From Fluviicola sp. (GTDB lineage Bacteria; Bacteroidota; Bacteroidia; Flavobacteriales_D; Crocinitomicaceae): a DNA stretch of 64,000 bases. The position numbers and the translations under genes were made by a program. The DNA lies in contig NVXV01000011.1 in the NCBI GenBank assembly GCA_002734085.1, positions 83,222-147,221 on the forward strand, given 5' to 3'. Under the pieces are notes generated by a model. It made no database searches, was not told the origin of the DNA, and saw only the letters and a program-made list of their open reading frames with translations. Below are positions 1 through 64,000 of this stretch, one piece after another. The stretch's first letter is position 1, and each line of letters starts with the position of its first letter.

Positions 1-1757
1 CCGCTAATTGTTTTTTCTTCTTCCAATCCTAAAAACGATTGATTACCTAGCTTTATTAACTGACCTTTTTCGTTCTTTGCTTGAACTCCCTTACCAGTCA
101 CTTCTTTAAAGTCAGTAACACCAGAGTTAATTTCTATATCATTTGACAAATACTGTGTTATACTTTTTGAATAAGGATGCGTTGATTGTCTTGTTAATTC
201 AAATAACGCTGATTTCTGTTCTGGAGTTAAGGTTTTTCCTTCATATACAACTCCTTCTGTGCGATCTTTTGTAAGTGTACCCGTCTTATCAAATACGAGG
301 TGATCAATATCGTTGAGTTTTTTGATTTCTTCACTGCTTTTAAAGAACAATCCGTTTCTACCAAATTTACGCATGGCATTACCATAAACAAACGGAAAGG
401 AGAGTGCTAGAGCGCAAGGACAAGCAACGACAAGTATTGCCGTTACCACCTCTAAAATACGACTTGGATCAATAAACCACCATGTAATAGCTCCAGCCAA
501 GGACAAAATGCTGACAATCATTAAAAAATACTTACTCAGTCTATTCTCGCGATTCTCAATAAACGATGTTTCTCGCTTAGTAGATTTGTTCCAAATATCT
601 GCAAACCGACTTCTATCGGTCGTTTTCAGAACTTTTAAAAGTATGCTTGAACCAATGAGTTTACTTCCTGCGTAGATTTTATCTCCTTTACGCATATTCA
701 CTAGTGCTGACTCCCCTGTAATAAAACTGGTGTCAATAACTGCTTTTTCTGAAAGTAATTCGGTGTCACATGGTATAATCTCTTCATTGAAAACCTTAAT
801 TTCATCTGCTTCAACAAGTTTGTCTATTAAAACGATACTTTCTTTATCACCAATTATTCTATGAACACCTAGTGGGAAATAAGCTTTTGGGTCATTCTCA
901 AATGACATACTGCGATAGGTCTTCGATTGAAACCATTTTCCGATTAACAAAAAGAAAACAAAGCCCGTAAAGGAATCCATATAGCCGAAACCTTCTTGTG
1001 AGACAATGGAAAAAGTACTTTTTACGAAAAGAACAACAATTCCTAATGCAATTGGGATATCTAAGTTGAGTTGTTTGGTTCGTATTGCTGTATATGCTGA
1101 CTTTAAATAACTAGAAGCAGAATAGAAAAAGACAGGTATAGCAACAAGTAACGTTAAGTATGCTGAAAAATTTCTAAATGATTCAAAAGACTCATCTAGA
1201 CCAAGATACTCTGGAAACGTCCACAGCATCGTACTTCCAAACGCAAAACCAGCGATTCCGAGTTGGAGCAGTAGCTTTTTATTGTAGCTGCTTTTGTTCT
1301 CTTTTTGCTTGCGTAATTCTGGCTTATATCCAATACTTTCAAGTAAAGCAGCAACCTCAGAGAGTTTTCTTTCCTTTTTTACGGTCATTTTCAGCGTTCT
1401 GGCAGTAAAATTCGCTTCACTCTTTATAATGTCCGAATTGATTTTTTGAAGGTTTTCCAACAAGTAAACGCAAGAACTGCAGTGAATTGCAGGTAAGAAA
1501 AAACTTGCAATGTACATGTCGTCGTTTTGAAACTCTATAAACTCTTCAAAAATCTCGGGAACATCAAGTGGAGTGTACCTGGTGTTTTCTGAGGTACTCG
1601 GTTTAACACCACTTTTCTCATTGAATTGATAAAACTGCTCTAAATTATTATCGGACAGAATCTCGTAAACACTCAAACAGCCTGAGCAGCAGAACTCTTG
1701 GTCGTGCCCCTTAATTGGTTTTCCTATGATTTTATCGCCACAGTGATAGCATTCCAT
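1..1757 (-). CDS. ccoI: Copper-translocating P-type ATPase for cbb3 oxidase assembly (partial, C-terminus missing)
   Basis: The frame is open from the ATG at 1757 to the window edge, giving about 585 residues of a protein that usually has about 800. It begins with a Cys-rich metal-binding segment (MECYHCGDKI, then FCCSGC), followed by an HMA-like domain with HCSSCV near residue 93, then membrane segments. The actuator TGES motif, the intramembrane copper site CPC (about residue 445) and the phosphorylation motif DKTGT (about residue 490) are all visible. The N-terminal zinc-ribbon-like segment and the hemN gene 10 bp upstream point to the CcoI/FixI type, which supplies copper to cytochrome cbb3 oxidase, not a detoxification exporter. 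The ccoSNOP genes would be expected beyond the left edge; this is inferred from the usual Bacteroidota gene order. Confidence 0.9.
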   Translation of the reverse strand, partial: MECYHCGDKIIGKPIKGHDQEFCCSGCLSVYEILSDNNLEQFYQFNEKSGVKPSTSENTRYTPLDVPEIFEEFIEFQNDDMYIASFFLPAIHCSSCVYLLENLQKINSDIIKSEANFTARTLKMTVKKERKLSEVAALLESIGYKPELRKQKENKSSYNKKLLLQLGIAGFAFGSTMLWTFPEYLGLDESFESFRNFSAYLTLLVAIPVFFYSASSYLKSAYTAIRTKQLNLDIPIALGIVVLFVKSTFSIVSQEGFGYMDSFTGFVFFLLIGKWFQSKTYRSMSFENDPKAYFPLGVHRIIGDKESIVLIDKLVEADEIKVFNEEIIPCDTELLSEKAVIDTSFITGESALVNMRKGDKIYAGSKLIGSSILLKVLKTTDRSRFADIWNKSTKRETSFIENRENRLSKYFLMIVSILSLAGAITWWFIDPSRILEVVTAILVVACPCALALSFPFVYGNAMRKFGRNGLFFKSSEEIKKLNDIDHLVFDKTGTLTKDRTEGVVYEGKTLTPEQKSALFELTRQSTHPYSKSITQYLSNDIEINSGVTDFKEVTGKGVQAKNEKGQLIKLGNQSFLGLEEEKTIS

Positions 1758-1767
1758 GTAAATTCAA

Positions 1768-3120
1768 TTAAACCGATTTACTGAAACGAGGTTTTTCAGC
1801 TTTTTGTAGCGCGTAAGGATCGAAGGTCATGCAGACGTTACGCACAAATGGCTGACCGTCTTTTGTGATTTTCAAATGACCATTTTTCCATTCAAGTATT
1901 CCGTCCTTTTCAAACTCTTCAAACGCTGGTGCGAAATTATTTAAATTTTGTTCGATATAAGAATTTGGACAGTATTTTGTCTCAAAATTACACATTAAAG
2001 AGAGGATGTGTTTCTTCAATGATTTATCTAAATAAGTATGAATATGTCCTTTAAAAACAGGGAGTTGATTATTATTAATTCTTTTGTGATATTCCTTGAT
2101 GCTCTTTACATTCTGAGCATAACCAAAATCGTATTCTGATATAGCAGAGGCACCTAAACCGATCGTTCTTTGCGTGGCGGAAGTTGTATATCCCATGAAA
2201 GTCCTATTCATTTTACCGCTTTGCATGGCTTGCGTTAACGCTTCTGTTGGCAACCCAAAATGATCCATACCGATTTCGAGGTAGCCTGCAGAAATCAAAG
2301 CTCTTTTCGCATACTCATAAAGCGCTCTTTTTTCGTCGCTTGTAGGTAAATCTTCTTTTGAGAATCCTCTCTGTCCTGTTCCTTTTACCCATGGAACATG
2401 CGCATAACTATATAGCGAAATCGTATCTGGTTTGAGTTTGATGGTTTTCTCAATACTATCTTCCATATCATCAATGTGCTGCATTGGAAGACCAAAAACT
2501 AAATCATGACTAATTGATGTGTACCCTATCTTACGGGCAGTTTCTGTGACACTTTTTACTTGCTCAAAAGTCTGGATTCTATTAATCGCTTTTTGTACCA
2601 CGGGACTATAATCCTGCACACCAAAACTAATTCTACGAAAACCTAAGTCATATAGGACTTGCATTTGTTCTTCTGTCGTATGATTGGGATGTCCTTCAAC
2701 GCTGAAATGAATATTAGATGCTCTATGCTTTGTGATACGTACAACTAAACGCTTCAACTCATTCGCTTGAAAGAAAGTTGGTGTACCTCCACCAAGATAC
2801 AACTCACTAACCTCAATAGGACCACCATTCAGCTTCTCATACAATTCCCATTCTTTGATCAACGCATCGATGTAGGGTTGTTCAACAGTATGATTTTTCG
2901 TGATATGCTTATGACAACCACAAAACGTGCACAAACTCTCACAAAAGGGGATGTGGATATAAACACTGGTAGAGTGATTTTTACCTTTCTCCGTTCGAAT
3001 AAACTCATTCTGAAACACTTTAGGTTCCATCGATAAATGATTCCAGTCTAAAATAGTCGGATACGATGTATATCGCGGACTCGGTACATTGTACTTTTCA
3101 ATTATTTCCTTCTTGAGCAT
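1768..3120 (-). CDS. hemN: Oxygen-independent coproporphyrinogen III oxidase (radical SAM)
   Basis: The protein has 450 residues, normal for HemN. It oxidatively decarboxylates coproporphyrinogen III to protoporphyrinogen IX for heme synthesis at low oxygen, using SAM and a 4Fe-4S cluster. The cluster motif is C60-x3-C64-x2-C67-x-C69 in HIPFCESLCTFCGC, with the HemN signature YIHIPFC before it. A GGGTPT-like motif (LYLGGGTPTF) follows near residue 110. The protein extends to a full HemN C-terminal domain, which separates it from shorter HemW-type proteins. It sits 10 bp upstream of ccoI on the same strand, so heme supply and cbb3 oxidase assembly are probably co-expressed under microaerobic conditions. 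The ATG at 3120 gives the canonical N-terminus. No clear promoter motif was found in the repeat-rich gap upstream. Confidence 0.95.
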   Translation of the reverse strand: MLKKEIIEKYNVPSPRYTSYPTILDWNHLSMEPKVFQNEFIRTEKGKNHSTSVYIHIPFCESLCTFCGCHKHITKNHTVEQPYIDALIKEWELYEKLNGGPIEVSELYLGGGTPTFFQANELKRLVVRITKHRASNIHFSVEGHPNHTTEEQMQVLYDLGFRRISFGVQDYSPVVQKAINRIQTFEQVKSVTETARKIGYTSISHDLVFGLPMQHIDDMEDSIEKTIKLKPDTISLYSYAHVPWVKGTGQRGFSKEDLPTSDEKRALYEYAKRALISAGYLEIGMDHFGLPTEALTQAMQSGKMNRTFMGYTTSATQRTIGLGASAISEYDFGYAQNVKSIKEYHKRINNNQLPVFKGHIHTYLDKSLKKHILSLMCNFETKYCPNSYIEQNLNNFAPAFEEFEKDGILEWKNGHLKITKDGQPFVRNVCMTFDPYALQKAEKPRFSKSV

Positions 3121-3509
3121 AGCATATTATTTTATGCAAAACTCGCAAGAGAAAGGGAGAAATAGAATGAGATTTGTCAGTTTTTGAGATGAATAATTGG
3201 TTGGGGGGAGTGCAAATGAATAAATTTTGTCCCAAAGGTTACTTTTTGTCATGATTTTTGGGTCAAAAACCCCGCCAAAAAGGTTTGTCTCGTCTTCTAT
3301 AGCCACGGATTTCAACCCGTGGCTATAGAAGTGGGGGTAAGCGCTAATAATAATTGCCGCTCACCTATTCATTCGCCCAAGAAAACAATGATAAGAGTCA
3401 TTCTGAACGATAGTGAAGAATCTCGACTTCGAATACTACAACAATCCTCTCCGCGCCCTTTACGCCTTCACCTCGGCAAACTCGGTGCATCGCTTTGCGA
3501 ACTCTGCGG
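3121..3509. repeat. Gene-free gap filled with dispersed intergenic repeats
   Basis: This gap between hemN and the end of cysN holds no convincing gene. From left to right it has a strand-biased stretch near 3185-3240, a conserved repeat arm (3241-3289), a perfect hairpin (3294-3331), and a GC-rich tract (about 3390-3509) resembling common Bacteroidota intergenic repeats. Examples in the tract are CATTCTGAACGATAGTGAAG and, on the other strand, TAACCGCAGAGTTCGCAAAG. Short open frames across it translate into low-complexity repeat peptides and were not called. Confidence 0.6.
3294..3331. repeat. Perfect 15-bp hairpin of a dispersed repeat (copy A)
   Basis: Arms 3294-3308 and 3317-3331 (CTTCTATAGCCACGG and its exact complement) are separated by an 8-nt loop. 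The flank at 3241-3289, read on the minus strand, closely matches the flank of a second hairpin at 10703-10724, so the two are copies of one repeat family in opposite orientation. The form resembles REP/BIME elements moved by RAYT transposases, but no such transposase is in the window. Confidence 0.7.
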
Positions 3510-4766
3510 TTAACTCTTAAATCCTACAGCAACCGTACTATTCGTCTGCGGATCAATCAAGATAAACACACCATTTCGTTTATTGTCTTCGTAATTATCC
3601 AAATAAACGGGTTTGCTGAGTTTTAAGTTTGTTGAAACGATATCATTCAGTTCAATGGTAGAAGCGTTTTCGTCTTTCTCAAGGTTTGAGGTGTCAACGG
3701 AGTAGTTGATCTTTTGAATTTTAAGTAAAGATTCTGTAGCACCTGCCTTTAATATCAACTTAGAGCCAACACGAGCTGAATTGTCGTCCATCCACACGAG
3801 GGTAGCGTCAAATTCTTTTAGTTCTTCGGGTTGTTCGTTGAGTTTTGCGATTAAACTACCTCTACTAATGTCAATTTCATCCGTCAAAGAGATGATGACA
3901 CTGTCGCCAGCATTTGCTGTGTTTAATTGATCAGTGAATCTGCGAATTTCTTTTACAGTACTTTCTTTTTTGGAAGGAAGTGTGATGATTTTGTCTCCAA
4001 CGCTTAAAGTTCCACTTTTTACACGACCAGCGAATCCTCGAAAGTCTTGAAAACCTTCTCTGTGCGTATGGTAAACTTGTTGAACATCAAATCGAAAGGA
4101 TTGCTCATATTTAGCTTTATTTAAATTTATTTTTGACTTGTTTAAGTGTAGTAACTCGTTCAATGTTTTACCACCGTACCAACTCATTTGCCCAGATTTA
4201 TGAACAACATTATCACCTTTTAGAGAGCTAATTGGCACGATATCAAAATCAATATCATCTCCAATCTTACTCACCATTTCTTTGATCTGAACAGCTATTT
4301 CGATGAAGCGATCTTCGTCATAATCCACTAAGTCCATTTTGTTGACGCAGAAAATTACTTTTTCCATGCGAAGCAGGTGACTGATGTAGAAATGTCTGAA
4401 ACTTTGTTCCAGTAATCCTTTTCTAGAGTCGATAAGGATGATAGAGGTCTCCGCAGTGGAAGCGCCTGTCACCATGTTTCTGGTATACTCAACGTGTCCA
4501 GGACTATCGGCAATGATAAACTTGTGTGTGTCTGTCGAGAAATAGATGTGAGCGACATCAATCGTAATGCCTTGTTCTCGTTCTGCTACGAGTCCATCTG
4601 TTATAACGCTTAACTCCAAATCATCGGCGCCTTTTTCGCGTGTTTTTTGGTCGATAAGTTCTTCCTGCTCTTTGGTGAGCGCGTTGTTGTCGAACAATAA
4701 TCGCCCAATCAATGTGCTTTTACCGTCGTCTACGCTACCTGCTGTACTAATTCTAACTAATTCCAT
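3510..4766 (-). CDS. cysN: Sulfate adenylyltransferase large subunit (GTPase)
   Basis: The 418-residue elongation-factor-like GTPase couples GTP hydrolysis to formation of adenosine 5'-phosphosulfate from ATP and sulfate with CysD. The G1 loop GSVDDGKST lies at residues 10-18, G3 DSPGH at 87-91 and G4 NKMD at 142-145. EF-Tu-like beta-barrel domains follow. It starts 2 bp after cysD. No fused APS kinase domain is present, so CysC must be encoded elsewhere if PAPS is made. The stop codon abuts a GC-rich intergenic repeat, a sign of repeat insertion just behind the gene. Confidence 0.95.
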   Translation of the reverse strand: MELVRISTAGSVDDGKSTLIGRLLFDNNALTKEQEELIDQKTREKGADDLELSVITDGLVAEREQGITIDVAHIYFSTDTHKFIIADSPGHVEYTRNMVTGASTAETSIILIDSRKGLLEQSFRHFYISHLLRMEKVIFCVNKMDLVDYDEDRFIEIAVQIKEMVSKIGDDIDFDIVPISSLKGDNVVHKSGQMSWYGGKTLNELLHLNKSKINLNKAKYEQSFRFDVQQVYHTHREGFQDFRGFAGRVKSGTLSVGDKIITLPSKKESTVKEIRRFTDQLNTANAGDSVIISLTDEIDISRGSLIAKLNEQPEELKEFDATLVWMDDNSARVGSKLILKAGATESLLKIQKINYSVDTSNLEKDENASTIELNDIVSTNLKLSKPVYLDNYEDNKRNGVFILIDPQTNSTVAVGFKS

Positions 4767-4768
4767 AA

Positions 4769-5665
4769 CTAAAAATATCCTCCTTTTTTACGATCCTCCA
4801 ATGCGGATTCGCTACGTTTATCATCAATTCGAGCGCCTCGTTCTGAATGTTTCGAAGCCATATTTTCATGTAACACTTTCTTCACGGTATCTGCTTCCGA
4901 TAAGAATGCCGCAGTGCATGTCATATCACCCACAGTTCTAAAACGAACAAGACCTTCTACAATTTCATCGGTATCTACGATATTCAGGTAGTCTGAATGT
5001 GCGATTAGTGCTCCATCTCGCTTTACAAGCTTTCTTTTGTGTGCGAAGTATACACTCGGTAATTCCAACCCTTCTTGCAGGATATACGTCCAAATGTCTT
5101 CTTCCGTCCAGTTACTGATAGGGAAGGCCCTTACGTTTTCTCCAAATTGAATTTTACCATTCAACTCCTGAAACGGTTCTGGACGTTGCTTTTTATAATC
5201 CCATTGTCCAAAATCATCTCTCACAGAGAAAATTCGTTCTTTCGCTCTAGATTTTTCTTCATCACGACGTGCACCGCCAAGGCAAACATCAAAACTAAAC
5301 TCTTCGATAGCATCTAATAAAGTAACCGTTTGCAACGCATTACGACTCGCATATTTACCTGTTTCTTCCTGTACTTTGTTTTCATTGATAGAGTCTTGTA
5401 CGTAGCGCACAATTAGATCCACACCCAGTTCCTTCATCAGTTTGTCTCTAAACTCAATCGTTTCGGGAAAATTATGTCCTGTATCAATGTGCATAAAAGA
5501 AAAAGGAATTTTGGAAGGATAAAAAGCCTTTTGAGCCAATCGAGCCATAACAATCGAATCTTTCCCACCAGAGAAGAGTAGGACAGGTTTTTTGAATTGA
5601 GCAGCTACTTCACGAAGAATATAAATACTCTCATTTTCCAATTCGTATAAATGTCTATTTTCCAT
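4769..5665 (-). CDS. cysD: Sulfate adenylyltransferase small subunit
   Basis: The 298-residue protein is the catalytic subunit of ATP sulfurylase, which adenylylates sulfate in assimilatory sulfur metabolism. The PP-loop SGGKDS is at residues 32-37. The conserved LGGARRDEEKSRAKER segment and a C-terminal ERGARIDD-like segment are present, and the length is normal for CysD. It forms an operon with the DUF2061 gene 13 bp upstream and with cysN directly downstream. In Bacteroidota this pair serves cysteine synthesis and can supply APS for sulfated products; nothing here distinguishes these uses. Confidence 0.95.
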   Translation of the reverse strand: MENRHLYELENESIYILREVAAQFKKPVLLFSGGKDSIVMARLAQKAFYPSKIPFSFMHIDTGHNFPETIEFRDKLMKELGVDLIVRYVQDSINENKVQEETGKYASRNALQTVTLLDAIEEFSFDVCLGGARRDEEKSRAKERIFSVRDDFGQWDYKKQRPEPFQELNGKIQFGENVRAFPISNWTEEDIWTYILQEGLELPSVYFAHKRKLVKRDGALIAHSDYLNIVDTDEIVEGLVRFRTVGDMTCTAAFLSEADTVKKVLHENMASKHSERGARIDDKRSESALEDRKKGGYF

Positions 5666-5678
5666 TTTTATTATCGCT

Positions 5679-5900
5679 TTATTTGGTGATTTTTATCCAA
5701 GCTCGCTCGTGAAGATAGTAAAGAATCATTTTACTGACAACCTCAATCCCTCCAATACTCATAGCTATGTCCAGTTTACCTGTTAATGCATATGAGATCA
5801 CCATAGTATCTATAGTACCAATTATGCGCCATGATATCGTCTTGAACAGCGAGATTTTTTGATCTGATCTTTTCTTGAGTCCGATTGCGTCAATAATCAT
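5679..5900 (-). CDS. DUF2061 small membrane protein
   Basis: A protein of about 73 residues matching the DUF2061 family: KTISWRIIGTIDTMVISY, then a GxxE segment (SIGGIEVVSKMILYYLHERAW). Two short hydrophobic segments suggest an inner-membrane protein of unknown function. It is the first gene of the cysD-cysN operon, and DUF2061 genes are often found with sulfate-assimilation genes, so a link to sulfate uptake or activation is plausible but unproven. I chose the ATG at 5900. A TTG at 5921 would extend the frame by 7 codons but falls next to the promoter-like TATATTTG at 5919-5926. Confidence 0.8.
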   Translation of the reverse strand: MIIDAIGLKKRSDQKISLFKTISWRIIGTIDTMVISYALTGKLDIAMSIGGIEVVSKMILYYLHERAWIKITK

Positions 5901-5918
5901 AATTCTAAATTTATTCGG

Positions 5919-5926
5919 CAAATATA
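5919..5926 (-). promoter_or_regulatory. Possible -7 element of the DUF2061-cysDN promoter
   Basis: TATATTTG on the minus strand fits the Bacteroidota TAnnTTTG element and lies about 19 bp before the chosen ATG. No convincing TTTG element is seen at the expected distance upstream, so support is partial. Confidence 0.4.
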
Positions 5927-6257
5927 ATATATTCTATAGAATAAGTAGATTAATAGAGTTTTAATTGGTGGGATTTGTGTTTTTTTAGGGGGAATTAGTT
6001 GGTGTTGGGGTGGTGGAGTTGATGATGATAAATGCTTGTAAGTGTTTGTTTTCGGCTAGTTGCGTGATTTTTGATTTGCTAGTTAGCTTGTATCCTTGGT
6101 ACAGACGTGGTTTAATGATTTAATACGGTGTTTTTTAAAATATTGGCTAAGTTTGTAGTATATTGTGTATAAAAAACATATGTGTTTTATTCGCACGTTA
6201 TAGTACATAGAGGTTTGTAACCAAAATTCAATTCATATTTAATTCATTACTGATTAG
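5927..6257. other. Gene-free gap
   Basis: About 330 bases without a supportable gene. It has a G-biased stretch (about 5970-6020) and a pair of GCTAGTT direct repeats near 6055-6090. The second half is AT-rich and may hold the promoter of the following small genes. No terminator or RNA gene was recognised. Confidence 0.4.
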
Positions 6258-6506
6258 ATGAACAGTAGAGATGAAATATCTTTTCGTGAAATAATATCGG
6301 GAATACTAATAATGCTATTGTCATATTTTATTATTGCTTTTTTGAATATGTCAAATGAAGATATTTATAACTGGGATCTAAGCGAAATCTTTTCGAAGGG
6401 AGGCTGGTTTAATATTGTTGCTCTAATCCTGTTATTCTTATGGTTATTCATGATCGCTATTTGGATATTAAGTTTGATTATTCGAATTATTAGACGATTA
6501 AACTGA
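6258..6506 (+). CDS. Small two-helix membrane protein, unknown function
   Basis: An 82-residue protein with two hydrophobic segments, about residues 12-31 (ISGILIMLLSYFIIAFLNM) and 52-78 (FNIVALILLFLWLFMIAIW), joined by a polar loop containing NWDLSEIFSKGGW. A short basic tail follows. No family was recognised. It lies 30 bp before a DUF4279 gene in the same direction, and the two could be co-transcribed. The regular hydrophobic pattern and codon use support a real gene. Confidence 0.6.
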   Translation: MNSRDEISFREIISGILIMLLSYFIIAFLNMSNEDIYNWDLSEIFSKGGWFNIVALILLFLWLFMIAIWILSLIIRIIRRLN

Positions 6507-6536
6507 TCGAAAGAATTTAAGAACACTAAATACACT

Positions 6537-6932
6537 ATGTCACAAACCAGAACTAAAATATATTTCGCAATTAAATCCGAAGATCAAAATATTGATCAAA
6601 AAACTATTGCTCAATATATCCATCTTAATCCTACAAAATTTGAATTAATGTATGCTCGTGGTCTTATACCAAAATGTACTATTTGGGAGTATGCGATCCC
6701 AGAGTTTACCAGTTGGGATATAGAAACTGAGTTGAATGAACTAATTTTGAAACTGTCGACCTATGAAGAAGGATTAAAAAGACTTAAAAACGACTGGAAA
6801 GTTGATTTTGTGATACAAATAGTCTTACGTATAGGTGAAGAGACACCTTCATTGCATTTTGGTTCGATTGTGACAGATTTTGTATCTAAAGTTGGAGCTC
6901 AAATAGATTGTGATATATATAATGAAAAATAA
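6537..6932 (+). CDS. DUF4279 domain protein
   Basis: A 131-residue cytoplasmic protein with the layout of the DUF4279 family: an N-terminal beta strand (TKIYFAIKS), a central Trp-containing segment (PEFTSWDIETELNEL), and a C-terminal part ending in FVSKVGAQIDCDIY. Members are single-domain proteins of unknown function. They often occur among small accessory genes and are sometimes annotated near toxin-immunity loci, but no toxin is recognisable here. No clear ribosome-binding site is visible; the ATG at 6537 is the only reasonable start. Confidence 0.65.
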   Translation: MSQTRTKIYFAIKSEDQNIDQKTIAQYIHLNPTKFELMYARGLIPKCTIWEYAIPEFTSWDIETELNELILKLSTYEEGLKRLKNDWKVDFVIQIVLRIGEETPSLHFGSIVTDFVSKVGAQIDCDIYNEK

Positions 6933-6956
6933 AAAGCACTATAACAACAAATAAAC

Positions 6957-6994
6957 AAAATAGCGCCGATAGGGCACAAGGTTTGCGCTACTTT
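6957..6994. repeat. Imperfect inverted repeat, REP-like
   Basis: TAGCGC at 6961-6966 and GCGCTA at 6985-6990 can pair, with a partly matching AT flank outside. The enclosed GATAGGGCACAAGG resembles the GATAGGGACGAC and TTAGGGCACAATA segments of the repeat at 10.68-10.74 kb. Probably a degenerate intergenic repeat. Confidence 0.4.
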
Positions 6995-7025
6995 GCTTAT
7001 TTTAGAACGTCAAAACCTCACCGTA

Positions 7026-7157
7026 CTACACAACAACCTTCTTCTTCAACGCCGCATCACTATCCTCAACCCCTTGAATAGTCAAAGGAAACATCCTATT
7101 TTGCATAATTTTCTTAATCTTTCCAATAGACTCCTTACAGTTTTGACTGCTAAAGTA
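7026..7157 (-). pseudogene. Remnant of the C-terminus of a CoxE-like VWA gene
   Basis: On the minus strand, 7038-7133 encodes 32 residues (including RMFPLTIQG and ALKKK) of which 26 match the C-terminal region of the intact VWA protein encoded at 8296-9498. It ends with a stop at 7026-7028. Upstream the similarity decays: YF and SQN survive, then a deletion, frame changes and a stop codon. No start or remaining domain is present. It is best explained as a leftover of a duplicated or displaced gene copy. The plus-strand open frame across it is a shadow. Confidence 0.75.
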
Positions 7158-7314
7158 TTAAAGTATCCTTTGAGTCCTTTTGAAGGTTTAGAAATATGTA
7201 TTATGTTTGAGCAGATATTAACCAATTTGTATCAATTGCAAGAATAATGGGGTTGGCAAGTGATTAAAAAGGTTAGATAAAAAGCAAGTTGTAAATAATT
7301 TAAAAACAAAAACT

Positions 7315-7809
7315 ATGAATAAAATTAAAGCTCTATTTTTATTACTGTTTATAAGTGCAAGTTTACTAGCTCAAGAAGTAGAAATTCCGAATGATATAAA
7401 ACTCGAAAAAGCGGAAGATTATAAAAAATCTGAAAAACTAGTTCTGAGTTCTACGCAATGGTTATTAAATACACCCGTTTCAGAAAGTCCTGAAAAAAGA
7501 AAGGAAATCAATGCATTTTTAATGAAATGGCTGAACGGAAGTCCGACCGTTTCAATAGAATTGGTTTCTGGAATTGTGCCTTTAGATTGTGGGGACTGCC
7601 TAATATCATTCATGAGTGGTTGGGCTAAGTATAGCTTAGAAAATGATTACTCAAAAAATAAAGTAGAATGTGCTATGGCTGGAGTCGAGAATGCAATTGA
7701 ATTTTATAAGAAAAATAAATCTGAATTGGGTAAAAATTCGGATATGGAAAAACTAATCAAACAAAAGAAAAAAGGAAAACTCAAAGAGTATATTGAATCA
7801 AAATACTAA
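7315..7809 (+). CDS. Exported protein of unknown function
   Basis: A 164-residue protein with a clear signal peptide (about residues 1-19, KIKALFLLLFISASLLAQ). The mature part is mainly alpha-helical and has a two-Cys motif LDCGDC near residue 98, plus another Cys in VECAMAGVENAIEFY. The C-terminal third is Lys-rich. The Cys residues could form a disulfide in the periplasm. I recognise no family. It stands alone between the VWA-gene remnant and an HMA-domain protein, in a stretch of accessory genes. Confidence 0.65.
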   Translation: MNKIKALFLLLFISASLLAQEVEIPNDIKLEKAEDYKKSEKLVLSSTQWLLNTPVSESPEKRKEINAFLMKWLNGSPTVSIELVSGIVPLDCGDCLISFMSGWAKYSLENDYSKNKVECAMAGVENAIEFYKKNKSELGKNSDMEKLIKQKKKGKLKEYIESKY

Positions 7810-7923
7810 AACAATATTTTTTCCCAAAGGAATAATTTTATACCTTAGATACATGTACAAAACTTGGTATCATATTTGACCTTATGCGAATCAAATAATG
7901 ACCATTAAAAAACAACAAAAAAA

Positions 7924-8274
7924 ATGAAAAACGTATTCTTTACTTTGCTTTTAGTATTAGTGGCACAAGCCACCTACAGTCAATCGGATAAGATTCAAAC
8001 AACAGAAATCAAAACCGAAATAGCATGTGATCATTGCACGAAATGTGAATCGTGTGATTTAAACATTTATACACATATAAAGGATAATACAAAAGGTGTT
8101 AGAAGTGTAAATATTGATGCAGAAAAAAATACGATTACGGTAAAGTACAATTCGAAAAGAACAAGTGTTTCTGAAATAGAAAAATCAATTGCGCTCGCTG
8201 GTTTCCAGGCAAACGATAAGAAACCTACTGAGGAGGCGTACAATAATTTAGACGGTTGTTGTAAAAAGAAATAG
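7924..8274 (+). CDS. Exported HMA-type heavy-metal-binding protein
   Basis: A 116-residue protein with a signal peptide (about residues 1-19, ending TYSQ) and a MerP/CopZ-like HMA fold. The fold has a Cys-rich loop CDHCTKCESC followed by the beta strands VRSVNIDAEKNTITVKYN and the helix VSEIEKSIALAGF. The canonical CxxC is expanded here to four Cys. The C-terminus ends DGCCKKK, another likely metal site and a tail common in Bacteroidota HMA proteins. It probably binds copper, zinc or a similar ion in the periplasm. A functional link to the CcoI ATPase at the left edge is possible but not shown by position. Confidence 0.8.
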   Translation: MKNVFFTLLLVLVAQATYSQSDKIQTTEIKTEIACDHCTKCESCDLNIYTHIKDNTKGVRSVNIDAEKNTITVKYNSKRTSVSEIEKSIALAGFQANDKKPTEEAYNNLDGCCKKK

Positions 8275-8295
8275 TTGAAAGGTAGGAGCTATCTA

Positions 8296-9498
8296 CTATA
8301 CTTCTTTTGAAGTATTTGCTTTCTTTTTGAGTGCGCCAACAGAGTCTTCAATCCCCTGAATGGTTAACGGAAACATTCGGTCAGACATGATTTTTTTAAT
8401 CATTCCTATTGATTCAGTGTATTTCCATTCGTTTTGAGGAACAGGATTGAGCCAAACGAAGTAGGGAAACTGTGCTTTAAATCGTTCAAGCCAGACCTTT
8501 CCCGATTCCTCATTGTAGTGCTCGACACTTCCCATACGAGAGAATATTTCATAAGGAGACATGGAAGCGTCGCCAACAAAAATGACGCGGTAATCTTCAT
8601 TGAATGTATGTAATACTTCCTCTGTCGGTGTTTTTTCATTCCACCGTCTTACATTGTTTTTCCATAAGTTCTCGTACAGGCAATTGTGAAAATAGAAAAA
8701 CTCCAAATGTTTAAATTCATGTCGCGCTGCAGAGAATAATTGAGAACACAATTCAATATGATCGTCCATAGAACCACCGATATCGAATAGCAATAAGACT
8801 TTTACCACATTCTTTTTCACGGGAACCATTTCAACTTCCAGCATTCCAGCATTTTTAGAAGTTCTTTTGATGGTTTTGTCGAGGTCAATTTCTTCAGCCC
8901 GGCCTTCACGACTTAACAAGCGAAGCTTCCGCAGCGCCATTTTCATGTTACGCGTTTCTAACTCTACATCTTGGCTTAGATCTTTGAACTCTCTTTTATC
9001 CCAAACCTTTACCGCTCTTCGGTGTCGGCTTTCATTCTGACCAATACGTATTCCTTCGGGGTTGTACCCATATGCACCGAATGGAGATGTTCCACCAGTT
9101 CCTATCCATTTGTTGCCACCTTGATGGCGTTCTTTTTGCTCTTTTAGTAGATCTTTAATTCTGTCTAATAAGTCTTCTAAATCTCCGTGCTTCTTGATTT
9201 TCTCCAATTCTTCCTTTGAGAATAGTCGCTCACCATTTTTGCGTAGCCATTCGTCGGGAATATCAACAATGTCGGATGTTTTAATCTGCTCAATGCCTTT
9301 AAAATAAGCCCCAAAAAGCATATCGAATTTATCCAAGTGCTGTTCGTTTTTAACAAGTACAGTCCGTGATAAATAATAAAAGTTATCGATATTGTATTCA
9401 GGTAAGTCTTTATCCAATGCCTCCAACAAGTCCAAATACTCCCGCAATGTGACCGGAATATCATGATTCTTCAACATTAAAAAAAAGTCTATAAACAT
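8296..9498 (-). CDS. CoxE-like VWA-domain protein
   Basis: A 400-residue cytoplasmic protein of the CoxE/VWA family. A helical N-terminal half is followed by a VWA domain with the MIDAS-type motif DIGGSMD at residues 239-245 and a second conserved segment VIFVGDASMSPYE. The first MIDAS Ser position is Gly, as in many CoxE-type members. It lies 38 bp downstream of a MoxR-type ATPase gene. Such pairs act as chaperone-like complexes that insert cofactors or remodel target enzymes; the target here is unknown. A decayed copy of its C-terminus lies 1.1 kb away. Confidence 0.85.
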   Translation of the reverse strand: MFIDFFLMLKNHDIPVTLREYLDLLEALDKDLPEYNIDNFYYLSRTVLVKNEQHLDKFDMLFGAYFKGIEQIKTSDIVDIPDEWLRKNGERLFSKEELEKIKKHGDLEDLLDRIKDLLKEQKERHQGGNKWIGTGGTSPFGAYGYNPEGIRIGQNESRHRRAVKVWDKREFKDLSQDVELETRNMKMALRKLRLLSREGRAEEIDLDKTIKRTSKNAGMLEVEMVPVKKNVVKVLLLFDIGGSMDDHIELCSQLFSAARHEFKHLEFFYFHNCLYENLWKNNVRRWNEKTPTEEVLHTFNEDYRVIFVGDASMSPYEIFSRMGSVEHYNEESGKVWLERFKAQFPYFVWLNPVPQNEWKYTESIGMIKKIMSDRMFPLTIQGIEDSVGALKKKANTSKEV

Positions 9499-9506
9499 AT
9501 TATTTT

Positions 9507-9532
9507 GAGATGTTAGACATTAGATGTTAGAC
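9507..9532. repeat. Short TAGAC/TAGAT-type repeat
   Basis: The spacer between the MoxR-type and VWA genes holds a near-periodic sequence containing TTAGACATTAGATGTTA. The same 17-mer, inverted, is at 38.23 kb just behind another gene. Confidence 0.5.
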
Positions 9533-9536
9533 TTTT

Positions 9537-10349
9537 TTATCTAACTATTTTGCTGTCGTGCTCATTTTTTAATAACGCTCCTAAATAGGGGGTAGGAGAG
9601 GCTCCGTTTTCAACTTCATTCAATTCTTCTTCAGTTATTTTGCCAACGAGTAATAACTTGATCCAATCAATGAGTTCACTTGTGGAAGGTTTCTTTTTGA
9701 TATTGCGTTGTTCACGGATTGCATAGAAAATATTCATAGCGCGTTGAACTAAACGTTGATCTAATCCTTCGTAGTGGACATCTACAATTTCTTTTAATGT
9801 TTCTCTATCTGGAAAAGTAATGTAGTGGAAGAAGCACCTTCTCAAGAAAGCATCGGGTAATTCCTTTTCGTTATTCGATGTGATAATGATGATTGGTCGA
9901 TGCTTTGCAACGATGTTTTGCCCTGTTTCATAACAGAAGAATTCCATTTTGTCCAATTCAAGTAATAAATCATTTGGAAACTCAATATCAGCTTTATCAA
10001 TTTCATCAATTAACAAGACTACTTGTTCCTCGGATTCAAATGCATCCCATAATTTACCCTTATTGATATAGTTTGAAATGTCGTCAACCTTGTCATTGCC
10101 CAATTGTGAATCTCGTAATCGCGATACAGCATCATATTCATATAGTCCTTGCTGCGCTGTAGTTGTTGATTTTATATGCCAGGTTATTAGTCGTTTGTCT
10201 AGCGCTTTTGAAATTTCATGAGCCAGAAGCGTTTTTCCCGTTCCAGGTTCTCCTTTGATTAATAATGGCTTTTCTAACGATATGGCTGCATTAACTGCTA
10301 TTGATAAATCATTTGAGGCAATATAATTGTCTGTTCCTTTAAATTGCAT
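9537..10349 (-). CDS. MoxR-family AAA ATPase
   Basis: A 270-residue AAA+ ATPase with Walker A GEPGTGKT at 33-40, Walker B LLIDEIDKAD at 112-121, a sensor-1 segment IIITSNNEKELPDAFLRRC and an Arg pair that can serve as arginine finger. The length and the lid region fit MoxR/CoxD-type ATPases, which act with VWA proteins in maturation of metalloenzymes or membrane complexes. The downstream VWA gene is the expected partner. The start at 10349 gives the normal N-terminus. A TAATTTCG element upstream on the minus strand is one base off the Bacteroidota -7 consensus. Confidence 0.9.
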   Translation of the reverse strand: MQFKGTDNYIASNDLSIAVNAAISLEKPLLIKGEPGTGKTLLAHEISKALDKRLITWHIKSTTTAQQGLYEYDAVSRLRDSQLGNDKVDDISNYINKGKLWDAFESEEQVVLLIDEIDKADIEFPNDLLLELDKMEFFCYETGQNIVAKHRPIIIITSNNEKELPDAFLRRCFFHYITFPDRETLKEIVDVHYEGLDQRLVQRAMNIFYAIREQRNIKKKPSTSELIDWIKLLLVGKITEEELNEVENGASPTPYLGALLKNEHDSKIVR

Positions 10350-10671
10350 ATTGGTATTTTTCTATCTTTTACTGCGAAATTAAGAAAATGTGTTTGCTTT
10401 TCGGTAATTGAATGAGGAATCCATTAGGAGAAGTTTTTTTGATGAATAATTTTAAAGTGATTGTATTTGTTTGGAAGACGTGGTTTCATGCGCACATTCG
10501 TACCTACGGCACTCACATTTTGGTTGTGTGTGGGGGATTAGTTGATGGCATAGCTACCATCGTTTCAAGCTGTTCGTACCTACGGTACTTTTTTGGGTAA
10601 ATTATTTAGTGATAATCGACTCTTTTTGTTTGAGTTGTAGTTCTGAAGAAATAAATCGTCTCAAAGAGTAT

Positions 10672-10786
10672 CTCAAGTCCCGATAGGGACGACAAGACCT
10701 TAACTATGGGTGCTAACCCATAGTATTAGGGCACAATACAGATACCCTTTTTGGTGTGTATTTTTGAGCCAAAAATCATGACAAAA
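10672..10786. repeat. Dispersed hairpin repeat (copy B)
   Basis: The hairpin has arms ACTATGGGT (10703-10711) and ACCCATAGT (10716-10724) and a GCTA loop. The downstream arm includes CCTTTTTGG-type sequence and then GAGCCAAAAATCATGACAAA. Copy A at 3241-3331, read on the other strand, has the same order: hairpin, CCTTTTTGG, then GACCCAAAAATCATGACAAA. The hairpins themselves differ in sequence while the arm is conserved. Confidence 0.65.
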
Positions 10787-10790
10787 AAAC

Positions 10791-10819
10791 TTGATTTCTC
10801 CCTTAGGTTTCTATATTTG
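10791..10819 (+). promoter_or_regulatory. Promoter of the ABC/ACP/ligase cluster
   Basis: TTG at 10791-10793, an 18-bp spacer and TATATTTG at 10812-10819 fit the Bacteroidota primary-sigma pattern. The first gene starts 60 bp further on. Confidence 0.65.
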
Positions 10820-10879
10820 CGACGAGATAAAATCTTTGGCATTTTATACTTAATTTTTAAGCGTTCATTTGACAGTTAA

Positions 10880-11632
10880 ATGACACATAACCAGATTCTT
10901 TATATAGAAAAACTTACAAAGCAGTACAAAGGTGTTGAAGAACCTTCATTGAAAAGTATTGATTTAACTATAAATAAGGGAGAAGTATTTGGGCTCTTGG
11001 GCCCAAATGGTGCTGGTAAAACAACATTAATATCTATTATTTGTGGAATACTTAAGCCTACTTATGGTAGAGTCCTTGTAGATGGTAAAGATATTTATAG
11101 TCACAAGGACAGTATAAAGGAGCTAATTGGTGTTGTACCACAAGATATTGCACTTTATCCGATGCTGACAGCAAAAGAAAATTTAAATTATTTTGGTGCA
11201 TTATATGGCTTAAAAGGCAAAGTGCTCGAGGACAAGATAAATTACTGGCTGGAAAGACTTGGTTTGTCACATGCTGCAAACAAGAGAATAGACAAGTTTT
11301 CAGGTGGGATGAAACGTCGAATCAATCTAATAGCAAGTGTTTTACATGATCCAAAAATTTTGTTTTTAGATGAACCAACAGTGGGGATTGATGTTCAGTC
11401 TCGGGCAGAAATATTAGAGCAGTTGAAAATTATCAATAAACAAGGAACTACAATCTTATACACTTCTCATCACCTGGATGAGGCAGAAAACCTGTGTACA
11501 AACATTGGCATTATTGATTTTGGTAATATTATTGCTAAGGGCTCTCCTTCTGAACTCGTAAAGAACACCGAAGAAGCAAGAAATTTAGAGGACGTATTTC
11601 TTCATTTAACCAAAAGAAAATTAAGAGATTAA
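10880..11632 (+). CDS. ABC transporter ATP-binding protein
   Basis: A 250-residue ABC ATPase with Walker A GPNGAGKT at 41-48, Q-loop in VVPQDIALYP, signature FSGGMKRR (about 140-147), Walker B ILFLDEP at 160-166 and switch His in YTSHHLDEAE. The closest type is the DrrA/CcmA-like ATPase of ABC-2 exporters for drugs or lipids. Its stop overlaps the ATG of the permease (TAATG), so the two are translationally coupled. As first gene of a cluster with carrier protein and ligase genes, it probably powers export of the cluster product. Confidence 0.93.
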   Translation: MTHNQILYIEKLTKQYKGVEEPSLKSIDLTINKGEVFGLLGPNGAGKTTLISIICGILKPTYGRVLVDGKDIYSHKDSIKELIGVVPQDIALYPMLTAKENLNYFGALYGLKGKVLEDKINYWLERLGLSHAANKRIDKFSGGMKRRINLIASVLHDPKILFLDEPTVGIDVQSRAEILEQLKIINKQGTTILYTSHHLDEAENLCTNIGIIDFGNIIAKGSPSELVKNTEEARNLEDVFLHLTKRKLRD

Positions 11633-12906
11633 TGTATAAGTTATTAGCAACCATAAAAAAGGAGACGACCATTCTTTTGAGAGACCAATTTGGTTTAGCT
11701 ATTCTATTTCTTATGCCTATTGTTTTAATTATTGTGATGACCTTCGTTCAAGATGCAGCGTTCAGCAGCATTAATGAAAAAGGAGTAAAAATTGTTTTAG
11801 TTGATAATGATCAAGATTCTTTAGGTGTTGCGATTAAAAGAGGTCTAAAGAGTACAGATCTAGTGGAGCTAAGTGATTCTATCGATGGCAAACTTGCTAC
11901 TGAAGAATCTGCCTTAAGCGCAATTAAAAATGGAGCCTTTTTATTGGGTGTGGTTATTCCTAAAAATGCAACCAATAATATTCGGCATAGTGTAGATGGA
12001 TTGATTCAATCAACATTGGGGAATGAAGTCTCTAATCAGTCATTATCAGACTCGGTTGAAATTAAAATAATTATAGATCCAATTGCTAAAAACACAATTA
12101 TTGAAGGAGTACTTAGTAATTTAAGAGAGTTTATTTCTGGGATTAAAACAAAAGTGATGTTCGAAACTTTTTCAGAACAAATTGCTGAAGTTATTCCCGA
12201 TCAGGAAAATAAACCACAGAACACATATGAAAAATCTCAGATAATAACTTATAAAAAGCAATTTGCTTCTTCATTTGAGCACCACAAAGTGCCAACAGCT
12301 GTCCAACATAATGTTCCTGCCTGGACTATTTTTGCCATGTTTTTTATAGTTGTATCTCTTGTTGCAAACATAATGAACGAGAAGAAGGAGGGAAGTGTTT
12401 TTCGATTGAAAACTGTACCTAGCTCTTACCTAACGTTAATTATGGGGAAAGTAACTGTATTTGTTGTCATTTGCACTTTACAATTCTTCTCTATGATGTT
12501 GATAGGCATTTATGTTCTACCAATGATAGGATTAGACGCTTTAGACTTAGGTGGAAACATGTTAGGAGTTACCTTACTTGCTATATCTACATCCTTTGCT
12601 GCAACTGGTTTTGGGGTTTTAGTAGGAACATTTGCTAAAAGTCAACAGCAAGGCGCAATTTTAGGGTCATTATTAGTACTTTTGTTATCTGCTTTTGGAG
12701 GTATTTGGGTGCCTACATACGTAATGCCTGGATCAATGCGTATGATTAGCGAATTATCACCTATGAATTGGTCTCTTTCAGGGTTTTATGACTTGTTTTT
12801 AAAAGGCGCAGATACAATTGATATTTTATGGAATTGTTTGAAATTGATGTTGTTTTTTATTCTCACTACTGGAATGGCTATTAGGATGAATGTATTAAAA
12901 CGATAA
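11632..12906 (+). CDS. ABC-2 type transporter permease
   Basis: A 424-residue membrane protein with one N-terminal transmembrane helix (about residues 21-42), a large extracytoplasmic domain (about 45-220) and a C-terminal block of five or six helices starting at VPAWTIFAMFFIVVSLVAN. This is the layout of ABC2_membrane_3/YhgE-like exporter permeases. It pairs with the ATPase encoded just upstream; one permease gene implies a homodimeric transporter. The next gene, an acyl carrier protein, follows after 10 bp. Export of the pathway product or self-resistance is the likely role, inferred from context. Confidence 0.9.
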   Translation: MYKLLATIKKETTILLRDQFGLAILFLMPIVLIIVMTFVQDAAFSSINEKGVKIVLVDNDQDSLGVAIKRGLKSTDLVELSDSIDGKLATEESALSAIKNGAFLLGVVIPKNATNNIRHSVDGLIQSTLGNEVSNQSLSDSVEIKIIIDPIAKNTIIEGVLSNLREFISGIKTKVMFETFSEQIAEVIPDQENKPQNTYEKSQIITYKKQFASSFEHHKVPTAVQHNVPAWTIFAMFFIVVSLVANIMNEKKEGSVFRLKTVPSSYLTLIMGKVTVFVVICTLQFFSMMLIGIYVLPMIGLDALDLGGNMLGVTLLAISTSFAATGFGVLVGTFAKSQQQGAILGSLLVLLLSAFGGIWVPTYVMPGSMRMISELSPMNWSLSGFYDLFLKGADTIDILWNCLKLMLFFILTTGMAIRMNVLKR

Positions 12907-12916
12907 TATTGTAAAA

Positions 12917-13174
12917 ATGAGTAATACAGAGGTAGAGGAATCATTAATAAAGTTTTTAGAAAATAATATACTTGGAGAAGGAGTAAACATTCATTCAAAA
13001 AGTTCTTTAACTGAAATTGGTATAGATTCATACTCTATTGTTGAGATACTCTTGTTTATCGAACGAAAATATGGATTCGTAATTCCTGATGAACACCTAA
13101 GACCAGAAAATTTTAAAAATGTTGATGCCATAGCGCAAATAGTCGTGAAGGTTTCGAAGCATACTGATCAATGA
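12917..13174 (+). CDS. Acyl/peptidyl carrier protein
   Basis: An 85-residue free-standing carrier protein. The 4'-phosphopantetheine site is Ser38 in GIDSYSIVE, the variant of the usual GxDS motif, followed by the helix II segment ILLFIERKYGFVIPDE. Length and fold pattern are normal for a discrete ACP/PCP. It differs from the fatty-acid AcpP motif DSLD, and a primary ACP is expected elsewhere in the genome, so this is probably a dedicated carrier for the cluster. Its end overlaps the next gene by 4 bp. It would be loaded by the ligase encoded at 15676-17112 and activated by an unlinked phosphopantetheinyl transferase; both are inferences. Confidence 0.9.
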   Translation: MSNTEVEESLIKFLENNILGEGVNIHSKSSLTEIGIDSYSIVEILLFIERKYGFVIPDEHLRPENFKNVDAIAQIVVKVSKHTDQ

Positions 13175-14430
13175 TTAAGCTTCCTAAAAAAATGGAGCTC
13201 AATGGAGCGGACTGTTTTCACCTATTATTGGAGAACTTCAATAAATTAAATACGAGCAGTAATAATATTGTTCGGATGGTTATAACTTTCAAAGATCCGT
13301 CTAAGCTGGATGAATTAATTCAATCAATAGAGAATTCAGAAGTTGTCCAATGGATTTCACAACTTCGTTTAGAGCGTAAATCACTTAAAAGTCCTATCTG
13401 GATTCATGATGAGCAGAAAGAGAAACTTAAAGTAGTAGAGCATTCAGATTCAACCAGTTTCAGTGAAGTGAAAAATATTCCATTTGATTTTGAAGTAGAT
13501 CAATTAATCCGGTTTGATATTTTAAATAATGGTAATGATTTTAAACTTCTATTTTCATGGCATCACATTATAATGGACGGGAGAGGAGCAGGGTTGTTGA
13601 TTCAATCCATAACCAATAACAATTTGACTTTAGATAGTTCATCAATCTACAGTCAACCAAAAGATAGCAAATCTTTTAAGTCAAGATTCTCTAGAATGTT
13701 TGACGTTAAGCATTTTGTTGAAGATATGCTTAAAAATAGTATGGAATTACCTGAATTATTGAACCCAACGGCTCACGGATTTCATCATGACGTAGTTTCA
13801 TTTAACGAAGAAGAATCAAAAGTAATTGAGCAGAATGCCTTACAAGCTGGCTGTAAATTTGGTATTAATATGTTTCAGTTAGCCTGCTGTTTTCTTACTT
13901 ATAAAGAAGTGATGTCAGCCAATAAAAAAATTTGGGTACCAGTTCCTTATGATGGAAGAAAAAGGGGGGGCAAAGGTCCCGTTATTGGAAACCATATTTC
14001 ATTTTTATTTTACCAAATCGATCCGAATAGGTTTTCCCACCCAAAAGAAGTGGTTACTTCTCTCAATCAACAAATGAATAATCAGTTGAAAAGAGATATT
14101 CCCGCCAAGTATAACGATATGTTGTCCTTAATGCGAAAATTCCCGTTGTGGTTTAATAAATGGGCTACAACACGCTCTGCAAAAGGTCGAATCTCAAGCT
14201 TTTTATATTCTTCTGCCGGGCAAGGTCATTGGGACACTAGTCGAATTGATGACTCATTTGAAGACGTGGTTTTAATACCTCCATTCACTAATGATCCTGG
14301 TATTACATTCACATTTAGTAGGTTTGATCACTCAATTAAACTCAATATAGTTGCATGTAAAAAGAAATTTGATGATAAAAAATTATCTTTGATTCAAGAT
14401 ACTATACGAGAATATTTACTTGGATCATAA
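13171..14430 (+). CDS. Free-standing condensation-domain-like acyltransferase
   Basis: A 419-residue protein with the condensation-superfamily catalytic motif HHxxxDG (HHIIMDG at 131-137) in the middle of its N-terminal lobe. In the C-terminal lobe are WVPVPYDGRKRGGKG and GNHISFLFYQ, which match the usual bridge region. It is the size of one C domain, without A or T domains. Relatives join carrier-bound acyl or aminoacyl groups to an amine or alcohol. The start overlaps the end of the ACP gene (ATGA), which argues for translational coupling and joint action. The acceptor and donor cannot be told from sequence. Confidence 0.85.
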   Translation: MIKLPKKMELNGADCFHLLLENFNKLNTSSNNIVRMVITFKDPSKLDELIQSIENSEVVQWISQLRLERKSLKSPIWIHDEQKEKLKVVEHSDSTSFSEVKNIPFDFEVDQLIRFDILNNGNDFKLLFSWHHIIMDGRGAGLLIQSITNNNLTLDSSSIYSQPKDSKSFKSRFSRMFDVKHFVEDMLKNSMELPELLNPTAHGFHHDVVSFNEEESKVIEQNALQAGCKFGINMFQLACCFLTYKEVMSANKKIWVPVPYDGRKRGGKGPVIGNHISFLFYQIDPNRFSHPKEVVTSLNQQMNNQLKRDIPAKYNDMLSLMRKFPLWFNKWATTRSAKGRISSFLYSSAGQGHWDTSRIDDSFEDVVLIPPFTNDPGITFTFSRFDHSIKLNIVACKKKFDDKKLSLIQDTIREYLLGS

Positions 14431-14432
14431 AA

Positions 14433-15635
14433 TTGGAAGAGCAAACAGCTGATATATTAATAATCGGAGGGGGCGTAGCAGGAATAGCGGCGGCTGTAGG
14501 TGCGTCTGAAAATAACAGTGTTTTGCTCATTGACGCCAATGGTTATCTTGGAGGAAATGCAACAGTTTCTGAGGTAGGAACAATTTGTGGGCTTTATCAC
14601 TTTTCTTACGGAGATAAATCAACATATATTTCTGATGGATTCATGAAAGAATTTGCAGAAAGAATTCAATCACATTCTAATTCCAAGCCGATTAAAAATA
14701 AATTTGGACTTCATTTTCTCCCGTATGACACAGAAGTTTTTAAAAAAGTAGCTCTTGGTATTTTAAAAGAAAACAATATATCCTATGTTTTAAATTCTCG
14801 CGTGAAAGAAGTTAACCAAGAAGGGGGAACTATAAAATCTATTGTGGTTAATTGTGGTAAAGATTTGAAGAAAATCAATTGTTCAGCGATTGTTGATTGT
14901 TCTGGTGTAAGTATTATTAGTGAATTGGCAAATCAACCATTATTGAATTCTGGGTTGTATCAATCAGCAGCAATAGTATTTGAAATCAGTAATATTGATA
15001 TATCGAGTGAGTTTGGAGTTAATATACTATTGGCTAAGCATGTGAATATGTTTAATTCAAATCATAAAAAGAAAAAGTCATTTCATAGCACTCATGTAAT
15101 TCCAGGTTCGTTTAAAAATAATTCAGCTAAATTTAAGATGGGGATTCCTGTTCAAGTTACTGATGATAAGGAGAATCATGATTTATTAAAAAGAATAGGG
15201 AGGGAGTTGGTTCAGGAGTTTTTTGAAATTTTGAAGAAAGAAATAATAGCATTCAAGGATTCAACTTTAGACCACATTGCAGATGATATTGGTATTCGCG
15301 TACAAAAAAGACCCATAGGGAAATATGTTCTTGAAGAAGCTGATATTATAGAATGTAGAAAGTTTCCTAATGCAATTGCAAAAAGTGCTTGGCCAATAGA
15401 GGAATGGAATGAAGACCTAAAAGTGTCAATTAGTCAATCTAAAGAAGATGACTGGTATGAAATTCCAAAAGAAGCATTGTTATCAAAAAAAATAAATAAT
15501 TTATTCTTTGGAGGGAAGAATATTTCAGCTACAGATAGAGCTATTGGTAGCGCTCGTGTAATGGGTGTTTGCTTGCAAACAGGGTTTTCGGCTGGTGAAA
15601 TAGCTCTAGAATTTACTAAGAATTCCTTTAAATAA
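14433..15635 (+). CDS. FAD-dependent oxidoreductase (FAD_oxidored type)
   Basis: A 400-residue flavoprotein. An N-terminal Rossmann motif GGGVAG (12-17) is followed by a conserved segment GGNATVSEVGTICGLYHF typical of the FAD_oxidored family, and near the C-terminus NLFFGGKNISATDRAIGSARVMG closes the FAD-binding fold. Such enzymes oxidise C-C or C-N bonds; in this context it may dehydrogenate or oxidise a carrier-bound intermediate. The start is a TTG two bases after the preceding stop; no ATG is near, and the Rossmann motif needs this upstream start. Confidence 0.85.
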   Translation: MEEQTADILIIGGGVAGIAAAVGASENNSVLLIDANGYLGGNATVSEVGTICGLYHFSYGDKSTYISDGFMKEFAERIQSHSNSKPIKNKFGLHFLPYDTEVFKKVALGILKENNISYVLNSRVKEVNQEGGTIKSIVVNCGKDLKKINCSAIVDCSGVSIISELANQPLLNSGLYQSAAIVFEISNIDISSEFGVNILLAKHVNMFNSNHKKKKSFHSTHVIPGSFKNNSAKFKMGIPVQVTDDKENHDLLKRIGRELVQEFFEILKKEIIAFKDSTLDHIADDIGIRVQKRPIGKYVLEEADIIECRKFPNAIAKSAWPIEEWNEDLKVSISQSKEDDWYEIPKEALLSKKINNLFFGGKNISATDRAIGSARVMGVCLQTGFSAGEIALEFTKNSFK

Positions 15636-15675
15636 ATTTATATTCGCAAAATTAAAGAATAATTCTAATCTCAAA

Positions 15676-17112
15676 ATGACCGAGTTATCTGCTTTTAACA
15701 TTCTTAAAGATGCTGCAAGTAAATGGCCTGAATCGATTGCAATATACGATGATGAGAAGATGACGTTTGAGGAGCTTTTTAGGGCTTCATTAGAGTTGTC
15801 TGCAAAATTGAAAAATGAAGGCATTGGCCCCAAAATGTCAGTGGGTGTTATGTCAAAAAACAGTCGACAGTTCATTATTGGTATTTTTGCTGTAATTGGT
15901 ACTGGCGCTACAGTGATGCCTATGTCTCACCAACTAAAAGGTGTTGAGATTGAAGAAATAATTTCTGAAGGTGGATTACACGGTATAATGGATGAATTAT
16001 CCGGGGTAAAGCCGTTAGATGAAATGCACTATATAACTACAGAAGATTCAAAATTTAGGTTTGGATTAATTGAAAGAAATAGAGATAAACCCTTCGCTAC
16101 GCACGTAGATAATCCTGCATTTATGCGATTTACGAGTGGTACTACTGGAAAGTCAAAAGGGGTTATTATTTCACATAAATCAGCCGTAGAAAGAATTGAT
16201 GCCGCAAATAAGCTACTAAATTTAGGTCCAGATGATACCGTGGTTTGGGTATTGCCAATTGCTTACCATTTTGTGGTTTCAATTTTACTCTATGTTAAAT
16301 ATGGAGCTTCCATAGCGATAGTAAAGGACTTTATGCCTCAAAATATTGTTTCCATTACTGAAAAATACAATGGAACGTTGCTCTATGCTTCTCCTATGCA
16401 AATACGACTGTTGTCGTCAATAAAGGAAGAAGCACACTTAAAGAGCCTTAAAATGGTTGTTTCAACATCAACAGGTATATCTGTCGATGTCTGTGAACAG
16501 TTTTATAAAAGATTTAATATTCCTGTGAGTCAAGCTTATGGAATAATTGAAATTGGTCTTCCCATTATCAATCATACAAAGTCTAAAGAAGCGCCAGAAG
16601 CTGTTGGTTATCCATTACCCGATTATGACGTTCAAATATTAGATGATGATAATAATCCAATTTCTGATGGAGAAGTAGGACACTTAGCTATAAAAGGACC
16701 TGGGATGTTTGATGCTTATTTAAACCCACCAGTCCTTAAAGAAAAAATTCTCAAAAATGGATATTTTTTAACTGCTGATTTTGCTAGTAAATCACCTGAT
16801 GGATTGATAACAGTAGAAGGTAGAATGAAATCAGTCATTAATGTTTCTGGCAATAAGGTATTTCCCGAAGAGGTTGAAAGTTTACTCGAAACATTTCGGG
16901 GAGTTAGGTTGGCTAGGATTTCTGGCATTCCTCATCCATTAATGGGGCAAATAGTTCAAGCTGAAATAGTTTTAGAGGATGGTACTAATCTAGATATAGA
17001 AGAGGTGTTGACTTTTTGTCGCAAACGATTGTCAACATTTAAAATCCCTCAAAAAGTAGTCATTGTGGATTCTTTGCCACTTACAAAAACAGGGAAAATT
17101 AAAAGAAACTAA
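15676..17112 (+). CDS. Adenylate-forming acyl/amino-acid ligase
   Basis: A 478-residue ANL-superfamily enzyme. The P-loop TSGTTGKSKG is at 153-162, the A5-like motif AYGIIEIG near 295, the hinge GRMKSVINVSG near 395, and the catalytic Lys is K474 in TKTGKIK just before the C-terminus. The usual A7 TGD is TADF here. It activates a carboxylic acid as an adenylate and probably loads it on the ACP of the cluster. The substrate cannot be read with confidence. It starts 40 bp after the oxidoreductase gene, and a TATATTCG element in this gap could be an extra weak promoter. It is the last gene of the cluster. Confidence 0.88.
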   Translation: MTELSAFNILKDAASKWPESIAIYDDEKMTFEELFRASLELSAKLKNEGIGPKMSVGVMSKNSRQFIIGIFAVIGTGATVMPMSHQLKGVEIEEIISEGGLHGIMDELSGVKPLDEMHYITTEDSKFRFGLIERNRDKPFATHVDNPAFMRFTSGTTGKSKGVIISHKSAVERIDAANKLLNLGPDDTVVWVLPIAYHFVVSILLYVKYGASIAIVKDFMPQNIVSITEKYNGTLLYASPMQIRLLSSIKEEAHLKSLKMVVSTSTGISVDVCEQFYKRFNIPVSQAYGIIEIGLPIINHTKSKEAPEAVGYPLPDYDVQILDDDNNPISDGEVGHLAIKGPGMFDAYLNPPVLKEKILKNGYFLTADFASKSPDGLITVEGRMKSVINVSGNKVFPEEVESLLETFRGVRLARISGIPHPLMGQIVQAEIVLEDGTNLDIEEVLTFCRKRLSTFKIPQKVVIVDSLPLTKTGKIKRN

Positions 17113-17122
17113 ATTATAGAAT

Positions 17123-17151
17123 AAAAAAAGCCGCCCATAAATGAACGGCTT
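17123..17151 (-). terminator. Terminator of the mscS gene
   Basis: On the minus strand the stem AAGCCG/CGGCTT (17146-17151 with 17128-17133) is followed by a run of seven T. It lies 20 bp behind the stop of the channel gene and between two convergent genes. Confidence 0.75.
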
Positions 17152-17170
17152 AAATCGATATAATATAGAA

Positions 17171-18016
17171 TTACTTCTCCATGTGGACATCAACTTGAGG
17201 GAAGGGAATACTTAACCCTTCTATTTCATTGAACTTTTCATACACTTTTTCATTCATGTAATAGTGAATATCCCAATAATCTTCTTTCATAGACCAAACT
17301 TTAACAGTTAAATTAACTGATGAATCCGCTAACGCACCTAATTTCACTACTGGCTCAGGATCCTGTAAAACTTTTGGATGACTATTGATAATCTCCATTA
17401 CTGTTTCTTTAGCAAGTTTTAAGTCTTCTCCGTAACCAAAGCCAAATGTGAAGTCAACTCTTCTTTTATCTTGTCTTGTGAAGTTAACGATGTTTCCATT
17501 AGCTAACTGACCGTTTGGAATGATGATGGTTTTATTATCTGTTGTTAGTAAAATGGTATGAAAAATCTGAATTTCAGAAACCGTTCCCATTTCACCTTGC
17601 GCTTCAATAAACTCATCGACTTTTATTGGCTTGAATATTAGTAGCATTACGCCTCCCGCAAGATTAGAAAGTGTACCAGAAAAAGCCATGCCAATTGCCA
17701 ATCCAGCAGCACCTAATAGCGCAATGAACGAAGTCATTTCAATACCAAGTTGTGAAAAGGCAGTAATTATAGTTAACACCTTTACCAATCCGCCGACTAA
17801 ACCACGCATAAACGATATTAATCCTTTGTCAGATTCTCTTTTTTCAAGGATACGTTGTGTCATCTTGCCAAAAAACTTCGCTAATCGAAATCCAACAATC
17901 AAAATGACAGCTGCAACTAATATACTTACTCCAATATCGATTCCTACATCGTATAATTCCGATTGAGTATAGCCAAATATGATATCCGGTTCATTTTTTA
18001 TCTCTTCTTTCATCAA
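17171..18016 (-). CDS. mscS: Small-conductance mechanosensitive channel (MscS family)
   Basis: A 281-residue inner-membrane channel of normal MscS length. It has three N-terminal membrane segments; the pore helix is the Gly/Ala-rich segment GAAGLAIGMAFSGTLSNLAGG, continuing into the conserved beta domain (IFKPIKVDEFIEAQGEMGTV) and the C-terminal alpha/beta domain. It opens on membrane tension and releases solutes during osmotic downshock. It is convergent with the biosynthetic cluster, divergent from ydcF, and monocistronic, with its own promoter and terminator. Confidence 0.95.
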   Translation of the reverse strand: MMKEEIKNEPDIIFGYTQSELYDVGIDIGVSILVAAVILIVGFRLAKFFGKMTQRILEKRESDKGLISFMRGLVGGLVKVLTIITAFSQLGIEMTSFIALLGAAGLAIGMAFSGTLSNLAGGVMLLIFKPIKVDEFIEAQGEMGTVSEIQIFHTILLTTDNKTIIIPNGQLANGNIVNFTRQDKRRVDFTFGFGYGEDLKLAKETVMEIINSHPKVLQDPEPVVKLGALADSSVNLTVKVWSMKEDYWDIHYYMNEKVYEKFNEIEGLSIPFPQVDVHMEK

Positions 18017-18043
18017 TTAAATTTTTAAATTTGCTAATACTTA

Positions 18044-18072
18044 CAAATATATAATCATAACGAGTCAAACAA
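18044..18072 (-). promoter_or_regulatory. Promoter of mscS
   Basis: On the minus strand TTG (18072-18070), an 18-bp spacer and TATATTTG (18051-18044) fit the Bacteroidota pattern. It lies about 28 bp before the ATG. Confidence 0.6.
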
Positions 18073-18087
18073 GTGGCTTTTGAATAA

Positions 18088-18855
18088 ATGTTTTTTTTAC
18101 TTTCTAAAATAACGTATTTCTTTATTGCTCCATTCACATGGTTGATGTTAACTATGGGAATTTGGATTTTTCACAAAAAATCTATTTGGAAAAAACGTGC
18201 AAAATGGATTGCACTAACAATTTTACTTTTTTATAGTAACACTTTTATATTTAAAGAGTTTATTCGACTTTGGGAGATACCTGCAGTTTCAATAGAAAAC
18301 GTGTCAAAACATGAAGTGGGAATTGTACTTGGTGGAATGTTTGAATATGATAACGATACTGAAAGACTAAGTATAAGACGAGGTGGAGACCGTATTTGGC
18401 AGGCAATTAATTTATATAAAGATGAAAAAATTGAAAAAATCCTAATTTCAGGTAACCATGGCTATATAACTGATAGAGGTCTTCATGAGTCAGAACAATT
18501 GAAAGAAGTCTTAGTTAAATGGGGGATACCAGAGCAAGATGTCATTATTGAAACTAAATCAAAAAATACTTATCAAAATGCAGCTGAAACTGTTGCTGTA
18601 CTAAGAAAATCTTATCCACATTTTTCTTCTTTTCTTCTAATTACCTCTGCCAAACATATGAGACGAGCAAAAGCTTGTTTTGAAAATCAAGGAGTGAAGG
18701 TTACACCGTTTTCAACTGATCCATATGTTGGTGGAAGTAGATCATATCGCTGGGATGAATTCATTGTTCCAGATGTAGATAACTTTTCTAATTGGTTTGA
18801 TTTGAACAAAGAAATGGTTGGGTATGTTGCATACGCCATTGTAGGATATTTGTGA
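18088..18855 (+). CDS. YdcF/ElyC-like DUF218 membrane protein
   Basis: A 255-residue protein with two N-terminal hydrophobic segments and a DUF218 domain (EVGIVLGGMFEYDN; then RIWQAINLYKDEKIEKILISG; then ENTYQNA-like KSKNTYQNAAET). The size and the two membrane segments resemble ElyC/YdcF proteins, linked in E. coli to envelope and peptidoglycan homeostasis. The exact reaction is unknown. Its stop overlaps the start region of alkB, so the two are probably co-transcribed, although no functional link is obvious. Confidence 0.85.
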   Translation: MFFLLSKITYFFIAPFTWLMLTMGIWIFHKKSIWKKRAKWIALTILLFYSNTFIFKEFIRLWEIPAVSIENVSKHEVGIVLGGMFEYDNDTERLSIRRGGDRIWQAINLYKDEKIEKILISGNHGYITDRGLHESEQLKEVLVKWGIPEQDVIIETKSKNTYQNAAETVAVLRKSYPHFSSFLLITSAKHMRRAKACFENQGVKVTPFSTDPYVGGSRSYRWDEFIVPDVDNFSNWFDLNKEMVGYVAYAIVGYL

Positions 18856-18857
18856 TC

Positions 18858-19436
18858 ATGATAAAACAAGACATAGAAAACGGTTGGTATATCTGGGAGC
18901 CTAATTTTTATAGTCCAAAAGAATCTAAGTCATTGTTTCAAATTTTATATGATGAGTTGCCTTGGGAAGGAGGAGAAATTAATTTATTCGGTAAAACATA
19001 TCAAATCCCTAGAAAACAGGTGATGTTTGCAGATAATGGTTTAAATTATGGGTATTCTGGAAAGAAGCTTAATGTGATTAATTGGAATGCTGTTGTTAAA
19101 GACATTAAGAATCAAATAGAGTTGGAGTCTAATTACGATTTTAATGCATGTTTAGCAAACTTGTATAGAGATGGTGATGACAGTAATGGCTGGCATTCAG
19201 ATAACGAGAAAGAGCTCGGTAAAAATCCAATTATTGGTTCTATAAGCTTAGGGGCAACACGTGTTTTTAAATTAAAGCATCTAAAAACAAATACTAGACT
19301 TGAATTCGAATTAACTTCTGGAAGTTTATTAATTATGGGAGGGGAGATGCAGCATTTTTGGAAACATCAAATACCAAAAACTAAATCTTCGGTTGAACCA
19401 AGAATTAATTTAACGTTTAGAAAACTTATTAAATAA
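18858..19436 (+). CDS. alkB: AlkB-type alpha-ketoglutarate-dependent dioxygenase
   Basis: A 192-residue Fe(II)/2-oxoglutarate dioxygenase that reverses alkylation of DNA or RNA bases. The iron ligands are H113 and D115 in GWHSDNE and a distal His, H170, in WKHQIPK. The 2-oxoglutarate-binding Arg lies in PRINLTFR (R182). The compact size and the PRKQVMFADNGLNYGYSG segment resemble the AlkB2/ALKBH2-like branch common in Bacteroidota. The ATG at 18858 is preferred over the GTG at 18852, which would overlap the preceding stop more deeply. Confidence 0.93.
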   Translation: MIKQDIENGWYIWEPNFYSPKESKSLFQILYDELPWEGGEINLFGKTYQIPRKQVMFADNGLNYGYSGKKLNVINWNAVVKDIKNQIELESNYDFNACLANLYRDGDDSNGWHSDNEKELGKNPIIGSISLGATRVFKLKHLKTNTRLEFELTSGSLLIMGGEMQHFWKHQIPKTKSSVEPRINLTFRKLIK

Positions 19437-19457
19437 AGGGCTTTAACTACAAAAAGA

Positions 19458-20120
19458 TTAACGAATTATAACCTTACGTGTAATTTTCTGGCTGTTCTCA
19501 GTAAAAGTAATAAAGTAAACCCCCTTCAACATTGACGAAGTATTCACTTTTAGATTACCATTTTCATTTAACTTTCCAGCTTTTATTTCTTTGCCAAGTA
19601 AATTTACTAACTTATAGTCTGTATTAGCTGAACCGCCTGTTATTTTAAAATATTCAATTGCTGGGTTTGGGTAAATCGATACTTTATCTAGAGAATTATT
19701 ATCAAGATCACTGGTTAGAGCACTTCCTCTAAAAGTGATATATTCCGTTTGATTTTCGTTGGGAGAATCGTTTACTTTTAATGTTACGAATCCTTCTCCT
19801 TCTTGTCCGTTCGGGTAAAAGTGCATATTGAGATAGCCACCATTTCCAGGTAAACTCCATTGAACGCTTTCAGTTCCGATAGGGTAGCAAATATCTTGGT
19901 CACACACAGAAAACTCCCAATTAGAAGGTAGATTTACAGAATCTACTTCCCAATACATTGAATTACTTGCTCCATTAGTATTGCTTAAAGGAATATCACC
20001 ATAAAAGTCAGACTCTGTAGCCACTCCATATAGCGTGGTGTCATTTGTTGCAGGTTCAAATTCTTGCGAGATTGCACTGAAACCAACAGATATAAGTGTT
20101 AAAAGTAGAATTTTCTTCAT
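19458..20120 (-). CDS. T9SS-secreted protein with C-terminal sorting domain
   Basis: A 220-residue protein with an N-terminal signal peptide (KKILLLTLISVGFSAISQ) and a T9SS type A sorting domain starting at VSIYPNPAIEYFKI and ending in the typical basic tail ITRKVIIR. The middle region (about residues 20-130) is beta-rich and contains two Cys in CDQDICYPIG, perhaps a disulfide. It is expected to cross the outer membrane through the type IX system and be surface-bound or released. The function of the short middle domain is not recognised. Confidence 0.85.
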   Translation of the reverse strand: MKKILLLTLISVGFSAISQEFEPATNDTTLYGVATESDFYGDIPLSNTNGASNSMYWEVDSVNLPSNWEFSVCDQDICYPIGTESVQWSLPGNGGYLNMHFYPNGQEGEGFVTLKVNDSPNENQTEYITFRGSALTSDLDNNSLDKVSIYPNPAIEYFKITGGSANTDYKLVNLLGKEIKAGKLNENGNLKVNTSSMLKGVYFITFTENSQKITRKVIIR

Positions 20121-20221
20121 GGTTATATTTTTAATTAATTGTAAAGTTACAAAAAATATTTTTAATTCTTATGTTAATCTTTGACATGTTTAGCCAAAAA
20201 AAACGTATTATATGAATTTTT

Positions 20222-20716
20222 TTAAACTAAGTATGCTTCTTTAATACCATCAAAATTGACTTCAATACGATCTTGAAGCGTGGTGGAAAGAGTGAGCCCA
20301 ACATAATCACATCGAATAGGGTAGCGACGGTGTTTTCTGTCTACCAAAGCAACAGTTTTAATACGTTTTGTAGGGTATTCAAGTAATTTGATTAGTGCGT
20401 ATTGCATTGTCTTACCTGAATTTATCACATCATCAATTAGAATAATAGTTTGATTTTCAATATCTTTTAGATCGATTGAAGCTTTAATTTCTTTGGAAAG
20501 TGGTTGTTGCTTGTTTACAGTAATTTCTGCGAATACAATCTTTTGATCAGTGATTTCTTTTAAAATATTGACTAATTCATTAGCTAAGGCTGAGCCATTG
20601 CCTTTAACACCAAAAAGGAACAAGGTTTCAGCTTCAAAATTATTTTCTAATATTTCGTAAGCGATTCGTTTTATCTTTTGCTCTATTTGGGTCTCGTTCA
20701 GTACAATTGTGTTCAT
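20222..20716 (-). CDS. PyrR-like phosphoribosyltransferase
   Basis: A 164-residue type I PRTase. The PRPP-binding loop is TIILIDDVINSGKT (about 90-103), and the PyrR-like segment VALVDRKHRRYPIRCDYVG with a C-terminal STTLQDRIEV matches the PyrR/uracil PRTase group. It may salvage uracil or regulate pyrimidine genes, but no pyr operon or attenuator is adjacent. It begins 1 bp after mltG, as the last gene of the dapF-mltG operon. A standard PRTase fold is certain; the exact base specificity is not. Confidence 0.8.
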   Translation of the reverse strand: MNTIVLNETQIEQKIKRIAYEILENNFEAETLFLFGVKGNGSALANELVNILKEITDQKIVFAEITVNKQQPLSKEIKASIDLKDIENQTIILIDDVINSGKTMQYALIKLLEYPTKRIKTVALVDRKHRRYPIRCDYVGLTLSTTLQDRIEVNFDGIKEAYLV

Positions 20717-20717
20717 T

Positions 20718-21779
20718 CTATCTGTTGTTTAACCAGTTTTGAAACTTCTTTGCATTTCTGTTATGTTCAGCATTTGTTCTAGCGAAGTAATGTAGACCAT
20801 TGCCGTCTGGCTTGGCACACATATAAAAGTAATCATTATCTTCTGCATTGAGCACAGCGTCCACAACTTCTGCGGGAGGTACACAGATTGGTCCTGGAGG
20901 TAAACCAGGATATTTATAGGTGTTATAGGGACAATCAATAGCTCTGTGTTCGTAAGTCAAACGTTGCACTCCATCCAGTTCATCGCCCCAGCAATAGCGA
21001 AAAGTTGGATCTGACTGTAATAACCAATTATCCTCTATTCGATTTAAATATAATCCGGCAATGGTTTTCCATTCCTCAGGAAATTTATCTTGTTCTTTAT
21101 ACACTATTGAAGCCAGAGTTACAGCATCAGATTGACTTTTTAGACCTTGGTTTTTAAGTTTTTTAAGACGACTTGGCGTCCAGAAAGTTTTAAACTGTTT
21201 CGCCATTTTTTTAACAAACGTAGTTTCATCCGTATCCCAGTAGAAATTATATGTATTTGGAAGGAATAATGCAATAATCCTTTCTTGAGAAAAGCCGTAT
21301 TTATTCAAAATACTATCCGAAAGAATATAGTTTACAAAATGGGCGCTATCCATTTCAATTTGTCTTGAAACTTTACTAGCTATATCCTTAATGTCTTGAC
21401 AGTTGTTGAAAGTTACTTGAACCTCTACTTCTTTATTTCCATTCCCTAATCGATTTAATGTAAAGCCGTTTATTAAGGTTTTTATGTTGGTGTTTTTTGA
21501 AATATTGTATTTTCCAGCACCTATTTTATCATCTGTTATATTCTTGTATTCAGCAACCGATAAAAAGGTTTCTTTATCACCAACAATATTCTCATCAATT
21601 AATTGCTGCACTAGCTCATCCAATGTAGTTCCTGTCTTAATATAAAAGGACTTTTCAGAGGTGTTAATCGTGTTTTTATTTCCATCAAAATAGGCATTCA
21701 TACCATCACAAGAAGTGAAAAGCGAAAATATTAAAGTCGTTGAAATAATGAGTACTCGCGTTAATTTCTTGCCTAACAT
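20718..21779 (-). CDS. mltG: Endolytic peptidoglycan transglycosylase MltG
   Basis: A YceG-family protein of about 353 residues. It has an N-terminal hydrophobic segment with a lipobox-like FTSC, then a LysM-like subdomain (GTTLDELVQQLIDENIV). The catalytic region contains VTLASIVYKEQ with the conserved Glu, LQSDPTFRYC and the motif YNTYKYPGLPPGPICVP near the C-terminus. MltG cleaves nascent glycan strands and sets their length. I moved the start from 21815 to the ATG at 21779. The longer form overlaps the upstream gene and would put extra residues before the signal. Confidence 0.92.
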   Translation of the reverse strand: MLGKKLTRVLIISTTLIFSLFTSCDGMNAYFDGNKNTINTSEKSFYIKTGTTLDELVQQLIDENIVGDKETFLSVAEYKNITDDKIGAGKYNISKNTNIKTLINGFTLNRLGNGNKEVEVQVTFNNCQDIKDIASKVSRQIEMDSAHFVNYILSDSILNKYGFSQERIIALFLPNTYNFYWDTDETTFVKKMAKQFKTFWTPSRLKKLKNQGLKSQSDAVTLASIVYKEQDKFPEEWKTIAGLYLNRIEDNWLLQSDPTFRYCWGDELDGVQRLTYEHRAIDCPYNTYKYPGLPPGPICVPPAEVVDAVLNAEDNDYFYMCAKPDGNGLHYFARTNAEHNRNAKKFQNWLNNR

Positions 21780-21786
21780 GTTTGGG

Positions 21787-22302
21787 TTATAAAAATTTTT
21801 GATAAAAATAAACATCTAATTCTTTACCATTATTATAATACCATCTTTTTCTTTCCCCTGTCTTAATGAAGCCTTGTTTTTCAAAAAGTGAAACACTATT
21901 TAAGTTGTCAGATTGCACTAAGCAATGTAATTGTTTGAAATTGAGAATGGTTGAAGCGTATTTACTAATAAGTTCAAGCGCCTCTGAAGCGAACCCTTTT
22001 TGTCTTTCATTCTTATTTGAAATTAAGATTCCAACTCCTGCACGTTTGTTCTTAAAGTCAACATCAAATAAGTCTATCGTTCCTATAGCTTTTTTTGAAT
22101 CTGTTTTACAAATAATTAAACGCAATTGCTTGTTCGCTCTTATATTACTTGCTGTGGCAATATAATCTTGGATTTCTTGCAATGAGAATGGAGCTTCTGT
22201 TTCGCTAACCTTCCAATTTTCGGGGTTATTTTCCCAGAGGAGGAGTAATGTAGCATCACTTGGATCGACTTGTCTTAAAAATACGTTTTCGCCAGTTATC
22301 AT
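21787..22302 (-). CDS. GNAT-family N-acetyltransferase
   Basis: A 171-residue acetyltransferase of the RimJ/RimL-like group: VFLRQVDPSDATLLLLWEN at the N-terminus, the acetyl-CoA binding segment VGILISNKNERQKGFASEALELI, and SVSLFEKQGFIKTGERKRW near the end. The substrate is unknown; relatives modify ribosomal proteins, antibiotics or polyamines. Its start overlaps the preceding gene by 4 bp and it lies in the dapF-mltG operon. Confidence 0.88.
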   Translation of the reverse strand: MITGENVFLRQVDPSDATLLLLWENNPENWKVSETEAPFSLQEIQDYIATASNIRANKQLRLIICKTDSKKAIGTIDLFDVDFKNKRAGVGILISNKNERQKGFASEALELISKYASTILNFKQLHCLVQSDNLNSVSLFEKQGFIKTGERKRWYYNNGKELDVYFYQKFL

Positions 22303-22811
22303 TGTAATTCAAATATACGTTTTTCAATATCAACTTTAGAGTATTCTAAAATACCCTGAAATGATTGAGGTAAATTCACACCATAAAATACCAATTTCAT
22401 TCTCATATCCAAAAGAGTTTGAAGTAAATCACCGACTTTATCGTGTTTCACCTGATTGAACAGCACTTCATCAATGGGGTTAAGACAGGTCTTTCCTTTG
22501 TCCAAACCTTCACCATAACTTGTAAATATTTCTCTTGTATCGTGATTATCTTTAACAAGATCAACTATTTCAACAATTAAAGTAGGGATCTGTTTCTTTA
22601 GAACAATATGATTAATTTTATTCGTATCAAGTCCTATATCTATTCCTGATGCTTTTAGAGAATAAAACGTGTTGTTTTCAGACCAACCTATGTGCGGTGG
22701 AATTTTATTGGCGTGAAAAATATAGAGCAATCTTTTCTGATATGGGAATTCAGTAAAATTATCAATATGGTTAATGCTTTTATAGTCAATACTAAACTGA
22801 AACTCTTCCAT
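22299..22811 (-). CDS. Conserved-looking protein of unknown function between dapF and a GNAT gene
   Basis: A soluble protein of about 170 residues without signal or membrane segments. Visible features are KINHIVLKKQIPTLIVEIVD and a polar loop with GEGLDKGKTCLNP, then two helices (DKVGDLLQTLLDMRMKLVFYG). I recognise no family. The ATG at 22811 was chosen over 22835; both overlap the end of dapF, which suggests strong translational coupling. Its end overlaps the GNAT start. Its fixed place in an operon with cell-wall genes hints at an envelope-related or housekeeping role, which is inference only. Confidence 0.7.
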   Translation of the reverse strand: MEEFQFSIDYKSINHIDNFTEFPYQKRLLYIFHANKIPPHIGWSENNTFYSLKASGIDIGLDTNKINHIVLKKQIPTLIVEIVDLVKDNHDTREIFTSYGEGLDKGKTCLNPIDEVLFNQVKHDKVGDLLQTLLDMRMKLVFYGVNLPQSFQGILEYSKVDIEKRIFELQ

Positions 22812-23568
22812 AGAAAACGGATTTTGCAGGTCCAATTAAATAGATCTCACGGAATGATTCACTTTGAGTTGCTTCAACCCTTAAATCCCCTCCTTTTACA
22901 TTGATAAGAACCTCATGAGTTCCCTTTAAATTGTTTTTAAGCAGATAAGCCAATGCAACAGCAGTAGCTCCAGTGCCACAAGAGAAGGTTTCGTTTTCGA
23001 CTCCCCGCTCATACGTAACCATAGTAAGTGATTTATCGCTTCTTACTTCGACTAAATTAACGTTAATACCAATTGATTTATATTTATCGGAGTATCTAAT
23101 TTTTCTTCCGATTTCAACAATATCATGTTCTGAAAGATGATTTACAAATTGTATATAATGCGGACTTCCAGTGTCAATCACAAAGTGGTCTTCGTTCTCT
23201 TCCCACTTAGAAACATCCGTCATTCTTAACGCTACCGAGTTATCGACTAGTTCTGCTTCGTGTGTGCCATCAATTGCTAAAAACCTAGCTTTCGCTTTAA
23301 ACAACCCCAACGAATAGGCAAATTGAACTGCGCAACGTGCCCCATTACCACAGAAACTTCTAGAACCGTCTGCATTATAGTAACGCATTTCAAAATTATG
23401 AGATTCATGATGAAAAATTTGAATAAGTCCATCTGCACCTATACCAAATCGGCGATTGCATAATTGTTGGATTTGATCATTTGTGAGTATTAGGTTTGAT
23501 GTATTTCGACAATCAATCATTATAAAATCGTTGCCTGTACCTTGGTATTTGTGAAATTCAATTTCCAT
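22792..23568 (-). CDS. dapF: Diaminopimelate epimerase
   Basis: A 258-residue epimerase that converts LL- to meso-diaminopimelate for lysine and peptidoglycan. The two catalytic Cys are C73 in FCGNGARC and C197 in FSCGTGA. The N-terminal signature FHKYQGTGNDF and a second-half ERGVENET segment are standard. It starts directly after an upstream membrane-anchored protein gene and overlaps the next gene by 20 bp. The operon also holds mltG, so it groups peptidoglycan precursor synthesis with glycan processing. Confidence 0.96.
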   Translation of the reverse strand: MEIEFHKYQGTGNDFIMIDCRNTSNLILTNDQIQQLCNRRFGIGADGLIQIFHHESHNFEMRYYNADGSRSFCGNGARCAVQFAYSLGLFKAKARFLAIDGTHEAELVDNSVALRMTDVSKWEENEDHFVIDTGSPHYIQFVNHLSEHDIVEIGRKIRYSDKYKSIGINVNLVEVRSDKSLTMVTYERGVENETFSCGTGATAVALAYLLKNNLKGTHEVLINVKGGDLRVEATQSESFREIYLIGPAKSVFYGRVSV

Positions 23569-24165
23569 TTACAAATTGAGAGATTTAAACTTTTGCGTTT
23601 TTGTCAAATAGAGCTTAATAGTCTCTGTCTTTACTAGAAGTTCTTCTTTGTTATTGTCAAAATGCAAAGAAAAAGATTCATTTGGATTAAAGCCAAACAA
23701 CTTTAATTTATTTCTAGTTAATTCATATCCTGTTAGCTCAATTGGCGATTCCCAAAATTCAACAATCATGGTGCTATTAAAGCTTTTTGAATTGATATTC
23801 AGCAATTCACTTTCATCTAAGGAGTCATTTTTAATGATATTTAATTCGATCTCTCGTTTTGATACGAGTCTTTCAGTGATAATATCCCCATCAAAAACTT
23901 CTTCATCTGTGGGGGTGTAAATAGAACTGTCATTATCATTTATGGCAAAGAGAGAGTCTAAGTCTGTCAAGCTGTCAGTGGCCACTATGGTATCTGTAAC
24001 TTCTTTTGTAATCACAAGTGTATCACGAACAGTTTTAGTCTTTACTCGGTCTTTATATACTGTCCTTACTTCTTTGACAACATCTGTTTCTTTAGAATGG
24101 AAAATAAAAAAACCAATTAGAATACCTATTCCAATTAAAAGTATGTATGTAATTACTTGTTTCAT
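23569..24165 (-). CDS. Membrane-anchored protein of unknown function
   Basis: A protein of about 198 residues with one N-terminal membrane helix (KQVITYILLIGIGILIGFFI). A Lys/Val/Thr-rich stretch follows (VRTVYKDRVKTKTVRDTLVI, repeating V-x-D-T patterns), then an acidic and Ser-rich linker and a beta-rich C-terminal part (ELTGYELTRNKLKLFGF). It is probably periplasmic and tethered to the inner membrane. No family was recognised. The ATG at 24165 fits the TAATTTTG promoter element at 24181-24188; the longer frame from 24228 would begin upstream of it. It is the first gene of the dapF-mltG operon. Confidence 0.65.
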   Translation of the reverse strand: MKQVITYILLIGIGILIGFFIFHSKETDVVKEVRTVYKDRVKTKTVRDTLVITKEVTDTIVATDSLTDLDSLFAINDNDSSIYTPTDEEVFDGDIITERLVSKREIELNIIKNDSLDESELLNINSKSFNSTMIVEFWESPIELTGYELTRNKLKLFGFNPNESFSLHFDNNKEELLVKTETIKLYLTKTQKFKSLNL

Positions 24166-24180
24166 CGTTATTTGTCGGAG

Positions 24181-24188
24181 CAAAATTA
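24181..24188 (-). promoter_or_regulatory. -7 element of the dapF-mltG operon promoter
   Basis: TAATTTTG on the minus strand matches TAnnTTTG and sits about 15 bp before the chosen start. The upstream element is only a T-rich stretch, so spacing is not decisive. Confidence 0.5.
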
Positions 24189-24310
24189 CAAAAAAGAATG
24201 CAGATAAAACGTTGTTTTCGCTTAACAACTTTTAACATGAAAAGTATTAACTTTAAAGGACTATGGCGTTAATGTTGTTGTAAGATTTTTGAATTTAAAA
24301 TTATTAAAAA

Positions 24311-25783
24311 ATGAATCGAACTATAAAAACATTAGTGTTAGGTATTTTAGGTGGAGCTGTTCCATTAGGGGTTTATTTTCTATTCTTCAGTAGTCAATAT
24401 CACGAAGATAGTCTAACATTTCAAAAAAGAGAATCACTGTCAACACCAGTTTCAACTGTTAGTTATAACCCGCTAGCGGTTGACAACTCTGTAGATTTCA
24501 GAGAAGCAAGTGCTGAAAGTGTTCACTCAGTTGTTCACGTTAAAACTAAGGTCGTGAGAACAATGGTTCAAACGGATCCTTTTTTAGAATTTTTCTATGG
24601 TCCAGGAGCTGGAAGAGAACGCAAACAATACGGTGAAGGCTCTGGTTCGGGTGTTATTGTTTCTGACGATGGTTATATCGTTACAAATAATCACGTAATT
24701 AATAATGCAAGTGAAATAGAAGTTGTATTAAACGACAATACTTCATATAAAGCAGAAATCATTGGGACAGACCCTTCCACGGACTTAGCTGTTTTAAAAA
24801 TTGATGCAGAAAATTTATCTCCAATGATGTTTGGTAATAGTGACAATGTTCAGGTAGGACAGTGGGTTTTGGCAGTGGGTAATCCATTTAATTTGAACTC
24901 AACTGTTACAGCGGGAATCGTATCGGCAAAAGCTAGAAACATTAATATAATTGGGAGTCAAGACAAGAGTATAATGCCAATAGAATCTTTTATCCAGACT
25001 GATGCAGCCGTAAATCCTGGCAATTCTGGTGGTGCTTTGGTTAACACAAACGGTGAATTGATTGGAATTAATACGGCGATTGCGTCTCAAACTGGAAATT
25101 ATGCAGGTTACGCTTTTGCTGTTCCTTCTAGGTTAGTGAATAAAATTATGCGTGACTTAATTGATTATGGTATGGTTCAACGCGCATTTCTTGGAGTCCA
25201 AATTGCTGAAGTAAATCAAGGGTTGGTGGATGAAAAAAATCTTCCAAACACGAAAGGTGTTTATGTGGCAGGAGTGAATGAAAACTCTGGTGCTAAAAAT
25301 GCTAAAATCAAAGAAGGTGATGTTATATTAAAAGTAGGTAGTAAAGAAGTAAATTCACCTGCTCAATTGCAGGAAGAGATTGGAAAGCGACGACCAGGAG
25401 ATATAGTTTCGTTAACTGTACGAGAGGGTAATGATATCAACATTAAAGAAGTTGTTTTGAAAAATAACGAAGGAAATACTGAGTTAAAAACAAAGTCTGA
25501 AGTAGAAAGGTACTCTGCGCTCGGTGCTACTTTTAGTGAATTGACTAAAGAGGAAAAAGAAGAACTAAATATCGATCACGGTGTTAAGATTTCAGGTATT
25601 TCTGCTGGAAAACTTAAAGCATTGGGTATAACTAAAGGAATGGTAATTACAAAAGTTAACAATGAAAAAGTTTTGAGTGTAGAGCAACTAACTTCTTATC
25701 TTAAAAACAATAATAACCGTGGAGTTTTGTTAGAAATTATGACAGAAAGCGGTAGAAAAGATTACGTAGGATTTGGACTGTAG
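24311..25783 (+). CDS. degQ: Do/HtrA-family periplasmic serine protease
   Basis: A 490-residue protease. An N-terminal membrane or signal segment (residues 7-26) precedes a trypsin-like domain with catalytic H128 (NNHV), D158 (STDLAVL) and S239 (NPGNSGGA). Two PDZ-like domains follow (about 290-385 and 400-490). This is the DegP/DegQ layout of periplasmic quality control proteases that degrade misfolded envelope proteins. It is monocistronic with rpoD 130 bp downstream. The symbol is given by family resemblance; degP would be equally possible. Confidence 0.92.
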   Translation: MNRTIKTLVLGILGGAVPLGVYFLFFSSQYHEDSLTFQKRESLSTPVSTVSYNPLAVDNSVDFREASAESVHSVVHVKTKVVRTMVQTDPFLEFFYGPGAGRERKQYGEGSGSGVIVSDDGYIVTNNHVINNASEIEVVLNDNTSYKAEIIGTDPSTDLAVLKIDAENLSPMMFGNSDNVQVGQWVLAVGNPFNLNSTVTAGIVSAKARNINIIGSQDKSIMPIESFIQTDAAVNPGNSGGALVNTNGELIGINTAIASQTGNYAGYAFAVPSRLVNKIMRDLIDYGMVQRAFLGVQIAEVNQGLVDEKNLPNTKGVYVAGVNENSGAKNAKIKEGDVILKVGSKEVNSPAQLQEEIGKRRPGDIVSLTVREGNDINIKEVVLKNNEGNTELKTKSEVERYSALGATFSELTKEEKEELNIDHGVKISGISAGKLKALGITKGMVITKVNNEKVLSVEQLTSYLKNNNNRGVLLEIMTESGRKDYVGFGL

Positions 25784-25840
25784 TATACAGGACGAACAAT
25801 ATCAGAAGGAGGTCAAATTTATGCTTTTTATTAATTTAAT

Positions 25841-25871
25841 TTTGTAGTAATATTTAATTAGTGTAAATTTG
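25841..25871 (+). promoter_or_regulatory. Promoter of rpoD
   Basis: TTTG (25841-25844), a 19-bp spacer and TAAATTTG (25864-25871) match the Bacteroidota primary-sigma consensus exactly. The start codon is 44 bp further on, so the sigma factor gene probably uses its own holoenzyme. Confidence 0.8.
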
Positions 25872-25914
25872 CCCTCACTTTTAAACACTTTTTAAAGTAA
25901 GAGGAAACTAAAGC

Positions 25915-26781
25915 ATGAGACAGTTAAAAATAACAAAATCAATCACCAATCGTGAAAGTCAATCACTAGATAAGTACTTGCAGGATATAGGAAAAGAAGA
26001 GTTAATCACTGCCGAAGAGGAGGTGAGTTTAGCACGAAGAATTAAAAAAGGTGACCAATTGGCACTTGAAAAATTAACGCGTGCAAATTTAAGATTCGTT
26101 GTTTCCGTAGCAAAGCAGTACCAAAATCAAGGATTAACACTTCCAGATTTAATTAACGAAGGAAATTTGGGATTGATTAAAGCTGCTCAGAAATTTGACG
26201 AAACACGTGGTTTTAAATTTATTTCCTACGCTGTATGGTGGATTCGTCAGTCGATTCTTCAAGCTTTAGCTGAACAAGCTAGAATTGTAAGACTCCCTCT
26301 GAACCAAGTTGGTTCGCTAAATAAAATTAATAAAGCGTTTTCAAGATTAGAACAAGAATATGAAAGACCTCCTTCAGCTGAAGAATTGGCAGAAGCATTA
26401 GAGGTACCAGAAGATAAAATTAAAGAGAGTATGAATGTTTCAGGTCGCCATGTATCTATGGATGCTCCTTTAACAAGTGCTGATGACGGTGGTACTCTTA
26501 TGGATGTAATGGCAAATAGCGATTCTCCCAAAGCAGATACACTGTTGATGTCAGAGTCATTACAACGTGAAATAGAACGTTCATTATCGACATTAACGGA
26601 TAAGGAACGCGAAATCATTCGTTTATTTTTCGGAATAGGAATGAATCATGGTCTTACTTTAGAAGAGATTGGTTCTAAGTTTAATCTGACGCGCGAGCGA
26701 GTGCGTCAAATTAAAGAAAAGGCGATTCGTCGTCTGAGACATACGTCAAGAAATAAACTATTAAAAGCTTATTTAGGATAA
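25915..26781 (+). CDS. rpoD: Primary RNA polymerase sigma factor (sigma-70, Bacteroidota type)
   Basis: A 288-residue sigma factor with region 1.2 ([20 protein letters not shown]), region 2 ([26 protein letters not shown] and [13 protein letters not shown]), region 3 and region 4.2 ([23 protein letters not shown]). Region 1.1 and the long non-conserved region are absent, which is the normal short form in Bacteroidota. It directs housekeeping transcription from TTTG/TAnnTTTG promoters, and a perfect copy of this promoter lies in front of the gene itself. A strong terminator follows. Confidence 0.97.
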
Positions 26782-26790
26782 GATATTTTG

Positions 26791-26820
26791 AAGGCTGCTC
26801 ACATGGGCAGCCTTTTCTTT
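26791..26820 (+). terminator. Terminator behind rpoD
   Basis: An 8-bp perfect stem AAGGCTGC (26791-26798) and GCAGCCTT (26807-26814), loop of 8, then a T-rich run. Confidence 0.85.
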
Positions 26821-26856
26821 TGTATATAACTATAATTCAATATATAATCTAAAAAA

Positions 26857-28308
26857 ATGAATGTTGCAACAGGGTATGAAGAACAGTTAGACGCTCACGT
26901 TAAGAGAGAACGTGCTGCAGTAAAATTGGCTAGTAAAACAGGACAGCTTTTATATGATCAAGGTGTAGAGCTTGTGCTTTTTAGAAATCACTTAGTTAAC
27001 CTCACCGTTTCTGAAATTATGAATCTTCATGATTATTCAGTGAACGTTGTTAAAAAACCGATTGATGTTTTTACATCGTCTGATTTAGCTGAAACACTTT
27101 TAACATTAGATTTAGCTCCTTCAAAATTAGATATCGGTAAATTGGCTTATGAGTATTTGAACGAAAAAGAAAACTTTGAATCTCAAGCTGATTTCCTAAA
27201 AAGTAAGTTGAAAGATTTTTTAGGAAAAGATCGATTTCAAATGGAACCGAGAGATGTAATTCTTTATGGTTTTGGTAGAATCGGTCGTTTGGCTGCTCGT
27301 GAGTTAATCAAACAAGCAGGGAAGGGACAACAACTGAGACTTCGTGCAATTGTTACGCGTGACACGTCTGATCTTACGATAACGAAGAGAGCTGCGCTTT
27401 TCAGAAATGATTCTGTTCATGGAGCTTTTGACGGAATTGTTGACCTTGATTTAGAAAATAAAATTCTAAATATCAACGGACAAACAGTGCAAATGATTGA
27501 AGCTAAAAATCCAGAAGATATAGATTATACAGCTTATGGAATTAAAAATGCTTTAGTAATTGATAACACAGGTGTTTTTACAGACAAAGAAGCTTTAGAA
27601 AGACATCGTAAAGCTAATGGAGTAGCTAAAGTAATACTAACAGCTCCTGGTAAAGGAATTCCAAATATCGTTTATGGTATCAATCAAGATGAATTGGATT
27701 TAGATACTCAAAAGATATATTCTGCAGCTTCGTGTACGACTAATGCAATCTCTCCAATTTTGAAAGTGATTAATGATAATTTTGGAATAGAGAAAGGACA
27801 TATCGAAACGGTTCATGCATATACAAATGATCAAAACCTATTGGATAATATGCACAAAAAACCACGTCGTGGTCGTTCTGCAGCAATCAATATGGTGATT
27901 ACATCAACAGGTGCTGGAAAGGCAGTAACGAAGGTTATCCCTGCTCTGGACAACAAGCTAACAGCGAACGCAGTTCGTGTACCTACACCAAATGGTTCAT
28001 TGGCTATTCTTTCACTTTCTTTAGATAAAAAGACAAGCGTAGAAGAGATTAACGAAAAAGTGAGATACGCTGCATTAAATGGCAGTCTGATCAATCAAAT
28101 TCATTATTCCATAGATGAGGAACTTGTTTCAAACGATATCATAGGGAATACGTGTTGCTCTGTTTTTGATTCACCGGCAACAATTGTATCACCCGATGGT
28201 AAAAATGTTGTTCTCTATACTTGGTACGACAATGAGTTTGGTTATACGAAACAAGTGATTCGACTTGCTAAATACGTTGCTAAAGTTCGACGATTAATTT
28301 ATTATTAA
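26857..28308 (+). CDS. gapA: Glyceraldehyde-3-phosphate dehydrogenase with N-terminal extension
   Basis: A 483-residue GAPDH, about 150 residues longer than the classical enzyme. The NAD-binding motif GFGRIGR is at 138-144 and the catalytic Cys is C293 in AASCTTNA; the downstream THR/GRGA-like region (RRGRSAAINMVITSTGA) is complete. The helical N-terminal extension of about 130 residues is known from the long GAPDH forms of Bacteroidota and some proteobacteria; its role is unclear. The enzyme oxidises glyceraldehyde-3-phosphate in glycolysis or works in reverse in gluconeogenesis. Confidence 0.95.
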   Translation: MNVATGYEEQLDAHVKRERAAVKLASKTGQLLYDQGVELVLFRNHLVNLTVSEIMNLHDYSVNVVKKPIDVFTSSDLAETLLTLDLAPSKLDIGKLAYEYLNEKENFESQADFLKSKLKDFLGKDRFQMEPRDVILYGFGRIGRLAARELIKQAGKGQQLRLRAIVTRDTSDLTITKRAALFRNDSVHGAFDGIVDLDLENKILNINGQTVQMIEAKNPEDIDYTAYGIKNALVIDNTGVFTDKEALERHRKANGVAKVILTAPGKGIPNIVYGINQDELDLDTQKIYSAASCTTNAISPILKVINDNFGIEKGHIETVHAYTNDQNLLDNMHKKPRRGRSAAINMVITSTGAGKAVTKVIPALDNKLTANAVRVPTPNGSLAILSLSLDKKTSVEEINEKVRYAALNGSLINQIHYSIDEELVSNDIIGNTCCSVFDSPATIVSPDGKNVVLYTWYDNEFGYTKQVIRLAKYVAKVRRLIYY

Positions 28309-28332
28309 TCATTAAAAGTATAAATACAAATG

Positions 28333-28367
28333 AAAGTGCCGACAACTAACATATCGGCACTTTTTTT
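28333..28367 (+). terminator. Terminator behind the GAPDH gene
   Basis: A 10-bp perfect stem AAAGTGCCGA (28333-28342) and TCGGCACTTT (28354-28363), with a run of T to 28367. Confidence 0.9.
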
Positions 28368-28459
28368 ATTCTTCATCAACTTAAAAACGGTGTTTATTTT
28401 GGGTTCTATTCTTTTGAACCATTATTTTTTTTAAATTAGTACTTGAAATTCTGGGAATA

Positions 28460-29092
28460 ATGAATGATAAAATAAAAGTGTTAATTGTAGATGACCATAA
28501 CTTAATCGCCCAAGCATGGACATCAATTTTACAAGTAGAAGAAGATATGCAGGTTGTTGGGATTGCAGCCAGTAGTGAAGAGGCACAGCAAATGGCGCAT
28601 TCTTATCGCCCGAATATTGTACTTATGGATATCAACCTAAGAGAAGGTGATGGATTTGAAGCGACTGAAGCCATAATTAATAAGCAACCTAAAACAAAAG
28701 TAATTGGATTGTCAATACATGACGACACCGCTCTAGTGAAAAAAATAATAAGCAAGGGGGCCTTAGGATACTTAACTAAAAATAGTTCTAAAGAAGAACT
28801 AATAAAAGCGATAAGAACAGTAGACTTAGGTGAACAGTATATTTGTGAAGAAATTAAAGACAAATTTCTTAAAAGTATGTTTTCCAATGATGGGGATTCC
28901 GTCGAGTTAACTAATCGAGAAATTCAAATTGTAAAGCTCATTGCGACTGGTATGACCTCTAAAGAAATCGGATTAAAACTAAATGTTTCGAACCGTACTA
29001 TTGATACTCATAGACACAATATTTTGAAAAAATTAAATATTCCTAATTCAGCTCAACTCGGAATTTGGGCAAAGAATAAAGGTTATATTTAA
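28460..29092 (+). CDS. NarL/FixJ-type response regulator
   Basis: A 210-residue regulator. The receiver domain has the acidic pair in LIVDDHN, phosphoacceptor D57 in VLMDIN and the conserved Lys in LGYLTKNSSKEEL. The LuxR-type HTH is at about residues 148-205 (LTNREIQIVKLIATGMTSKE, then SNRTIDTHRHNILKKL). It is a DNA-binding output regulator; no histidine kinase gene is adjacent, so the partner is unknown. The downstream gap of 255 bases leads to the small paralogous gene pair, but a regulatory link is not shown. Confidence 0.92.
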   Translation: MNDKIKVLIVDDHNLIAQAWTSILQVEEDMQVVGIAASSEEAQQMAHSYRPNIVLMDINLREGDGFEATEAIINKQPKTKVIGLSIHDDTALVKKIISKGALGYLTKNSSKEELIKAIRTVDLGEQYICEEIKDKFLKSMFSNDGDSVELTNREIQIVKLIATGMTSKEIGLKLNVSNRTIDTHRHNILKKLNIPNSAQLGIWAKNKGYI

Positions 29093-29325
29093 AACAGTTT
29101 AATTCTATCTACCATTAACTAAAGAGATGAAGCTTTCTCTCTTTACTTAAGAATCTTTCTAAAATCATTTCTCCCTTCTAAGTGTTTTTGCTTAGAACAC
29201 ACTAATAACTGTATCTATATACTTTTGCATTCAACCTAATATTTTTACGTAACCAAATATGTAGATTTTTAATCATTTTTCAGGTTTACAATCTTTTAGT
29301 TCATTTAATTGCTTGAAAGTCACTC

Positions 29326-29333
29326 TAAATTTG
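29326..29333 (+). promoter_or_regulatory. Possible -7 element of the first small paralogous gene
   Basis: TAAATTTG lies 14 bp before the ATG at 29348. No good TTTG element is found at 19-21 bp upstream. A second candidate, TACTTTTG, is at 29220-29227. Confidence 0.35.
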
Positions 29334-29347
29334 AATAAAAAAAGATT

Positions 29348-29512
29348 ATGGTGACTACTAATTACCCAGAAACGAAAGAGAGAATGATTAAAGAAATTGT
29401 AAAATATTCAGATTTCTACCATTCGAGAAAGGATTTAGAAAATGTAAGATTTCATATTCTAAAATCAATTTATAATGCGTGTATGATTCCGCTTTTTAAA
29501 AGAAACAACTAA
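29348..29512 (+). CDS. Small protein, paralogue of the one at 30698-30880
   Basis: A 54-residue soluble protein, predicted all-helical, with the pattern ERMIKEIVKYSDFYHS, then KDLENVRF and LKSIYNACM. About 24 of 47 aligned residues match the second small protein 1.2 kb downstream, which strongly supports both as real coding genes. No known family was recognised. It ends 10 bp before a gene for an exported MORN-like protein and is probably co-transcribed with it. Confidence 0.75.
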   Translation: MVTTNYPETKERMIKEIVKYSDFYHSRKDLENVRFHILKSIYNACMIPLFKRNN

Positions 29513-29522
29513 ACATTGAATT

Positions 29523-30380
29523 ATGAAAACTATATTAATTTTTGCAGCATTACATTTTGCATTATTTGGATTTGCAAATAGCGGAGAAGAGGAAAACAAT
29601 GCTTCCCACGTTAATACAACTGATGAACAAGGAAGAAAACAAGGTAAATGGATTGTTTTCGGAAAAGATCAGCCTGAAAAAGGGTACCCCAATGATGGAA
29701 AAATATCGGAAGGAGTTTATAAAAATGATCGTAAGAATGGGAAATGGATTATCTATTATAAAGATGGAGTTACTCCTAAAGTAATTGGTGAGTTTGTAAA
29801 TAACAGACCAAATGGAATGTTCCAAAAATTCTACCCTAACGGTAATTTAAAAGAGGAAGCTACTTTTAAAGGCATGCGCTACATCGATACTTTAAAAAGA
29901 TATAGTGTAGGAGGGGTTTTAACGTATCAAGCAAATTACAATGAAGCAGGATTAGAGTCTGGGGTAGTGAAATATTTTTATGACAACGGATTACCTGAAT
30001 TTATTTACAATGCTGAAAATGGTACTCCAGTTGGGAAGGCGACTCGGTATTGGGATAACGGAGATATTAAAGAAGAAGTTCATTTTAGTAAAGAGGGTAA
30101 GTGGTTAACATCTTCTGGAGTAATTGCTAAAACGAAGCCACTTCCTGAAGAAGATAATTCCGACTTAAAAAAGGCACCAAAATACGACATTGACAATGAT
30201 TCATATAAATCAAATGGATACAACATCATTTTCAATAGATCCAAGGAAATATGGATGGAAGGTGAATTCAAAAATAAAATTCTTTGGGACGGACGATTAT
30301 ATATCTATGACAGTGATGGTTTACTTATGAAAGTAGAAGTTTATAAAGAAGGTGTTTATCATAGTGATAGCCAACTATAA
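29523..30380 (+). CDS. Exported MORN-like repeat protein (YwqK type)
   Basis: A 285-residue protein with a signal peptide (about 1-19, ILIFAALHFALFGFANS). It contains several MORN-variant repeats: RKQGKWIVFGKD, RKNGKWIIYYKDG, NRPNGMFQKFYPNGNLKEEA, SGVVKYFYDNGLPEF and KATRYWDNGDIKEE. These match the repeats in proteins annotated as YwqK-family antitoxins, which are exported or lipidated proteins of unclear function in Bacteroidota; antitoxin activity is not implied here. It follows the first small paralogous gene by 10 bp and is closed by a strong terminator. Confidence 0.82.
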   Translation: MKTILIFAALHFALFGFANSGEEENNASHVNTTDEQGRKQGKWIVFGKDQPEKGYPNDGKISEGVYKNDRKNGKWIIYYKDGVTPKVIGEFVNNRPNGMFQKFYPNGNLKEEATFKGMRYIDTLKRYSVGGVLTYQANYNEAGLESGVVKYFYDNGLPEFIYNAENGTPVGKATRYWDNGDIKEEVHFSKEGKWLTSSGVIAKTKPLPEEDNSDLKKAPKYDIDNDSYKSNGYNIIFNRSKEIWMEGEFKNKILWDGRLYIYDSDGLLMKVEVYKEGVYHSDSQL

Positions 30381-30402
30381 TCCAACATTCTAGTATCTTT
30401 TA

Positions 30403-30432
30403 AAAGCTTCCTCCAAGTGAGGGAGCTTTTTT
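30403..30432 (+). terminator. Terminator behind the MORN-like gene
   Basis: Stem AAAGCTTCCTC (30403-30413) pairs with GAGGGAGCTTT (30419-30429) with one wobble, loop CAAGT, then T residues. Confidence 0.85.
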
Positions 30433-30697
30433 GTTTACACGTAATTATGCACCATATTTCAATCCATTCATTGGTTGAAATACATAGCTATATATGAATC
30501 TGTAAATGCCTTTACTAATTCATCTAAGTAATTACACGTATTATTTACTTAATAATCACCTAGACACCAATACCTACAATACATTCAAACCTTACTTAGA
30601 GTCATCTAGAAGCAATCAATGAAATTACAATAGCTCACTCTCATAATGTCTAAATACCACCTAACAAGACAGTAAATTTGATACAAACAAGAATGAG
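30433..30697. other. Gene-free gap before the second small gene
   Basis: About 265 AT-rich bases. No gene, clear promoter element or stable hairpin was found. The strand is rich in CTA/ACC and poor in G, unlike the genes around it. Confidence 0.4.
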
Positions 30698-30880
30698 ATG
30701 GCTCAAAACTGCATGGAAAATAAAGAACAAATGATTAACGATATCGTGAATTATTCTGATCTCTACAATTCAAAAAGTGAACTCGAAAACATGAGTTTTA
30801 CTGAGGTGAAATCTATTTATGACTCCTCTATGATCTCTTTTCTTAAAAAAATAAACATCACAAAATCTGAATCCAAATGA
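30698..30880 (+). CDS. Small protein, paralogue of the one at 29348-29512
   Basis: A 60-residue soluble, probably helical protein with EQMINDIVNYSDLYNS, SELENMSF and VKSIYDSSM, matching the small protein encoded 1.2 kb upstream. A second Met (codon 6) could be the true start. Its stop overlaps the start of the S8 protease gene (ATGA), so translation of the two is coupled. As with its paralogue, the next gene encodes an exported protein. The function is unknown. Confidence 0.78.
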   Translation: MAQNCMENKEQMINDIVNYSDLYNSKSELENMSFTEVKSIYDSSMISFLKKINITKSESK

Positions 30881-33800
30881 AAAAGTTAAGCTTAATATCT
30901 ATACTACTCTTAGTAGTTTTTAATATCAACGCACAATCGACTAGAATTTGGTTAACTGTAAATGATCAAGATCAAATTCAGGTTATAGAATCTAATTTTA
31001 ATATTGTAAACATAAAGAAAGCACTTCCTGCTTCAAAATTGGAAAACCTCCAGAAAGTATATGAATTTGAAATCGACGGAGATTATTCAGGCTTTATAGA
31101 ATATGTGAATAAAACAAAAGCTTTAGTAAACCCTGAAGTAATTGAAGAATTTACACTTTTATATGAACCTAATGATTATAACCTGGTTTTTTCCGATGAC
31201 TATGCTCTTGATTTAATTAATGCGAAAGAAGCGTGGGATATTTCTAAAGGTTCTCCAGTTATTAAAATAGGAGTTTTGGATTCAAACTTTGATCCACTTC
31301 ACGAAGATTTAGAAGGGAAAGTTTCATATATGGCAACAGATATCAGTGGTACTAATTATAATCATGGTATTGCTGTAGCTGCAACGGCAGCAGGAGGAAC
31401 AAATAACGGAGTTGGTAAAAGTTCAATTGGAAATAAATGCGAAGTAATGTTATATGGAATGAATTACAATCATTTATTAGAAGCGACTTATGCTGGGGCA
31501 CGTGTTGTAAATCTTTCATGGGCATCAGGTTGCTATTATAATACATATTACCAAAATGTTGTCAATGAAGTATACAACAATGGAACGGTAATAATCGCTG
31601 CTGCCGGAAACGGTCCAACTTGTGGAGGCGCAGATAATTACGTTTATCCAGCTTCTTTCGAAAATGTTATTGCAGTATCGAGTGTAGGACCTAATGATAA
31701 TCATCAAAGATATCCAGAAGATGAAATGTCTACACATCAACATAATGATTCAGTTGACTTAGTTGCTCCAGGTTATGACGTTGCTTTAGCTATTGCAAAT
31801 AATAATTACACTACAGGAAACGGAACTTCTTTTGCTTCACCTTATGTAGCTGGTACAGTTGGGTTGATGTTAAGTGTGAATCCATGTCTTTCTCCTGCAC
31901 AGGTTGAAATGATATTAAAAGCAACTGCTGTCTCTGTAGACGATCAAAATCCATTATATTTAGGTGAACTTGGCGCGGGTAGATTAGATGCGCGAGCTGC
32001 TGTGCAAATGGCGAAAGACTTAATACCTATTGATTTTGATGTTTTCTTAAATGAAGCTACTTGTACTAATGGAGTTCCTAATATTACTGTTCAATTAAAT
32101 GAAGGAGATATAAATAATCACAACTTACAATGGTCAGATGGAAGCAGTGATTGGACTAGAAATAATTTGAATACAGGTACTTATAACTTTACAATATCAA
32201 GTCCAGATGGTTGTTCCATAAATCAAGATGTAACTTTTGCTCCAAGCGGACCTCATTTTGATTATCCAAACTCTGTTTTTATTGACGATGAAAACTTTAC
32301 GTTGACAGATTCAAATAACGATGGAGAAATTAATGTTCGAGGAACGGTTGTGATCGGAAATGATATTGATTACAATATAAATGGATTAAACCTTTATTTT
32401 ACAGACAATTCTGATTTATCTTCAATTTACCCTAATTCTGGTATAGTTGTAGAGCGTGGATCAAATTTGAACATAGAAGATGCTTATTTATCTTCAGTAG
32501 GTGAGTGTACTAATACCTGGGGCGGCATTGAACTGTGGTCAGAATCAGGGAGCATGGCAACTGTATCCATTGAGAATACAACAATAGAGAATGCTAAAGT
32601 CGCTGTGTCTAATATTTCAAAGTATGCATTTAACAATGAACTGGATATGAAGGGAGGTTTAATCTATTTGAAAAATTCGACGGTTACGAACTCTAAAATT
32701 GGAGTAAATATAATTGAAAAACTAGGACAGCCTAATTCTCACAATATAGTAGGAAATACTTTTTTGAATAATGAAAATATTATTTCTCCAACTTACATTA
32801 ATTTGAATGGTGTAAAATATGTTAATGTAAAAGAAAATACGTTTAATGGAAGTGAGTCGGTTGCTTCTGCATCTAGAGGTACTGGTATTCGTGCTGTAAA
32901 TTCTAACCTCAATATGATGATTACAAAACCAAATATCCAAGACTTGTCATTTAACAATACTTACAACCACCTTTATCTTGGAGTTAATATAGAGAACTCA
33001 ACGAAATCATTTCTGAACATGCGAGTATATAATTCGCTTTTTAATAATGTTGAAAAGTGTATCAATATCAATGGTCAATACAATGGCGAAATTGCTTTGA
33101 ATGAGTTTAATATTACTACTGGTTCTAGTCAAGATCATGCTTTTGGTATAAAATCACTTGGAGAAAATAATTTACTTATCACAGAGAACATTTTCTTTGG
33201 AGAAGCTTCAATTAACAACTACGGATTAATTTCAGAGTCAAATACAGTAGGAGAGGGGCTAATAAAATTAAACTCTTTCGAAGGGGAGTTTGTGAATGCC
33301 ATCAACTTCGTTGGAGCAAACTCGTTTGAAGAAGTTTCATGTAACAATTTCAATATTCATGGACAGTATGATTGGTTTATAGATAAAAGTGATAGTGGAG
33401 AATTTGGAAGTGTGAATGTTAATAAAGAACTCAACATCAATCAATTCTCAGATAGTAATAATGTAGTTTTTAATTTAAAAAATCACCAAGATAATCAAGT
33501 GTTCCACTATGAAGATGCTTACCAATACTTGCCACAAACCATTGGAGAAAGTATTACTGTAGAAAATATCCAAATTGAAATAAAAAGAGAGAATTACTGT
33601 CATAATACAGGTAATAGATACTCAGTATTGAGAGGAGAAGAGTCAACTGACGAAGAAAGTCTATCAACCACGAATGAAAACGATGTGATAGAGACTATTG
33701 CTGTTTATCCAAACCCAAGTAATGGTGTAGTTAATATTACGAATACTGAAGAGTCAAATATTGATCAGGTATTCATTATGACGATAGAAGGTAAGATAAT

Positions 33801-33921
33801 AGAAACTATAAGTTGGAATCAGCAACAATCAATCGATTTAACAAGTTATCCAGCGGGAACTTATGTGGTAGGTTTACAGTTAGGTGATAGTGTGAAAACA
33901 GAGCGTGTTGTTATATTATAG
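30877..33921 (+). CDS. S8 subtilisin-like protease with T9SS sorting domain
   Basis: A 1014-residue secreted protease. After a signal peptide (about 1-20) and a short propeptide-like region comes the subtilase domain with catalytic D135 (GVLDSNFDP), H163 (YNHGIAVAATAAG) and S318 (NGTSFASPYVAG). The central part (about 400-900) is beta-helix-like, rich in Asn-containing strands such as SIENTTIENAKVAVSN. The C-terminus is a type A sorting domain beginning with VYPNPSNGVVNI. It is probably surface-anchored and degrades proteins outside the cell. The overlap with the small gene upstream is unusual for a large T9SS substrate. Confidence 0.9.
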   Translation: MKKLSLISILLLVVFNINAQSTRIWLTVNDQDQIQVIESNFNIVNIKKALPASKLENLQKVYEFEIDGDYSGFIEYVNKTKALVNPEVIEEFTLLYEPNDYNLVFSDDYALDLINAKEAWDISKGSPVIKIGVLDSNFDPLHEDLEGKVSYMATDISGTNYNHGIAVAATAAGGTNNGVGKSSIGNKCEVMLYGMNYNHLLEATYAGARVVNLSWASGCYYNTYYQNVVNEVYNNGTVIIAAAGNGPTCGGADNYVYPASFENVIAVSSVGPNDNHQRYPEDEMSTHQHNDSVDLVAPGYDVALAIANNNYTTGNGTSFASPYVAGTVGLMLSVNPCLSPAQVEMILKATAVSVDDQNPLYLGELGAGRLDARAAVQMAKDLIPIDFDVFLNEATCTNGVPNITVQLNEGDINNHNLQWSDGSSDWTRNNLNTGTYNFTISSPDGCSINQDVTFAPSGPHFDYPNSVFIDDENFTLTDSNNDGEINVRGTVVIGNDIDYNINGLNLYFTDNSDLSSIYPNSGIVVERGSNLNIEDAYLSSVGECTNTWGGIELWSESGSMATVSIENTTIENAKVAVSNISKYAFNNELDMKGGLIYLKNSTVTNSKIGVNIIEKLGQPNSHNIVGNTFLNNENIISPTYINLNGVKYVNVKENTFNGSESVASASRGTGIRAVNSNLNMMITKPNIQDLSFNNTYNHLYLGVNIENSTKSFLNMRVYNSLFNNVEKCININGQYNGEIALNEFNITTGSSQDHAFGIKSLGENNLLITENIFFGEASINNYGLISESNTVGEGLIKLNSFEGEFVNAINFVGANSFEEVSCNNFNIHGQYDWFIDKSDSGEFGSVNVNKELNINQFSDSNNVVFNLKNHQDNQVFHYEDAYQYLPQTIGESITVENIQIEIKRENYCHNTGNRYSVLRGEESTDEESLSTTNENDVIETIAVYPNPSNGVVNITNTEESNIDQVFIMTIEGKIIETISWNQQQSIDLTSYPAGTYVVGLQLGDSVKTERVVIL

Positions 33922-33950
33922 CAACGCGCCTCTGTGCACACGCACATCAG

Positions 33951-34400
33951 TCAGTTAACATCAACTACCTTCAAACGGTACTTTAAAATTGAATTAGGAG
34001 GCACGAGCTCGGTGTTTTTTGTACCATACCCTAAATGAGGAGGAATGATGACTTCGATTTCCCCACCATTTCCGACAAGCGTCAATGCGTCCTGCCAACC
34101 AACAATTAACTCTCTAACGTGAAAGGTGAGCGCATCTTCTTTTTGAATGGTTTGAAATACTTCTCCGTCTAGAAATTCACCGGTATAATAAAACGTAACA
34201 CGATCCGTAATTTTAATATTTTCGTTAGCTCCCTGATCTATAATATTGTAATACAGACCATTTTCTATGCGAGTCATTTCTGATCCTGTTGAATCGATGT
34301 AGTTTTCGATCTTATTTTCGAACGATTCCATGTCAGAATCTGAATAAGTTGAACAGCTTGCGAAAAATAACCCAAGAATTAAAGCAGGATGGAACTTCAT
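33951..34400 (-). CDS. FKBP-type peptidyl-prolyl isomerase, lipoprotein
   Basis: A 149-residue lipoprotein: signal peptide with lipobox FASC (Cys16), then one FKBP domain (DRVTFYYTGEFLDGEVFQT, then IVGWQDALTLVGNGGEIEVIIPPHLGYG). It would assist folding of periplasmic or outer-membrane proteins. Size and domain match the GldI-like lipoprotein FKBPs of Bacteroidota, but assignment to gliding is not warranted. It overlaps the TraB/GumN gene by 4 bp. Confidence 0.9.
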   Translation of the reverse strand: MKFHPALILGLFFASCSTYSDSDMESFENKIENYIDSTGSEMTRIENGLYYNIIDQGANENIKITDRVTFYYTGEFLDGEVFQTIQKEDALTFHVRELIVGWQDALTLVGNGGEIEVIIPPHLGYGTKNTELVPPNSILKYRLKVVDVN

Positions 34401-35284
34401 AACTCAATAGGTGTTAATGTATATCCTTCTTGTCGTAACAATTCAATCACTCCTTTTTCACCGCCTAAATGTCCAGCACCAACGGCAATAAAAGTTTTAT
34501 TCTTTTTAATATATTGCTTAATTAAAGGAATCCAGTTTTTATTTCTTTTATTTAAGAAGTCATCTTCAAACCCACTCATTTCTGAATCGGATTGTTTCAT
34601 ATATTGATGTAAGGAATCAATATCCTGATTGAGATAAGCATCAATGAGTTTTTGTGTTTCAACAGCGCTACTGTCCGCATTTCTAAGTGAACTCATAACC
34701 ATTTCAACTTGTTCTTCCATTGGAATATTATCAAAAAGTGCCATTTGTTCTTCGATGGTTTCTAACCCTTCTACTGAAGTTTCATTCTCTTTAGCAATTT
34801 TTTCTAGTGACATTTCATAGCTCGCAGGGCTTTCACCGAAAGAGTTTTTCGTCATTAATTGAATTAAGACGAATGGTTTCATTTTACCGAACATTGTTCT
34901 CAATTGCTCTTCAGTATATCCCAAATTTTCTTCTGAGTAAGTAAAAATAGAGTCGGCCTGTTCTTGCGTAAAGAAGTCAAAAAGGTTTCCTTCTTCCAGC
35001 ATCATCAATTGCATCCCTTTCATTTGCTCGCTTAATCCACCAATTTCCATAACTAATAAGTCAGCGTTCTTTACTTTGTCTTGCAAACTTTCAGGAAATA
35101 AAAATTGATCTTTTGGAATCAAATGCATCGTTCCAAAAATATATGAAGGTGATTTGACTTTTTTACCAGAAATTTCCCAAAGTAGGGAAGAGGTGCGCTC
35201 TGTTGATGTAGTGTCTTGAGAAAAACCTGTAAAGAGATTCGTAAATAATGTAAATAGTAAAAGACACAGTTGTAATAATTTCAT
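34397..35284 (-). CDS. TraB/GumN-family (TIKI-like) protein
   Basis: A 295-residue exported protein: signal peptide (about 1-22), then LWEISGKKVKSPSYIFGTMH with the conserved GTMH motif. Near the C-terminus is the second conserved motif IAVGAGHLGGEKGVIELL. These mark the TraB/PrgY/GumN superfamily, which includes TIKI metalloproteases; the paired GTMH and GxxHL motifs supply the likely metal site. The substrate is unknown. It is translationally coupled to the lipoprotein FKBP gene, so both may act in the periplasm. Confidence 0.9.
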   Translation of the reverse strand: MKLLQLCLLLFTLFTNLFTGFSQDTTSTERTSSLLWEISGKKVKSPSYIFGTMHLIPKDQFLFPESLQDKVKNADLLVMEIGGLSEQMKGMQLMMLEEGNLFDFFTQEQADSIFTYSEENLGYTEEQLRTMFGKMKPFVLIQLMTKNSFGESPASYEMSLEKIAKENETSVEGLETIEEQMALFDNIPMEEQVEMVMSSLRNADSSAVETQKLIDAYLNQDIDSLHQYMKQSDSEMSGFEDDFLNKRNKNWIPLIKQYIKKNKTFIAVGAGHLGGEKGVIELLRQEGYTLTPIEL

Positions 35285-35311
35285 TTTATTATTTTTTTAT
35301 AACGTACTTCT

Positions 35312-35353
35312 GGATAATGTAGGGATGCACGACCGTGCATCCCTACATTATCC
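35312..35353. repeat. Perfect 20-bp palindrome, REP-like
   Basis: Arms 35312-35331 and 35334-35353 are exact complements around a 2-nt centre. The core GTAGGGATGCACG resembles known Bacteroidota REP-like hairpins. It overlaps the last codons and the stop of the methyltransferase gene (stop at 35343-35345). It lacks a T-run and is therefore not a typical terminator. Confidence 0.8.
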
Positions 35354-36065
35354 CTGCGTTATCATTTTTTTTAATTTCAACTAAAAAAGCAGGGGCATCT
35401 TGATAAAGCACTTCCATTTTTAAACCTGCCTCAGTACAATGTTCTTCCAGCGTTGAAAGGTCGACATAAAGCCAATCAAACCAATCTGATAGAACATCTT
35501 TATATTTCATTTTAAACTTAAATTCTCCAAAATATGCTGTATTCAAATCAACCCACAATGATCCATCGTCTTCTTCGAAAAAATACTGAACATCTGTTGA
35601 ATCACAAATGATTCTTCCTCCTTCATTTAATAAGCTCGCACAATGGCTCAAGAAATCAGTTAATTGAGCTAGCCTACCTGCAATTCCAATGCCATTCATT
35701 AAAAGTAACAAAGTGTCATATTTCTTGTCAGAATAGTCTAAAATACTACTGTGAATAGCATTGATTCCAATACTTTTTAAATAGTCAACACCTTTTTCGG
35801 ATGTATCAATTGCAGTAACTTCAAAACCTCTTTCTTTTAATATTTTCGAATGGGGTCCTGCAGCAGCTCCTATATCTAAGACACTCCCTTTCACTTTAGA
35901 TAAAGCGATTTTTTCAATTTCGGGCAAGAGGTCTTCATTTCTGAAAAGGTATCCAACAGGGATTATATCGTCTTCAGACAAATCACATTCTACGATAATA
36001 TTTTCCTCAGCAGTTCCTTTTACGAAATCTTCAATTGCACATCCTATTGGGTCTGGAGCTTTCAT
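35343..36065 (-). CDS. Class I SAM-dependent methyltransferase
   Basis: A 240-residue methyltransferase with motif I VLDIGAAAGPHS near residue 80, an acidic residue after beta-2 (VTAIDTSEKG), and YDTLLLLMNGIGIAG as motif IV region. The substrate is unknown. The N-terminal part (about 1-60, DPIGCAIEDFVKG) may give specificity. It starts 2 bp after the PRiA4b-type gene. The last codons and stop lie inside a perfect 20-bp palindrome, so the C-terminal tail NDNAGIM was probably shaped by repeat insertion. Confidence 0.88.
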   Translation of the reverse strand: MKAPDPIGCAIEDFVKGTAEENIIVECDLSEDDIIPVGYLFRNEDLLPEIEKIALSKVKGSVLDIGAAAGPHSKILKERGFEVTAIDTSEKGVDYLKSIGINAIHSSILDYSDKKYDTLLLLMNGIGIAGRLAQLTDFLSHCASLLNEGGRIICDSTDVQYFFEEDDGSLWVDLNTAYFGEFKFKMKYKDVLSDWFDWLYVDLSTLEEHCTEAGLKMEVLYQDAPAFLVEIKKNDNAGIM

Positions 36066-36067
36066 TG

Positions 36068-36616
36068 TTAGATGTCGAAGTCGTCTATATTTTCAAATTC
36101 ACCTCCATCTAAGTCATCATCAAAATCAAAGTCTTTAAGATCATCACTGATTTCAGTTTCAAACTGCATATTTTCAAGCGAATTAGTTCCTTCTTTGCGC
36201 ATTTGTTCAGGAATTTCTCCCACTTTCACCACAACTTCAGACGCTCCAACATCTTCTGAAAGAATTTCCTGGAGTTCAATAAGGAAAATCCACATATTAA
36301 GGAAATCGTAAACTAAAATAAAGCGTTGCTTTGGATCCTGAATGGTTTCTCGAATCATTAAGTCAGACATCTGGTCAGGAGCTTCTTCTAGATCGCTAGG
36401 ACCAAACGCCATATCCATCAAACTGATTTCTTTACCTTTATTCCATTCTACGTCGCTAACAAAAAAAGAAGCCATCTGATCGTTAGAGAAGTCAAATGCC
36501 TGAAGAATAGTTTTATAAAATGATTCAAACGTCTGATCATCATTCACAACAATATCACAGAAAATTTCTTCTTCCTTAACACTGTCTAATAACACTCTGA
36601 ATTTTAATCCTGGCAT
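36068..36616 (-). CDS. PRiA4b ORF-3-like protein (IS1096 passenger TnpR-like family)
   Basis: A 182-residue cytoplasmic protein. The N-terminal part (FRVLLDSVKEEEIFCDIVVN; FESFYKTILQAFDFSNDQMA) fits the plasmid pRiA4b ORF-3-like fold, and the acidic C-terminus (FDFDDDLDGGEFENIDDF) is typical of Bacteroidota members. Despite the family name there is no sign of a mobile element. The role is unknown. It is 2 bp upstream of the methyltransferase gene and 39 bp downstream of the CCA-type enzyme gene. Confidence 0.75.
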   Translation of the reverse strand: MPGLKFRVLLDSVKEEEIFCDIVVNDDQTFESFYKTILQAFDFSNDQMASFFVSDVEWNKGKEISLMDMAFGPSDLEEAPDQMSDLMIRETIQDPKQRFILVYDFLNMWIFLIELQEILSEDVGASEVVVKVGEIPEQMRKEGTNSLENMQFETEISDDLKDFDFDDDLDGGEFENIDDFDI

Positions 36617-36655
36617 TTCCTTCTACTTCTATTTTTATTGTAACAAACCACAAAG

Positions 36656-38080
36656 CTAATGGTTTTGAACAGGATTTAATCCTAACTCTTTACCGAATTT
36701 AATCATGAGTGCATAAGCTTCGTCATATTCGTTTGGAATCACTCCGTCCAGTATTGCTTCTTTAATATGTTGTTTGATAGCACCAATTTCTCCACATGGC
36801 TTAAGATCAAAAGTTTCCATAATAATTTTACCGTCAATTGGCGGTTGGAAATTACGGACATGATCTTTTTCTTCAACCGTTTTTAATTTCTCTTGAACTT
36901 TTTCAAAATTCTTTTTGTATTTACGAACTTTAAATTCATTTTTAGATGTGATATCTGCATTACACAGCTTCATCAAATCATCAATATCATCACCTGCTTC
37001 ATTCAGTAAGCGTCGAATCGCAGAATCTGTGACATCTCCTTTTACCAAAGAAATAGGACGGAGGTGAAGACGAACTAGTTTCTCTACGTATTTCATCTTT
37101 GAATCCAAAGGTAATTTTAACCTCCTGAAAATCTTAGGAACCATGCGTGCACCTAAATCTTCATGTCCGTGAAACGTCCATCCCACTTTTGGGTTGAACC
37201 GCTTTGTAGGAGGCTTAGCAATATCGTGCATGATTGCAGACCATCGTAACCATAAATCGTCAGTAACCTTTGAAATATTATCCAAAACTTCCAGGGTATG
37301 ATAGAAGTTGTCTTTATGCGACTTACCGTTAATTTTTTCAACACCATGCAGTGCGACCATTTCTGGGAAAAACTGATGAAGCAATTGCGTAGAAAACAAC
37401 AATTTAAAACCTCTGGAAGGTGGATTGCTAAGAATAATTTTATTCAGTTCCTCACTGATACGTTCTTTTGATATAATGTCTAATCGATGTGCATTGTCTT
37501 TAATAGCGCTGAGACTATCGTTTTCAATTTTAAAATTAAGCTGTGATGCGAAGCGTATGGCACGCATCATCCGCAAAGGATCATCAGAATAGGTTGTTTT
37601 AGGTTCTAACGGAGTTCGAATAAGCCCTTTTTCTAAATCTTCCAAACCATTAAACGGGTCTACAATTTCTCCAAATGATTCAACACGTAAATCAAGTGCA
37701 AGAGCGTTAATAGTAAAATCACGTCGTTTTTGATCGTCTGCCAATGTGCCGTCCTCAACGATAGGTTTGCGAGAGTCTCTTTGGTACGACTCCTTGCGTG
37801 CACCCACAAATTCAACATCTAAATCTTTGTAATTGAAATGAGCAGTCCCAAAAGACTTGAAATAAGATACTTTTTTAACCCGTAATTTCTCGGAAACAAG
37901 TTTGGCCAGATCCAATCCGTTACCAACGACAACGATGTCAATATCATTAGAAGGACGTTCCAAGATTAAATCGCGCACAAAACCACCAATTACATAAGCT
38001 TCAAGATTATGCTCGTCAATAATATCACGAGTTACCTTAAAAACGGGATGTTTTAAATATTCTGCGTAATTTTTCTTCAT
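36656..38080 (-). CDS. cca: CCA tRNA nucleotidyltransferase / poly(A) polymerase-family protein with HD domain
   Basis: A 474-residue class II nucleotidyltransferase. The head has GGFVRDLILERPSNDIDIVV (GGxVRD and the DxD metal site). Neck residues RRDFTINALALDL and YSDDPLRMMRAIRFASQL are typical of CCA-adding enzymes. A C-terminal HD domain contains WSAIMHDIAKPPT. It adds or repairs the 3'-CCA end of tRNA; the HD domain could supply phosphatase or phosphodiesterase activity. The product could also act as poly(A) polymerase, but the neck motifs fit tRNA processing better. A start at 38080 is well supported. Confidence 0.92.
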   Translation of the reverse strand: MKKNYAEYLKHPVFKVTRDIIDEHNLEAYVIGGFVRDLILERPSNDIDIVVVGNGLDLAKLVSEKLRVKKVSYFKSFGTAHFNYKDLDVEFVGARKESYQRDSRKPIVEDGTLADDQKRRDFTINALALDLRVESFGEIVDPFNGLEDLEKGLIRTPLEPKTTYSDDPLRMMRAIRFASQLNFKIENDSLSAIKDNAHRLDIISKERISEELNKIILSNPPSRGFKLLFSTQLLHQFFPEMVALHGVEKINGKSHKDNFYHTLEVLDNISKVTDDLWLRWSAIMHDIAKPPTKRFNPKVGWTFHGHEDLGARMVPKIFRRLKLPLDSKMKYVEKLVRLHLRPISLVKGDVTDSAIRRLLNEAGDDIDDLMKLCNADITSKNEFKVRKYKKNFEKVQEKLKTVEEKDHVRNFQPPIDGKIIMETFDLKPCGEIGAIKQHIKEAILDGVIPNEYDEAYALMIKFGKELGLNPVQNH

Positions 38081-38228
38081 TTCGGCTGCAAATATAAGAG
38101 GACTTTCTTTAATTTGGAAGGATATGTGAAAAAGTAAGGGTATGTATTAAGCTGAAGCAGGCTCAATCTCAATTAATTCTAGAATAAATACTTTTGCCCA
38201 GATTAAAGATCAATCTAAGCTTTCAGTT

Positions 38229-38256
38229 TAACATCTAATGTCTAATATCTGACATC
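38229..38256. repeat. Short TAGAC/TAGAT-type repeat, second copy
   Basis: TAACATCTAATGTCTAA is the inverted form of a 17-mer at 9.51 kb. It lies 2 bp beyond the stop of the minus-strand gene at 38259. Confidence 0.5.
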
Positions 38257-38258
38257 TC

Positions 38259-39122
38259 CTAATCTACCTTAATCCACCCATAAACCGGACGATTAATAAA
38301 ATTAGTATAATTCAATACACTACTTTGTTCTTTGGTGATACCATTAAACATAACCACAAATTGCCAACCTTCATTTTCATGTAATACTTTATAAATGGAA
38401 CCTTCATCATAATGAATGATTACATTTGATTTTGCCCTCCCAATAAATGCGTTACTATTTACAATCGCTGGTGACCAACGCAAAGTGGTTTTAGAAGTTA
38501 ATTGTTTATAGTCTTTTGTTTGTTGAACCGAATCAGGATAAAATGGTCCTACCATATCGCCGGTGTCTCTTCCTACAAAGAAACGTTCTTTTGCACGAAT
38601 TTCTCCGTTAGCGTACCTAACCTGGATAATGTTGTGACTCGCACTTTGGCAACAAGGATATTCATGAATATACAATATGATTTCTTTTGTAAATGGATGT
38701 TCTTTATACGCCAGTAAATTACCAGAGCTAGTATAAATTAAGCTATCTTCCGATTTATTTACATCGTATAATTCAATGTACTCTTTCTCATCTAGCAAAG
38801 AAACTATTCCTTTAAACAATAAGAAAGGAGGCCTATTTGGTTTTAATTTCACCCAGAACCATTGATTACTAAAAACTTCCCAGTAATGTGCGAACTTAGA
38901 ATCACCCATAGTGAGATCATGCGATAAAACCTTGCGGTTAAAAAGTTTTTCAACTTGTTTTTCAATATCTTTATTTGAAAATAAAATACTATCAAAAGTA
39001 GTTTTACCATTGTTCACGAAAACATGTTCAGGGACACGCACTAAAGACGTTGTAGATTGAGAAAATGACAGGTGGGAAGTAAGTAAAAAAATTAACAGCG
39101 TAATTATGAAAGTTCGTATCAT
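38259..39122 (-). CDS. Exported protein of unknown function
   Basis: A protein of about 287 residues with an N-terminal signal peptide (IRTFIITLLIFLLTSHLSFS). The mature part is probably beta-rich: KDIEKQVEKLFN, HYWEVFSNQWFWVKLKPNRP, and near the end HENEGWQFVVMFNGITKEQS and RPVYGWIKVD, which resembles an SH3-like tail. Two adjacent Cys occur in EYPCCQSASHN. No family was recognised. The ATG at 39122 is preferred because the signal peptide then begins at residue 1. It sits directly after the clpC terminator and no promoter element was recognised. Confidence 0.7.
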   Translation of the reverse strand: MIRTFIITLLIFLLTSHLSFSQSTTSLVRVPEHVFVNNGKTTFDSILFSNKDIEKQVEKLFNRKVLSHDLTMGDSKFAHYWEVFSNQWFWVKLKPNRPPFLLFKGIVSLLDEKEYIELYDVNKSEDSLIYTSSGNLLAYKEHPFTKEIILYIHEYPCCQSASHNIIQVRYANGEIRAKERFFVGRDTGDMVGPFYPDSVQQTKDYKQLTSKTTLRWSPAIVNSNAFIGRAKSNVIIHYDEGSIYKVLHENEGWQFVVMFNGITKEQSSVLNYTNFINRPVYGWIKVD

Positions 39123-39131
39123 TTTAAAATC

Positions 39132-39160
39132 AAAAAAAGGGAGTGAAAAACTCACTCCCT
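39132..39160 (-). terminator. Terminator behind clpC
   Basis: On the minus strand a 9-bp stem AGGGAGTGA/TCACTCCCT (39160-39152 with 39146-39138) is followed by seven T. It lies within the 56-bp spacer between clpC and the downstream gene start. Confidence 0.85.
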
Positions 39161-39178
39161 GATAATTAAAAGCATAAA

Positions 39179-41734
39179 TTATTTTTTGTCAGCTTTAGAC
39201 TCTCCTTCTTCAGTTGCTTTTCCTTTCTTCACTTTAGAGTCCAGCCCGTCTTTCGCTTTGTTTAAGCTGATTACAATCTTATCTCCTTCCGAAATTTTTG
39301 AATTGATAATTTGTTCAGCCAACGGATCTTCAACATACTTTTGAATCGCTCTTTTTAGAGGCCTGGCACCAAATTTAGAGTCATATCCTTTGTCTACGAT
39401 AAAGTCCTTAGCATCTTTCTTCAAGTCGATTTCATAACCTAAGTCATTAATACGCTTGTAAAGGTGCGCTAACTCAAGATCAATAATTTTATGAATACTT
39501 TCTCTTTCAAGAGATTTAAACAGAATCATATCATCTACACGATTAAGAAACTCTGGAGAAAAAGCTTTTCTTAATGCATTTTGAATTACCGCTTTTTGAT
39601 CTTCATCTGTATTAGATAATCTTGCTGCCGTTCCAAATCCAACTCCTGTCCCAAAATCCTGAAGCTGTCTTGCCCCAATATTGGAAGTCATAATTAAGAT
39701 CGTATTCTTAAAATCAATCTTACGACCGAGACCATCTGTCATGTGACCATCATCTAATGCCTGCAACAATAAGTTAAATACATCTGGATGTGCTTTCTCT
39801 ATTTCATCTAACAATATAATAGAGTAGGGCTTCCTTCTCACTTTTTCAGTCAACTGACCACCTTCTTCATATCCAACGTATCCCGGAGGTGCTCCAACTA
39901 ATCTGGAGATAGAAAATTTCTCCATATATTCAGACATATCAATACGAATTAAAGAATCCTCCGTGTCAAACATGTGTTTTGCTAATATTTTTGCAAGCTG
40001 TGTCTTACCAACACCTGTGGGTCCTAAGAAGAAAAACGAGCCAATTGGTTTGTTCGGGTCTTTCAATCCAGCACGATTACGTTGGATGGCTTTCACTACT
40101 TTTTCAACCGCTTCATCCTGACCAATTACCTGACCTTTGATGTCTTCAGCCATTTTAGCAAGCTTACCACTTTCTTTTTCTGCAATACGCTGTACAGGAA
40201 TGCCTGTCATCATCGCAACAACGTCAGCTACATGTTCTAAAGTAACTGTTACACGATGATTCTTAGTATCTTCTTCCCATTTTAGTTTCTGTTCTTCGAG
40301 TTTGTCTTGAAGTTTCTTCTCTCTATCGCGAAGTTCAGCAGCTTTTTCATATTGCTGAGATTTAATGACTTCGTTTTTATCTTCTTTAACTGCTTCAATT
40401 TGTTCCTCTGTCTCGATAATTTCTTTAGGAACATTTATATTCTTCAAATGAACACGAGAACCGACTTCATCTAAAGCATCAATCGCTTTATCTGGAAGAT
40501 GTCTATCAGAAATGTAACGATCTGTCAAAGAAACACAAGCTTTGATCGCCTCATCTGTATAAGTTACACTGTGGTGATCTTCATAACGCTCCTTTATATT
40601 ATCCAATATTTGAATTGTTTCTTCCATGGTAGTAGGTTCAACCAACACTTTTTGGAAACGACGCTCTAAAGCCCCATCTTTTTCGATGTACTGTCTGTAC
40701 TCATCCAGAGTAGTTGCTCCAATTGCTTGAAGTTCTCCACGCGCTAATGCTGGCTTAAACATATTGGATGCATCCAATGAACCACTTGCTCCACCAGCTC
40801 CAATTATGGTATGAATTTCATCAATAAATAATATGATGTCTGGATTTTTTTCGATTTCAGCCATCACAGCTTTCATACGTTCTTCAAACTGTCCACGGTA
40901 TTTTGTACCCGCAACAAGAGAAGCTAAATCCAAAGAAACGATACGTTTATTGAACAATACTCTGGAAACTTTTCGTTGAACAATTCTCAAAGCTAAACCT
41001 TCAGCGATGGCACTTTTACCAACACCTGGTTCTCCAATCAAAATTGGATTATTTTTCTTTCTTCTCGAAAGAATCTGACTGACGCGTTCTATTTCGTTTT
41101 CACGACCAACAATAGGGTCTAAGCGATCAGCTTCAGCCATCTTCGTTAAATCTCTACCGAAGTTATCCAGAACAGGGGTCTTAGATTTTGCTTCACTCGA
41201 TTTTCTAGGACCACTTCCTGATCCACTGCCTCCAGCAAATCCTGCATCGCCTCCTTCGTCTGTAGACCCTGGAAACTCAGCACTCGGGTTATTTTCTTCT
41301 AACATTGCTTCAATTTCGTCTTTTACATTATCGTAAATGATACCGTACTTATTTAATGTACGACATGCTACGTTGTTTTCATCTTTCAATATAGATAGAA
41401 GTAAATGTCCAGTTCCAATAACAGGACTCTTAAATAATTTCGCTTCTAAATAAGTTATCTTTAATACTTTTTCTGCTTGTTTAACAAGAGGGATATTAGT
41501 TAAGTCTTTAGCTGTTCCATTTGCGGATTTAGTTAGGTAAGACTCAATTTGAAATCTAATCTGTTCAAAGTCTAAATTAAATTCTTTGAGTACACGAATA
41601 CCCAGACCTTCCCCTTCACGAATCAAACCGAGTAGTAGATGTTCTACTCCTATATAATCATTACCAAGTCGTAATGCTTCCTCGCGACTGAAGTTAATTA
41701 CATCTTTTACTCTGGGTGAAAATTTTGCTTCCAT
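39179..41734 (-). CDS. clpC: ClpC-type ATP-dependent protease ATPase subunit
   Basis: An 851-residue Hsp100 chaperone. Double Clp_N repeats cover residues 1-145, then AAA-1 with Walker A GEPGVGKSAIAEG. A UVR-like middle region follows (DEVIKSQQYEKAAELRDREK), and then AAA-2 with Walker A GPTGVGKT. The D2-small domain includes SKFGARPLKRAIQKYVEDP. The UVR segment separates ClpC from ClpB and ClpA. It unfolds substrates for ClpP. The gene is divergent from gyrA across a 222-bp region. The Lys-rich tail after residue 830 is typical for this phylum. Confidence 0.96.
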   Translation of the reverse strand: MEAKFSPRVKDVINFSREEALRLGNDYIGVEHLLLGLIREGEGLGIRVLKEFNLDFEQIRFQIESYLTKSANGTAKDLTNIPLVKQAEKVLKITYLEAKLFKSPVIGTGHLLLSILKDENNVACRTLNKYGIIYDNVKDEIEAMLEENNPSAEFPGSTDEGGDAGFAGGSGSGSGPRKSSEAKSKTPVLDNFGRDLTKMAEADRLDPIVGRENEIERVSQILSRRKKNNPILIGEPGVGKSAIAEGLALRIVQRKVSRVLFNKRIVSLDLASLVAGTKYRGQFEERMKAVMAEIEKNPDIILFIDEIHTIIGAGGASGSLDASNMFKPALARGELQAIGATTLDEYRQYIEKDGALERRFQKVLVEPTTMEETIQILDNIKERYEDHHSVTYTDEAIKACVSLTDRYISDRHLPDKAIDALDEVGSRVHLKNINVPKEIIETEEQIEAVKEDKNEVIKSQQYEKAAELRDREKKLQDKLEEQKLKWEEDTKNHRVTVTLEHVADVVAMMTGIPVQRIAEKESGKLAKMAEDIKGQVIGQDEAVEKVVKAIQRNRAGLKDPNKPIGSFFFLGPTGVGKTQLAKILAKHMFDTEDSLIRIDMSEYMEKFSISRLVGAPPGYVGYEEGGQLTEKVRRKPYSIILLDEIEKAHPDVFNLLLQALDDGHMTDGLGRKIDFKNTILIMTSNIGARQLQDFGTGVGFGTAARLSNTDEDQKAVIQNALRKAFSPEFLNRVDDMILFKSLERESIHKIIDLELAHLYKRINDLGYEIDLKKDAKDFIVDKGYDSKFGARPLKRAIQKYVEDPLAEQIINSKISEGDKIVISLNKAKDGLDSKVKKGKATEEGESKADKK

Positions 41735-41789
41735 AATTTCGAATATACTTAAAATAATTCGTTTTTAACAAACATAAAGTTTACCAAAT

Positions 41790-41797
41790 CAAATATA
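41790..41797 (-). promoter_or_regulatory. Possible -7 element of clpC
   Basis: TATATTTG on the minus strand matches the TAnnTTTG consensus and leaves a leader of about 50 nt. TTTG elements upstream are at 14 bp, shorter than usual. TATATTCG nearer the start is an alternative. Confidence 0.45.
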
Positions 41798-41825
41798 AAA
41801 CGAATAATAGACAAAAATGTTGAAG

Positions 41826-41844
41826 TTGTCCACAATTTTCCACA
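41826..41844 (+). other. Two adjacent DnaA-box-like 9-mers
   Basis: TTGTCCACA (41826-41834) and TTTTCCACA (41836-41844) each differ by one base from the consensus TTATCCACA. They are in the same orientation, one helical turn apart, within the clpC-gyrA divergent region. Confidence 0.4.
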
Positions 41845-41956
41845 GATTTTTGTTTATAAAATTAAAAAGACACCTCTTTTTTGTTGCAATTATTTGTCTA
41901 TTTTCGACCATTCAATTTGTACGCAATTTTCGTGCGCTAATTAATAAAATGACAAG

Positions 41957-44524
41957 ATGGCAGAAGGAGAAAGAATCGTTAAGATAAATATCGAAGATGA
42001 AATGAAGTCAGCCTACATTGACTATTCAATGTCGGTTATTGTTTCTCGTGCACTTCCAGACGTCCGTGATGGTTTTAAGCCTGTTCATAGACGTGTATTA
42101 TATGGAATGCAGGATTTAGGTGTATATTCAAATAAAGCACATAAGAAGTCCGCTAGAATTGTTGGGGAGGTACTCGGTAAGTACCACCCGCATGGTGATA
42201 GCTCTGTATATGATACAATGGTTCGTATGGCGCAACATTGGTCATTGCGTTATCCGTTAGTAGACGGGCAAGGTAACTTCGGTTCTGTCGATGGTGATAG
42301 TCCAGCTGCAATGCGTTATACTGAGGCGAGACTGCGTAAGATTGCTGAAGAAATGTTAGCTGACCTTGAAAAGGAAACAGTTGATTTCGAAAATAACTTT
42401 GACGATAGTTTACAAGAACCAACGGTTCTACCTACGAAAGTTCCGAACTTACTTATGAATGGTGCAAGTGGTATTGCTGTTGGTATGGCCACTAACATGG
42501 CACCGCATAATTTGACGGAATGTTTAGATGGTATTGTTGCATATATAGATAATAAAGATATCGAGGTGGAGGAGTTGATGCAGCACATTAAAGCTCCCGA
42601 TTTCCCTACTGGAGGTATTATCTACGGTTATGATGGCGTGAAATCAGCATTTGAAACTGGTAAAGGTCGTATCGTAATTCGTGCGAAAGCAGAAATTGAA
42701 GAAAACAAACACGGTAAAGAACATATTCTTGTAACGGAGATTCCTTATCAAGTGAATAAAGCGGATATGATTAAAAAGACCGCTGACTTGGTAAACGACG
42801 GTAAGATCGAAGGAATTACTGATATTAGAGATGAATCAGATAGAAATGGAATGCGTATCGTCTATGAATTGAAACGTGATGCAATTCCTAACGTTGTTTT
42901 AAATAAATTATTTAAGTATACTGCTCTACAAACCTCATTTTCAGTAAACAACATATGCCTAGTTAAAGGTAGGCCAGTTTTATTGAACTTGAAAGAAATC
43001 ATTCAAAATTTTGTTGAATTCCGTCACGAAGTTGTGATTAAGAGAGCGAAATACGATTTACGTAAAGCAGAAGAAAGAGCACACTTATTAGAAGGTTTAA
43101 TTATAGCGTCAGATAACATTGATGAAGTAATTAAAATGATTCGTGCATCTAAGAGTCCTGAGGAGGCGAGAGAGAAGTTGATGGAACGATTTGAATTATC
43201 GGATCTACAAGCGAGAGCGATAGTTGAAATGCGTTTACGTCAGTTAACAGGACTTGAGCAGGATAAATTGAGAGCGGAGTACGATGATTTGATGGAAACA
43301 ATCAAAGATTTGAAGGATATTCTAGCAAACGAACCACGTAGAATGGAGATCATCAAAGAAGAATTGCAGTATATCCGTGACAAATACGGAGATGAGCGTC
43401 GTTCTTCAATTGAGTATTCTGCTTCTGAAATGAGAATCGAAGATTTAATTCCTGATGAAGAAGTGGTGGTTACGATTTCTCACGCAGGTTATATTAAACG
43501 TACTAATCTTTCTGAGTACAAAGTACAGAATAGAGGTGGGACTGGATCAAAAGGTTCTACAACGAGAGATAAAGATTTCTTAGAGTCAATATTTGTGGCT
43601 ACAAACCACAATTACTTATTGATATTCACAGAAAAAGGAAAATGTTTCTGGATGCGTGTCTTTGAGGTTCCGGAGGGAAGTAAAACTTCAAAAGGTCGTG
43701 CGATTCAAAACTTGATGAATATTGAGCAAGATGATTCTATTAAGGCGTATATCAACGTAAAAGACTTGACAGATGAGGATTATGTAAATAATAACTTCAT
43801 TGTGATGTGTACGAAGAAAGGGATCATCAAGAAAACGAAGCTTGAAGCATATTCTCGTCCTAGAACAAATGGTATTAACGCGATCAACATTAATGATGGT
43901 GATGAATTGCTAGAGGCTAAGTTGACAAATGGAAACAACGAAATCATTTTAGGTAAGCGATCTGGATACGCTATCCGATTTAATGAATCTACAGTAAGAA
44001 CTGTGGGAAGAAATTCAATCGGGGTTAAAGGTGTTAAGATGAGTAAACCAGATGATGAAGTAATTGGTATGATTTGTATCGAGCCAGATAGTGAGAACAG
44101 TATTTTAGTGGTTTCTGAAAATGGATATGGTAAACGTTCTTACTTTAACGACCCAGAGACAGGTGATCCAGTATACCGAGTAACAAATAGAGGAGGAAAA
44201 GGTGTTAAAACGATCTCTGTAACTGAAAAAACAGGTAATCTAATCGCCATCAAGAATGTTACGGATGATGACGATTTAATGATTATCACTAAGAATGGTA
44301 TTACCATTCGTTCTCATGTTGATCAGTTAAGAGTTATGGGTAGAGCAGCACAAGGTGTTAAAGTAATTAATCTTAACAAAGGTGGTGAAATCGCTGCCGT
44401 TGCTAAAGTACCTAAAGCAGAAGACGAAGAAATCGATGAAAATGGAGAAAATGCTGAAGGAAATATCGATGGTGAAAACGGAGATGTTGAGAATGGCACG
44501 GAAAATGATAATACTGAAGAGTAA
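41957..44524 (+). CDS. gyrA: DNA gyrase subunit A
   Basis: An 855-residue type IIA topoisomerase subunit. The catalytic Tyr is Y121 in [10 protein letters not shown]. The quinolone-resistance region [12 protein letters not shown] carries Ser82 and Asp86, the sensitive-type residues. The beta-pinwheel C-terminal domain has a degenerate GyrA box ([11 protein letters not shown] in place of QRRGGKG), common in Bacteroidota. A very acidic tail follows. With GyrB it introduces negative supercoils. It is divergent from clpC; a TATTTTCG element is the best promoter candidate upstream. Confidence 0.97.
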
Positions 44525-44544
44525 ATAAAAAAGTAAATTAAGTT

Positions 44545-45777
44545 ATGAAGTTAATTAATATAAAAGTTGCACTCGTTGGAGCCTCTATGTTATTAGGTGT
44601 TCAAATGAAAGCCCAGAACAGTAATGTTGTTTCTGCAGCATTAGAATTCAAGAAATATACTCCAGCATTATTTACTGGTAATGTTGACGAAGCTAAAGAA
44701 GCGATTATGAACGCGAAAGAGTTCATTGATCCTGCGATGAAACATGAAAGTACGAAAGACGATGAGAAGGCGCATTATTACAATGCTGTAATCTATTTTG
44801 GGCTCCTCGAACTTTCAGGATTAGAAGGAAATGAAGATCTAAAAGATTTTCAAAATGAAGAAACGATGGACATGATCAAGGAATCAATGTTAATTGCTTA
44901 CAATAGTCGTAAGTACAAAAGAGACGTTGAAGATTTTATTGATCAAAGAGTGCAACTTGCAAACATGTCAGGAAAGGCTGCTTTCGACAAAGGAGATTAT
45001 AAAACGGCTTATCAAGGCTTTGCAGGAGCTTATGAACTTCAGAAGATGATTGGTGTCGAGGATGAGGAGATGAAGACGAATGCTCTTATTTCAGCTAAGA
45101 ATGCTGTTGCTACAATGAAGAAGAGTGGCGAGGCAGAGGAAGCGCTTGAGTTTATAGAGTCTACTAGAGAGATGTTCCCTAAAAATGCTGTTTTGGCAAT
45201 AGAAGGTGTAAATATTGCTCTTGACAACGGTGACATGGATAGAGCTGAAGAGTTTTTCAATACTGCTGCAGAAGCGAATCCAGAAAATGAGGTATTGTTT
45301 AGTTCAATGGGATCAATTTATTTATCATCGGCTGATAAAGCTTATGCTGAATTAAACGAAATGGAGGTGACAGACGATGGTTATCCTGAAAAAGCTGCGA
45401 AAGTTGAGGAATTATATAAGAAGGCAGAAGATAACTTGAAAAAAGCACTTGAGATTAATCCTGAGTTTTTAGACGCTGCTTACAACCTTGGTGTTCTTTA
45501 CTTAGGACGTGGTGAAAAACTATCTCTTAAAGCGTCTCAAATGGATTTCAACGATCCACAATATGAACCAACAATGAAAAAGAGTGAGGAAATGTATAAA
45601 AATGCAATTGCTCCACTTGAGGTTTATATAAAACAAGAACCTAATAGTGTTGGTGTTCTTACTGTATTATTCCAGGTGCATAGAAAAGTTGGAAATGTAG
45701 AGAAATTTAAAGAATACAAACAACGTGCTGAAGAAGCGGCTGCTGCTCAAGAAGGAGGAGGCGAAGATGGAGAATAG
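44545..45777 (+). CDS. Exported tetratricopeptide-repeat protein
   Basis: A 410-residue protein with a signal peptide (about 1-23, ending MKAQ) and several TPR units, for example AAFDKGDYKTAYQGFAGAYE, then MDRAEEFFNTAAEANPENE and AEDNLKKALEINPEFLDAAY. It probably works as a periplasmic scaffold for protein interactions. It starts 20 bp after gyrA on the same strand and is likely co-transcribed with it; a terminator follows. No enzymatic domain is seen. The C-terminus is acidic (GGGEDGE). Confidence 0.88.
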   Translation: MKLINIKVALVGASMLLGVQMKAQNSNVVSAALEFKKYTPALFTGNVDEAKEAIMNAKEFIDPAMKHESTKDDEKAHYYNAVIYFGLLELSGLEGNEDLKDFQNEETMDMIKESMLIAYNSRKYKRDVEDFIDQRVQLANMSGKAAFDKGDYKTAYQGFAGAYELQKMIGVEDEEMKTNALISAKNAVATMKKSGEAEEALEFIESTREMFPKNAVLAIEGVNIALDNGDMDRAEEFFNTAAEANPENEVLFSSMGSIYLSSADKAYAELNEMEVTDDGYPEKAAKVEELYKKAEDNLKKALEINPEFLDAAYNLGVLYLGRGEKLSLKASQMDFNDPQYEPTMKKSEEMYKNAIAPLEVYIKQEPNSVGVLTVLFQVHRKVGNVEKFKEYKQRAEEAAAAQEGGGEDGE

Positions 45778-45804
45778 ATTTTATTATTGTATAATATAGT
45801 TAAG

Positions 45805-45834
45805 AGGGTTGTCTATTAAGGCAGCCCTTTTTTA
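45805..45834 (+). terminator. Terminator behind the TPR gene
   Basis: A 9-bp stem AGGGTTGTC (45805-45813) and GGCAGCCCT (45820-45828) with two wobbles, then a T-run. Confidence 0.75.
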
Positions 45835-45886
45835 TGTCATGACATTTGTTAAAATAGGTAGCATTAATTACGTTACTAATCAAAAA

Positions 45887-46717
45887 TTACACTAACGTAA
45901 CTTTATCTTTTTCTAACAGAACCTTCTTTTTCTTATATAGATTCCCAAGGGCTTTCTTAAATGATTTTTTACTCATTCCCAGACGAGCACGAATAATATC
46001 GGGATTAGATTTGTCTGTTATTTCCATCTGGCCACCATGTGCTTCTAAATAGTCTAATACAGTATTGGAAAATTCATCAAATCTTTCCACTCCGATTGGA
46101 GCTAATGAAATGTCCAGCTTCGCATCTTCTCTAATATTTTCAACATAGCCTTCGGTTCTCTCTCCATCTCTGAGTGGTTTAATAAGACGATCCCTAAAAA
46201 TCAAGCCATTGTACTTATTGTTGACTATGACTTTTCTCCCGAGGTCAGTTACATCGCCGATAAATAAATCAACTTTATCGCCTATTTCAAGGTCTTCAAT
46301 CTCTTTTGACAAGAATTGATTGATTTTAGCGGAGCCTACTAATCTTTTTGTTTGTTCGTCAAAGGAAAGATGGATAAGATACACACCATCTTCTTTCATT
46401 TTTGCCGTCTGTTCTTTAAATGGAATTAACAAGTCTTTTTCAAGTCCCCAATCCATGAAAGCCCCAAAATCTGTTGTTTCTTTTACTCTTAAAAAAGCAA
46501 AGTTATTAAGTGTTACATAAGGAGTTTCAGTTGTTGCAACAGGTCTGTCTTCTGAATCGTTATAAAGGAATACTTTCAACGTCTGTTCCAACTCCATGTT
46601 GTCTTCCAGATATTTGTTGGGAAGTAATACTTCGAATCCTTCATCATCAGTCAGGAAAGCTCCTACACTTGTGAATCGATCAATTTTTAACTCGTTGTAC
46701 TCTCCAATTTGGACCAT
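45887..46717 (-). CDS. CvfB-like S1-domain RNA-binding protein
   Basis: A 276-residue protein of the CvfB/YitL family. Several S1-like OB folds occur in tandem (IGEYNELKIDRFTSVGAFL; AFLRVKETTDFGAFMDWGLE; YVENIREDAKLDISL), followed by a C-terminal winged-helix (IIRARLGMSKKSFKKALGNL). CvfB in staphylococci binds RNA and influences virulence gene expression; here it is probably a post-transcriptional regulator. It is monocistronic with a TAACTTTG element upstream. Confidence 0.9.
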   Translation of the reverse strand: MVQIGEYNELKIDRFTSVGAFLTDDEGFEVLLPNKYLEDNMELEQTLKVFLYNDSEDRPVATTETPYVTLNNFAFLRVKETTDFGAFMDWGLEKDLLIPFKEQTAKMKEDGVYLIHLSFDEQTKRLVGSAKINQFLSKEIEDLEIGDKVDLFIGDVTDLGRKVIVNNKYNGLIFRDRLIKPLRDGERTEGYVENIREDAKLDISLAPIGVERFDEFSNTVLDYLEAHGGQMEITDKSNPDIIRARLGMSKKSFKKALGNLYKKKKVLLEKDKVTLV

Positions 46718-46736
46718 TATAAATAATTTTAAGTTG

Positions 46737-46744
46737 CAAAGTTA
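46737..46744 (-). promoter_or_regulatory. -7 element of the CvfB-like gene
   Basis: TAACTTTG on the minus strand, 19 bp before the start codon at 46717, matches TAnnTTTG. Confidence 0.55.
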
Positions 46745-46858
46745 CACTAAGCATTCTGAAAAGAGTATAATTACAGTGAAATATTCAACAGAAGTACAGT
46801 TCACTTCTAATTCAGGTGTAAACTTTTAATATTATTATTTAGCCAAAGTCAATTTAAT

Positions 46859-47668
46859 CTAATAATAAAGCTTTGATAGTAATTTAGAATTCACAATCAA
46901 ACAAGGAATATTTAATTCATTGGTAATTAAAGACTGTGTATATTTATCAAACTGTGGAAAGAGGCTAGAGGAGTGGTAAGCCATAGCAATCATATCTGCT
47001 TTATGCTCTTTTGCGTATGTTAATACTTTATGTTGGTACGACTTTGACCCGCTAATGAGGTTCACATTTGATTTTACACTTTTCTCCTGGTATTCTTTTT
47101 TAACCAATGAAATTCTAATCTTTATCTGCTGAGCCAATCGTGGATCACTTTGAGTTTCACCAAGCACATGAACTTCAGAATCAAATGTTCTTGCAATATC
47201 AGCAGCAACATTTATTATTTGTAAACTTTCTTTGGTAAGGTCAATTGGAACAACAATGTTATTGATTTCTTTATGTTCCACACCGTCTTGAACAACTAAG
47301 AAAGGAACACTACTTGAAGTAACCACTTTAATTGCATAAGAGCCAAACAACTTTTGCATTCCTTTCGCACCATGTGTCCCCATGATAATTAAACGTGCTT
47401 CCTTTGATTCAGCTATTTTACCGATGTCATCAAAAATATTTCCAACCTTAACGACAGGTTTAACGTCTACATCACCAACTTGTAGATCAAGATTTTTAAT
47501 TATTTCAGAAAGTTTTTCATGAGCCGCTTTACCGTTACTTTTATTACTTACAATATGAAGTAATTCAATTTCTGTCTTACGCGGTTTAGCTAAAAATAAT
47601 GCGTATTTCAATGCTGCGTCGCCTACACTTGTGAAGTCATGTGGGACAATAAAGAGGTTTGCACTCAT
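46859..47668 (-). CDS. Tandem universal stress protein (UspA family)
   Basis: A 269-residue protein with two Usp domains, about residues 1-130 and 140-269. The first has the ATP-binding type motif GTHGAKGMQKLFGSYAIKV; the second domain retains the fold but lacks a clear GxxG motif. Proteins of this form are frequent in Bacteroidota and respond to starvation and other stress. The gene is monocistronic and has a promoter matching the primary sigma pattern. Confidence 0.88.
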   Translation of the reverse strand: MSANLFIVPHDFTSVGDAALKYALFLAKPRKTEIELLHIVSNKSNGKAAHEKLSEIIKNLDLQVGDVDVKPVVKVGNIFDDIGKIAESKEARLIIMGTHGAKGMQKLFGSYAIKVVTSSSVPFLVVQDGVEHKEINNIVVPIDLTKESLQIINVAADIARTFDSEVHVLGETQSDPRLAQQIKIRISLVKKEYQEKSVKSNVNLISGSKSYQHKVLTYAKEHKADMIAMAYHSSSLFPQFDKYTQSLITNELNIPCLIVNSKLLSKLYY

Positions 47669-48027
47669 AGGAATTTTGTTGTTGTTCTCTCAAATATACA
47701 AAATAATGACATTCATTTGACAAAATATAAATTAACTTATTGATATGGTATAGTTGATAATTGAGTAGAGATTAGATAATTAAGAAATCTATAAATACAA
47801 TTCTGATATAGCAGTATGTTAAAGTTAACGCGAGCTAAATTAAATGAGTATTTAAAAAAAATAGTCAATCTTCAATCTGTATTTATCTAGATATCAGCGC
47901 TTAAACTCAAGTCGTAAAAGAAAAAGTTAAAAAATATTAAATTCGAACCAACCTTATTAAAACTTCATACGTCTATTAATTAGTAAAACATTTCCACTGC
48001 TACTAATGTTTACTAACAACGATTGGG
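47669..48027. other. Gene-free gap with the usp promoter
   Basis: About 360 AT-rich bases. It holds the minus-strand promoter of the stress protein at its left end. No open frame with coding character is seen on either strand. At its right end a plus-strand terminator-like hairpin raises the possibility of an unannotated plus-strand RNA. Confidence 0.4.
47691..47724 (-). promoter_or_regulatory. Promoter of the universal stress protein gene
   Basis: On the minus strand TTTG (47724-47721), a 22-bp spacer and TATATTTG (47698-47691) lie about 23 bp before the ATG. Confidence 0.55.
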
Positions 48028-48057
48028 AAGGCTCTCTGTGATATCACAGGGGGTTTT
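48028..48057 (+). terminator. Orphan plus-strand terminator-like hairpin
   Basis: CTCTCTGTG (48032-48040) and CACAGGGGG (48045-48053) pair across ATAT and extend outwards by four more pairs to a T-run. Several pairs are G-U on the plus strand. These become A-C mismatches on the minus strand, so the structure favours a plus-strand transcript. No plus-strand gene ends here. Confidence 0.5.
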
Positions 48058-48618
48058 CTATTTTATACAGGTATAAACGAATGCAGGAGGGATGTTTCGA
48101 GGCGTAAAACTAATACGCACCTGCTTAAAAACTCTTTTCAATGCTTTCTGAGCATTTAAAGAGTATTGAAACTGAATATATAATCCTGATTGCTTTAAAT
48201 ATTGATGTGATTGCCTAAGGATTTCCATGACTAACCTCTTATTGAAATTAGTTAGTGGTAATGAAGAAACAACAACATCAACTTCACTTAATTTATTTTC
48301 TTTGAGATACTTTCCTATATTCTCAGCGCTATCATTGATAATGATTACTCTTTCATCATTGGCAAACTCCTTCTTTAAGTTATTATAAAAAGCATCGTGC
48401 AATTCAAAAACAAATAGCAATGCATCTTTTGGGAGTTTAGAGATCATCATGCGTGTAAAAACACCTGTTCCAGGGCCTAGTTCTACAATTACTTTACATT
48501 CATTGAAATCAATATTTTCAAGCATTTTCTTACCTAAATGCTTCGAGCTAGGACTGACAGCTCCTACAGTTTTCTTTTCTTTGAAAAACTCTTTTAAAAA
48601 GTACCTCTTTTTACTCAA
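48058..48618 (-). CDS. PmtA-like phospholipid N-methyltransferase
   Basis: A 186-residue class I methyltransferase with motif I VIVELGPGTGVFTR near residue 45 and the motif IV region VSSLPLTNF, close to the SGLPL form of phospholipid and rRNA adenine methyltransferase relatives. The N-terminal FFKEKKTVGAVSPSSKHLG also fits the PmtA group, which methylates phosphatidylethanolamine. The substrate is inferred, not certain. It starts one base after the dihydroorotase-like gene and ends the BatA-like operon. Confidence 0.78.
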   Translation of the reverse strand: MSKKRYFLKEFFKEKKTVGAVSPSSKHLGKKMLENIDFNECKVIVELGPGTGVFTRMMISKLPKDALLFVFELHDAFYNNLKKEFANDERVIIINDSAENIGKYLKENKLSEVDVVVSSLPLTNFNKRLVMEILRQSHQYLKQSGLYIQFQYSLNAQKALKRVFKQVRISFTPRNIPPAFVYTCIK

Positions 48619-48619
48619 A

Positions 48620-49888
48620 CTAATAATTTATTTTATTGTAGTAGATTCTTTCTCCTTTAATAATTCCGATTGGCTTTCCGCTAAACGTTTTATTCAGGTA
48701 GGGTGTGTTTTTACTTTTAGAAAGGATGGATTCCTCATTAAAAGTAAACTCTAAACTGGGGTCAAACAAGGTGATGTCAGCAGGATTACCAACGTTTATT
48801 GAAGTGTCACTCATTCCTAAAAAAGCGCGACTATTAATTGATAGTTTGTCAATAACAAGTTGTATCTTTTTATTGTCAAAGTCTATTAGAGAAGAAAACA
48901 ACGTTTGAAGTGTAATGTTGCCAAAAGCAGCTCTGTCAAACTCAAGTTCTTTTTCTTCAATGTTCTGTGGTTGATGATTTGAAACAATTAAGTCTATCGT
49001 TCCATCTTCTAATGCATCCCAAATTGCTTTTCTATCCTCTTTTCTTCGATACGGAGGGTAGACCTTATAATTTGAATCAAAGCCTAATACATCTTCTTCA
49101 GTGAAAATTAATTGATTTGCATGTGCATCACACGTAATCTTTAACCCTTTTTGTTTTGCTTTTCTTATGAGCTCTATACTCTCTTCACAAGATACGCCTG
49201 TGACGTGCATTTGCCCTTCCGTGTATTCTAATAGACTAATGTCTCGTTGCAATTGAATCACTTCACTAATGCTAGGAATTGCTTTCAGTCCTGTTCTTGT
49301 AGAAGCAACACCTTCATTGACTTGTCCTCCTCCGTTCACAGAAGTGTTTTGAGGAAAGACGACAACAGTTCCTCCAAAATTTTTAACATAAAGCAAGGCT
49401 CTGTAGGTTATTCCTGCGCTAAGTGTATGTTGATCATCACTGAATAGTCGAACACCTTGATTATACATGTCAAACATTTCAGAAAGACTTTCTCCTTTCA
49501 TCTCTTTTGTCAAGGCGCCGATAGGATACAAATCAACAATGTGATCAGTGGATGCAGATTTCATGTATTTAATTTGTCCTTTGCTATCTACAACAGGAGT
49601 GGTGGATGGTACTACGTAAACATGACCGAATCCACCTTCGCAGGCAGCATTTAACCCTGAAGTAATATCTTCCTTGTGCTCATTGCCCGGATCACAGAAA
49701 TTGGCTTTTAGGTCAACCCAGCTTTGAGAAATGTGTAATGATTCAGAATCAATAACTTGAGCGTTATCTTCTGTAATTGAAGTTTCAATCTTTTTAATTT
49801 TACCATCAACAATAAGAATATCTCTTACTTCATTGAAGTGTTCTGACTTTCGGTCTGAAATTGTTGCGTTTTTAATTAGAACTTTCAT
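48620..49888 (-). CDS. Dihydroorotase-like protein lacking the metal-site residues
   Basis: A protein of about 422 residues with the amidohydrolase fold of dihydroorotase (segments GGFGHVYVVPSTTPV, VRLFSDDQHTL, LEYTEGQMHVTGVS). The HxH metal motif of active enzymes (DxHxHxR) is replaced by VDLKANFCDPG, and the late TSDHAPH is VSNHQPQ. It therefore looks catalytically inactive, like the dihydroorotase homologues of many Flavobacteriia and the inactive pDHO partner of aspartate transcarbamoylase. The ATG at 49888 was chosen over 49912; the longer form would overlap the BatA-like gene. Confidence 0.85.
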   Translation of the reverse strand: MKVLIKNATISDRKSEHFNEVRDILIVDGKIKKIETSITEDNAQVIDSESLHISQSWVDLKANFCDPGNEHKEDITSGLNAACEGGFGHVYVVPSTTPVVDSKGQIKYMKSASTDHIVDLYPIGALTKEMKGESLSEMFDMYNQGVRLFSDDQHTLSAGITYRALLYVKNFGGTVVVFPQNTSVNGGGQVNEGVASTRTGLKAIPSISEVIQLQRDISLLEYTEGQMHVTGVSCEESIELIRKAKQKGLKITCDAHANQLIFTEEDVLGFDSNYKVYPPYRRKEDRKAIWDALEDGTIDLIVSNHQPQNIEEKELEFDRAAFGNITLQTLFSSLIDFDNKKIQLVIDKLSINSRAFLGMSDTSINVGNPADITLFDPSLEFTFNEESILSKSKNTPYLNKTFSGKPIGIIKGERIYYNKINY

Positions 49889-49889
49889 A

Positions 49890-51932
49890 TTACACTTTCC
49901 AAAATAATACAATCATCATTTCCAATAGGAAAAATACTAATGCCAAAATTAAAAGAATTCTCCAGTATTCATTCGGTTTTTCTACAGATAGTTTTTCAAT
50001 ATCATTAAAATCAATAATTTCTTTGGAGTTCACATTTAGAATTCCATTTTTTGCAAAGTATTCATTAATGCTTGTCGTTGAATAGTAGTCCAGAACAGAT
50101 TCTTTCCTGTCGTAGTTGAGCGATAAATAGCCCAAATTATTGTTGTCACGGATGATTTCATAATTTCCTGCTTTGATATCTTCGTTATCCTTTGCAAGTC
50201 GAACCGAGATTTCATCAAACACACCATTCGAACTAAGTTCTGGGATAAAAGATATGGATTCAGACCTTAACTCAACAGGCGAATCCTGGCTTTCGGAGGA
50301 TTTCAGCTTATAAGTCTTATCTCCACCTATAGTTAATTCCAGTTGATTTTGTGACTGACTCACTTCTCCCGTTCTCAAAAGTAAAGAAGAAAATAAGGCC
50401 GACTTACTAAAATCATTAAAACTCTCGTTCAATGCAGTATAAAAACAAGATACACCTAGATTACCTCCATGATAAACGAATAGTGGGGACTTATTTTCTA
50501 AATCAACGAGAGATTTATAATTCGAAGCGGTATACAAAGAAGTGGAGTAAACTCTTTTTAAAGGCGGCATAGTGATGTTATCAACGCTTTTATCAAACAT
50601 TCCTCTAAAGAACATCTGATTTGAATAGATCTTGCCAATTCTCAATTTTTGGTCAAGTACTCCTTTGATGAGTGGTAAATCAACGCTTTTTAAGAAATTA
50701 TTATAGGAGCTAAAGTCAATATTATCACCTGGAATAATACAAATGTTTCCACCACTTTTGACATATTGCACTAGGCTACTACTCAATCCTGAGGAAAAAG
50801 CTTGCAAACCGTTCAATACAACTAGGTCAGCCTGTTTTAATTCATTTATTTGCAATTGATCGAGATTAATGTTTTCCACTTTATAAAAATCATCAGTACT
50901 AAATACCAAACTTGGGTAGTCTGTAGATTGTTGACCAGTAACGATTTTAACTTTAAGACTGTTCTTGACTTCATATGAAAAATAGAAAATATCATCAAAA
51001 TAAAGCTGATCATCCTTGATTTCAACGATTGCAGATTTAATCCCTTTTTCTTTATCAGTGTAATTCAGTTTAACAATCTCTGAGGCTTCAGCTGGTATGT
51101 CTACGAGTGTTTGACGCTTTAACTTTCCGATTTCTAAATTTAGCTCCGCATTTGTTATGGGATCAACGGATACATTGTTTACTCGTACATTTAAGGTGTT
51201 ATTTTGATTAATTCGTTGAAATGGATTATCAAACCAGACAGAGTCGATAAAAAGATTCTTTTTCAGCTGTGGAGAAACTTTGAGAGGGAGATAAACACCC
51301 AAGGTATCGTTTTTTAATTCAGTTTCATCAAAATTGATTGATTGAAAATCCGAAAGAGCTATGTATTGTCGTGATCCAAGAAAAGACTTATTGTCGAGAT
51401 GAGCTTTAATGCTATTCAATGGGTTGGAAAAGTGTCTGTGAATAGGAGAGAGGCTGAGTGTTTCTAGTCTGTCTAGCAACTCGCTTTTCGTAATAATTCG
51501 ATGCTCAATACCAGTTAAGTTATTAGAAACAAGCATAAATTTTTGACCATCCACACTTTGATCCACGATATTTCTAATGGTCTCCTTAGATTGATTGAGT
51601 AAATCTCCATTGGTGCCTTTCGCTGACATCGAGTAGGAGTTATCTAAGTAAATTGCAGTGATGTTGTCGTGTTGCTCTGTTTCACTATCCTCCAAAGGAA
51701 TGTAGGGCTGAGCAAACGCAAAAACTAAGGCGATAAACGCTAGTAATCGCGTTAGTAAAATCAGATAGTGTCGAAGTTTTCTTGTTGAATTTGTTTCCTT
51801 TTCTATCTTTTTAATAAACTGTAAACTAGAAAAATACAGTATTTTATATCGTCTAAAATTAAATAAATGAACGATAATTGGAATCAATAGAATCCCCAAA
51901 GCCCATAAAAACATTGGATGAACAAACTTCAT
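49890..51932 (-). CDS. BatA-like membrane protein with VWA-type domain
   Basis: A 680-residue protein. The N-terminal aerotolerance-regulator domain has two membrane helices (HPMFLWALGILLIPIIVHLF; LILLTRLLAFIALVFAFAQP) followed by a VWA-like domain with YLDNSYSMSAKG as the MIDAS-type region. A beta-rich extracytoplasmic part comes next, and a last membrane helix (WRILLILALVFFLLEMMIVL) closes the protein. Such proteins occur in Bacteroidota beside MoxR/Bat loci; this copy is separate from the MoxR gene at 9.5 kb. It is the first gene of an operon with the dihydroorotase-like and methyltransferase genes. Confidence 0.87.
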   Translation of the reverse strand: MKFVHPMFLWALGILLIPIIVHLFNFRRYKILYFSSLQFIKKIEKETNSTRKLRHYLILLTRLLAFIALVFAFAQPYIPLEDSETEQHDNITAIYLDNSYSMSAKGTNGDLLNQSKETIRNIVDQSVDGQKFMLVSNNLTGIEHRIITKSELLDRLETLSLSPIHRHFSNPLNSIKAHLDNKSFLGSRQYIALSDFQSINFDETELKNDTLGVYLPLKVSPQLKKNLFIDSVWFDNPFQRINQNNTLNVRVNNVSVDPITNAELNLEIGKLKRQTLVDIPAEASEIVKLNYTDKEKGIKSAIVEIKDDQLYFDDIFYFSYEVKNSLKVKIVTGQQSTDYPSLVFSTDDFYKVENINLDQLQINELKQADLVVLNGLQAFSSGLSSSLVQYVKSGGNICIIPGDNIDFSSYNNFLKSVDLPLIKGVLDQKLRIGKIYSNQMFFRGMFDKSVDNITMPPLKRVYSTSLYTASNYKSLVDLENKSPLFVYHGGNLGVSCFYTALNESFNDFSKSALFSSLLLRTGEVSQSQNQLELTIGGDKTYKLKSSESQDSPVELRSESISFIPELSSNGVFDEISVRLAKDNEDIKAGNYEIIRDNNNLGYLSLNYDRKESVLDYYSTTSINEYFAKNGILNVNSKEIIDFNDIEKLSVEKPNEYWRILLILALVFFLLEMMIVLFWKV

Positions 51933-52062
51933 AAGTCCAAATATAATGGTTTATTCAAGATGGTGAACGTGTCGTTATAGAGAAAGTTTCTAATATCAAT
52001 GAGCATCTACAGATTTGCTAGATTTTAGTTCACAAATTGTAAGTTGGATGTAGGGCGTAGTA

Positions 52063-52095
52063 GTGTCCACAGATTACTCAGATTAACACAGATTT
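52063..52095. repeat. Left arm of a 33-bp perfect inverted repeat
   Basis: This arm contains CCACAGATTACTCAGATTAA and matches the complement of 52714-52746 exactly over 33 bp. The pair encloses the GxxExxY gene. The motif is a common Bacteroidota intergenic repeat. Confidence 0.9.
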
Positions 52096-52223
52096 TTTTT
52101 GAGTTTGTGGTTGTTGGGTAATTTTTTGGATTTTATCTGGGGAGATTGCGAAGGTTCGTTTATAGATTTTTTTTTCAGGGTTGTGGTTGATAGTAATAGA
52201 TTTTATTACTTAGGTTTGATGAG

Positions 52224-52598
52224 TTAAAGTACGATCCTTTTATATTCTAGGCTTTCGGCTCCGAAGTTTATCAATAGTCCAACTTTTTTATCCGTTGCTT
52301 TAAGATAATTAAGAACTTGACTAAAATGTGAAGAGGATAGCTGATTGACTGCTTTGAGTTCCAGTATTATGTTGCCAAGACAAATAAAATCAGCGATATA
52401 CATCTTGTCTAGTGTCACATCTTTATATGTGATTTTTATTGGAGCCTCTTTAAGATATGATATATCTCTGTAGTTGAACTCATAAATTATAGCTTCCTGA
52501 TAGACCTGTTCAGCAAAACCATGGCCAAGAGTTTTATGTACTTCCATACATGCTCCAATAATTTTAAACGTATCAGATTTGTAAAGAAATTGTTTCAT
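52224..52598 (-). CDS. GxxExxY protein
   Basis: A 124-residue protein of the GxxExxY family, named for the motif seen here as GFAEQVY (GACMEVHKTLGHGFAEQVYQ). The conserved DFICLGNIILELKAVNQLS segment resembles PD-(D/E)xK nuclease cores, with D and ExK present. The function is unknown. Members are often found inside dispersed repeats of Bacteroidota, and this one lies between perfect 33-bp inverted repeats with no other gene in the unit. It may be mobile or be spread together with the repeats. Confidence 0.9.
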   Translation of the reverse strand: MKQFLYKSDTFKIIGACMEVHKTLGHGFAEQVYQEAIIYEFNYRDISYLKEAPIKITYKDVTLDKMYIADFICLGNIILELKAVNQLSSSHFSQVLNYLKATDKKVGLLINFGAESLEYKRIVL

Positions 52599-52713
52599 TA
52601 ATAGGTTGATTAAGTTATAATTAGGTGAGTATATACCCGTATTAATCTAAGTTGCTATTAAAGATAATAAAAAAAACTTAGAATACAATTCATATGAATA
52701 TGCTCACACATTT

Positions 52714-52746
52714 AAATCTGTGTTAATCTGAGTAATCTGTGGACAC
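52714..52746. repeat. Right arm of a 33-bp perfect inverted repeat
   Basis: Exact complement of 52063-52095. The two arms are about 620 bp apart and enclose only the GxxExxY gene. Confidence 0.9.
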
Positions 52747-52787
52747 ATCTCCATAAAATCCGTGGAAAAATATTTACTAATTAAATC

Positions 52788-53549
52788 TCAGAACTTATCA
52801 AAAGCGCCTAACCCAAAAAGTGCAAAGTCGTATTTGACAGGATCCTCTGGATCCATTTGCCTTAGTTGCTGCATTAACTCTTCCAGAGCCACCCAATCGT
52901 TTTGTTTTCTTTTTAACAAAACTAGTTTACGAGCTATGTTGCCGGTATGTACGTCAAGTGGCAGGTATAATTCAGATGGGGAGATAGCATTCCAAATACC
53001 GAAATCAACTCCTTGTTTGTCTTTTCTTACCATCCACCTCAGGTACATGTTGATCCTTTTCGCTGCGGATTTTTTGAGTGGGTTAGACAAATGTTTTTCA
53101 CTTCTTTTCTCATGAATAGTGGATAGGAATGTTTCACGAAAGGAGACTATACGTCCCTTTATCCCAGGTATATCAGGTTGTAAGGTAAAAACGGATTGTA
53201 GAGATTCGTTGGTGGAATATATATCTTGTAACGCCCTAAGCATGAAATCAAGGTCATATTTATTAAAGGTTCTATGAACGAAATCGATTTTTTTAAGGTC
53301 TTTCGGATGATAATTCATCACAAACTCGTGAGGTGAATTCCCCATTAATTTAGTGAGTTTATCACCATTACGAATAATCATTGTACGATTCCCCCAAGCT
53401 ATGAGAGCAACCAACAAACCGATAATCTCAATATCTTGATTTTTCTGAAACCGATGTGGTATCTGAATAGGGTCAGTTTGAATGAAGTCAACAGAGTTAA
53501 ACTCTTCAACTTTCATTTCAAGTAAATCTTTTATCTCTCTGTTTTTCAA
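52788..53549 (-). CDS. TIGR02757 (DUF2400) family protein
   Basis: A 253-residue protein matching TIGR02757: an N-terminal helical part (NREIKDLLEMKVEEFN; HRFQKNQDIEIIGLLVALIAWGNR), then YLRWMVRKDKQGVDFGIWN. The C-terminal segment LYLPLDVHTGNIARKL resembles helix-hairpin-helix DNA glycosylase relatives and the end is DFALFGLGAF. The fold suggests nucleic acid binding; the function is unknown. It starts 2 bp after the LolD-like gene. Confidence 0.88.
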   Translation of the reverse strand: MKNREIKDLLEMKVEEFNSVDFIQTDPIQIPHRFQKNQDIEIIGLLVALIAWGNRTMIIRNGDKLTKLMGNSPHEFVMNYHPKDLKKIDFVHRTFNKYDLDFMLRALQDIYSTNESLQSVFTLQPDIPGIKGRIVSFRETFLSTIHEKRSEKHLSNPLKKSAAKRINMYLRWMVRKDKQGVDFGIWNAISPSELYLPLDVHTGNIARKLVLLKRKQNDWVALEELMQQLRQMDPEDPVKYDFALFGLGAFDKF

Positions 53550-53551
53550 GA

Positions 53552-54202
53552 TTAAATGAATTTACCGTCAGCCATTTCTAATTTGCGATCTGAGATAGAA
53601 GCGAGGTGCTCATTGTGTGTAACAATAATAAATGTATGCCCGAAATTTTCACGTAAATCAAAAAATAACTGATGCAATTCCTCTGAGTTTTTTGTGTCCA
53701 AATTTCCAGAAGGCTCATCTGCTAAAACAACTTTTGGTTGATTGATCAAAGAACGTGCAACGGCAACTCTCTGCTGTTCACCACCTGAAAGTTGCGATGG
53801 CTTGTGCGTATCGCGTTGATTTAAATTTAAAAACTTAAAGATCTCTTTTGCTCTTTTTTCAGCATCTGTTTTCAGATCTCCACGAATTAAAGCTGGAAGA
53901 ATAGCGTTTTCCAATGCCGTAAACTCTGGTAAGAGCTGATGAAACTGAAAAACAAACCCTATTTGTTCATTTCTAAATTTAGCCAGTTGCTTTGGAGATA
54001 ATTCAAAAGGTTTTTGGCTATTCAGGATATATTCTCCCGAATCAGGATGCTCTAATGTCCCAAGAATTTGAAGCAAAGTTGTCTTTCCTGCTCCAGATGC
54101 ACCAACGATAGAAATCAACTCATTTTCTTTTATCTTGATACTGATATTCTTAAGGACTTCAACGTCACCGTACTTCTTAGTAATATTATTTGCTTCTAGC
54201 AT
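53552..54202 (-). CDS. lolD: LolD-like ABC transporter ATPase
   Basis: A 216-residue ATPase of the LolD/MacB group. Walker A GASGAGKT lies near residues 34-41, the signature LSGGEQQRVAVARSL near 140, Walker B VVLADEPSGNLD near 160, and the H-loop VTHNEH near the end. The GNLD after Walker B is typical of this group. It would energise lipoprotein release or another membrane-extrusion process; the permease must be encoded elsewhere. The gene is divergent from the M50 protease gene. Confidence 0.88.
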   Translation of the reverse strand: MLEANNITKKYGDVEVLKNISIKIKENELISIVGASGAGKTTLLQILGTLEHPDSGEYILNSQKPFELSPKQLAKFRNEQIGFVFQFHQLLPEFTALENAILPALIRGDLKTDAEKRAKEIFKFLNLNQRDTHKPSQLSGGEQQRVAVARSLINQPKVVLADEPSGNLDTKNSEELHQLFFDLRENFGHTFIIVTHNEHLASISDRKLEMADGKFI

Positions 54203-54224
54203 TGGTACGAAAATAGCATTATTA

Positions 54225-54256
54225 TTTGCTCAAAGCTATAAAATATCCTAACTTTG
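54225..54256 (+). promoter_or_regulatory. Promoter of the M50 protease gene
   Basis: TTTG (54225-54228), a 20-bp spacer and TAACTTTG (54249-54256) match the Bacteroidota consensus. The ATG at 54267 is only 10 bp beyond, so the transcript would have a very short leader. Confidence 0.7.
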
Positions 54257-54266
54257 TTTGTAATAT

Positions 54267-55217
54267 ATGGAAAATTTTAACTCGTTTTACCCTCCAAAAC
54301 CTACTCTAATTCGAAGAGAACGTAAAGGACATATTTCTATCACTGTTTTATCAATGATTATTTTTGCCATTACTTTTTCCTTAATCATTGAAGATTACCT
54401 ACTTATTGCTATTCTTGTCGGTGTTCTACTATTTCATGAACTAGGTCATTTTACCGTTATGAAAATTTTTGGATACAAGAATTTAAAAATGTTGTTCCTG
54501 CCATTTCTTGGAGCAATGGTCTCCGGAAAGAAAAAGGTGTATTCTCAGATCGAAGGAGCTATCATGCTACTTGCGGGACCTGTCCCTGGAATCATTGTTG
54601 GCTATTTTCTTCTCGAACTCGGGTGGAGCTCAGAAATGCCTATACTAGTCCAGTTAGGAGTAATTTCAATCCTTTTGAATGTTATGAATTTGATTCCAAT
54701 AGACCCTCTGGATGGAGGTCAACTGGTGCGGGTTTTATTTTTTGCACATCACGAGCTAACACAACTAATTTTTACCTTGATATCTTCATTAGCCGTTATG
54801 GGGGTGGGGCTATGGTTTAATTCATGGGTTATAATCATCTTTGGTTTTATTTTAGGGTTTAGAGTGAAGAACATGCATAAACTCTATTTAGTGAGAAAAG
54901 ATATGCGCGAAAGTGAGGTAAACTATGAAACAACGTATGAAGATTTGTCTGATGAATCTTATGCCAAAATAAAGTCAATTGTGATTGACCATACACCTGT
55001 TTTGAAAGATATTGAAGAATACAATGATGCGACGAAGTACGATCAAATTGTAGCAAAGCAAGTGGACAATGTTTTGTCTGCTCCAACCACCAGGGATGCA
55101 TCTACAATTCAAAAATCAATGATGTTGCTTGTTTGGTTAGGGGCGATATTTTTAGCGATTCATTCGTTCTTCTCAATGGATATAAATATTTTATTAGATG
55201 CGTTTCAAAATAGGTGA
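54267..55217 (+). CDS. M50/site-2-type membrane metalloprotease
   Basis: A 316-residue membrane protein. The zinc motif HELGH lies in the second membrane helix (LLFHELGHFTVM, about residue 54) and the third zinc ligand is in IPIDPLDGGQLVRVLFF. About six hydrophobic segments are visible, including a last one at residues 285-305. It probably cleaves membrane-embedded substrates, perhaps anti-sigma factors. The long soluble insert (about 205-280) is acidic. Its end overlaps the Smr-protein gene by 20 bp. Confidence 0.87.
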   Translation: MENFNSFYPPKPTLIRRERKGHISITVLSMIIFAITFSLIIEDYLLIAILVGVLLFHELGHFTVMKIFGYKNLKMLFLPFLGAMVSGKKKVYSQIEGAIMLLAGPVPGIIVGYFLLELGWSSEMPILVQLGVISILLNVMNLIPIDPLDGGQLVRVLFFAHHELTQLIFTLISSLAVMGVGLWFNSWVIIIFGFILGFRVKNMHKLYLVRKDMRESEVNYETTYEDLSDESYAKIKSIVIDHTPVLKDIEEYNDATKYDQIVAKQVDNVLSAPTTRDASTIQKSMMLLVWLGAIFLAIHSFFSMDINILLDAFQNR

Positions 55218-55740
55218 GAAGGTGACCTTCATGAAAGAGTCTGGATTTGGTGTGGTTCAAAGTTTTAAAAATGATCACATCGCAGTTATTTTAGACGACA
55301 CAGGGTTTGATCGAGAATTTCCAATCAATGAACTAGTAAAAATTTACGGCGATCAGTCAGATGCTATTGGAGATGACTTTGATGCTGAATTAGTTGAAGA
55401 AAATGTAGACTCCAATGCTTCAGCAAATAATGTCGATGATGTTCGTAAATACAATGATTATTGGGAAATAGACCTTCATATTCATGAAATATTAGAATCT
55501 GAACTGGGTTTATCCAATAGAGAGATGCTCAATCATCAGGTATACGCACTTCGCAGATTTTATCGAAAGGCGCGAGAAAAACACATACGCAAAATCATTA
55601 TTATTCACGGAGTAGGTCAGGGTGTATTAAAGAATGAAGTGCGCGATTTCCTGGCAGGTCAGGATGGACTGGAAGTCTATGACGCTGATTTTCGAGAATA
55701 TGGAAAAGGTGCAACTGCAGTTGATTTATTTTATAAATGA
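55198..55740 (+). CDS. Smr-domain protein
   Basis: A 180-residue protein with a short N-terminal SH3-like segment (GEKVTFMKESGFGVVQSF) and a C-terminal Smr domain: DLHIHEI replaces the usual DLHGL, then KIIIIHGVGQGVLKNEV holds the HGxGxG motif. Smr domains nick or bind structured nucleic acids; this stand-alone form resembles the DUF2027/Smr proteins of Bacteroidota. The start lies inside the protease gene, so the two are translationally coupled, although no functional link is known. Confidence 0.85.
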   Translation: MRFKIGEKVTFMKESGFGVVQSFKNDHIAVILDDTGFDREFPINELVKIYGDQSDAIGDDFDAELVEENVDSNASANNVDDVRKYNDYWEIDLHIHEILESELGLSNREMLNHQVYALRRFYRKAREKHIRKIIIIHGVGQGVLKNEVRDFLAGQDGLEVYDADFREYGKGATAVDLFYK

Positions 55741-55834
55741 CAATTCTGACGGTTGGAAGAAAATTTCAATTCGATTGAACAAATAAAACGTACATTCGTT
55801 TATATTTATTGGTAACAATACTAACACAAAAAAA

Positions 55835-56377
55835 ATGAAATTAATTACGACAACACTAAGCTTTATATTAATAACTTTTATAGCTATGTCTCAAGAAGAG
55901 AAGACGATTCACGACTTTAAAGTAACAGATTTAAGTGGAGAAGAATTTGATTTTTCAACCTTGAGAGGTAAAAAAGTGATGATTGTGAATACGGCATCAA
56001 AATGCGGATTGACTCCTCAGTATAAAGAGTTACAAGCATTATATGAAAAGTACGGATCAGAAGATTTTGTAATCGTCGGTTTTCCAGCAAACAATTTCAT
56101 GAAACAAGAGCCTGGAAGTGATGAAGAAATAGCTACATTTTGTGAGAAAAATTATGGTGTCACTTTTCCAATGATGAGTAAGATATCTGTGAATGGAGAT
56201 GATATGCATCCCATTTATCAGTTTTTGACTTCGAAAGAAAAGAATGGCCATAGTGATAACGAAGTGGCTTGGAACTTCCAAAAGTATTTAATCAACGAAA
56301 AGGGAGAGCTAGTAAAAGTAATTCATCCGAGAACTCAACCCGACGACGAAGAAATCGTTTCCTGGATTGAAGGATGA
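55835..56377 (+). CDS. Exported glutathione peroxidase
   Basis: A 180-residue thiol peroxidase. A signal peptide (about 1-19, ending AMSQ) precedes a GPx domain with peroxidatic C57 in NTASKCGLTPQY, the conserved GFPANNF, and the Trp/Asn of the active site in WNFQKYL. It is a Cys form without selenocysteine. It probably uses thioredoxin-like donors in the periplasm. A strong signal peptide distinguishes it from cytosolic BtuE-type enzymes. The gene is likely monocistronic. Confidence 0.92.
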   Translation: MKLITTTLSFILITFIAMSQEEKTIHDFKVTDLSGEEFDFSTLRGKKVMIVNTASKCGLTPQYKELQALYEKYGSEDFVIVGFPANNFMKQEPGSDEEIATFCEKNYGVTFPMMSKISVNGDDMHPIYQFLTSKEKNGHSDNEVAWNFQKYLINEKGELVKVIHPRTQPDDEEIVSWIEG

Positions 56378-56420
56378 TTAATGCTGCTGCCCTGTAACCT
56401 GTAAACCAAAGCCCAAATCG

Positions 56421-56451
56421 TTGGAAAACGATTTAATTTATTATATCTTTG
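56421..56451 (+). promoter_or_regulatory. Promoter of the cold-shock gene
   Basis: TTG (56421-56423), a 20-bp spacer and TATCTTTG (56444-56451) fit the consensus. The start codon is about 130 bp further on, so the transcript has a long leader, as in cspA-type genes. Confidence 0.65.
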
Positions 56452-56582
56452 TACTGAATCTCGTTTAGTTGTTGATTCAAGTGATTCACTGTTTATCCCA
56501 AAAGAATATATCATAATTGCTTTTTGCAGCTAGAATGAACGCACAGCGTGTGTGTTCATATTTTAATAAATTAAAATTTTAC

Positions 56583-57029
56583 ATGGGTAGATCACAAGAA
56601 ACTTTCAGTAAAAAAGAAAAAGAAAAAAAGAAATTAAAGAAGCGTAAAGAAAAAGAGCTCAAAAAACAAGAGCGAAAAGAAAATTCTGAAGGCGGAGGGT
56701 TAGACAATATGATTGCTTACGTTGATGAGTTTGGTAATATCACCGACACGCCACCAGAAGAGCAAAAGAAGACCAAAGTGAAAGCCGAAAACATTGAACT
56801 CGGTGTTCCAAAAAGAGAAAAAGAAGAAATGCAAACGGACTTCACAGGTCAAGTAGCATTTTACAACGACTCAAAAGGATTTGGTTTTATCAGAGAAGAC
56901 AATTCAGGAGAAAAATATTTCTTCCATATCAACAACGTCAATTTTGAAATTCAAGAAAACGATAAAGTTAGTTTTGAATTAGCACGCGGGCGAAAAGGAA
57001 TGGACGCAGTTAATGTTCAGAAGATATAG
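56583..57029 (+). CDS. Cold-shock-domain protein with Lys/Glu-rich N-terminus
   Basis: A protein of about 148 residues. The N-terminal 35 residues are a charged coil (SKKEKEKKKLKKRKEKELKK), followed by a linker and a C-terminal cold-shock domain of about 60 residues. The domain has the RNP-1 motif KGFGFI and the RNP-2-like KYFFHI. It probably binds single-stranded RNA and acts as a chaperone, with the charged arm adding nonspecific binding. The ATG at 56583 was chosen; the frame upstream lies in the leader. Confidence 0.88.
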   Translation: MGRSQETFSKKEKEKKKLKKRKEKELKKQERKENSEGGGLDNMIAYVDEFGNITDTPPEEQKKTKVKAENIELGVPKREKEEMQTDFTGQVAFYNDSKGFGFIREDNSGEKYFFHINNVNFEIQENDKVSFELARGRKGMDAVNVQKI

Positions 57030-57058
57030 TTTCTTTTCTTTATCCAAATAATATTTAC

Positions 57059-57325
57059 ATGCTAAAGGCTGTCTCAAATTTAAAAAGAGACGGCTTTTTT
57101 TATTATGATACGCAAGGAAATCAATTGTTGCCTTGCCAATATGACCACATTGATCGAGTTACAAGCACTATAATTCGAGTTGTACAAAATGGAAATATTG
57201 GATACCCTAGTCCAAATGGTACATGGTACATGGATTTTGAAACCTCAAGAATAACTGTATTGAATCAAAAAATGTTAAAACCACCAATAAAACCAACCAT
57301 CCCCGTATCTATTTCGTCATATTAA
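57059..57325 (+). pseudogene. Possible WG-repeat-like remnant (doubtful)
   Basis: An 88-residue open frame whose first codons lie in the terminator of the cold-shock gene, so its start is implausible. The segment FFYYDTQGNQLLPCQYDHID resembles one WG-type repeat unit and YPSPNGTWYMDFET may be a second. It could be the leftover of a longer repeat protein or chance. Confidence 0.25.
57064..57101 (+). terminator. Terminator behind the cold-shock gene
   Basis: AAAGGCTGTCTC (57064-57075) pairs with GAGACGGCTTTT (57087-57098) over 12 bp with two wobbles, followed by a T-run. Confidence 0.85.
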
Positions 57326-57360
57326 CGACAACTATTTTATTAATTAAAACCAAATTAGTT

Positions 57361-58248
57361 ATGAAGAAACAATTACAATTATTAGGATTATCTATTTTTT
57401 TAGGATGCTTTTCATTAACAGCACAAACAACACACAACATCGATTGGAATATGCAGGTAGGTGCAGCTGCGACTTTAACCATTGAGGTAGGTGATGAAAT
57501 CATTTGGACAAATACTGAGGCGACTTCACATAATGTAGTGAGCTCTGACCCCAATGCTCCCGCTGGTTTTGGAAGCCAAACAATGGCCAATAGTGATACT
57601 TATTCGTTCACTTTTAATAATGCCACGCAGTTCTCATACGTTTGCAGTTTTCACCCATCAACAATGGGCGGACAAATAACTGTTGTAGAAAACTTGGCTT
57701 GTGCAGCACCAACAGATATAGGTGTAACTGGAGAAACCGCTACAACAGCAGATTTTTTCTGGGTTGCTTCAGCTGATGAAGTAAACGGATATGCATGGGT
57801 GGTAATGAATGACGGGGATGACCCAAACACAGATACACCTGTAGATAGTGGAGTAGAAGCTACTGGAGTAACAACTGCTAGTAGTTCTGGTTTAACGGCT
57901 GATACAGATTACGATTTTTATATTGAAACACAATGTGGAAATGATGGAAACAGCGGTTATGAAGGTCCTACTAACTTTAAAACTGAAACACTTGGTTTGA
58001 CTCAAAAAGAATTAGAAGGGTTTAAATTCTATCCAAATCCTGCTTCGGAAACAGTAAACTTAAACGCGCTCGAGGATATCGAAAGTGTTACCGTTTACAA
58101 TATGATGAGTCAGGAAGTAATGAATCAAACTCCAGCTTCAAATACAAACGCATTGGAGTTAAACATTTCTAATCTGGAAAACGGTACTTACTTCTTAGAA
58201 GTAAAATCTGGAAATAAAGTGGGAGTGTATAAGTTTATTAAGAGATAA
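57361..58248 (+). CDS. Secreted cupredoxin-like protein with T9SS sorting domain
   Basis: A 295-residue protein: signal peptide (1-22), then a plastocyanin-like domain (about 23-115) with copper ligands His in TSHNVV and Cys-His-Met in YVCSFHPSTMGG. A fibronectin-III-like domain follows (TDIGVTGETATTADFFWVAS to EGPTNFKTE), then a T9SS type A sorting domain (FKFYPNPASETVNL; ending KVGVYKFIKR). A type I copper protein at the cell surface could carry electrons or bind copper. The three-part layout is unusual but each part is clear. Confidence 0.88.
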   Translation: MKKQLQLLGLSIFLGCFSLTAQTTHNIDWNMQVGAAATLTIEVGDEIIWTNTEATSHNVVSSDPNAPAGFGSQTMANSDTYSFTFNNATQFSYVCSFHPSTMGGQITVVENLACAAPTDIGVTGETATTADFFWVASADEVNGYAWVVMNDGDDPNTDTPVDSGVEATGVTTASSSGLTADTDYDFYIETQCGNDGNSGYEGPTNFKTETLGLTQKELEGFKFYPNPASETVNLNALEDIESVTVYNMMSQEVMNQTPASNTNALELNISNLENGTYFLEVKSGNKVGVYKFIKR

Positions 58249-58270
58249 GAGTTTCTTTTATCTCATTATA

Positions 58271-58305
58271 ATGCTGTCCTTGTAGTAGGGGACAGCATTT
58301 TTTTT
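58271..58305 (+). terminator. Terminator behind the cupredoxin gene
   Basis: A 9-bp perfect stem ATGCTGTCC (58271-58279) and GGACAGCAT (58290-58298) is followed by eight T. Confidence 0.9.
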
Positions 58306-58394
58306 GATAGATCTAATTATTTTGAAAAGCCATTGCTCCTTTTTATAAATTATATAGTTATATCTAGCAAAGAATTTAAGAGGTTAATTTATAA

Positions 58395-58426
58395 ATAAAA
58401 AAGGCTGCCTCAATTAAGAAACAGCC
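58395..58426 (-). terminator. Terminator behind the S1C protease gene
   Basis: On the minus strand GGCTG (58426-58422) pairs with CAGCC (58407-58403), then a T-run (58402-58397). It lies 27 bp behind the stop of the protease gene. Confidence 0.7.
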
Positions 58427-58452
58427 ATTATATTAGAATGTCATTTTATCTA

Positions 58453-60108
58453 CTATTCGATATAAACGATCTTAAGGGAATTAATTGCTCTGTTCAAAGG
58501 AATACCAAATCCAACACCTTCTACACCGATACCCACTAATTTTGCATTTACTATACCAATCAGGTTACATTGTTTCGTCACTAATGGTCCGCCACTATTT
58601 CCACCGTTGATACTTGCATCCGTTTGGTAAAATGATTGTTCGTCCTCATTTTTACGTTTACCAGAGATGATCCCTTTACTTAACGTTTGGTTTAAGCTAA
58701 TATTGGAAGGTGTACCGATTACAAATATTTCATCTCCCACTTCAGCATCTACTGTTTGATCAAAATCGAAACTGAATTCATTTTCCAGATCAATCTTCAG
58801 GATTGCCAAATCATCGTAATCACTTACTCTTACGATTTCGGCAGGATACTCATCTCCCGAATTCATCACCACTTTTATTTCATCTTCTTCAGCGGTTGCG
58901 ACAACATGATAGTTTGTGATTAGGTAACCATCATTCGTGATAAAGAAACCAGAACCATGACCGTCCTTTAGTTTTACAGTTACGGCCGCTTGCATACCTT
59001 CGTTTAGTTTCTTAGCTACATTTGTTGGCTTTACAAGAGCAAGACTATCAAAGTCTTCACTTTCATCAGAAATTTTTCTTACAGAAGCCATCGTTCTTGT
59101 ATTCATAAGGTTTGAAAGTGATTTTTGAAAAGCATTTTCAATGATTAAACTAAAGATGTCTTTGTTTCTTTCTTCTACCGATTTTTGATTTCTTTCCACC
59201 ACATCAGGATTATTGTAAACAGCACTGGTTAAAACTTGCATTACAGCAAACTCATCCGTCATGACTTTATCATCGTAATCAAACAACTTTTTCTTGTAAG
59301 CATCTCTTATCGTCCACGTTATTTTCATTTCAGCTAAAGCGAAAGAATTTACATTGGGTACATTAAAAAAGTACTTGAATACATTGTAGTAGGAAAATTC
59401 ATCCACTACAGCTTCAATATACAGTGTATTGGATTTATTCTTAAGGATCGCCTCAGAAGTATCTGTAAAACCTCTTTCTTTAAGTAACTCATTGAGTGTT
59501 TCAGTGAAAATAGAATTCTCTAACTTTAAGTCTTCATCACTTGATGGCATACGGCTATACACATTCTTCGCTCTGTTTCTATGAAAATCGAAATCTTCAA
59601 TATAGTGATCCCAACGGATATTCTTCATTTCAATGTTCTCGTTCTCAATATCAAAAGCCGTTTTATTGATGAATATATATTTATCTTCTTCCGTTTTTTC
59701 AACTACAGGAGATTCACTTACCCTATAAACTCTAGATACTTTCTCATAATTCTGAGCTTTGTTTCCAATATCATAGAAAGGAGGGTAGAAGGCAAGTACT
59801 CCCGGGAAGATAGACATTATGTACAATGGAGATTTCTTTGTCTGCATTATCGTATAGTGCGCATCTTCATATCCTTCTTTTTTGACAACTACCTGGTGCG
59901 TTCTCATATCTTTTCTGAACCTCACCTCACCCGATTCACCCTCAAATCGTAAAGAGTCGTCAATATAAACTTCCGCTTCCCGATCATTCGTTCTAATCGT
60001 TACATCTTGATTTTTAGGTGAAAACATGGTCGCACAACTGGTGGTTAAAAGTAAAACAGCTGATATACATGTGAATTTTCGTGCGTTTTTGTTAAAATTA
60101 GTTTGCAT
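58453..60108 (-). CDS. Lipoprotein S1C serine protease with long N-terminal region
   Basis: A 551-residue protein. The N-terminal signal has a lipobox-like TTSC (Cys25). A PEGA-like beta segment follows (EVYIDDSLRFEGESG; VVKKEGYEDAHYTI), then a hydrophobic segment (YIMSIFPGVLAFYPPFYDIG) and a mixed middle region. The C-terminal trypsin/DegP-like domain has the triad near H401 (TNYHVV), D433 (DYDDLAILKI) and S505 (GGNSGGPLV). No PDZ domain follows. The protease seems complete and is probably anchored in the envelope. The long N-terminal half is unusual for Do-type proteases. Confidence 0.82.
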   Translation of the reverse strand: MQTNFNKNARKFTCISAVLLLTTSCATMFSPKNQDVTIRTNDREAEVYIDDSLRFEGESGEVRFRKDMRTHQVVVKKEGYEDAHYTIMQTKKSPLYIMSIFPGVLAFYPPFYDIGNKAQNYEKVSRVYRVSESPVVEKTEEDKYIFINKTAFDIENENIEMKNIRWDHYIEDFDFHRNRAKNVYSRMPSSDEDLKLENSIFTETLNELLKERGFTDTSEAILKNKSNTLYIEAVVDEFSYYNVFKYFFNVPNVNSFALAEMKITWTIRDAYKKKLFDYDDKVMTDEFAVMQVLTSAVYNNPDVVERNQKSVEERNKDIFSLIIENAFQKSLSNLMNTRTMASVRKISDESEDFDSLALVKPTNVAKKLNEGMQAAVTVKLKDGHGSGFFITNDGYLITNYHVVATAEEDEIKVVMNSGDEYPAEIVRVSDYDDLAILKIDLENEFSFDFDQTVDAEVGDEIFVIGTPSNISLNQTLSKGIISGKRKNEDEQSFYQTDASINGGNSGGPLVTKQCNLIGIVNAKLVGIGVEGVGFGIPLNRAINSLKIVYIE

Positions 60109-60218
60109 AAGTGTAAATTTAATTTAGAATGCAAAAATAATTAAATTTCTATAACCTGTGGTTCGGGAGGTGTAATGTTTCCGTGTGATTTGGGTGATTT
60201 GTTTTGTGGGATTGTAAT

Positions 60219-60241
60219 GGGTTGTGGGTGATTGGGTTGGG
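60219..60241 (+). other. Potential G-quadruplex motif
   Basis: Four GGG runs separated by loops of 4, 5 and 2 bases lie in an upstream G-rich stretch, about 105 bp before the conflict operon. Whether it folds is not shown. Confidence 0.4.
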
Positions 60242-60320
60242 TGGTATTTATTATTTATTTAATTATTATTGCTCATTATATATTTATAATTAAGTCCATG
60301 ATCAAACAGTATTAAATAAT

Positions 60321-60328
60321 TATATTTG
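60321..60328 (+). promoter_or_regulatory. -7 element of the PRTase/ORC operon
   Basis: TATATTTG matches TAnnTTTG. Its end coincides with the TTG that would be an upstream start of the first gene, which makes the ATG at 60347 the better start. No clear TTTG element was found at 19-21 bp upstream. Confidence 0.5.
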
Positions 60329-60346
60329 GATCAAATTGATCATTTT

Positions 60347-61249
60347 ATGAGTGAATTTTCCTTACCTCCAAATGCTGAAACATACATAGTTACTGTTAGA
60401 GATCGTTGTATGGACTTAATTAGACTTAACATTTGGAATGGAATCAGGCAAGATGATCTGAACAGGTGGTTTGGAAATTTTGAAAATAAGTTGGAGAATT
60501 ATTTTGCAGCATGCATATTAGATGTATTAATATTTAGGTCTAATGATCAAGTGATATCATTAGGGAATGAGTTGTTTACTAAAAAACTACCTTCTTGTTT
60601 AAACCAAAATGGGCATGATTTTAGTAATTATAGAGATTTATTAGATTTATTAAAGTCTCAACCAACAAATGAATTAAGATTAGTTTCTGTAACTTTAAAA
60701 AATGAAAGACCTGTAAAAAGCTCAAATTTAATTTTACGAGATTTTAGAAGGAAGATAGGTTTAAATGAGAATTGGTTTATTTATCCAGCTGAAGTTCCAG
60801 TTGAAATAAAAAATGGTGTCAAAACGTTTGTTTTTATAGATGATTTTTTAGGTACTGGCTCTCAATTTGAAGGTATGTATAGAGAAAATGGTTTTGGTTT
60901 GATTTTGAGTGAATTAAATTCCATTTATTGCCCATTGGTTGCTCATCAAACTGGTATTGACTATTTAAATAATGAATGCCAAGATGTGAAAATTGTGACT
61001 GCAGAAACTCTTAATAAAGAGATGAATATTTTTAGTTTTGCATTTAGTGACGGGGTAAATAATGAAAAAAATGCTAAAGAATTCTATGATAAGTTACTTG
61101 ATAAGTATAAATTTGATTTGCTGGCTGCAAATAAATATGGATTTGGTAATTTAGGCTTAGCATACACTTTTTATCATGCAGCACCTGATAACTGTTTAAA
61201 TGTAATTTGGGACAACAAAAATGGATGGTACCCTTTAATTAAAAAATAA
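60347..61249 (+). CDS. PRTase-like protein of a putative conflict system (PRTase-CE type)
   Basis: A 300-residue protein. The N-terminal part (about 1-90) is helical and contains the segment RWFGNFENKLENYFAACILD, likely winged-helix-like. The C-terminal half is a phosphoribosyltransferase-like fold with the PRPP-loop-type sequence FVFIDDFLGTGSQ at 161-173. From memory of the literature, such PRTase-like proteins coupled to ORC/CDC6-like ATPases are predicted effectors of prokaryotic conflict systems; the activity is not known. The stop overlaps the next start (TAATG), which supports coupled translation. The gene is AT-rich compared with housekeeping neighbours. Confidence 0.75.
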   Translation: MSEFSLPPNAETYIVTVRDRCMDLIRLNIWNGIRQDDLNRWFGNFENKLENYFAACILDVLIFRSNDQVISLGNELFTKKLPSCLNQNGHDFSNYRDLLDLLKSQPTNELRLVSVTLKNERPVKSSNLILRDFRRKIGLNENWFIYPAEVPVEIKNGVKTFVFIDDFLGTGSQFEGMYRENGFGLILSELNSIYCPLVAHQTGIDYLNNECQDVKIVTAETLNKEMNIFSFAFSDGVNNEKNAKEFYDKLLDKYKFDLLAANKYGFGNLGLAYTFYHAAPDNCLNVIWDNKNGWYPLIKK

Positions 61250-63258
61250 TGAATAATAACTTTGAAAATCAAAATAATGCAAATTCTTTATCTCAGAATA
61301 GAGCTGAAGAATTTGGATTTGATTTATTTAAAGATTTCGTTATTCCCCCTATTTATGAAAAAATAGATTTTGAAAAAACTTCGAAATCTAAAATTTTTAT
61401 TGGAGGCAGAGGCTGCGGTAAGACAATGTTGTTGAGATACTTATCACATCAAACTAGCTTTTCTGAAAAAAAAGAAAAAATAACTAATGATACTATTGAA
61501 AACATTGGTTTATATTGGAAAGTTGATACATTAACAGTTCATCAACTGCAAAAGCGCGGAATGCCAGATGATATTTGGCAGTCTGCATTTGAACACTTAT
61601 TTACTCTAATTCTCCTAAAAGAATTTATTGAAAGTCTAGAAAGCATTGCAAAATCCAAATTTGATGAATTTTCCACAGAGAATTTTAGAAAAATAAAATT
61701 AGATTCTTTCAATTCTTTTGGAATTCAATTTAACGGGGGTTTAAATGAATTTAAAAAATTTATAAATTTTAAAAGAGATGAGTTTCAGTCATGGCTAAGG
61801 AATGTTAGAAAAGGTACCGTTCCATTATTTTTCCCTAAGACTTTAATTGAATCTTTGATAAATGATTTAAAGGGAAAAATTCCATTTATTAATAAATCTA
61901 GATTTAATATATATATCGACGAATATGAAAACCTAATTGAGTACCAACAAAAAATAGTTAATACTTGGGTAAAACATAGTGAAAATCCTATTATTTTTCA
62001 TTTAGCAATGAAGCGTAATGCTTTTAAAACTAAAGAAACAGTAAGTACTGAGAGCCTTAGTAATATACATGATTATAGGATACATGATTTGGAAGAAGGT
62101 TTTCATAATAAAAAAGAGTTCAGAGTCTTCGCAGCGGAGATTATTTTATATAGATTATATAGTCAGGGTAGTTTAAAAGGGGTTGAATTTAATTCTAACC
62201 TATTAATTGAGCCTAAGAATTATTATCTAAGAAAAGATGAAGCTTATCAAGCTAGAATACTTTCTATTATAAATGATATATTCCCTTCTTCTTCAAATAA
62301 AGAACTCGCTAACCAAATATTAGATGATAGCTTGTTATATAAAAGATTGATAGATAGATTAAATGATGCTTTAGGGAAACGTAAATCAGCTTTGCCTGCT
62401 ACCGATTTTATATATTATGATGATAATAGAGTTTCAATTGTTTGTACATCTTTATTAAGAAGAGAAAAAATTGATCCTGTTTCATTGAAAAAAGAAATAG
62501 TCAAATTAAAAAAAGGTGAGGATAATAAATTTTTTAATAAAACTGAATGGGTGAAGAACAATTTTGTTGGTTCATACTTACTATTTTATTCAAGTTTAAG
62601 TAGAGCATGTCCATTATATACTGGTTTTTCTATATTTTGTGAAATGTCAAATGGTAATATTAGACATCTAACGGAGCTTTGTTATAAAACCTTTTTAAGA
62701 GCTTCAGATAATACTAGTAATGATATTTCATTTAATATTTGGCGGATAAATTTGAATCATCAATCTCTTGCAGCAAAACAAGCATCTTCAACATTTCTAA
62801 ACGAAATTAAAACGTTTGGAGGTAACGGTAATCAATTACATACTTTTGTGATGAGATTAGGAAATCTTTTTAGATTAGCTCATTCAAATCCTAAACAAAG
62901 TGAACCTGAGCAAAATCATTTCTCTATAGCTAAAGGAAATGAATTGTCCTCGGTTGAATTATACCCATTGCTTAATGAGGCAATAAAATGGTCTGTATTA
63001 TTTGAACATGAATCAACAAAGAAAAAATCAAATATTGGACCTGATTTAAATGAGTATGTTTTAAATCCAATTTACGCTCCTTATTTCCATATAAGCTATA
63101 GAAAAAAAAGAAAGTTAGAATTTACAACTGAAACATTAAATGTTCTTCTAAACGGTGGTTTAGATGAGTATGAGAAGCTTTTAAAAAGTTATAAGGAGAA
63201 ATGGAATTTGATTGAAAAAAATGAAGTTAGTAATCTTTTTTCTGATTTAGATATTTAA
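61249..63258 (+). CDS. ORC/CDC6-like P-loop ATPase of a putative conflict system
   Basis: A 669-residue ATPase with Walker A GGRGCGKT at 52-59 and Walker B IYIDEYENL at about 221-229. The N-terminal EEFGFDLFKDFVIPPIYEKI and the C-terminal region (about 330-669) are long and not recognised, with an FCEMSNGNIRHLTELCYKTF segment that resembles the winged-helix-linked part of ORC/STAND-like ATPases. In related systems such ATPases sense invaders or control the effector. It overlaps both neighbours by a few bases. AT-rich codon use suggests recent acquisition. Confidence 0.78.
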   Translation: MNNNFENQNNANSLSQNRAEEFGFDLFKDFVIPPIYEKIDFEKTSKSKIFIGGRGCGKTMLLRYLSHQTSFSEKKEKITNDTIENIGLYWKVDTLTVHQLQKRGMPDDIWQSAFEHLFTLILLKEFIESLESIAKSKFDEFSTENFRKIKLDSFNSFGIQFNGGLNEFKKFINFKRDEFQSWLRNVRKGTVPLFFPKTLIESLINDLKGKIPFINKSRFNIYIDEYENLIEYQQKIVNTWVKHSENPIIFHLAMKRNAFKTKETVSTESLSNIHDYRIHDLEEGFHNKKEFRVFAAEIILYRLYSQGSLKGVEFNSNLLIEPKNYYLRKDEAYQARILSIINDIFPSSSNKELANQILDDSLLYKRLIDRLNDALGKRKSALPATDFIYYDDNRVSIVCTSLLRREKIDPVSLKKEIVKLKKGEDNKFFNKTEWVKNNFVGSYLLFYSSLSRACPLYTGFSIFCEMSNGNIRHLTELCYKTFLRASDNTSNDISFNIWRINLNHQSLAAKQASSTFLNEIKTFGGNGNQLHTFVMRLGNLFRLAHSNPKQSEPEQNHFSIAKGNELSSVELYPLLNEAIKWSVLFEHESTKKKSNIGPDLNEYVLNPIYAPYFHISYRKKRKLEFTTETLNVLLNGGLDEYEKLLKSYKEKWNLIEKNEVSNLFSDLDI

Positions 63259-64000
63259 TGATGAAATTAGTTATGCAAGAAAAGGATGTGAAAGAGCATC
63301 TTAAATACAAAAAATGGGATTTTGGATTCTTTGGATTACCTATAGATGATAGAGGTAATGAGGCAAATCTATTCATTAAAGATAATTGTACTAATTTAGT
63401 TAGCTTAAATTATGATGCGGATGAAATGACTTTGAGACTCGACAATGTAGATTGTCTGATTGATGAATTAGATGAAAAGTTTAAATTCATTGAAAATAAA
63501 AAAATTTTAATAGAGGCAACAACTTTAACTTTTGCAGAAATTTTGTTGACTATCAAACAAGCCAAGATTCATAATTGTTATTTAACTCTTCTATATCTTG
63601 AACCAGTAAGTTATTCAAAAAAGAGAACAGAATTTCGAGTACATAAACGTGAGTTTGAACTGTCCGCCAATACACCAGGATATAAACCAATACCAGGTTT
63701 TATAAACAGTTATTTAGGAGATAAAACAACTAAAACAATTTTTATTGCTGGTTATGAATCGGAAAGAATCAACAGAGGAATAGAAGAAAACTCTATTTCA
63801 ACGAACCAATGTTCACTAGTATTTGGTGTTCCCGCTTTTCAAGTTGGATGGGAAATGAATTCATTCGCTAATAACATTAGAGTAATGAAAGAACAAAGGA
63901 TATCAGGAGATGTTTATTATTCAAGTGCTAATAACCCTGGATCAACTTTTGATGTTTTAGAAAAGATTTACCATTCTTTAAATAAGAACGAAGAACTTTT
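63258..64000 (+). CDS. Third gene of the PRTase/ORC operon, unknown function (partial)
   Basis: Open from the ATG at 63258 (overlapping the preceding TAA) to the window edge: about 247 residues without a stop. No signal or membrane segment is seen. Notable segments are KKILIEATTLTFAEILLTIK, TLLYLEPVSYSKKRTEF, FIAGYESERINRGIEEN and LVFGVPAFQVGWEMNSFANN. The alternating strand-helix pattern suggests an alpha/beta fold. I recognise no family. Operon position argues that it belongs to the same system as the PRTase-like protein and the ATPase, perhaps as regulator or second effector. Confidence 0.7.
   Translation, partial: MMKLVMQEKDVKEHLKYKKWDFGFFGLPIDDRGNEANLFIKDNCTNLVSLNYDADEMTLRLDNVDCLIDELDEKFKFIENKKILIEATTLTFAEILLTIKQAKIHNCYLTLLYLEPVSYSKKRTEFRVHKREFELSANTPGYKPIPGFINSYLGDKTTKTIFIAGYESERINRGIEENSISTNQCSLVFGVPAFQVGWEMNSFANNIRVMKEQRISGDVYYSSANNPGSTFDVLEKIYHSLNKNEEL

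Follow-up and report, generated by a model that had tools for sequence, protein, structure and literature searches.

The six genes at positions 10880-17112 of the window, the 64,000-nt stretch of DNA analyzed here, are tentatively interpreted as one version of an undescribed, widespread acyl-transfer module tied to polyene pigments, a reading to which we give slightly less than an even chance. The link to pigments itself is well supported, and the module probably works as an accessory linked to pigments, not as a complete pathway of its own, and probably helps to decorate or place these yellow-orange, protective compounds. The interpretation builds on gene content, gene order, the conservation of catalytic residues, and the pigment neighborhood in relatives, all of which were observed.

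Layout of the cassette

The six ORFs lie on the + strand, and the ORF list and Pfam profiles bore out the part types that a sequence-only reading had named. The gene for a DrrA-like ABC-2 exporter ATPase (10880..11632, 250 aa; PF00005 ABC_tran, 125.5 bits) overlaps by 1 base, at 11632, that of an ABC-2 permease (11632..12906, 424 aa; PF12698 ABC2_membrane_3, 108.5 bits). Downstream are a stand-alone acyl carrier protein (ACP) with its phosphopantetheine site at Ser38 (12917..13174, 85 aa; PF00550 PP-binding, 22.6 bits, cut-off 20.8), a stand-alone condensation-fold HxxxD acyltransferase, hereafter the C enzyme, with a 4-base ACP overlap at 13171-13174 (13171..14430, 419 aa; PF00668 Condensation, 46.5 bits, cut-off 30.6), an FAD-dependent oxidoreductase with a TTG start (14433..15635, 400 aa; PF12831 FAD_oxidored, 221.8 bits), and an adenylate-forming acyl/aryl acid ligase (15676..17112, 478 aa; PF00501 AMP-binding, 200.4 bits, and PF13193 AMP-binding_C, 50.1 bits). 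The gaps within the cassette are 10, 2, and 40 bases. A pattern search gave a weak match (10791..10819, + strand) to TTG-N18-TATATTTG, which we take to be a Bacteroidota-type promoter motif, 60 bases before the first ATG; the window holds three such matches versus 2.02 expected by chance, which is not significant alone. The T tail of a terminator-like hairpin at 17128-17151 is on the - strand, which would fit the gene in the opposite orientation, and four terminator-like sites were found in the region versus 3.0 expected. No tRNA genes were detected in the window and no Rfam families in 5000-24000.

As previously stated, the six genes include no ketosynthase (KS) by Pfam, and no multidomain NRPS is present: the parts are six separate genes, and the only PF00668 match in the genome (E <= 0.001) is the one in this cassette, with no other condensation domain. 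From the part types it is plausible, as had been proposed, that such a single-domain set could load, oxidize, transfer, and export an acyl unit. Drug efflux of the DrrAB kind was considered for the exporter and rejected, both NCBIfam cut-offs being missed (drrA, TIGR01188, 258.7 versus 312.45 bits; drrB, 19.7 versus 223.05 bits). ATPase orthologs lie immediately 5' of the permease gene in related Bacteroidota loci. The ABC-2 exporter accompanies the core genes in Bacteroidota loci only; 13 of the 27 other loci listed have an MMPL-type gene.

Conserved residues and folds of the four core proteins

In the ACP family, Asp37-Ser38 is invariant (35/35), and the window protein carries Ser38 in the GIDSYS motif originally noted. 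The HHIIMDG motif of the C enzyme was likewise found in the window protein, but HH and DG are not family features: in the family alignment HxxxD alone is invariant (50/50), the first His being present in 19/50 members and Gly137 in 11/50. The Condensation profile matches 18/50 members (E <= 0.01), and a plain NRPS framing, which the sequence-only reading had adopted, is not supported for a family that keeps only HxxxD. No NCBIfam family matches the window protein at E <= 0.001. Its structure model (pLDDT 87.7) was closest in fold to AzeD of Pseudomonas aeruginosa (8s6l; VIA Z 30.4, rmsd 3.6, 398 aligned), followed by CDA C1 (Z 28.5, rmsd 3.5, 380 aligned) and PapA5 (Z 27.0, rmsd 3.5, 353 aligned). 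An enzyme of the wax-ester/PapA type that acylates membrane lipids, with the ABC-2 pair flipping the lipid, would agree with the conservation of HxxxD alone, with the PapA5 match, and with weak matches of the PapA_C, WS_DGAT_C, and Transferase profiles to 1/50 members each (E about 0.004-0.005); we nevertheless consider it unlikely, given the 18 matches to the Condensation profile and the comparable or greater VIA Z scores of C domains and AzeD. The PapA5 score falls among those of the C domains (24-28.5), and fold scores do not separate the groups. Within a phylum sample of 395 genomes the C enzyme was found only in the window's own. A diverged C gene adjoins a sulfotransferase-like gene in 5/16 order-level genomes, and the stretches fetched around these five contain no ACP, FAD enzyme, or ligase gene, which suggests that in some cases this enzyme may work without an ACP.

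Assignment of the oxidoreductase to PF12831 is supported by a score far above the cut-off of 27 and with a GxGxxG motif whose glycines (G12, G14, and G17) are invariant in 47/47 members. Its structure model (pLDDT 93.9) best matched a geranylgeranyl-reductase (GGR)-like protein (VIA Z 21.7, rmsd 3.9, 289 aligned); the fold search was unspecific, with GGR-like proteins, Thi4, flavocytochrome c, MnmG, and halogenases all at Z 18-22. A phmmer sequence search found no full-length relative in the PDB, and a PDB profile search matched only ∼35-50 N-terminal (FAD-binding) residues. Four residues follow Lys474 at the C terminus of the ligase; this Lys is invariant (45/45), and we take it to be the catalytic (A10) Lys, in agreement with the earlier description of a protein ending at that residue. 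His198, also invariant (45/45), stands in the alignment where the first LgrA A domain has an Asp, at position 235, presumably the alpha-amino-acid anchor of A domains. On the basis of this replacement the substrate is probably not an alpha-amino acid; of the acyl or aminoacyl product envisaged earlier, the acyl option stands and the aminoacyl one is disfavored. Fusion proteins were set aside as a functional hint; the 980-residue frame of locus L109 is a ligase after a stretch without a Pfam match. The C frame of locus L071 also lacks a Pfam match.

Recurrence of the core genes and their pigment neighborhoods

Genome contigs searched with the C protein yielded no relative; the loci were found by a ligase-alignment search that made no use of pigment genes. 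The 82 loci listed comprise the window, L014, and 80 kept from 131 relatives (L046 and L077 belong to genomes G025 and G068). The order ACP-C-FAD-ligase on one strand, where other genes may intervene, occurs in 55 of the 82 (profiles at E <= 1e-5, ligase >= 350 bits, FAD >= 150 bits, genes within 9 kb), a recurrence that makes the arrangement more than chance. Five further loci lack the ACP alone, and in another five only FAD-ligase is visible, with the contig ending <3.8 kb upstream. In Taishania pollutisoli, ABC/permease/ACP/C and FAD/ligase lie at two places on one contig. The check proposed with the sequence-only reading, a search for the same gene order in other Bacteroidota, thus found it conserved, and the core also extends outside that phylum; carriers include Bacteroidota, Nitrosomonas, methanotrophs, Verrucomicrobia, and Deltaproteobacteria.

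Carotenoid genes were defined as BLAST clusters whose labels rest on profile scans of one or few representatives, and crtD as sequences >=45% identical to two CrtD references; three that were tested scored 530-629 bits against NF042421 (cut-off 500). For crtZ the label was assigned by visual inspection, its representative having no Pfam match, and no count hangs on it alone. Seven of the 51 Bacteroidota loci listed lack the FAD gene and were dropped. Of the remaining 44, all with ligase and FAD genes, 27 have crtD <=1.5 kb away from the cassette (distances of -72 to 1449 bp): upstream on the same strand in 9, upstream on the opposite strand in 15, and downstream on the same strand in 3. In most of these loci crtD is the direct neighbor of the cassette, and in one lineage it lies 2 bp downstream of the ligase. 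Genes for phytoene synthase, crtI, lycopene cyclase, and Caroten_synth (PF04240) also adjoin the cassette in some loci. Terrimonas ferruginea (L051) is one carrier in which the module and carotenoid genes occur side by side. At the genome level, the CrtD cut-off was exceeded in 37 of 38 Bacteroidota genomes carrying the module or part of it, the remaining genome scoring 486.8 bits; the scan covered 54 genomes/loci (L071, L079, L083, and L091 left out) and included G079, with no ACP, FAD, or ligase gene near its C gene, and L053, in which no C gene was found. This co-occurrence, uncorrected for descent, is weak because 86/149 relatives exceed the cut-off regardless.

Outside the Bacteroidota, or with phylum unstated, 27 loci were listed, 17 of which have two or more aryl-polyene-type marker families; several of the markers are generic. 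Aryl-polyene-type genes are found, for example, at locus L089 of Methylovulum psychrotolerans. Many proteobacterial and verrucomicrobial loci have MMPL, LolA, GT2, KS, or FabG genes near the module. In locus L014 (genome G090) an aromatic amino acid lyase, a KS, and FabG lie a few genes from the cassette. Seven listed loci carry a B12 radical-SAM family. A ladderane link was rejected: the L103 member scored 343.6 bits against TIGR04072, under the cut-off of 360, and the portion of PMC2649909 available mentions ladderane clusters with radical SAM and phytoene-desaturase-like genes but no set resembling the four core genes.

These neighborhoods bear on the sequence-only reading, in which the genes by themselves constitute a pathway for producing and exporting a small acyl or aminoacyl compound, unconnected to pigments. 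On paper the six parts would suffice, and the ten scanned genes flanking the cassette in the window are unrelated; we judge the idea improbable, as carotenoid genes adjoin the cassette in 30 of the 44 Bacteroidota loci (the window counted among the 44), at least two aryl-polyene-type marker families, some of them generic, occur in 12 of the 16 other loci having ligase, FAD, and C genes by cluster, and the ligase lacks the Asp for an amino acid. No carotenoid gene was found in the other 14 Bacteroidota loci, in some cases because of contig ends. Production of a polyene starter or head group before chain building, which would suit the methanotroph loci, where the module sits inside aryl-polyene-type clusters between halogenase-like and KS genes, seems the least probable alternative, given that to our knowledge carotenoids need no such starter and that the cluster of locus L106 already contains, besides the ligase of the module, another one that is fused to an ApeI-like domain. 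ApeP-like and ApeI-like dehydratases and a KS are also present in L106, in keeping with the pigment link.

The window strain fits less well. Its crtD is away from the cassette, carotenoid loci being on contigs C25 and C31 and a flexirubin-type locus, with KS, FabG, and lyase genes, on C34; no carotenoid gene is next to the cassette, which counts against our preferred interpretation. Near the carotenoid genes of several loci we also observed an ECF-type sigma factor gene and a MerR regulator gene with B12-binding domains, which we take to be of the light-sensing type. Shared regulation is therefore possible, and shared light or stress regulation could explain the pigment neighborhood. The module might then make a small acyl compound of its own, with a photoprotective or antioxidant function, that is exported and shares regulation with the pigments without being attached to them. 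Such a product would account for these regulators, for two unrelated pigment classes as neighbors, and for the stand-alone module in the window, but crtD directly beside the cassette is closer than shared regulation needs; we regard it as the strongest of the alternatives, although unlikely.

Proposed acyl transfer and comparison with known systems

For the pigment-linked module, we infer the following scheme. The ligase would adenylate a carboxylic acid of hydrophobic or aromatic character, as opposed to an alpha-amino acid, and load it onto the phosphopantetheine arm of ACP Ser38, the FAD enzyme would oxidize (or reduce) the ACP-bound acyl group, and the C enzyme would pass it to an acceptor hydroxyl (or amine), after which the ABC-2 pair may export the product from the cytoplasmic membrane, outward being the presumed direction of transport. 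The acceptor would most likely be a polyene pigment (or a lipid made with the pigment): for Bacteroidota we predict a CrtD-type carotenoid bearing hydroxyl groups, for Proteobacteria and Verrucomicrobia an aryl polyene. That the module of the window strain itself acts on a pigment is likewise conjectural. The two chemically different pigment classes fit poorly with a common acceptor. One enzyme set might still serve as a general polyene tailoring module for isoprenoid carotenoids and polyketide aryl polyenes, giving both the same type of acyl/aryl cap, with ABC-2 or MMPL exporters delivering the capped pigment to the outer membrane; we hold this to be possible, if rather unlikely. If our interpretation is true, it would fill a gap in the pigment chemistry of bacteria from several phyla, assign a function to generically named genes, and connect two unrelated classes of pigment through one enzyme set. 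Pigment researchers would then gain a ready target for gene deletion, and natural-product miners a KS- and NRPS-free module that the usual cluster-detection rules may overlook.

The open-access literature search found no description of the ACP/C/FAD/ligase/exporter set, in line with the earlier statement that no described pathway has exactly these genes. AzeD, which the title of PDB entry 8s6l calls a dehydratase, shares the fold of the window C enzyme at only 12% identity, and no function carries over. The cassette shares folds and core catalytic residues with NRPS C, A, and carrier domains but differs in its separate single proteins, the lack of Asp235, and the reduction of HHxxxDG to HxxxD across the C-enzyme family. 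CrtD-type carotenoid clusters of Bacteroidota, which we take to yield products of the saproxanthin/myxol/flexixanthin type, contribute crtD and other neighbors of the cassette in relatives. The passages of PMC5822342 available report acylated carotenoids from both Rhodothermus and Salinibacter and assign acylation of the Rhodothermus carotenoid glucosides to CruC/CruD; the ACP/C/FAD/ligase set was not seen in the carotenoid literature passages. In the flexirubin case, for which the excerpt of PMC9248904 reports 268 clusters in 252 strains of the phylum, a core-enzyme role was rejected for the C enzyme, as it is absent from 394/395 genomes of the phylum sample (flexirubin was not scored there). 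No KS, ketoreductase, or dehydratase occurs in the six genes or the ten scanned flanking genes, which sets the cassette apart from aryl polyene and flexirubin clusters. Aryl polyene, xanthomonadin, and flexirubin clusters have, like the module, a carrier protein and an AMP ligase loading an acid; for aryl polyenes, the acyl-ACP synthetase ApeH loads an aromatic acid on the ACP, according to the part of PMC8253772 available. In contrast to those clusters, the module has no KS, its ligase in L106 is additional to the ligase-ApeI fusion, and it adds the condensation-fold and FAD_oxidored enzymes.

Gene organization of the cassette and its spread

The forward strand carries six tandemly arranged genes at positions 10880-17112 of the window, as read from its open reading frames; they encode, in order, an ABC ATPase, an ABC-2 permease, an acyl carrier protein (ACP), a condensation-fold enzyme (C enzyme), an FAD oxidoreductase, and an adenylate-forming ligase. 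All six exceeded their Pfam family cut-offs, and the C enzyme gave no NCBIfam match at E <= 0.001. The host assembly comprises 4.03 Mb in 36 contigs, and because the only PF00668 match in a genome-wide profile search was the C gene of the cassette itself, a modular NRPS behind the cassette is absent. The ten flanking genes scanned were all unrelated (PAPS reductase-type, HMA, VWA/CoxE, AAA, MscS, DUF218, 2OG-Fe(II) oxygenase, phosphoribosyltransferase, YceG, and DapF families). Short palindromic repeats, which we take to be perhaps REP-like, were located 5' of the cassette at 10500-10513, 10576-10589, and 10676-10690 (two copies of GTACCTACGGYACT and one of GTCCCTATCGGGACT); the expected matches for the patterns, which were designed from these same copies, were 0.00 and 0.02, and a 23-base form occurs once genome-wide.

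Named genomes were scanned with the ligase alignment (131 relatives, 80 loci retained), and profiles of the four core families were run against six-frame translations of the retained loci together with the window and L014. The ACP-C-FAD-ligase order on one strand was found in 55 of the 82 loci (intervening genes allowed; in L088, for example, C and FAD are separated by a radical-SAM gene). Partial orders were C-FAD-ligase (5/82), FAD-ligase (6/82, with a contig end <=3.8 kb upstream in all but L034), and ACP-FAD-ligase (4/82, three with C elsewhere in the locus). The order was absent in 12/82, comprising two loci cut at contig ends (L047, L099), one rearranged (L109), and nine with the ligase alone. 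The solitary ligases of L094, L105, and L111 share a common arrangement, which in L105 consists of type II secretion genes; another is common to L056, L061, and L076, the last with a 4HBT thioesterase and a tRNA (guanine-1)-methyltransferase. Named hosts include Taishania, Terrimonas, Ferruginibacter, Crocinitomicaceae, Nitrosomonas, Methyloglobulus, Methylovulum, Verrucomicrobia, and Desulfobacterales, and Taishania pollutisoli carries the six genes in two places on one 757-kb contig. A midpoint-rooted ligase tree (support values not shown) has a Bacteroidota side and a gammaproteobacterial/Verrucomicrobia side; the Nitrosomonas loci L058 and L059 fall within the former, which suggests gene transfer.

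The ABC family was present in 31 of 86 clustered loci, all Bacteroidota by title or kinship, and accompanied module genes in 30 of these; the exception, L034, has an ABC ATPase only 23% identical and on the other strand. An MMPL-type gene occurs in 13 of the 27 loci whose phylum is a different one or is not stated.

Matches to the C protein were obtained in 7/149 relatives (counting the window's own genome and G041, a genome whose matches lie in very long, NRPS-like frames of 1492 and 5082 aa), in 16/399 genomes of the order, and in 1/395 genomes of a phylum sample, the window's own. Ten of the 16 order-level genomes have ACP, FAD, or ligase genes on the same contig, five have the C gene beside a sulfotransferase-like gene but none of these three partners within the stretch retrieved, and one has it on a 3.8 kb contig too short to judge. 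Diverged C relatives (L015, L124, L126, L127, L130) adjoin a sulfotransferase-like gene together with ABC/permease and/or DUF5686 genes, and their fetched stretches hold no ACP, FAD, or ligase; here the C enzyme is seen to persist without these partners close by.

Properties of the core proteins

Asp37-Ser38 of the ACP was unchanged in 35/35 aligned family members. In the C enzyme (13171..14430, 419 aa), His132, Asp136, and Gly139 were unchanged in 50/50 members, the first His of the motif was kept in 19/50, and Gly137 in 11/50; this pattern makes the protein, broadly speaking, an HxxxD acyltransferase. The predicted model of the C enzyme (pLDDT 87.7) aligned over its full length with AzeD (VIA Z 30.4, rmsd 3.6, 398 aligned), CDA C1 (28.5, 3.5, 380), PapA5 (27.0, 3.5, 353), starter C domains such as that of RzmA (26.8, 3.7, 374), and plant HCT (24.4, 3.6, 360). 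These scores span C domains and non-carrier acyltransferases alike and do not separate the two groups. PF00668 was matched by 18/50 members and three further acyltransferase families by 1/50 each (E <= 0.01). The best fold match of the FAD enzyme model (pLDDT 93.9; alignment n = 47) was a geranylgeranyl-reductase-like protein (Z 21.7, rmsd 3.9, 289 aligned), with many flavoproteins alongside. In the ligase, His198 and Lys474 were unchanged in 45/45 sequences, and His198 aligns with an Asp in the first LgrA A domain. This Asp anchors the amino group of the substrate; from its replacement by an invariant His we infer a non-amino acid substrate, probably hydrophobic or aromatic.

Pigment genes near the cassette

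All locus ORFs were clustered and representatives scanned for families. In 27/44 Bacteroidota loci the carotenoid desaturase gene crtD (NF042421; cut-off 500, three representatives scoring 530-629 bits) was found at a distance of -72 to 1449 bp from the cassette. It precedes the cassette in the same orientation in 9 of these and on the opposite strand in 15, and follows it in the same orientation in 3. By a rough estimate, a gene present in one or two copies would by chance lie equally close in no more than about 1% of loci. Another 3 loci have different carotenoid genes, of the phytoene synthase, lycopene cyclase, or Caroten_synth families; carotenoid genes were absent from the remaining 14, the window included and several at contig ends. 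None of the five loci with solitary ligases L043, L049, L056, L061, and L076 contains crtD.

The genome of the window strain encodes CrtD (C31:67646-69097, 581 bits), crtI-, crtB-, and IPP-isomerase-like genes (C25), and a flexirubin-type locus (L122, C34:1-11000) with an aromatic amino acid lyase, ketosynthase (KS), FabG, ACP, and halogenase-like gene; none of these lies near the cassette, which is on C23. The CrtD cut-off was exceeded in 37/38 Bacteroidota genomes with the module or part of it; because 86/149 relatives also exceed it, this co-occurrence is weak, and crtD adjacency is the stronger evidence.

In several Chitinophagaceae-type loci a sigma factor and a MerR regulator bearing B12-binding domains are encoded near the carotenoid genes, and in L036, L037, L039, L040, L041, and L050 the MerR/B12 family lies inside the carotenoid block adjoining the module (domains scanned in L036). 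Light control through this regulator is possible, and the main rival explanation of the module is a separate photoprotective compound under control common with the pigments.

Of the 16 loci that combine ligase, FAD, and C and come from other or unstated phyla, 12 have at least two aryl-polyene-type markers. Since FabG, GT2, acyltransferase, and MMPL are generic among these markers, the firm case is that of L106, which encodes KS and FabG along with ApeP-like and ApeI-like proteins and has a ligase fused to the ApeI-like domain. In L014 (genome G090), three other genes separate the ligase from a downstream KS, FabG, and aromatic amino acid lyase. A B12-binding radical-SAM gene family adjoins the module or falls within it in L088, L092, L095, L096, L100, L103 (343.6 bits against TIGR04072, cut-off 360), and L108, mostly Verrucomicrobia and Deltaproteobacteria. 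A tryptophan-halogenase-like FAD gene lies upstream, directly or one gene away, in gamma/beta-proteobacterial loci L059, L073, L078, L079, L081, L084, L089, L090, and L106, and upstream on the opposite strand in Bacteroidota loci L060 and L083.

Proposed function and known systems

The likeliest scheme is that the ligase would load an acid on the ACP, the acyl group would undergo a flavin-dependent change there, the HxxxD enzyme would transfer it to a pigment or pigment-associated lipid, and the product would then be exported. Because this scheme and its rivals overlap, a lipid acceptor appearing in two, their odds need not sum to one. We found no description of an ACP/C/FAD/ligase set in the open-access literature consulted. 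In our view the enzyme folds of the module are known, whereas their strongly conserved arrangement is undescribed and its tie to two pigment classes unexpected. Precedent for the ligase step is provided by ApeH, which charges an ACP with an aromatic acid independently of CoA (PMC8253772), and acylated carotenoid glucosides, made by a different route, are described for Rhodothermus and Salinibacter (PMC5822342).
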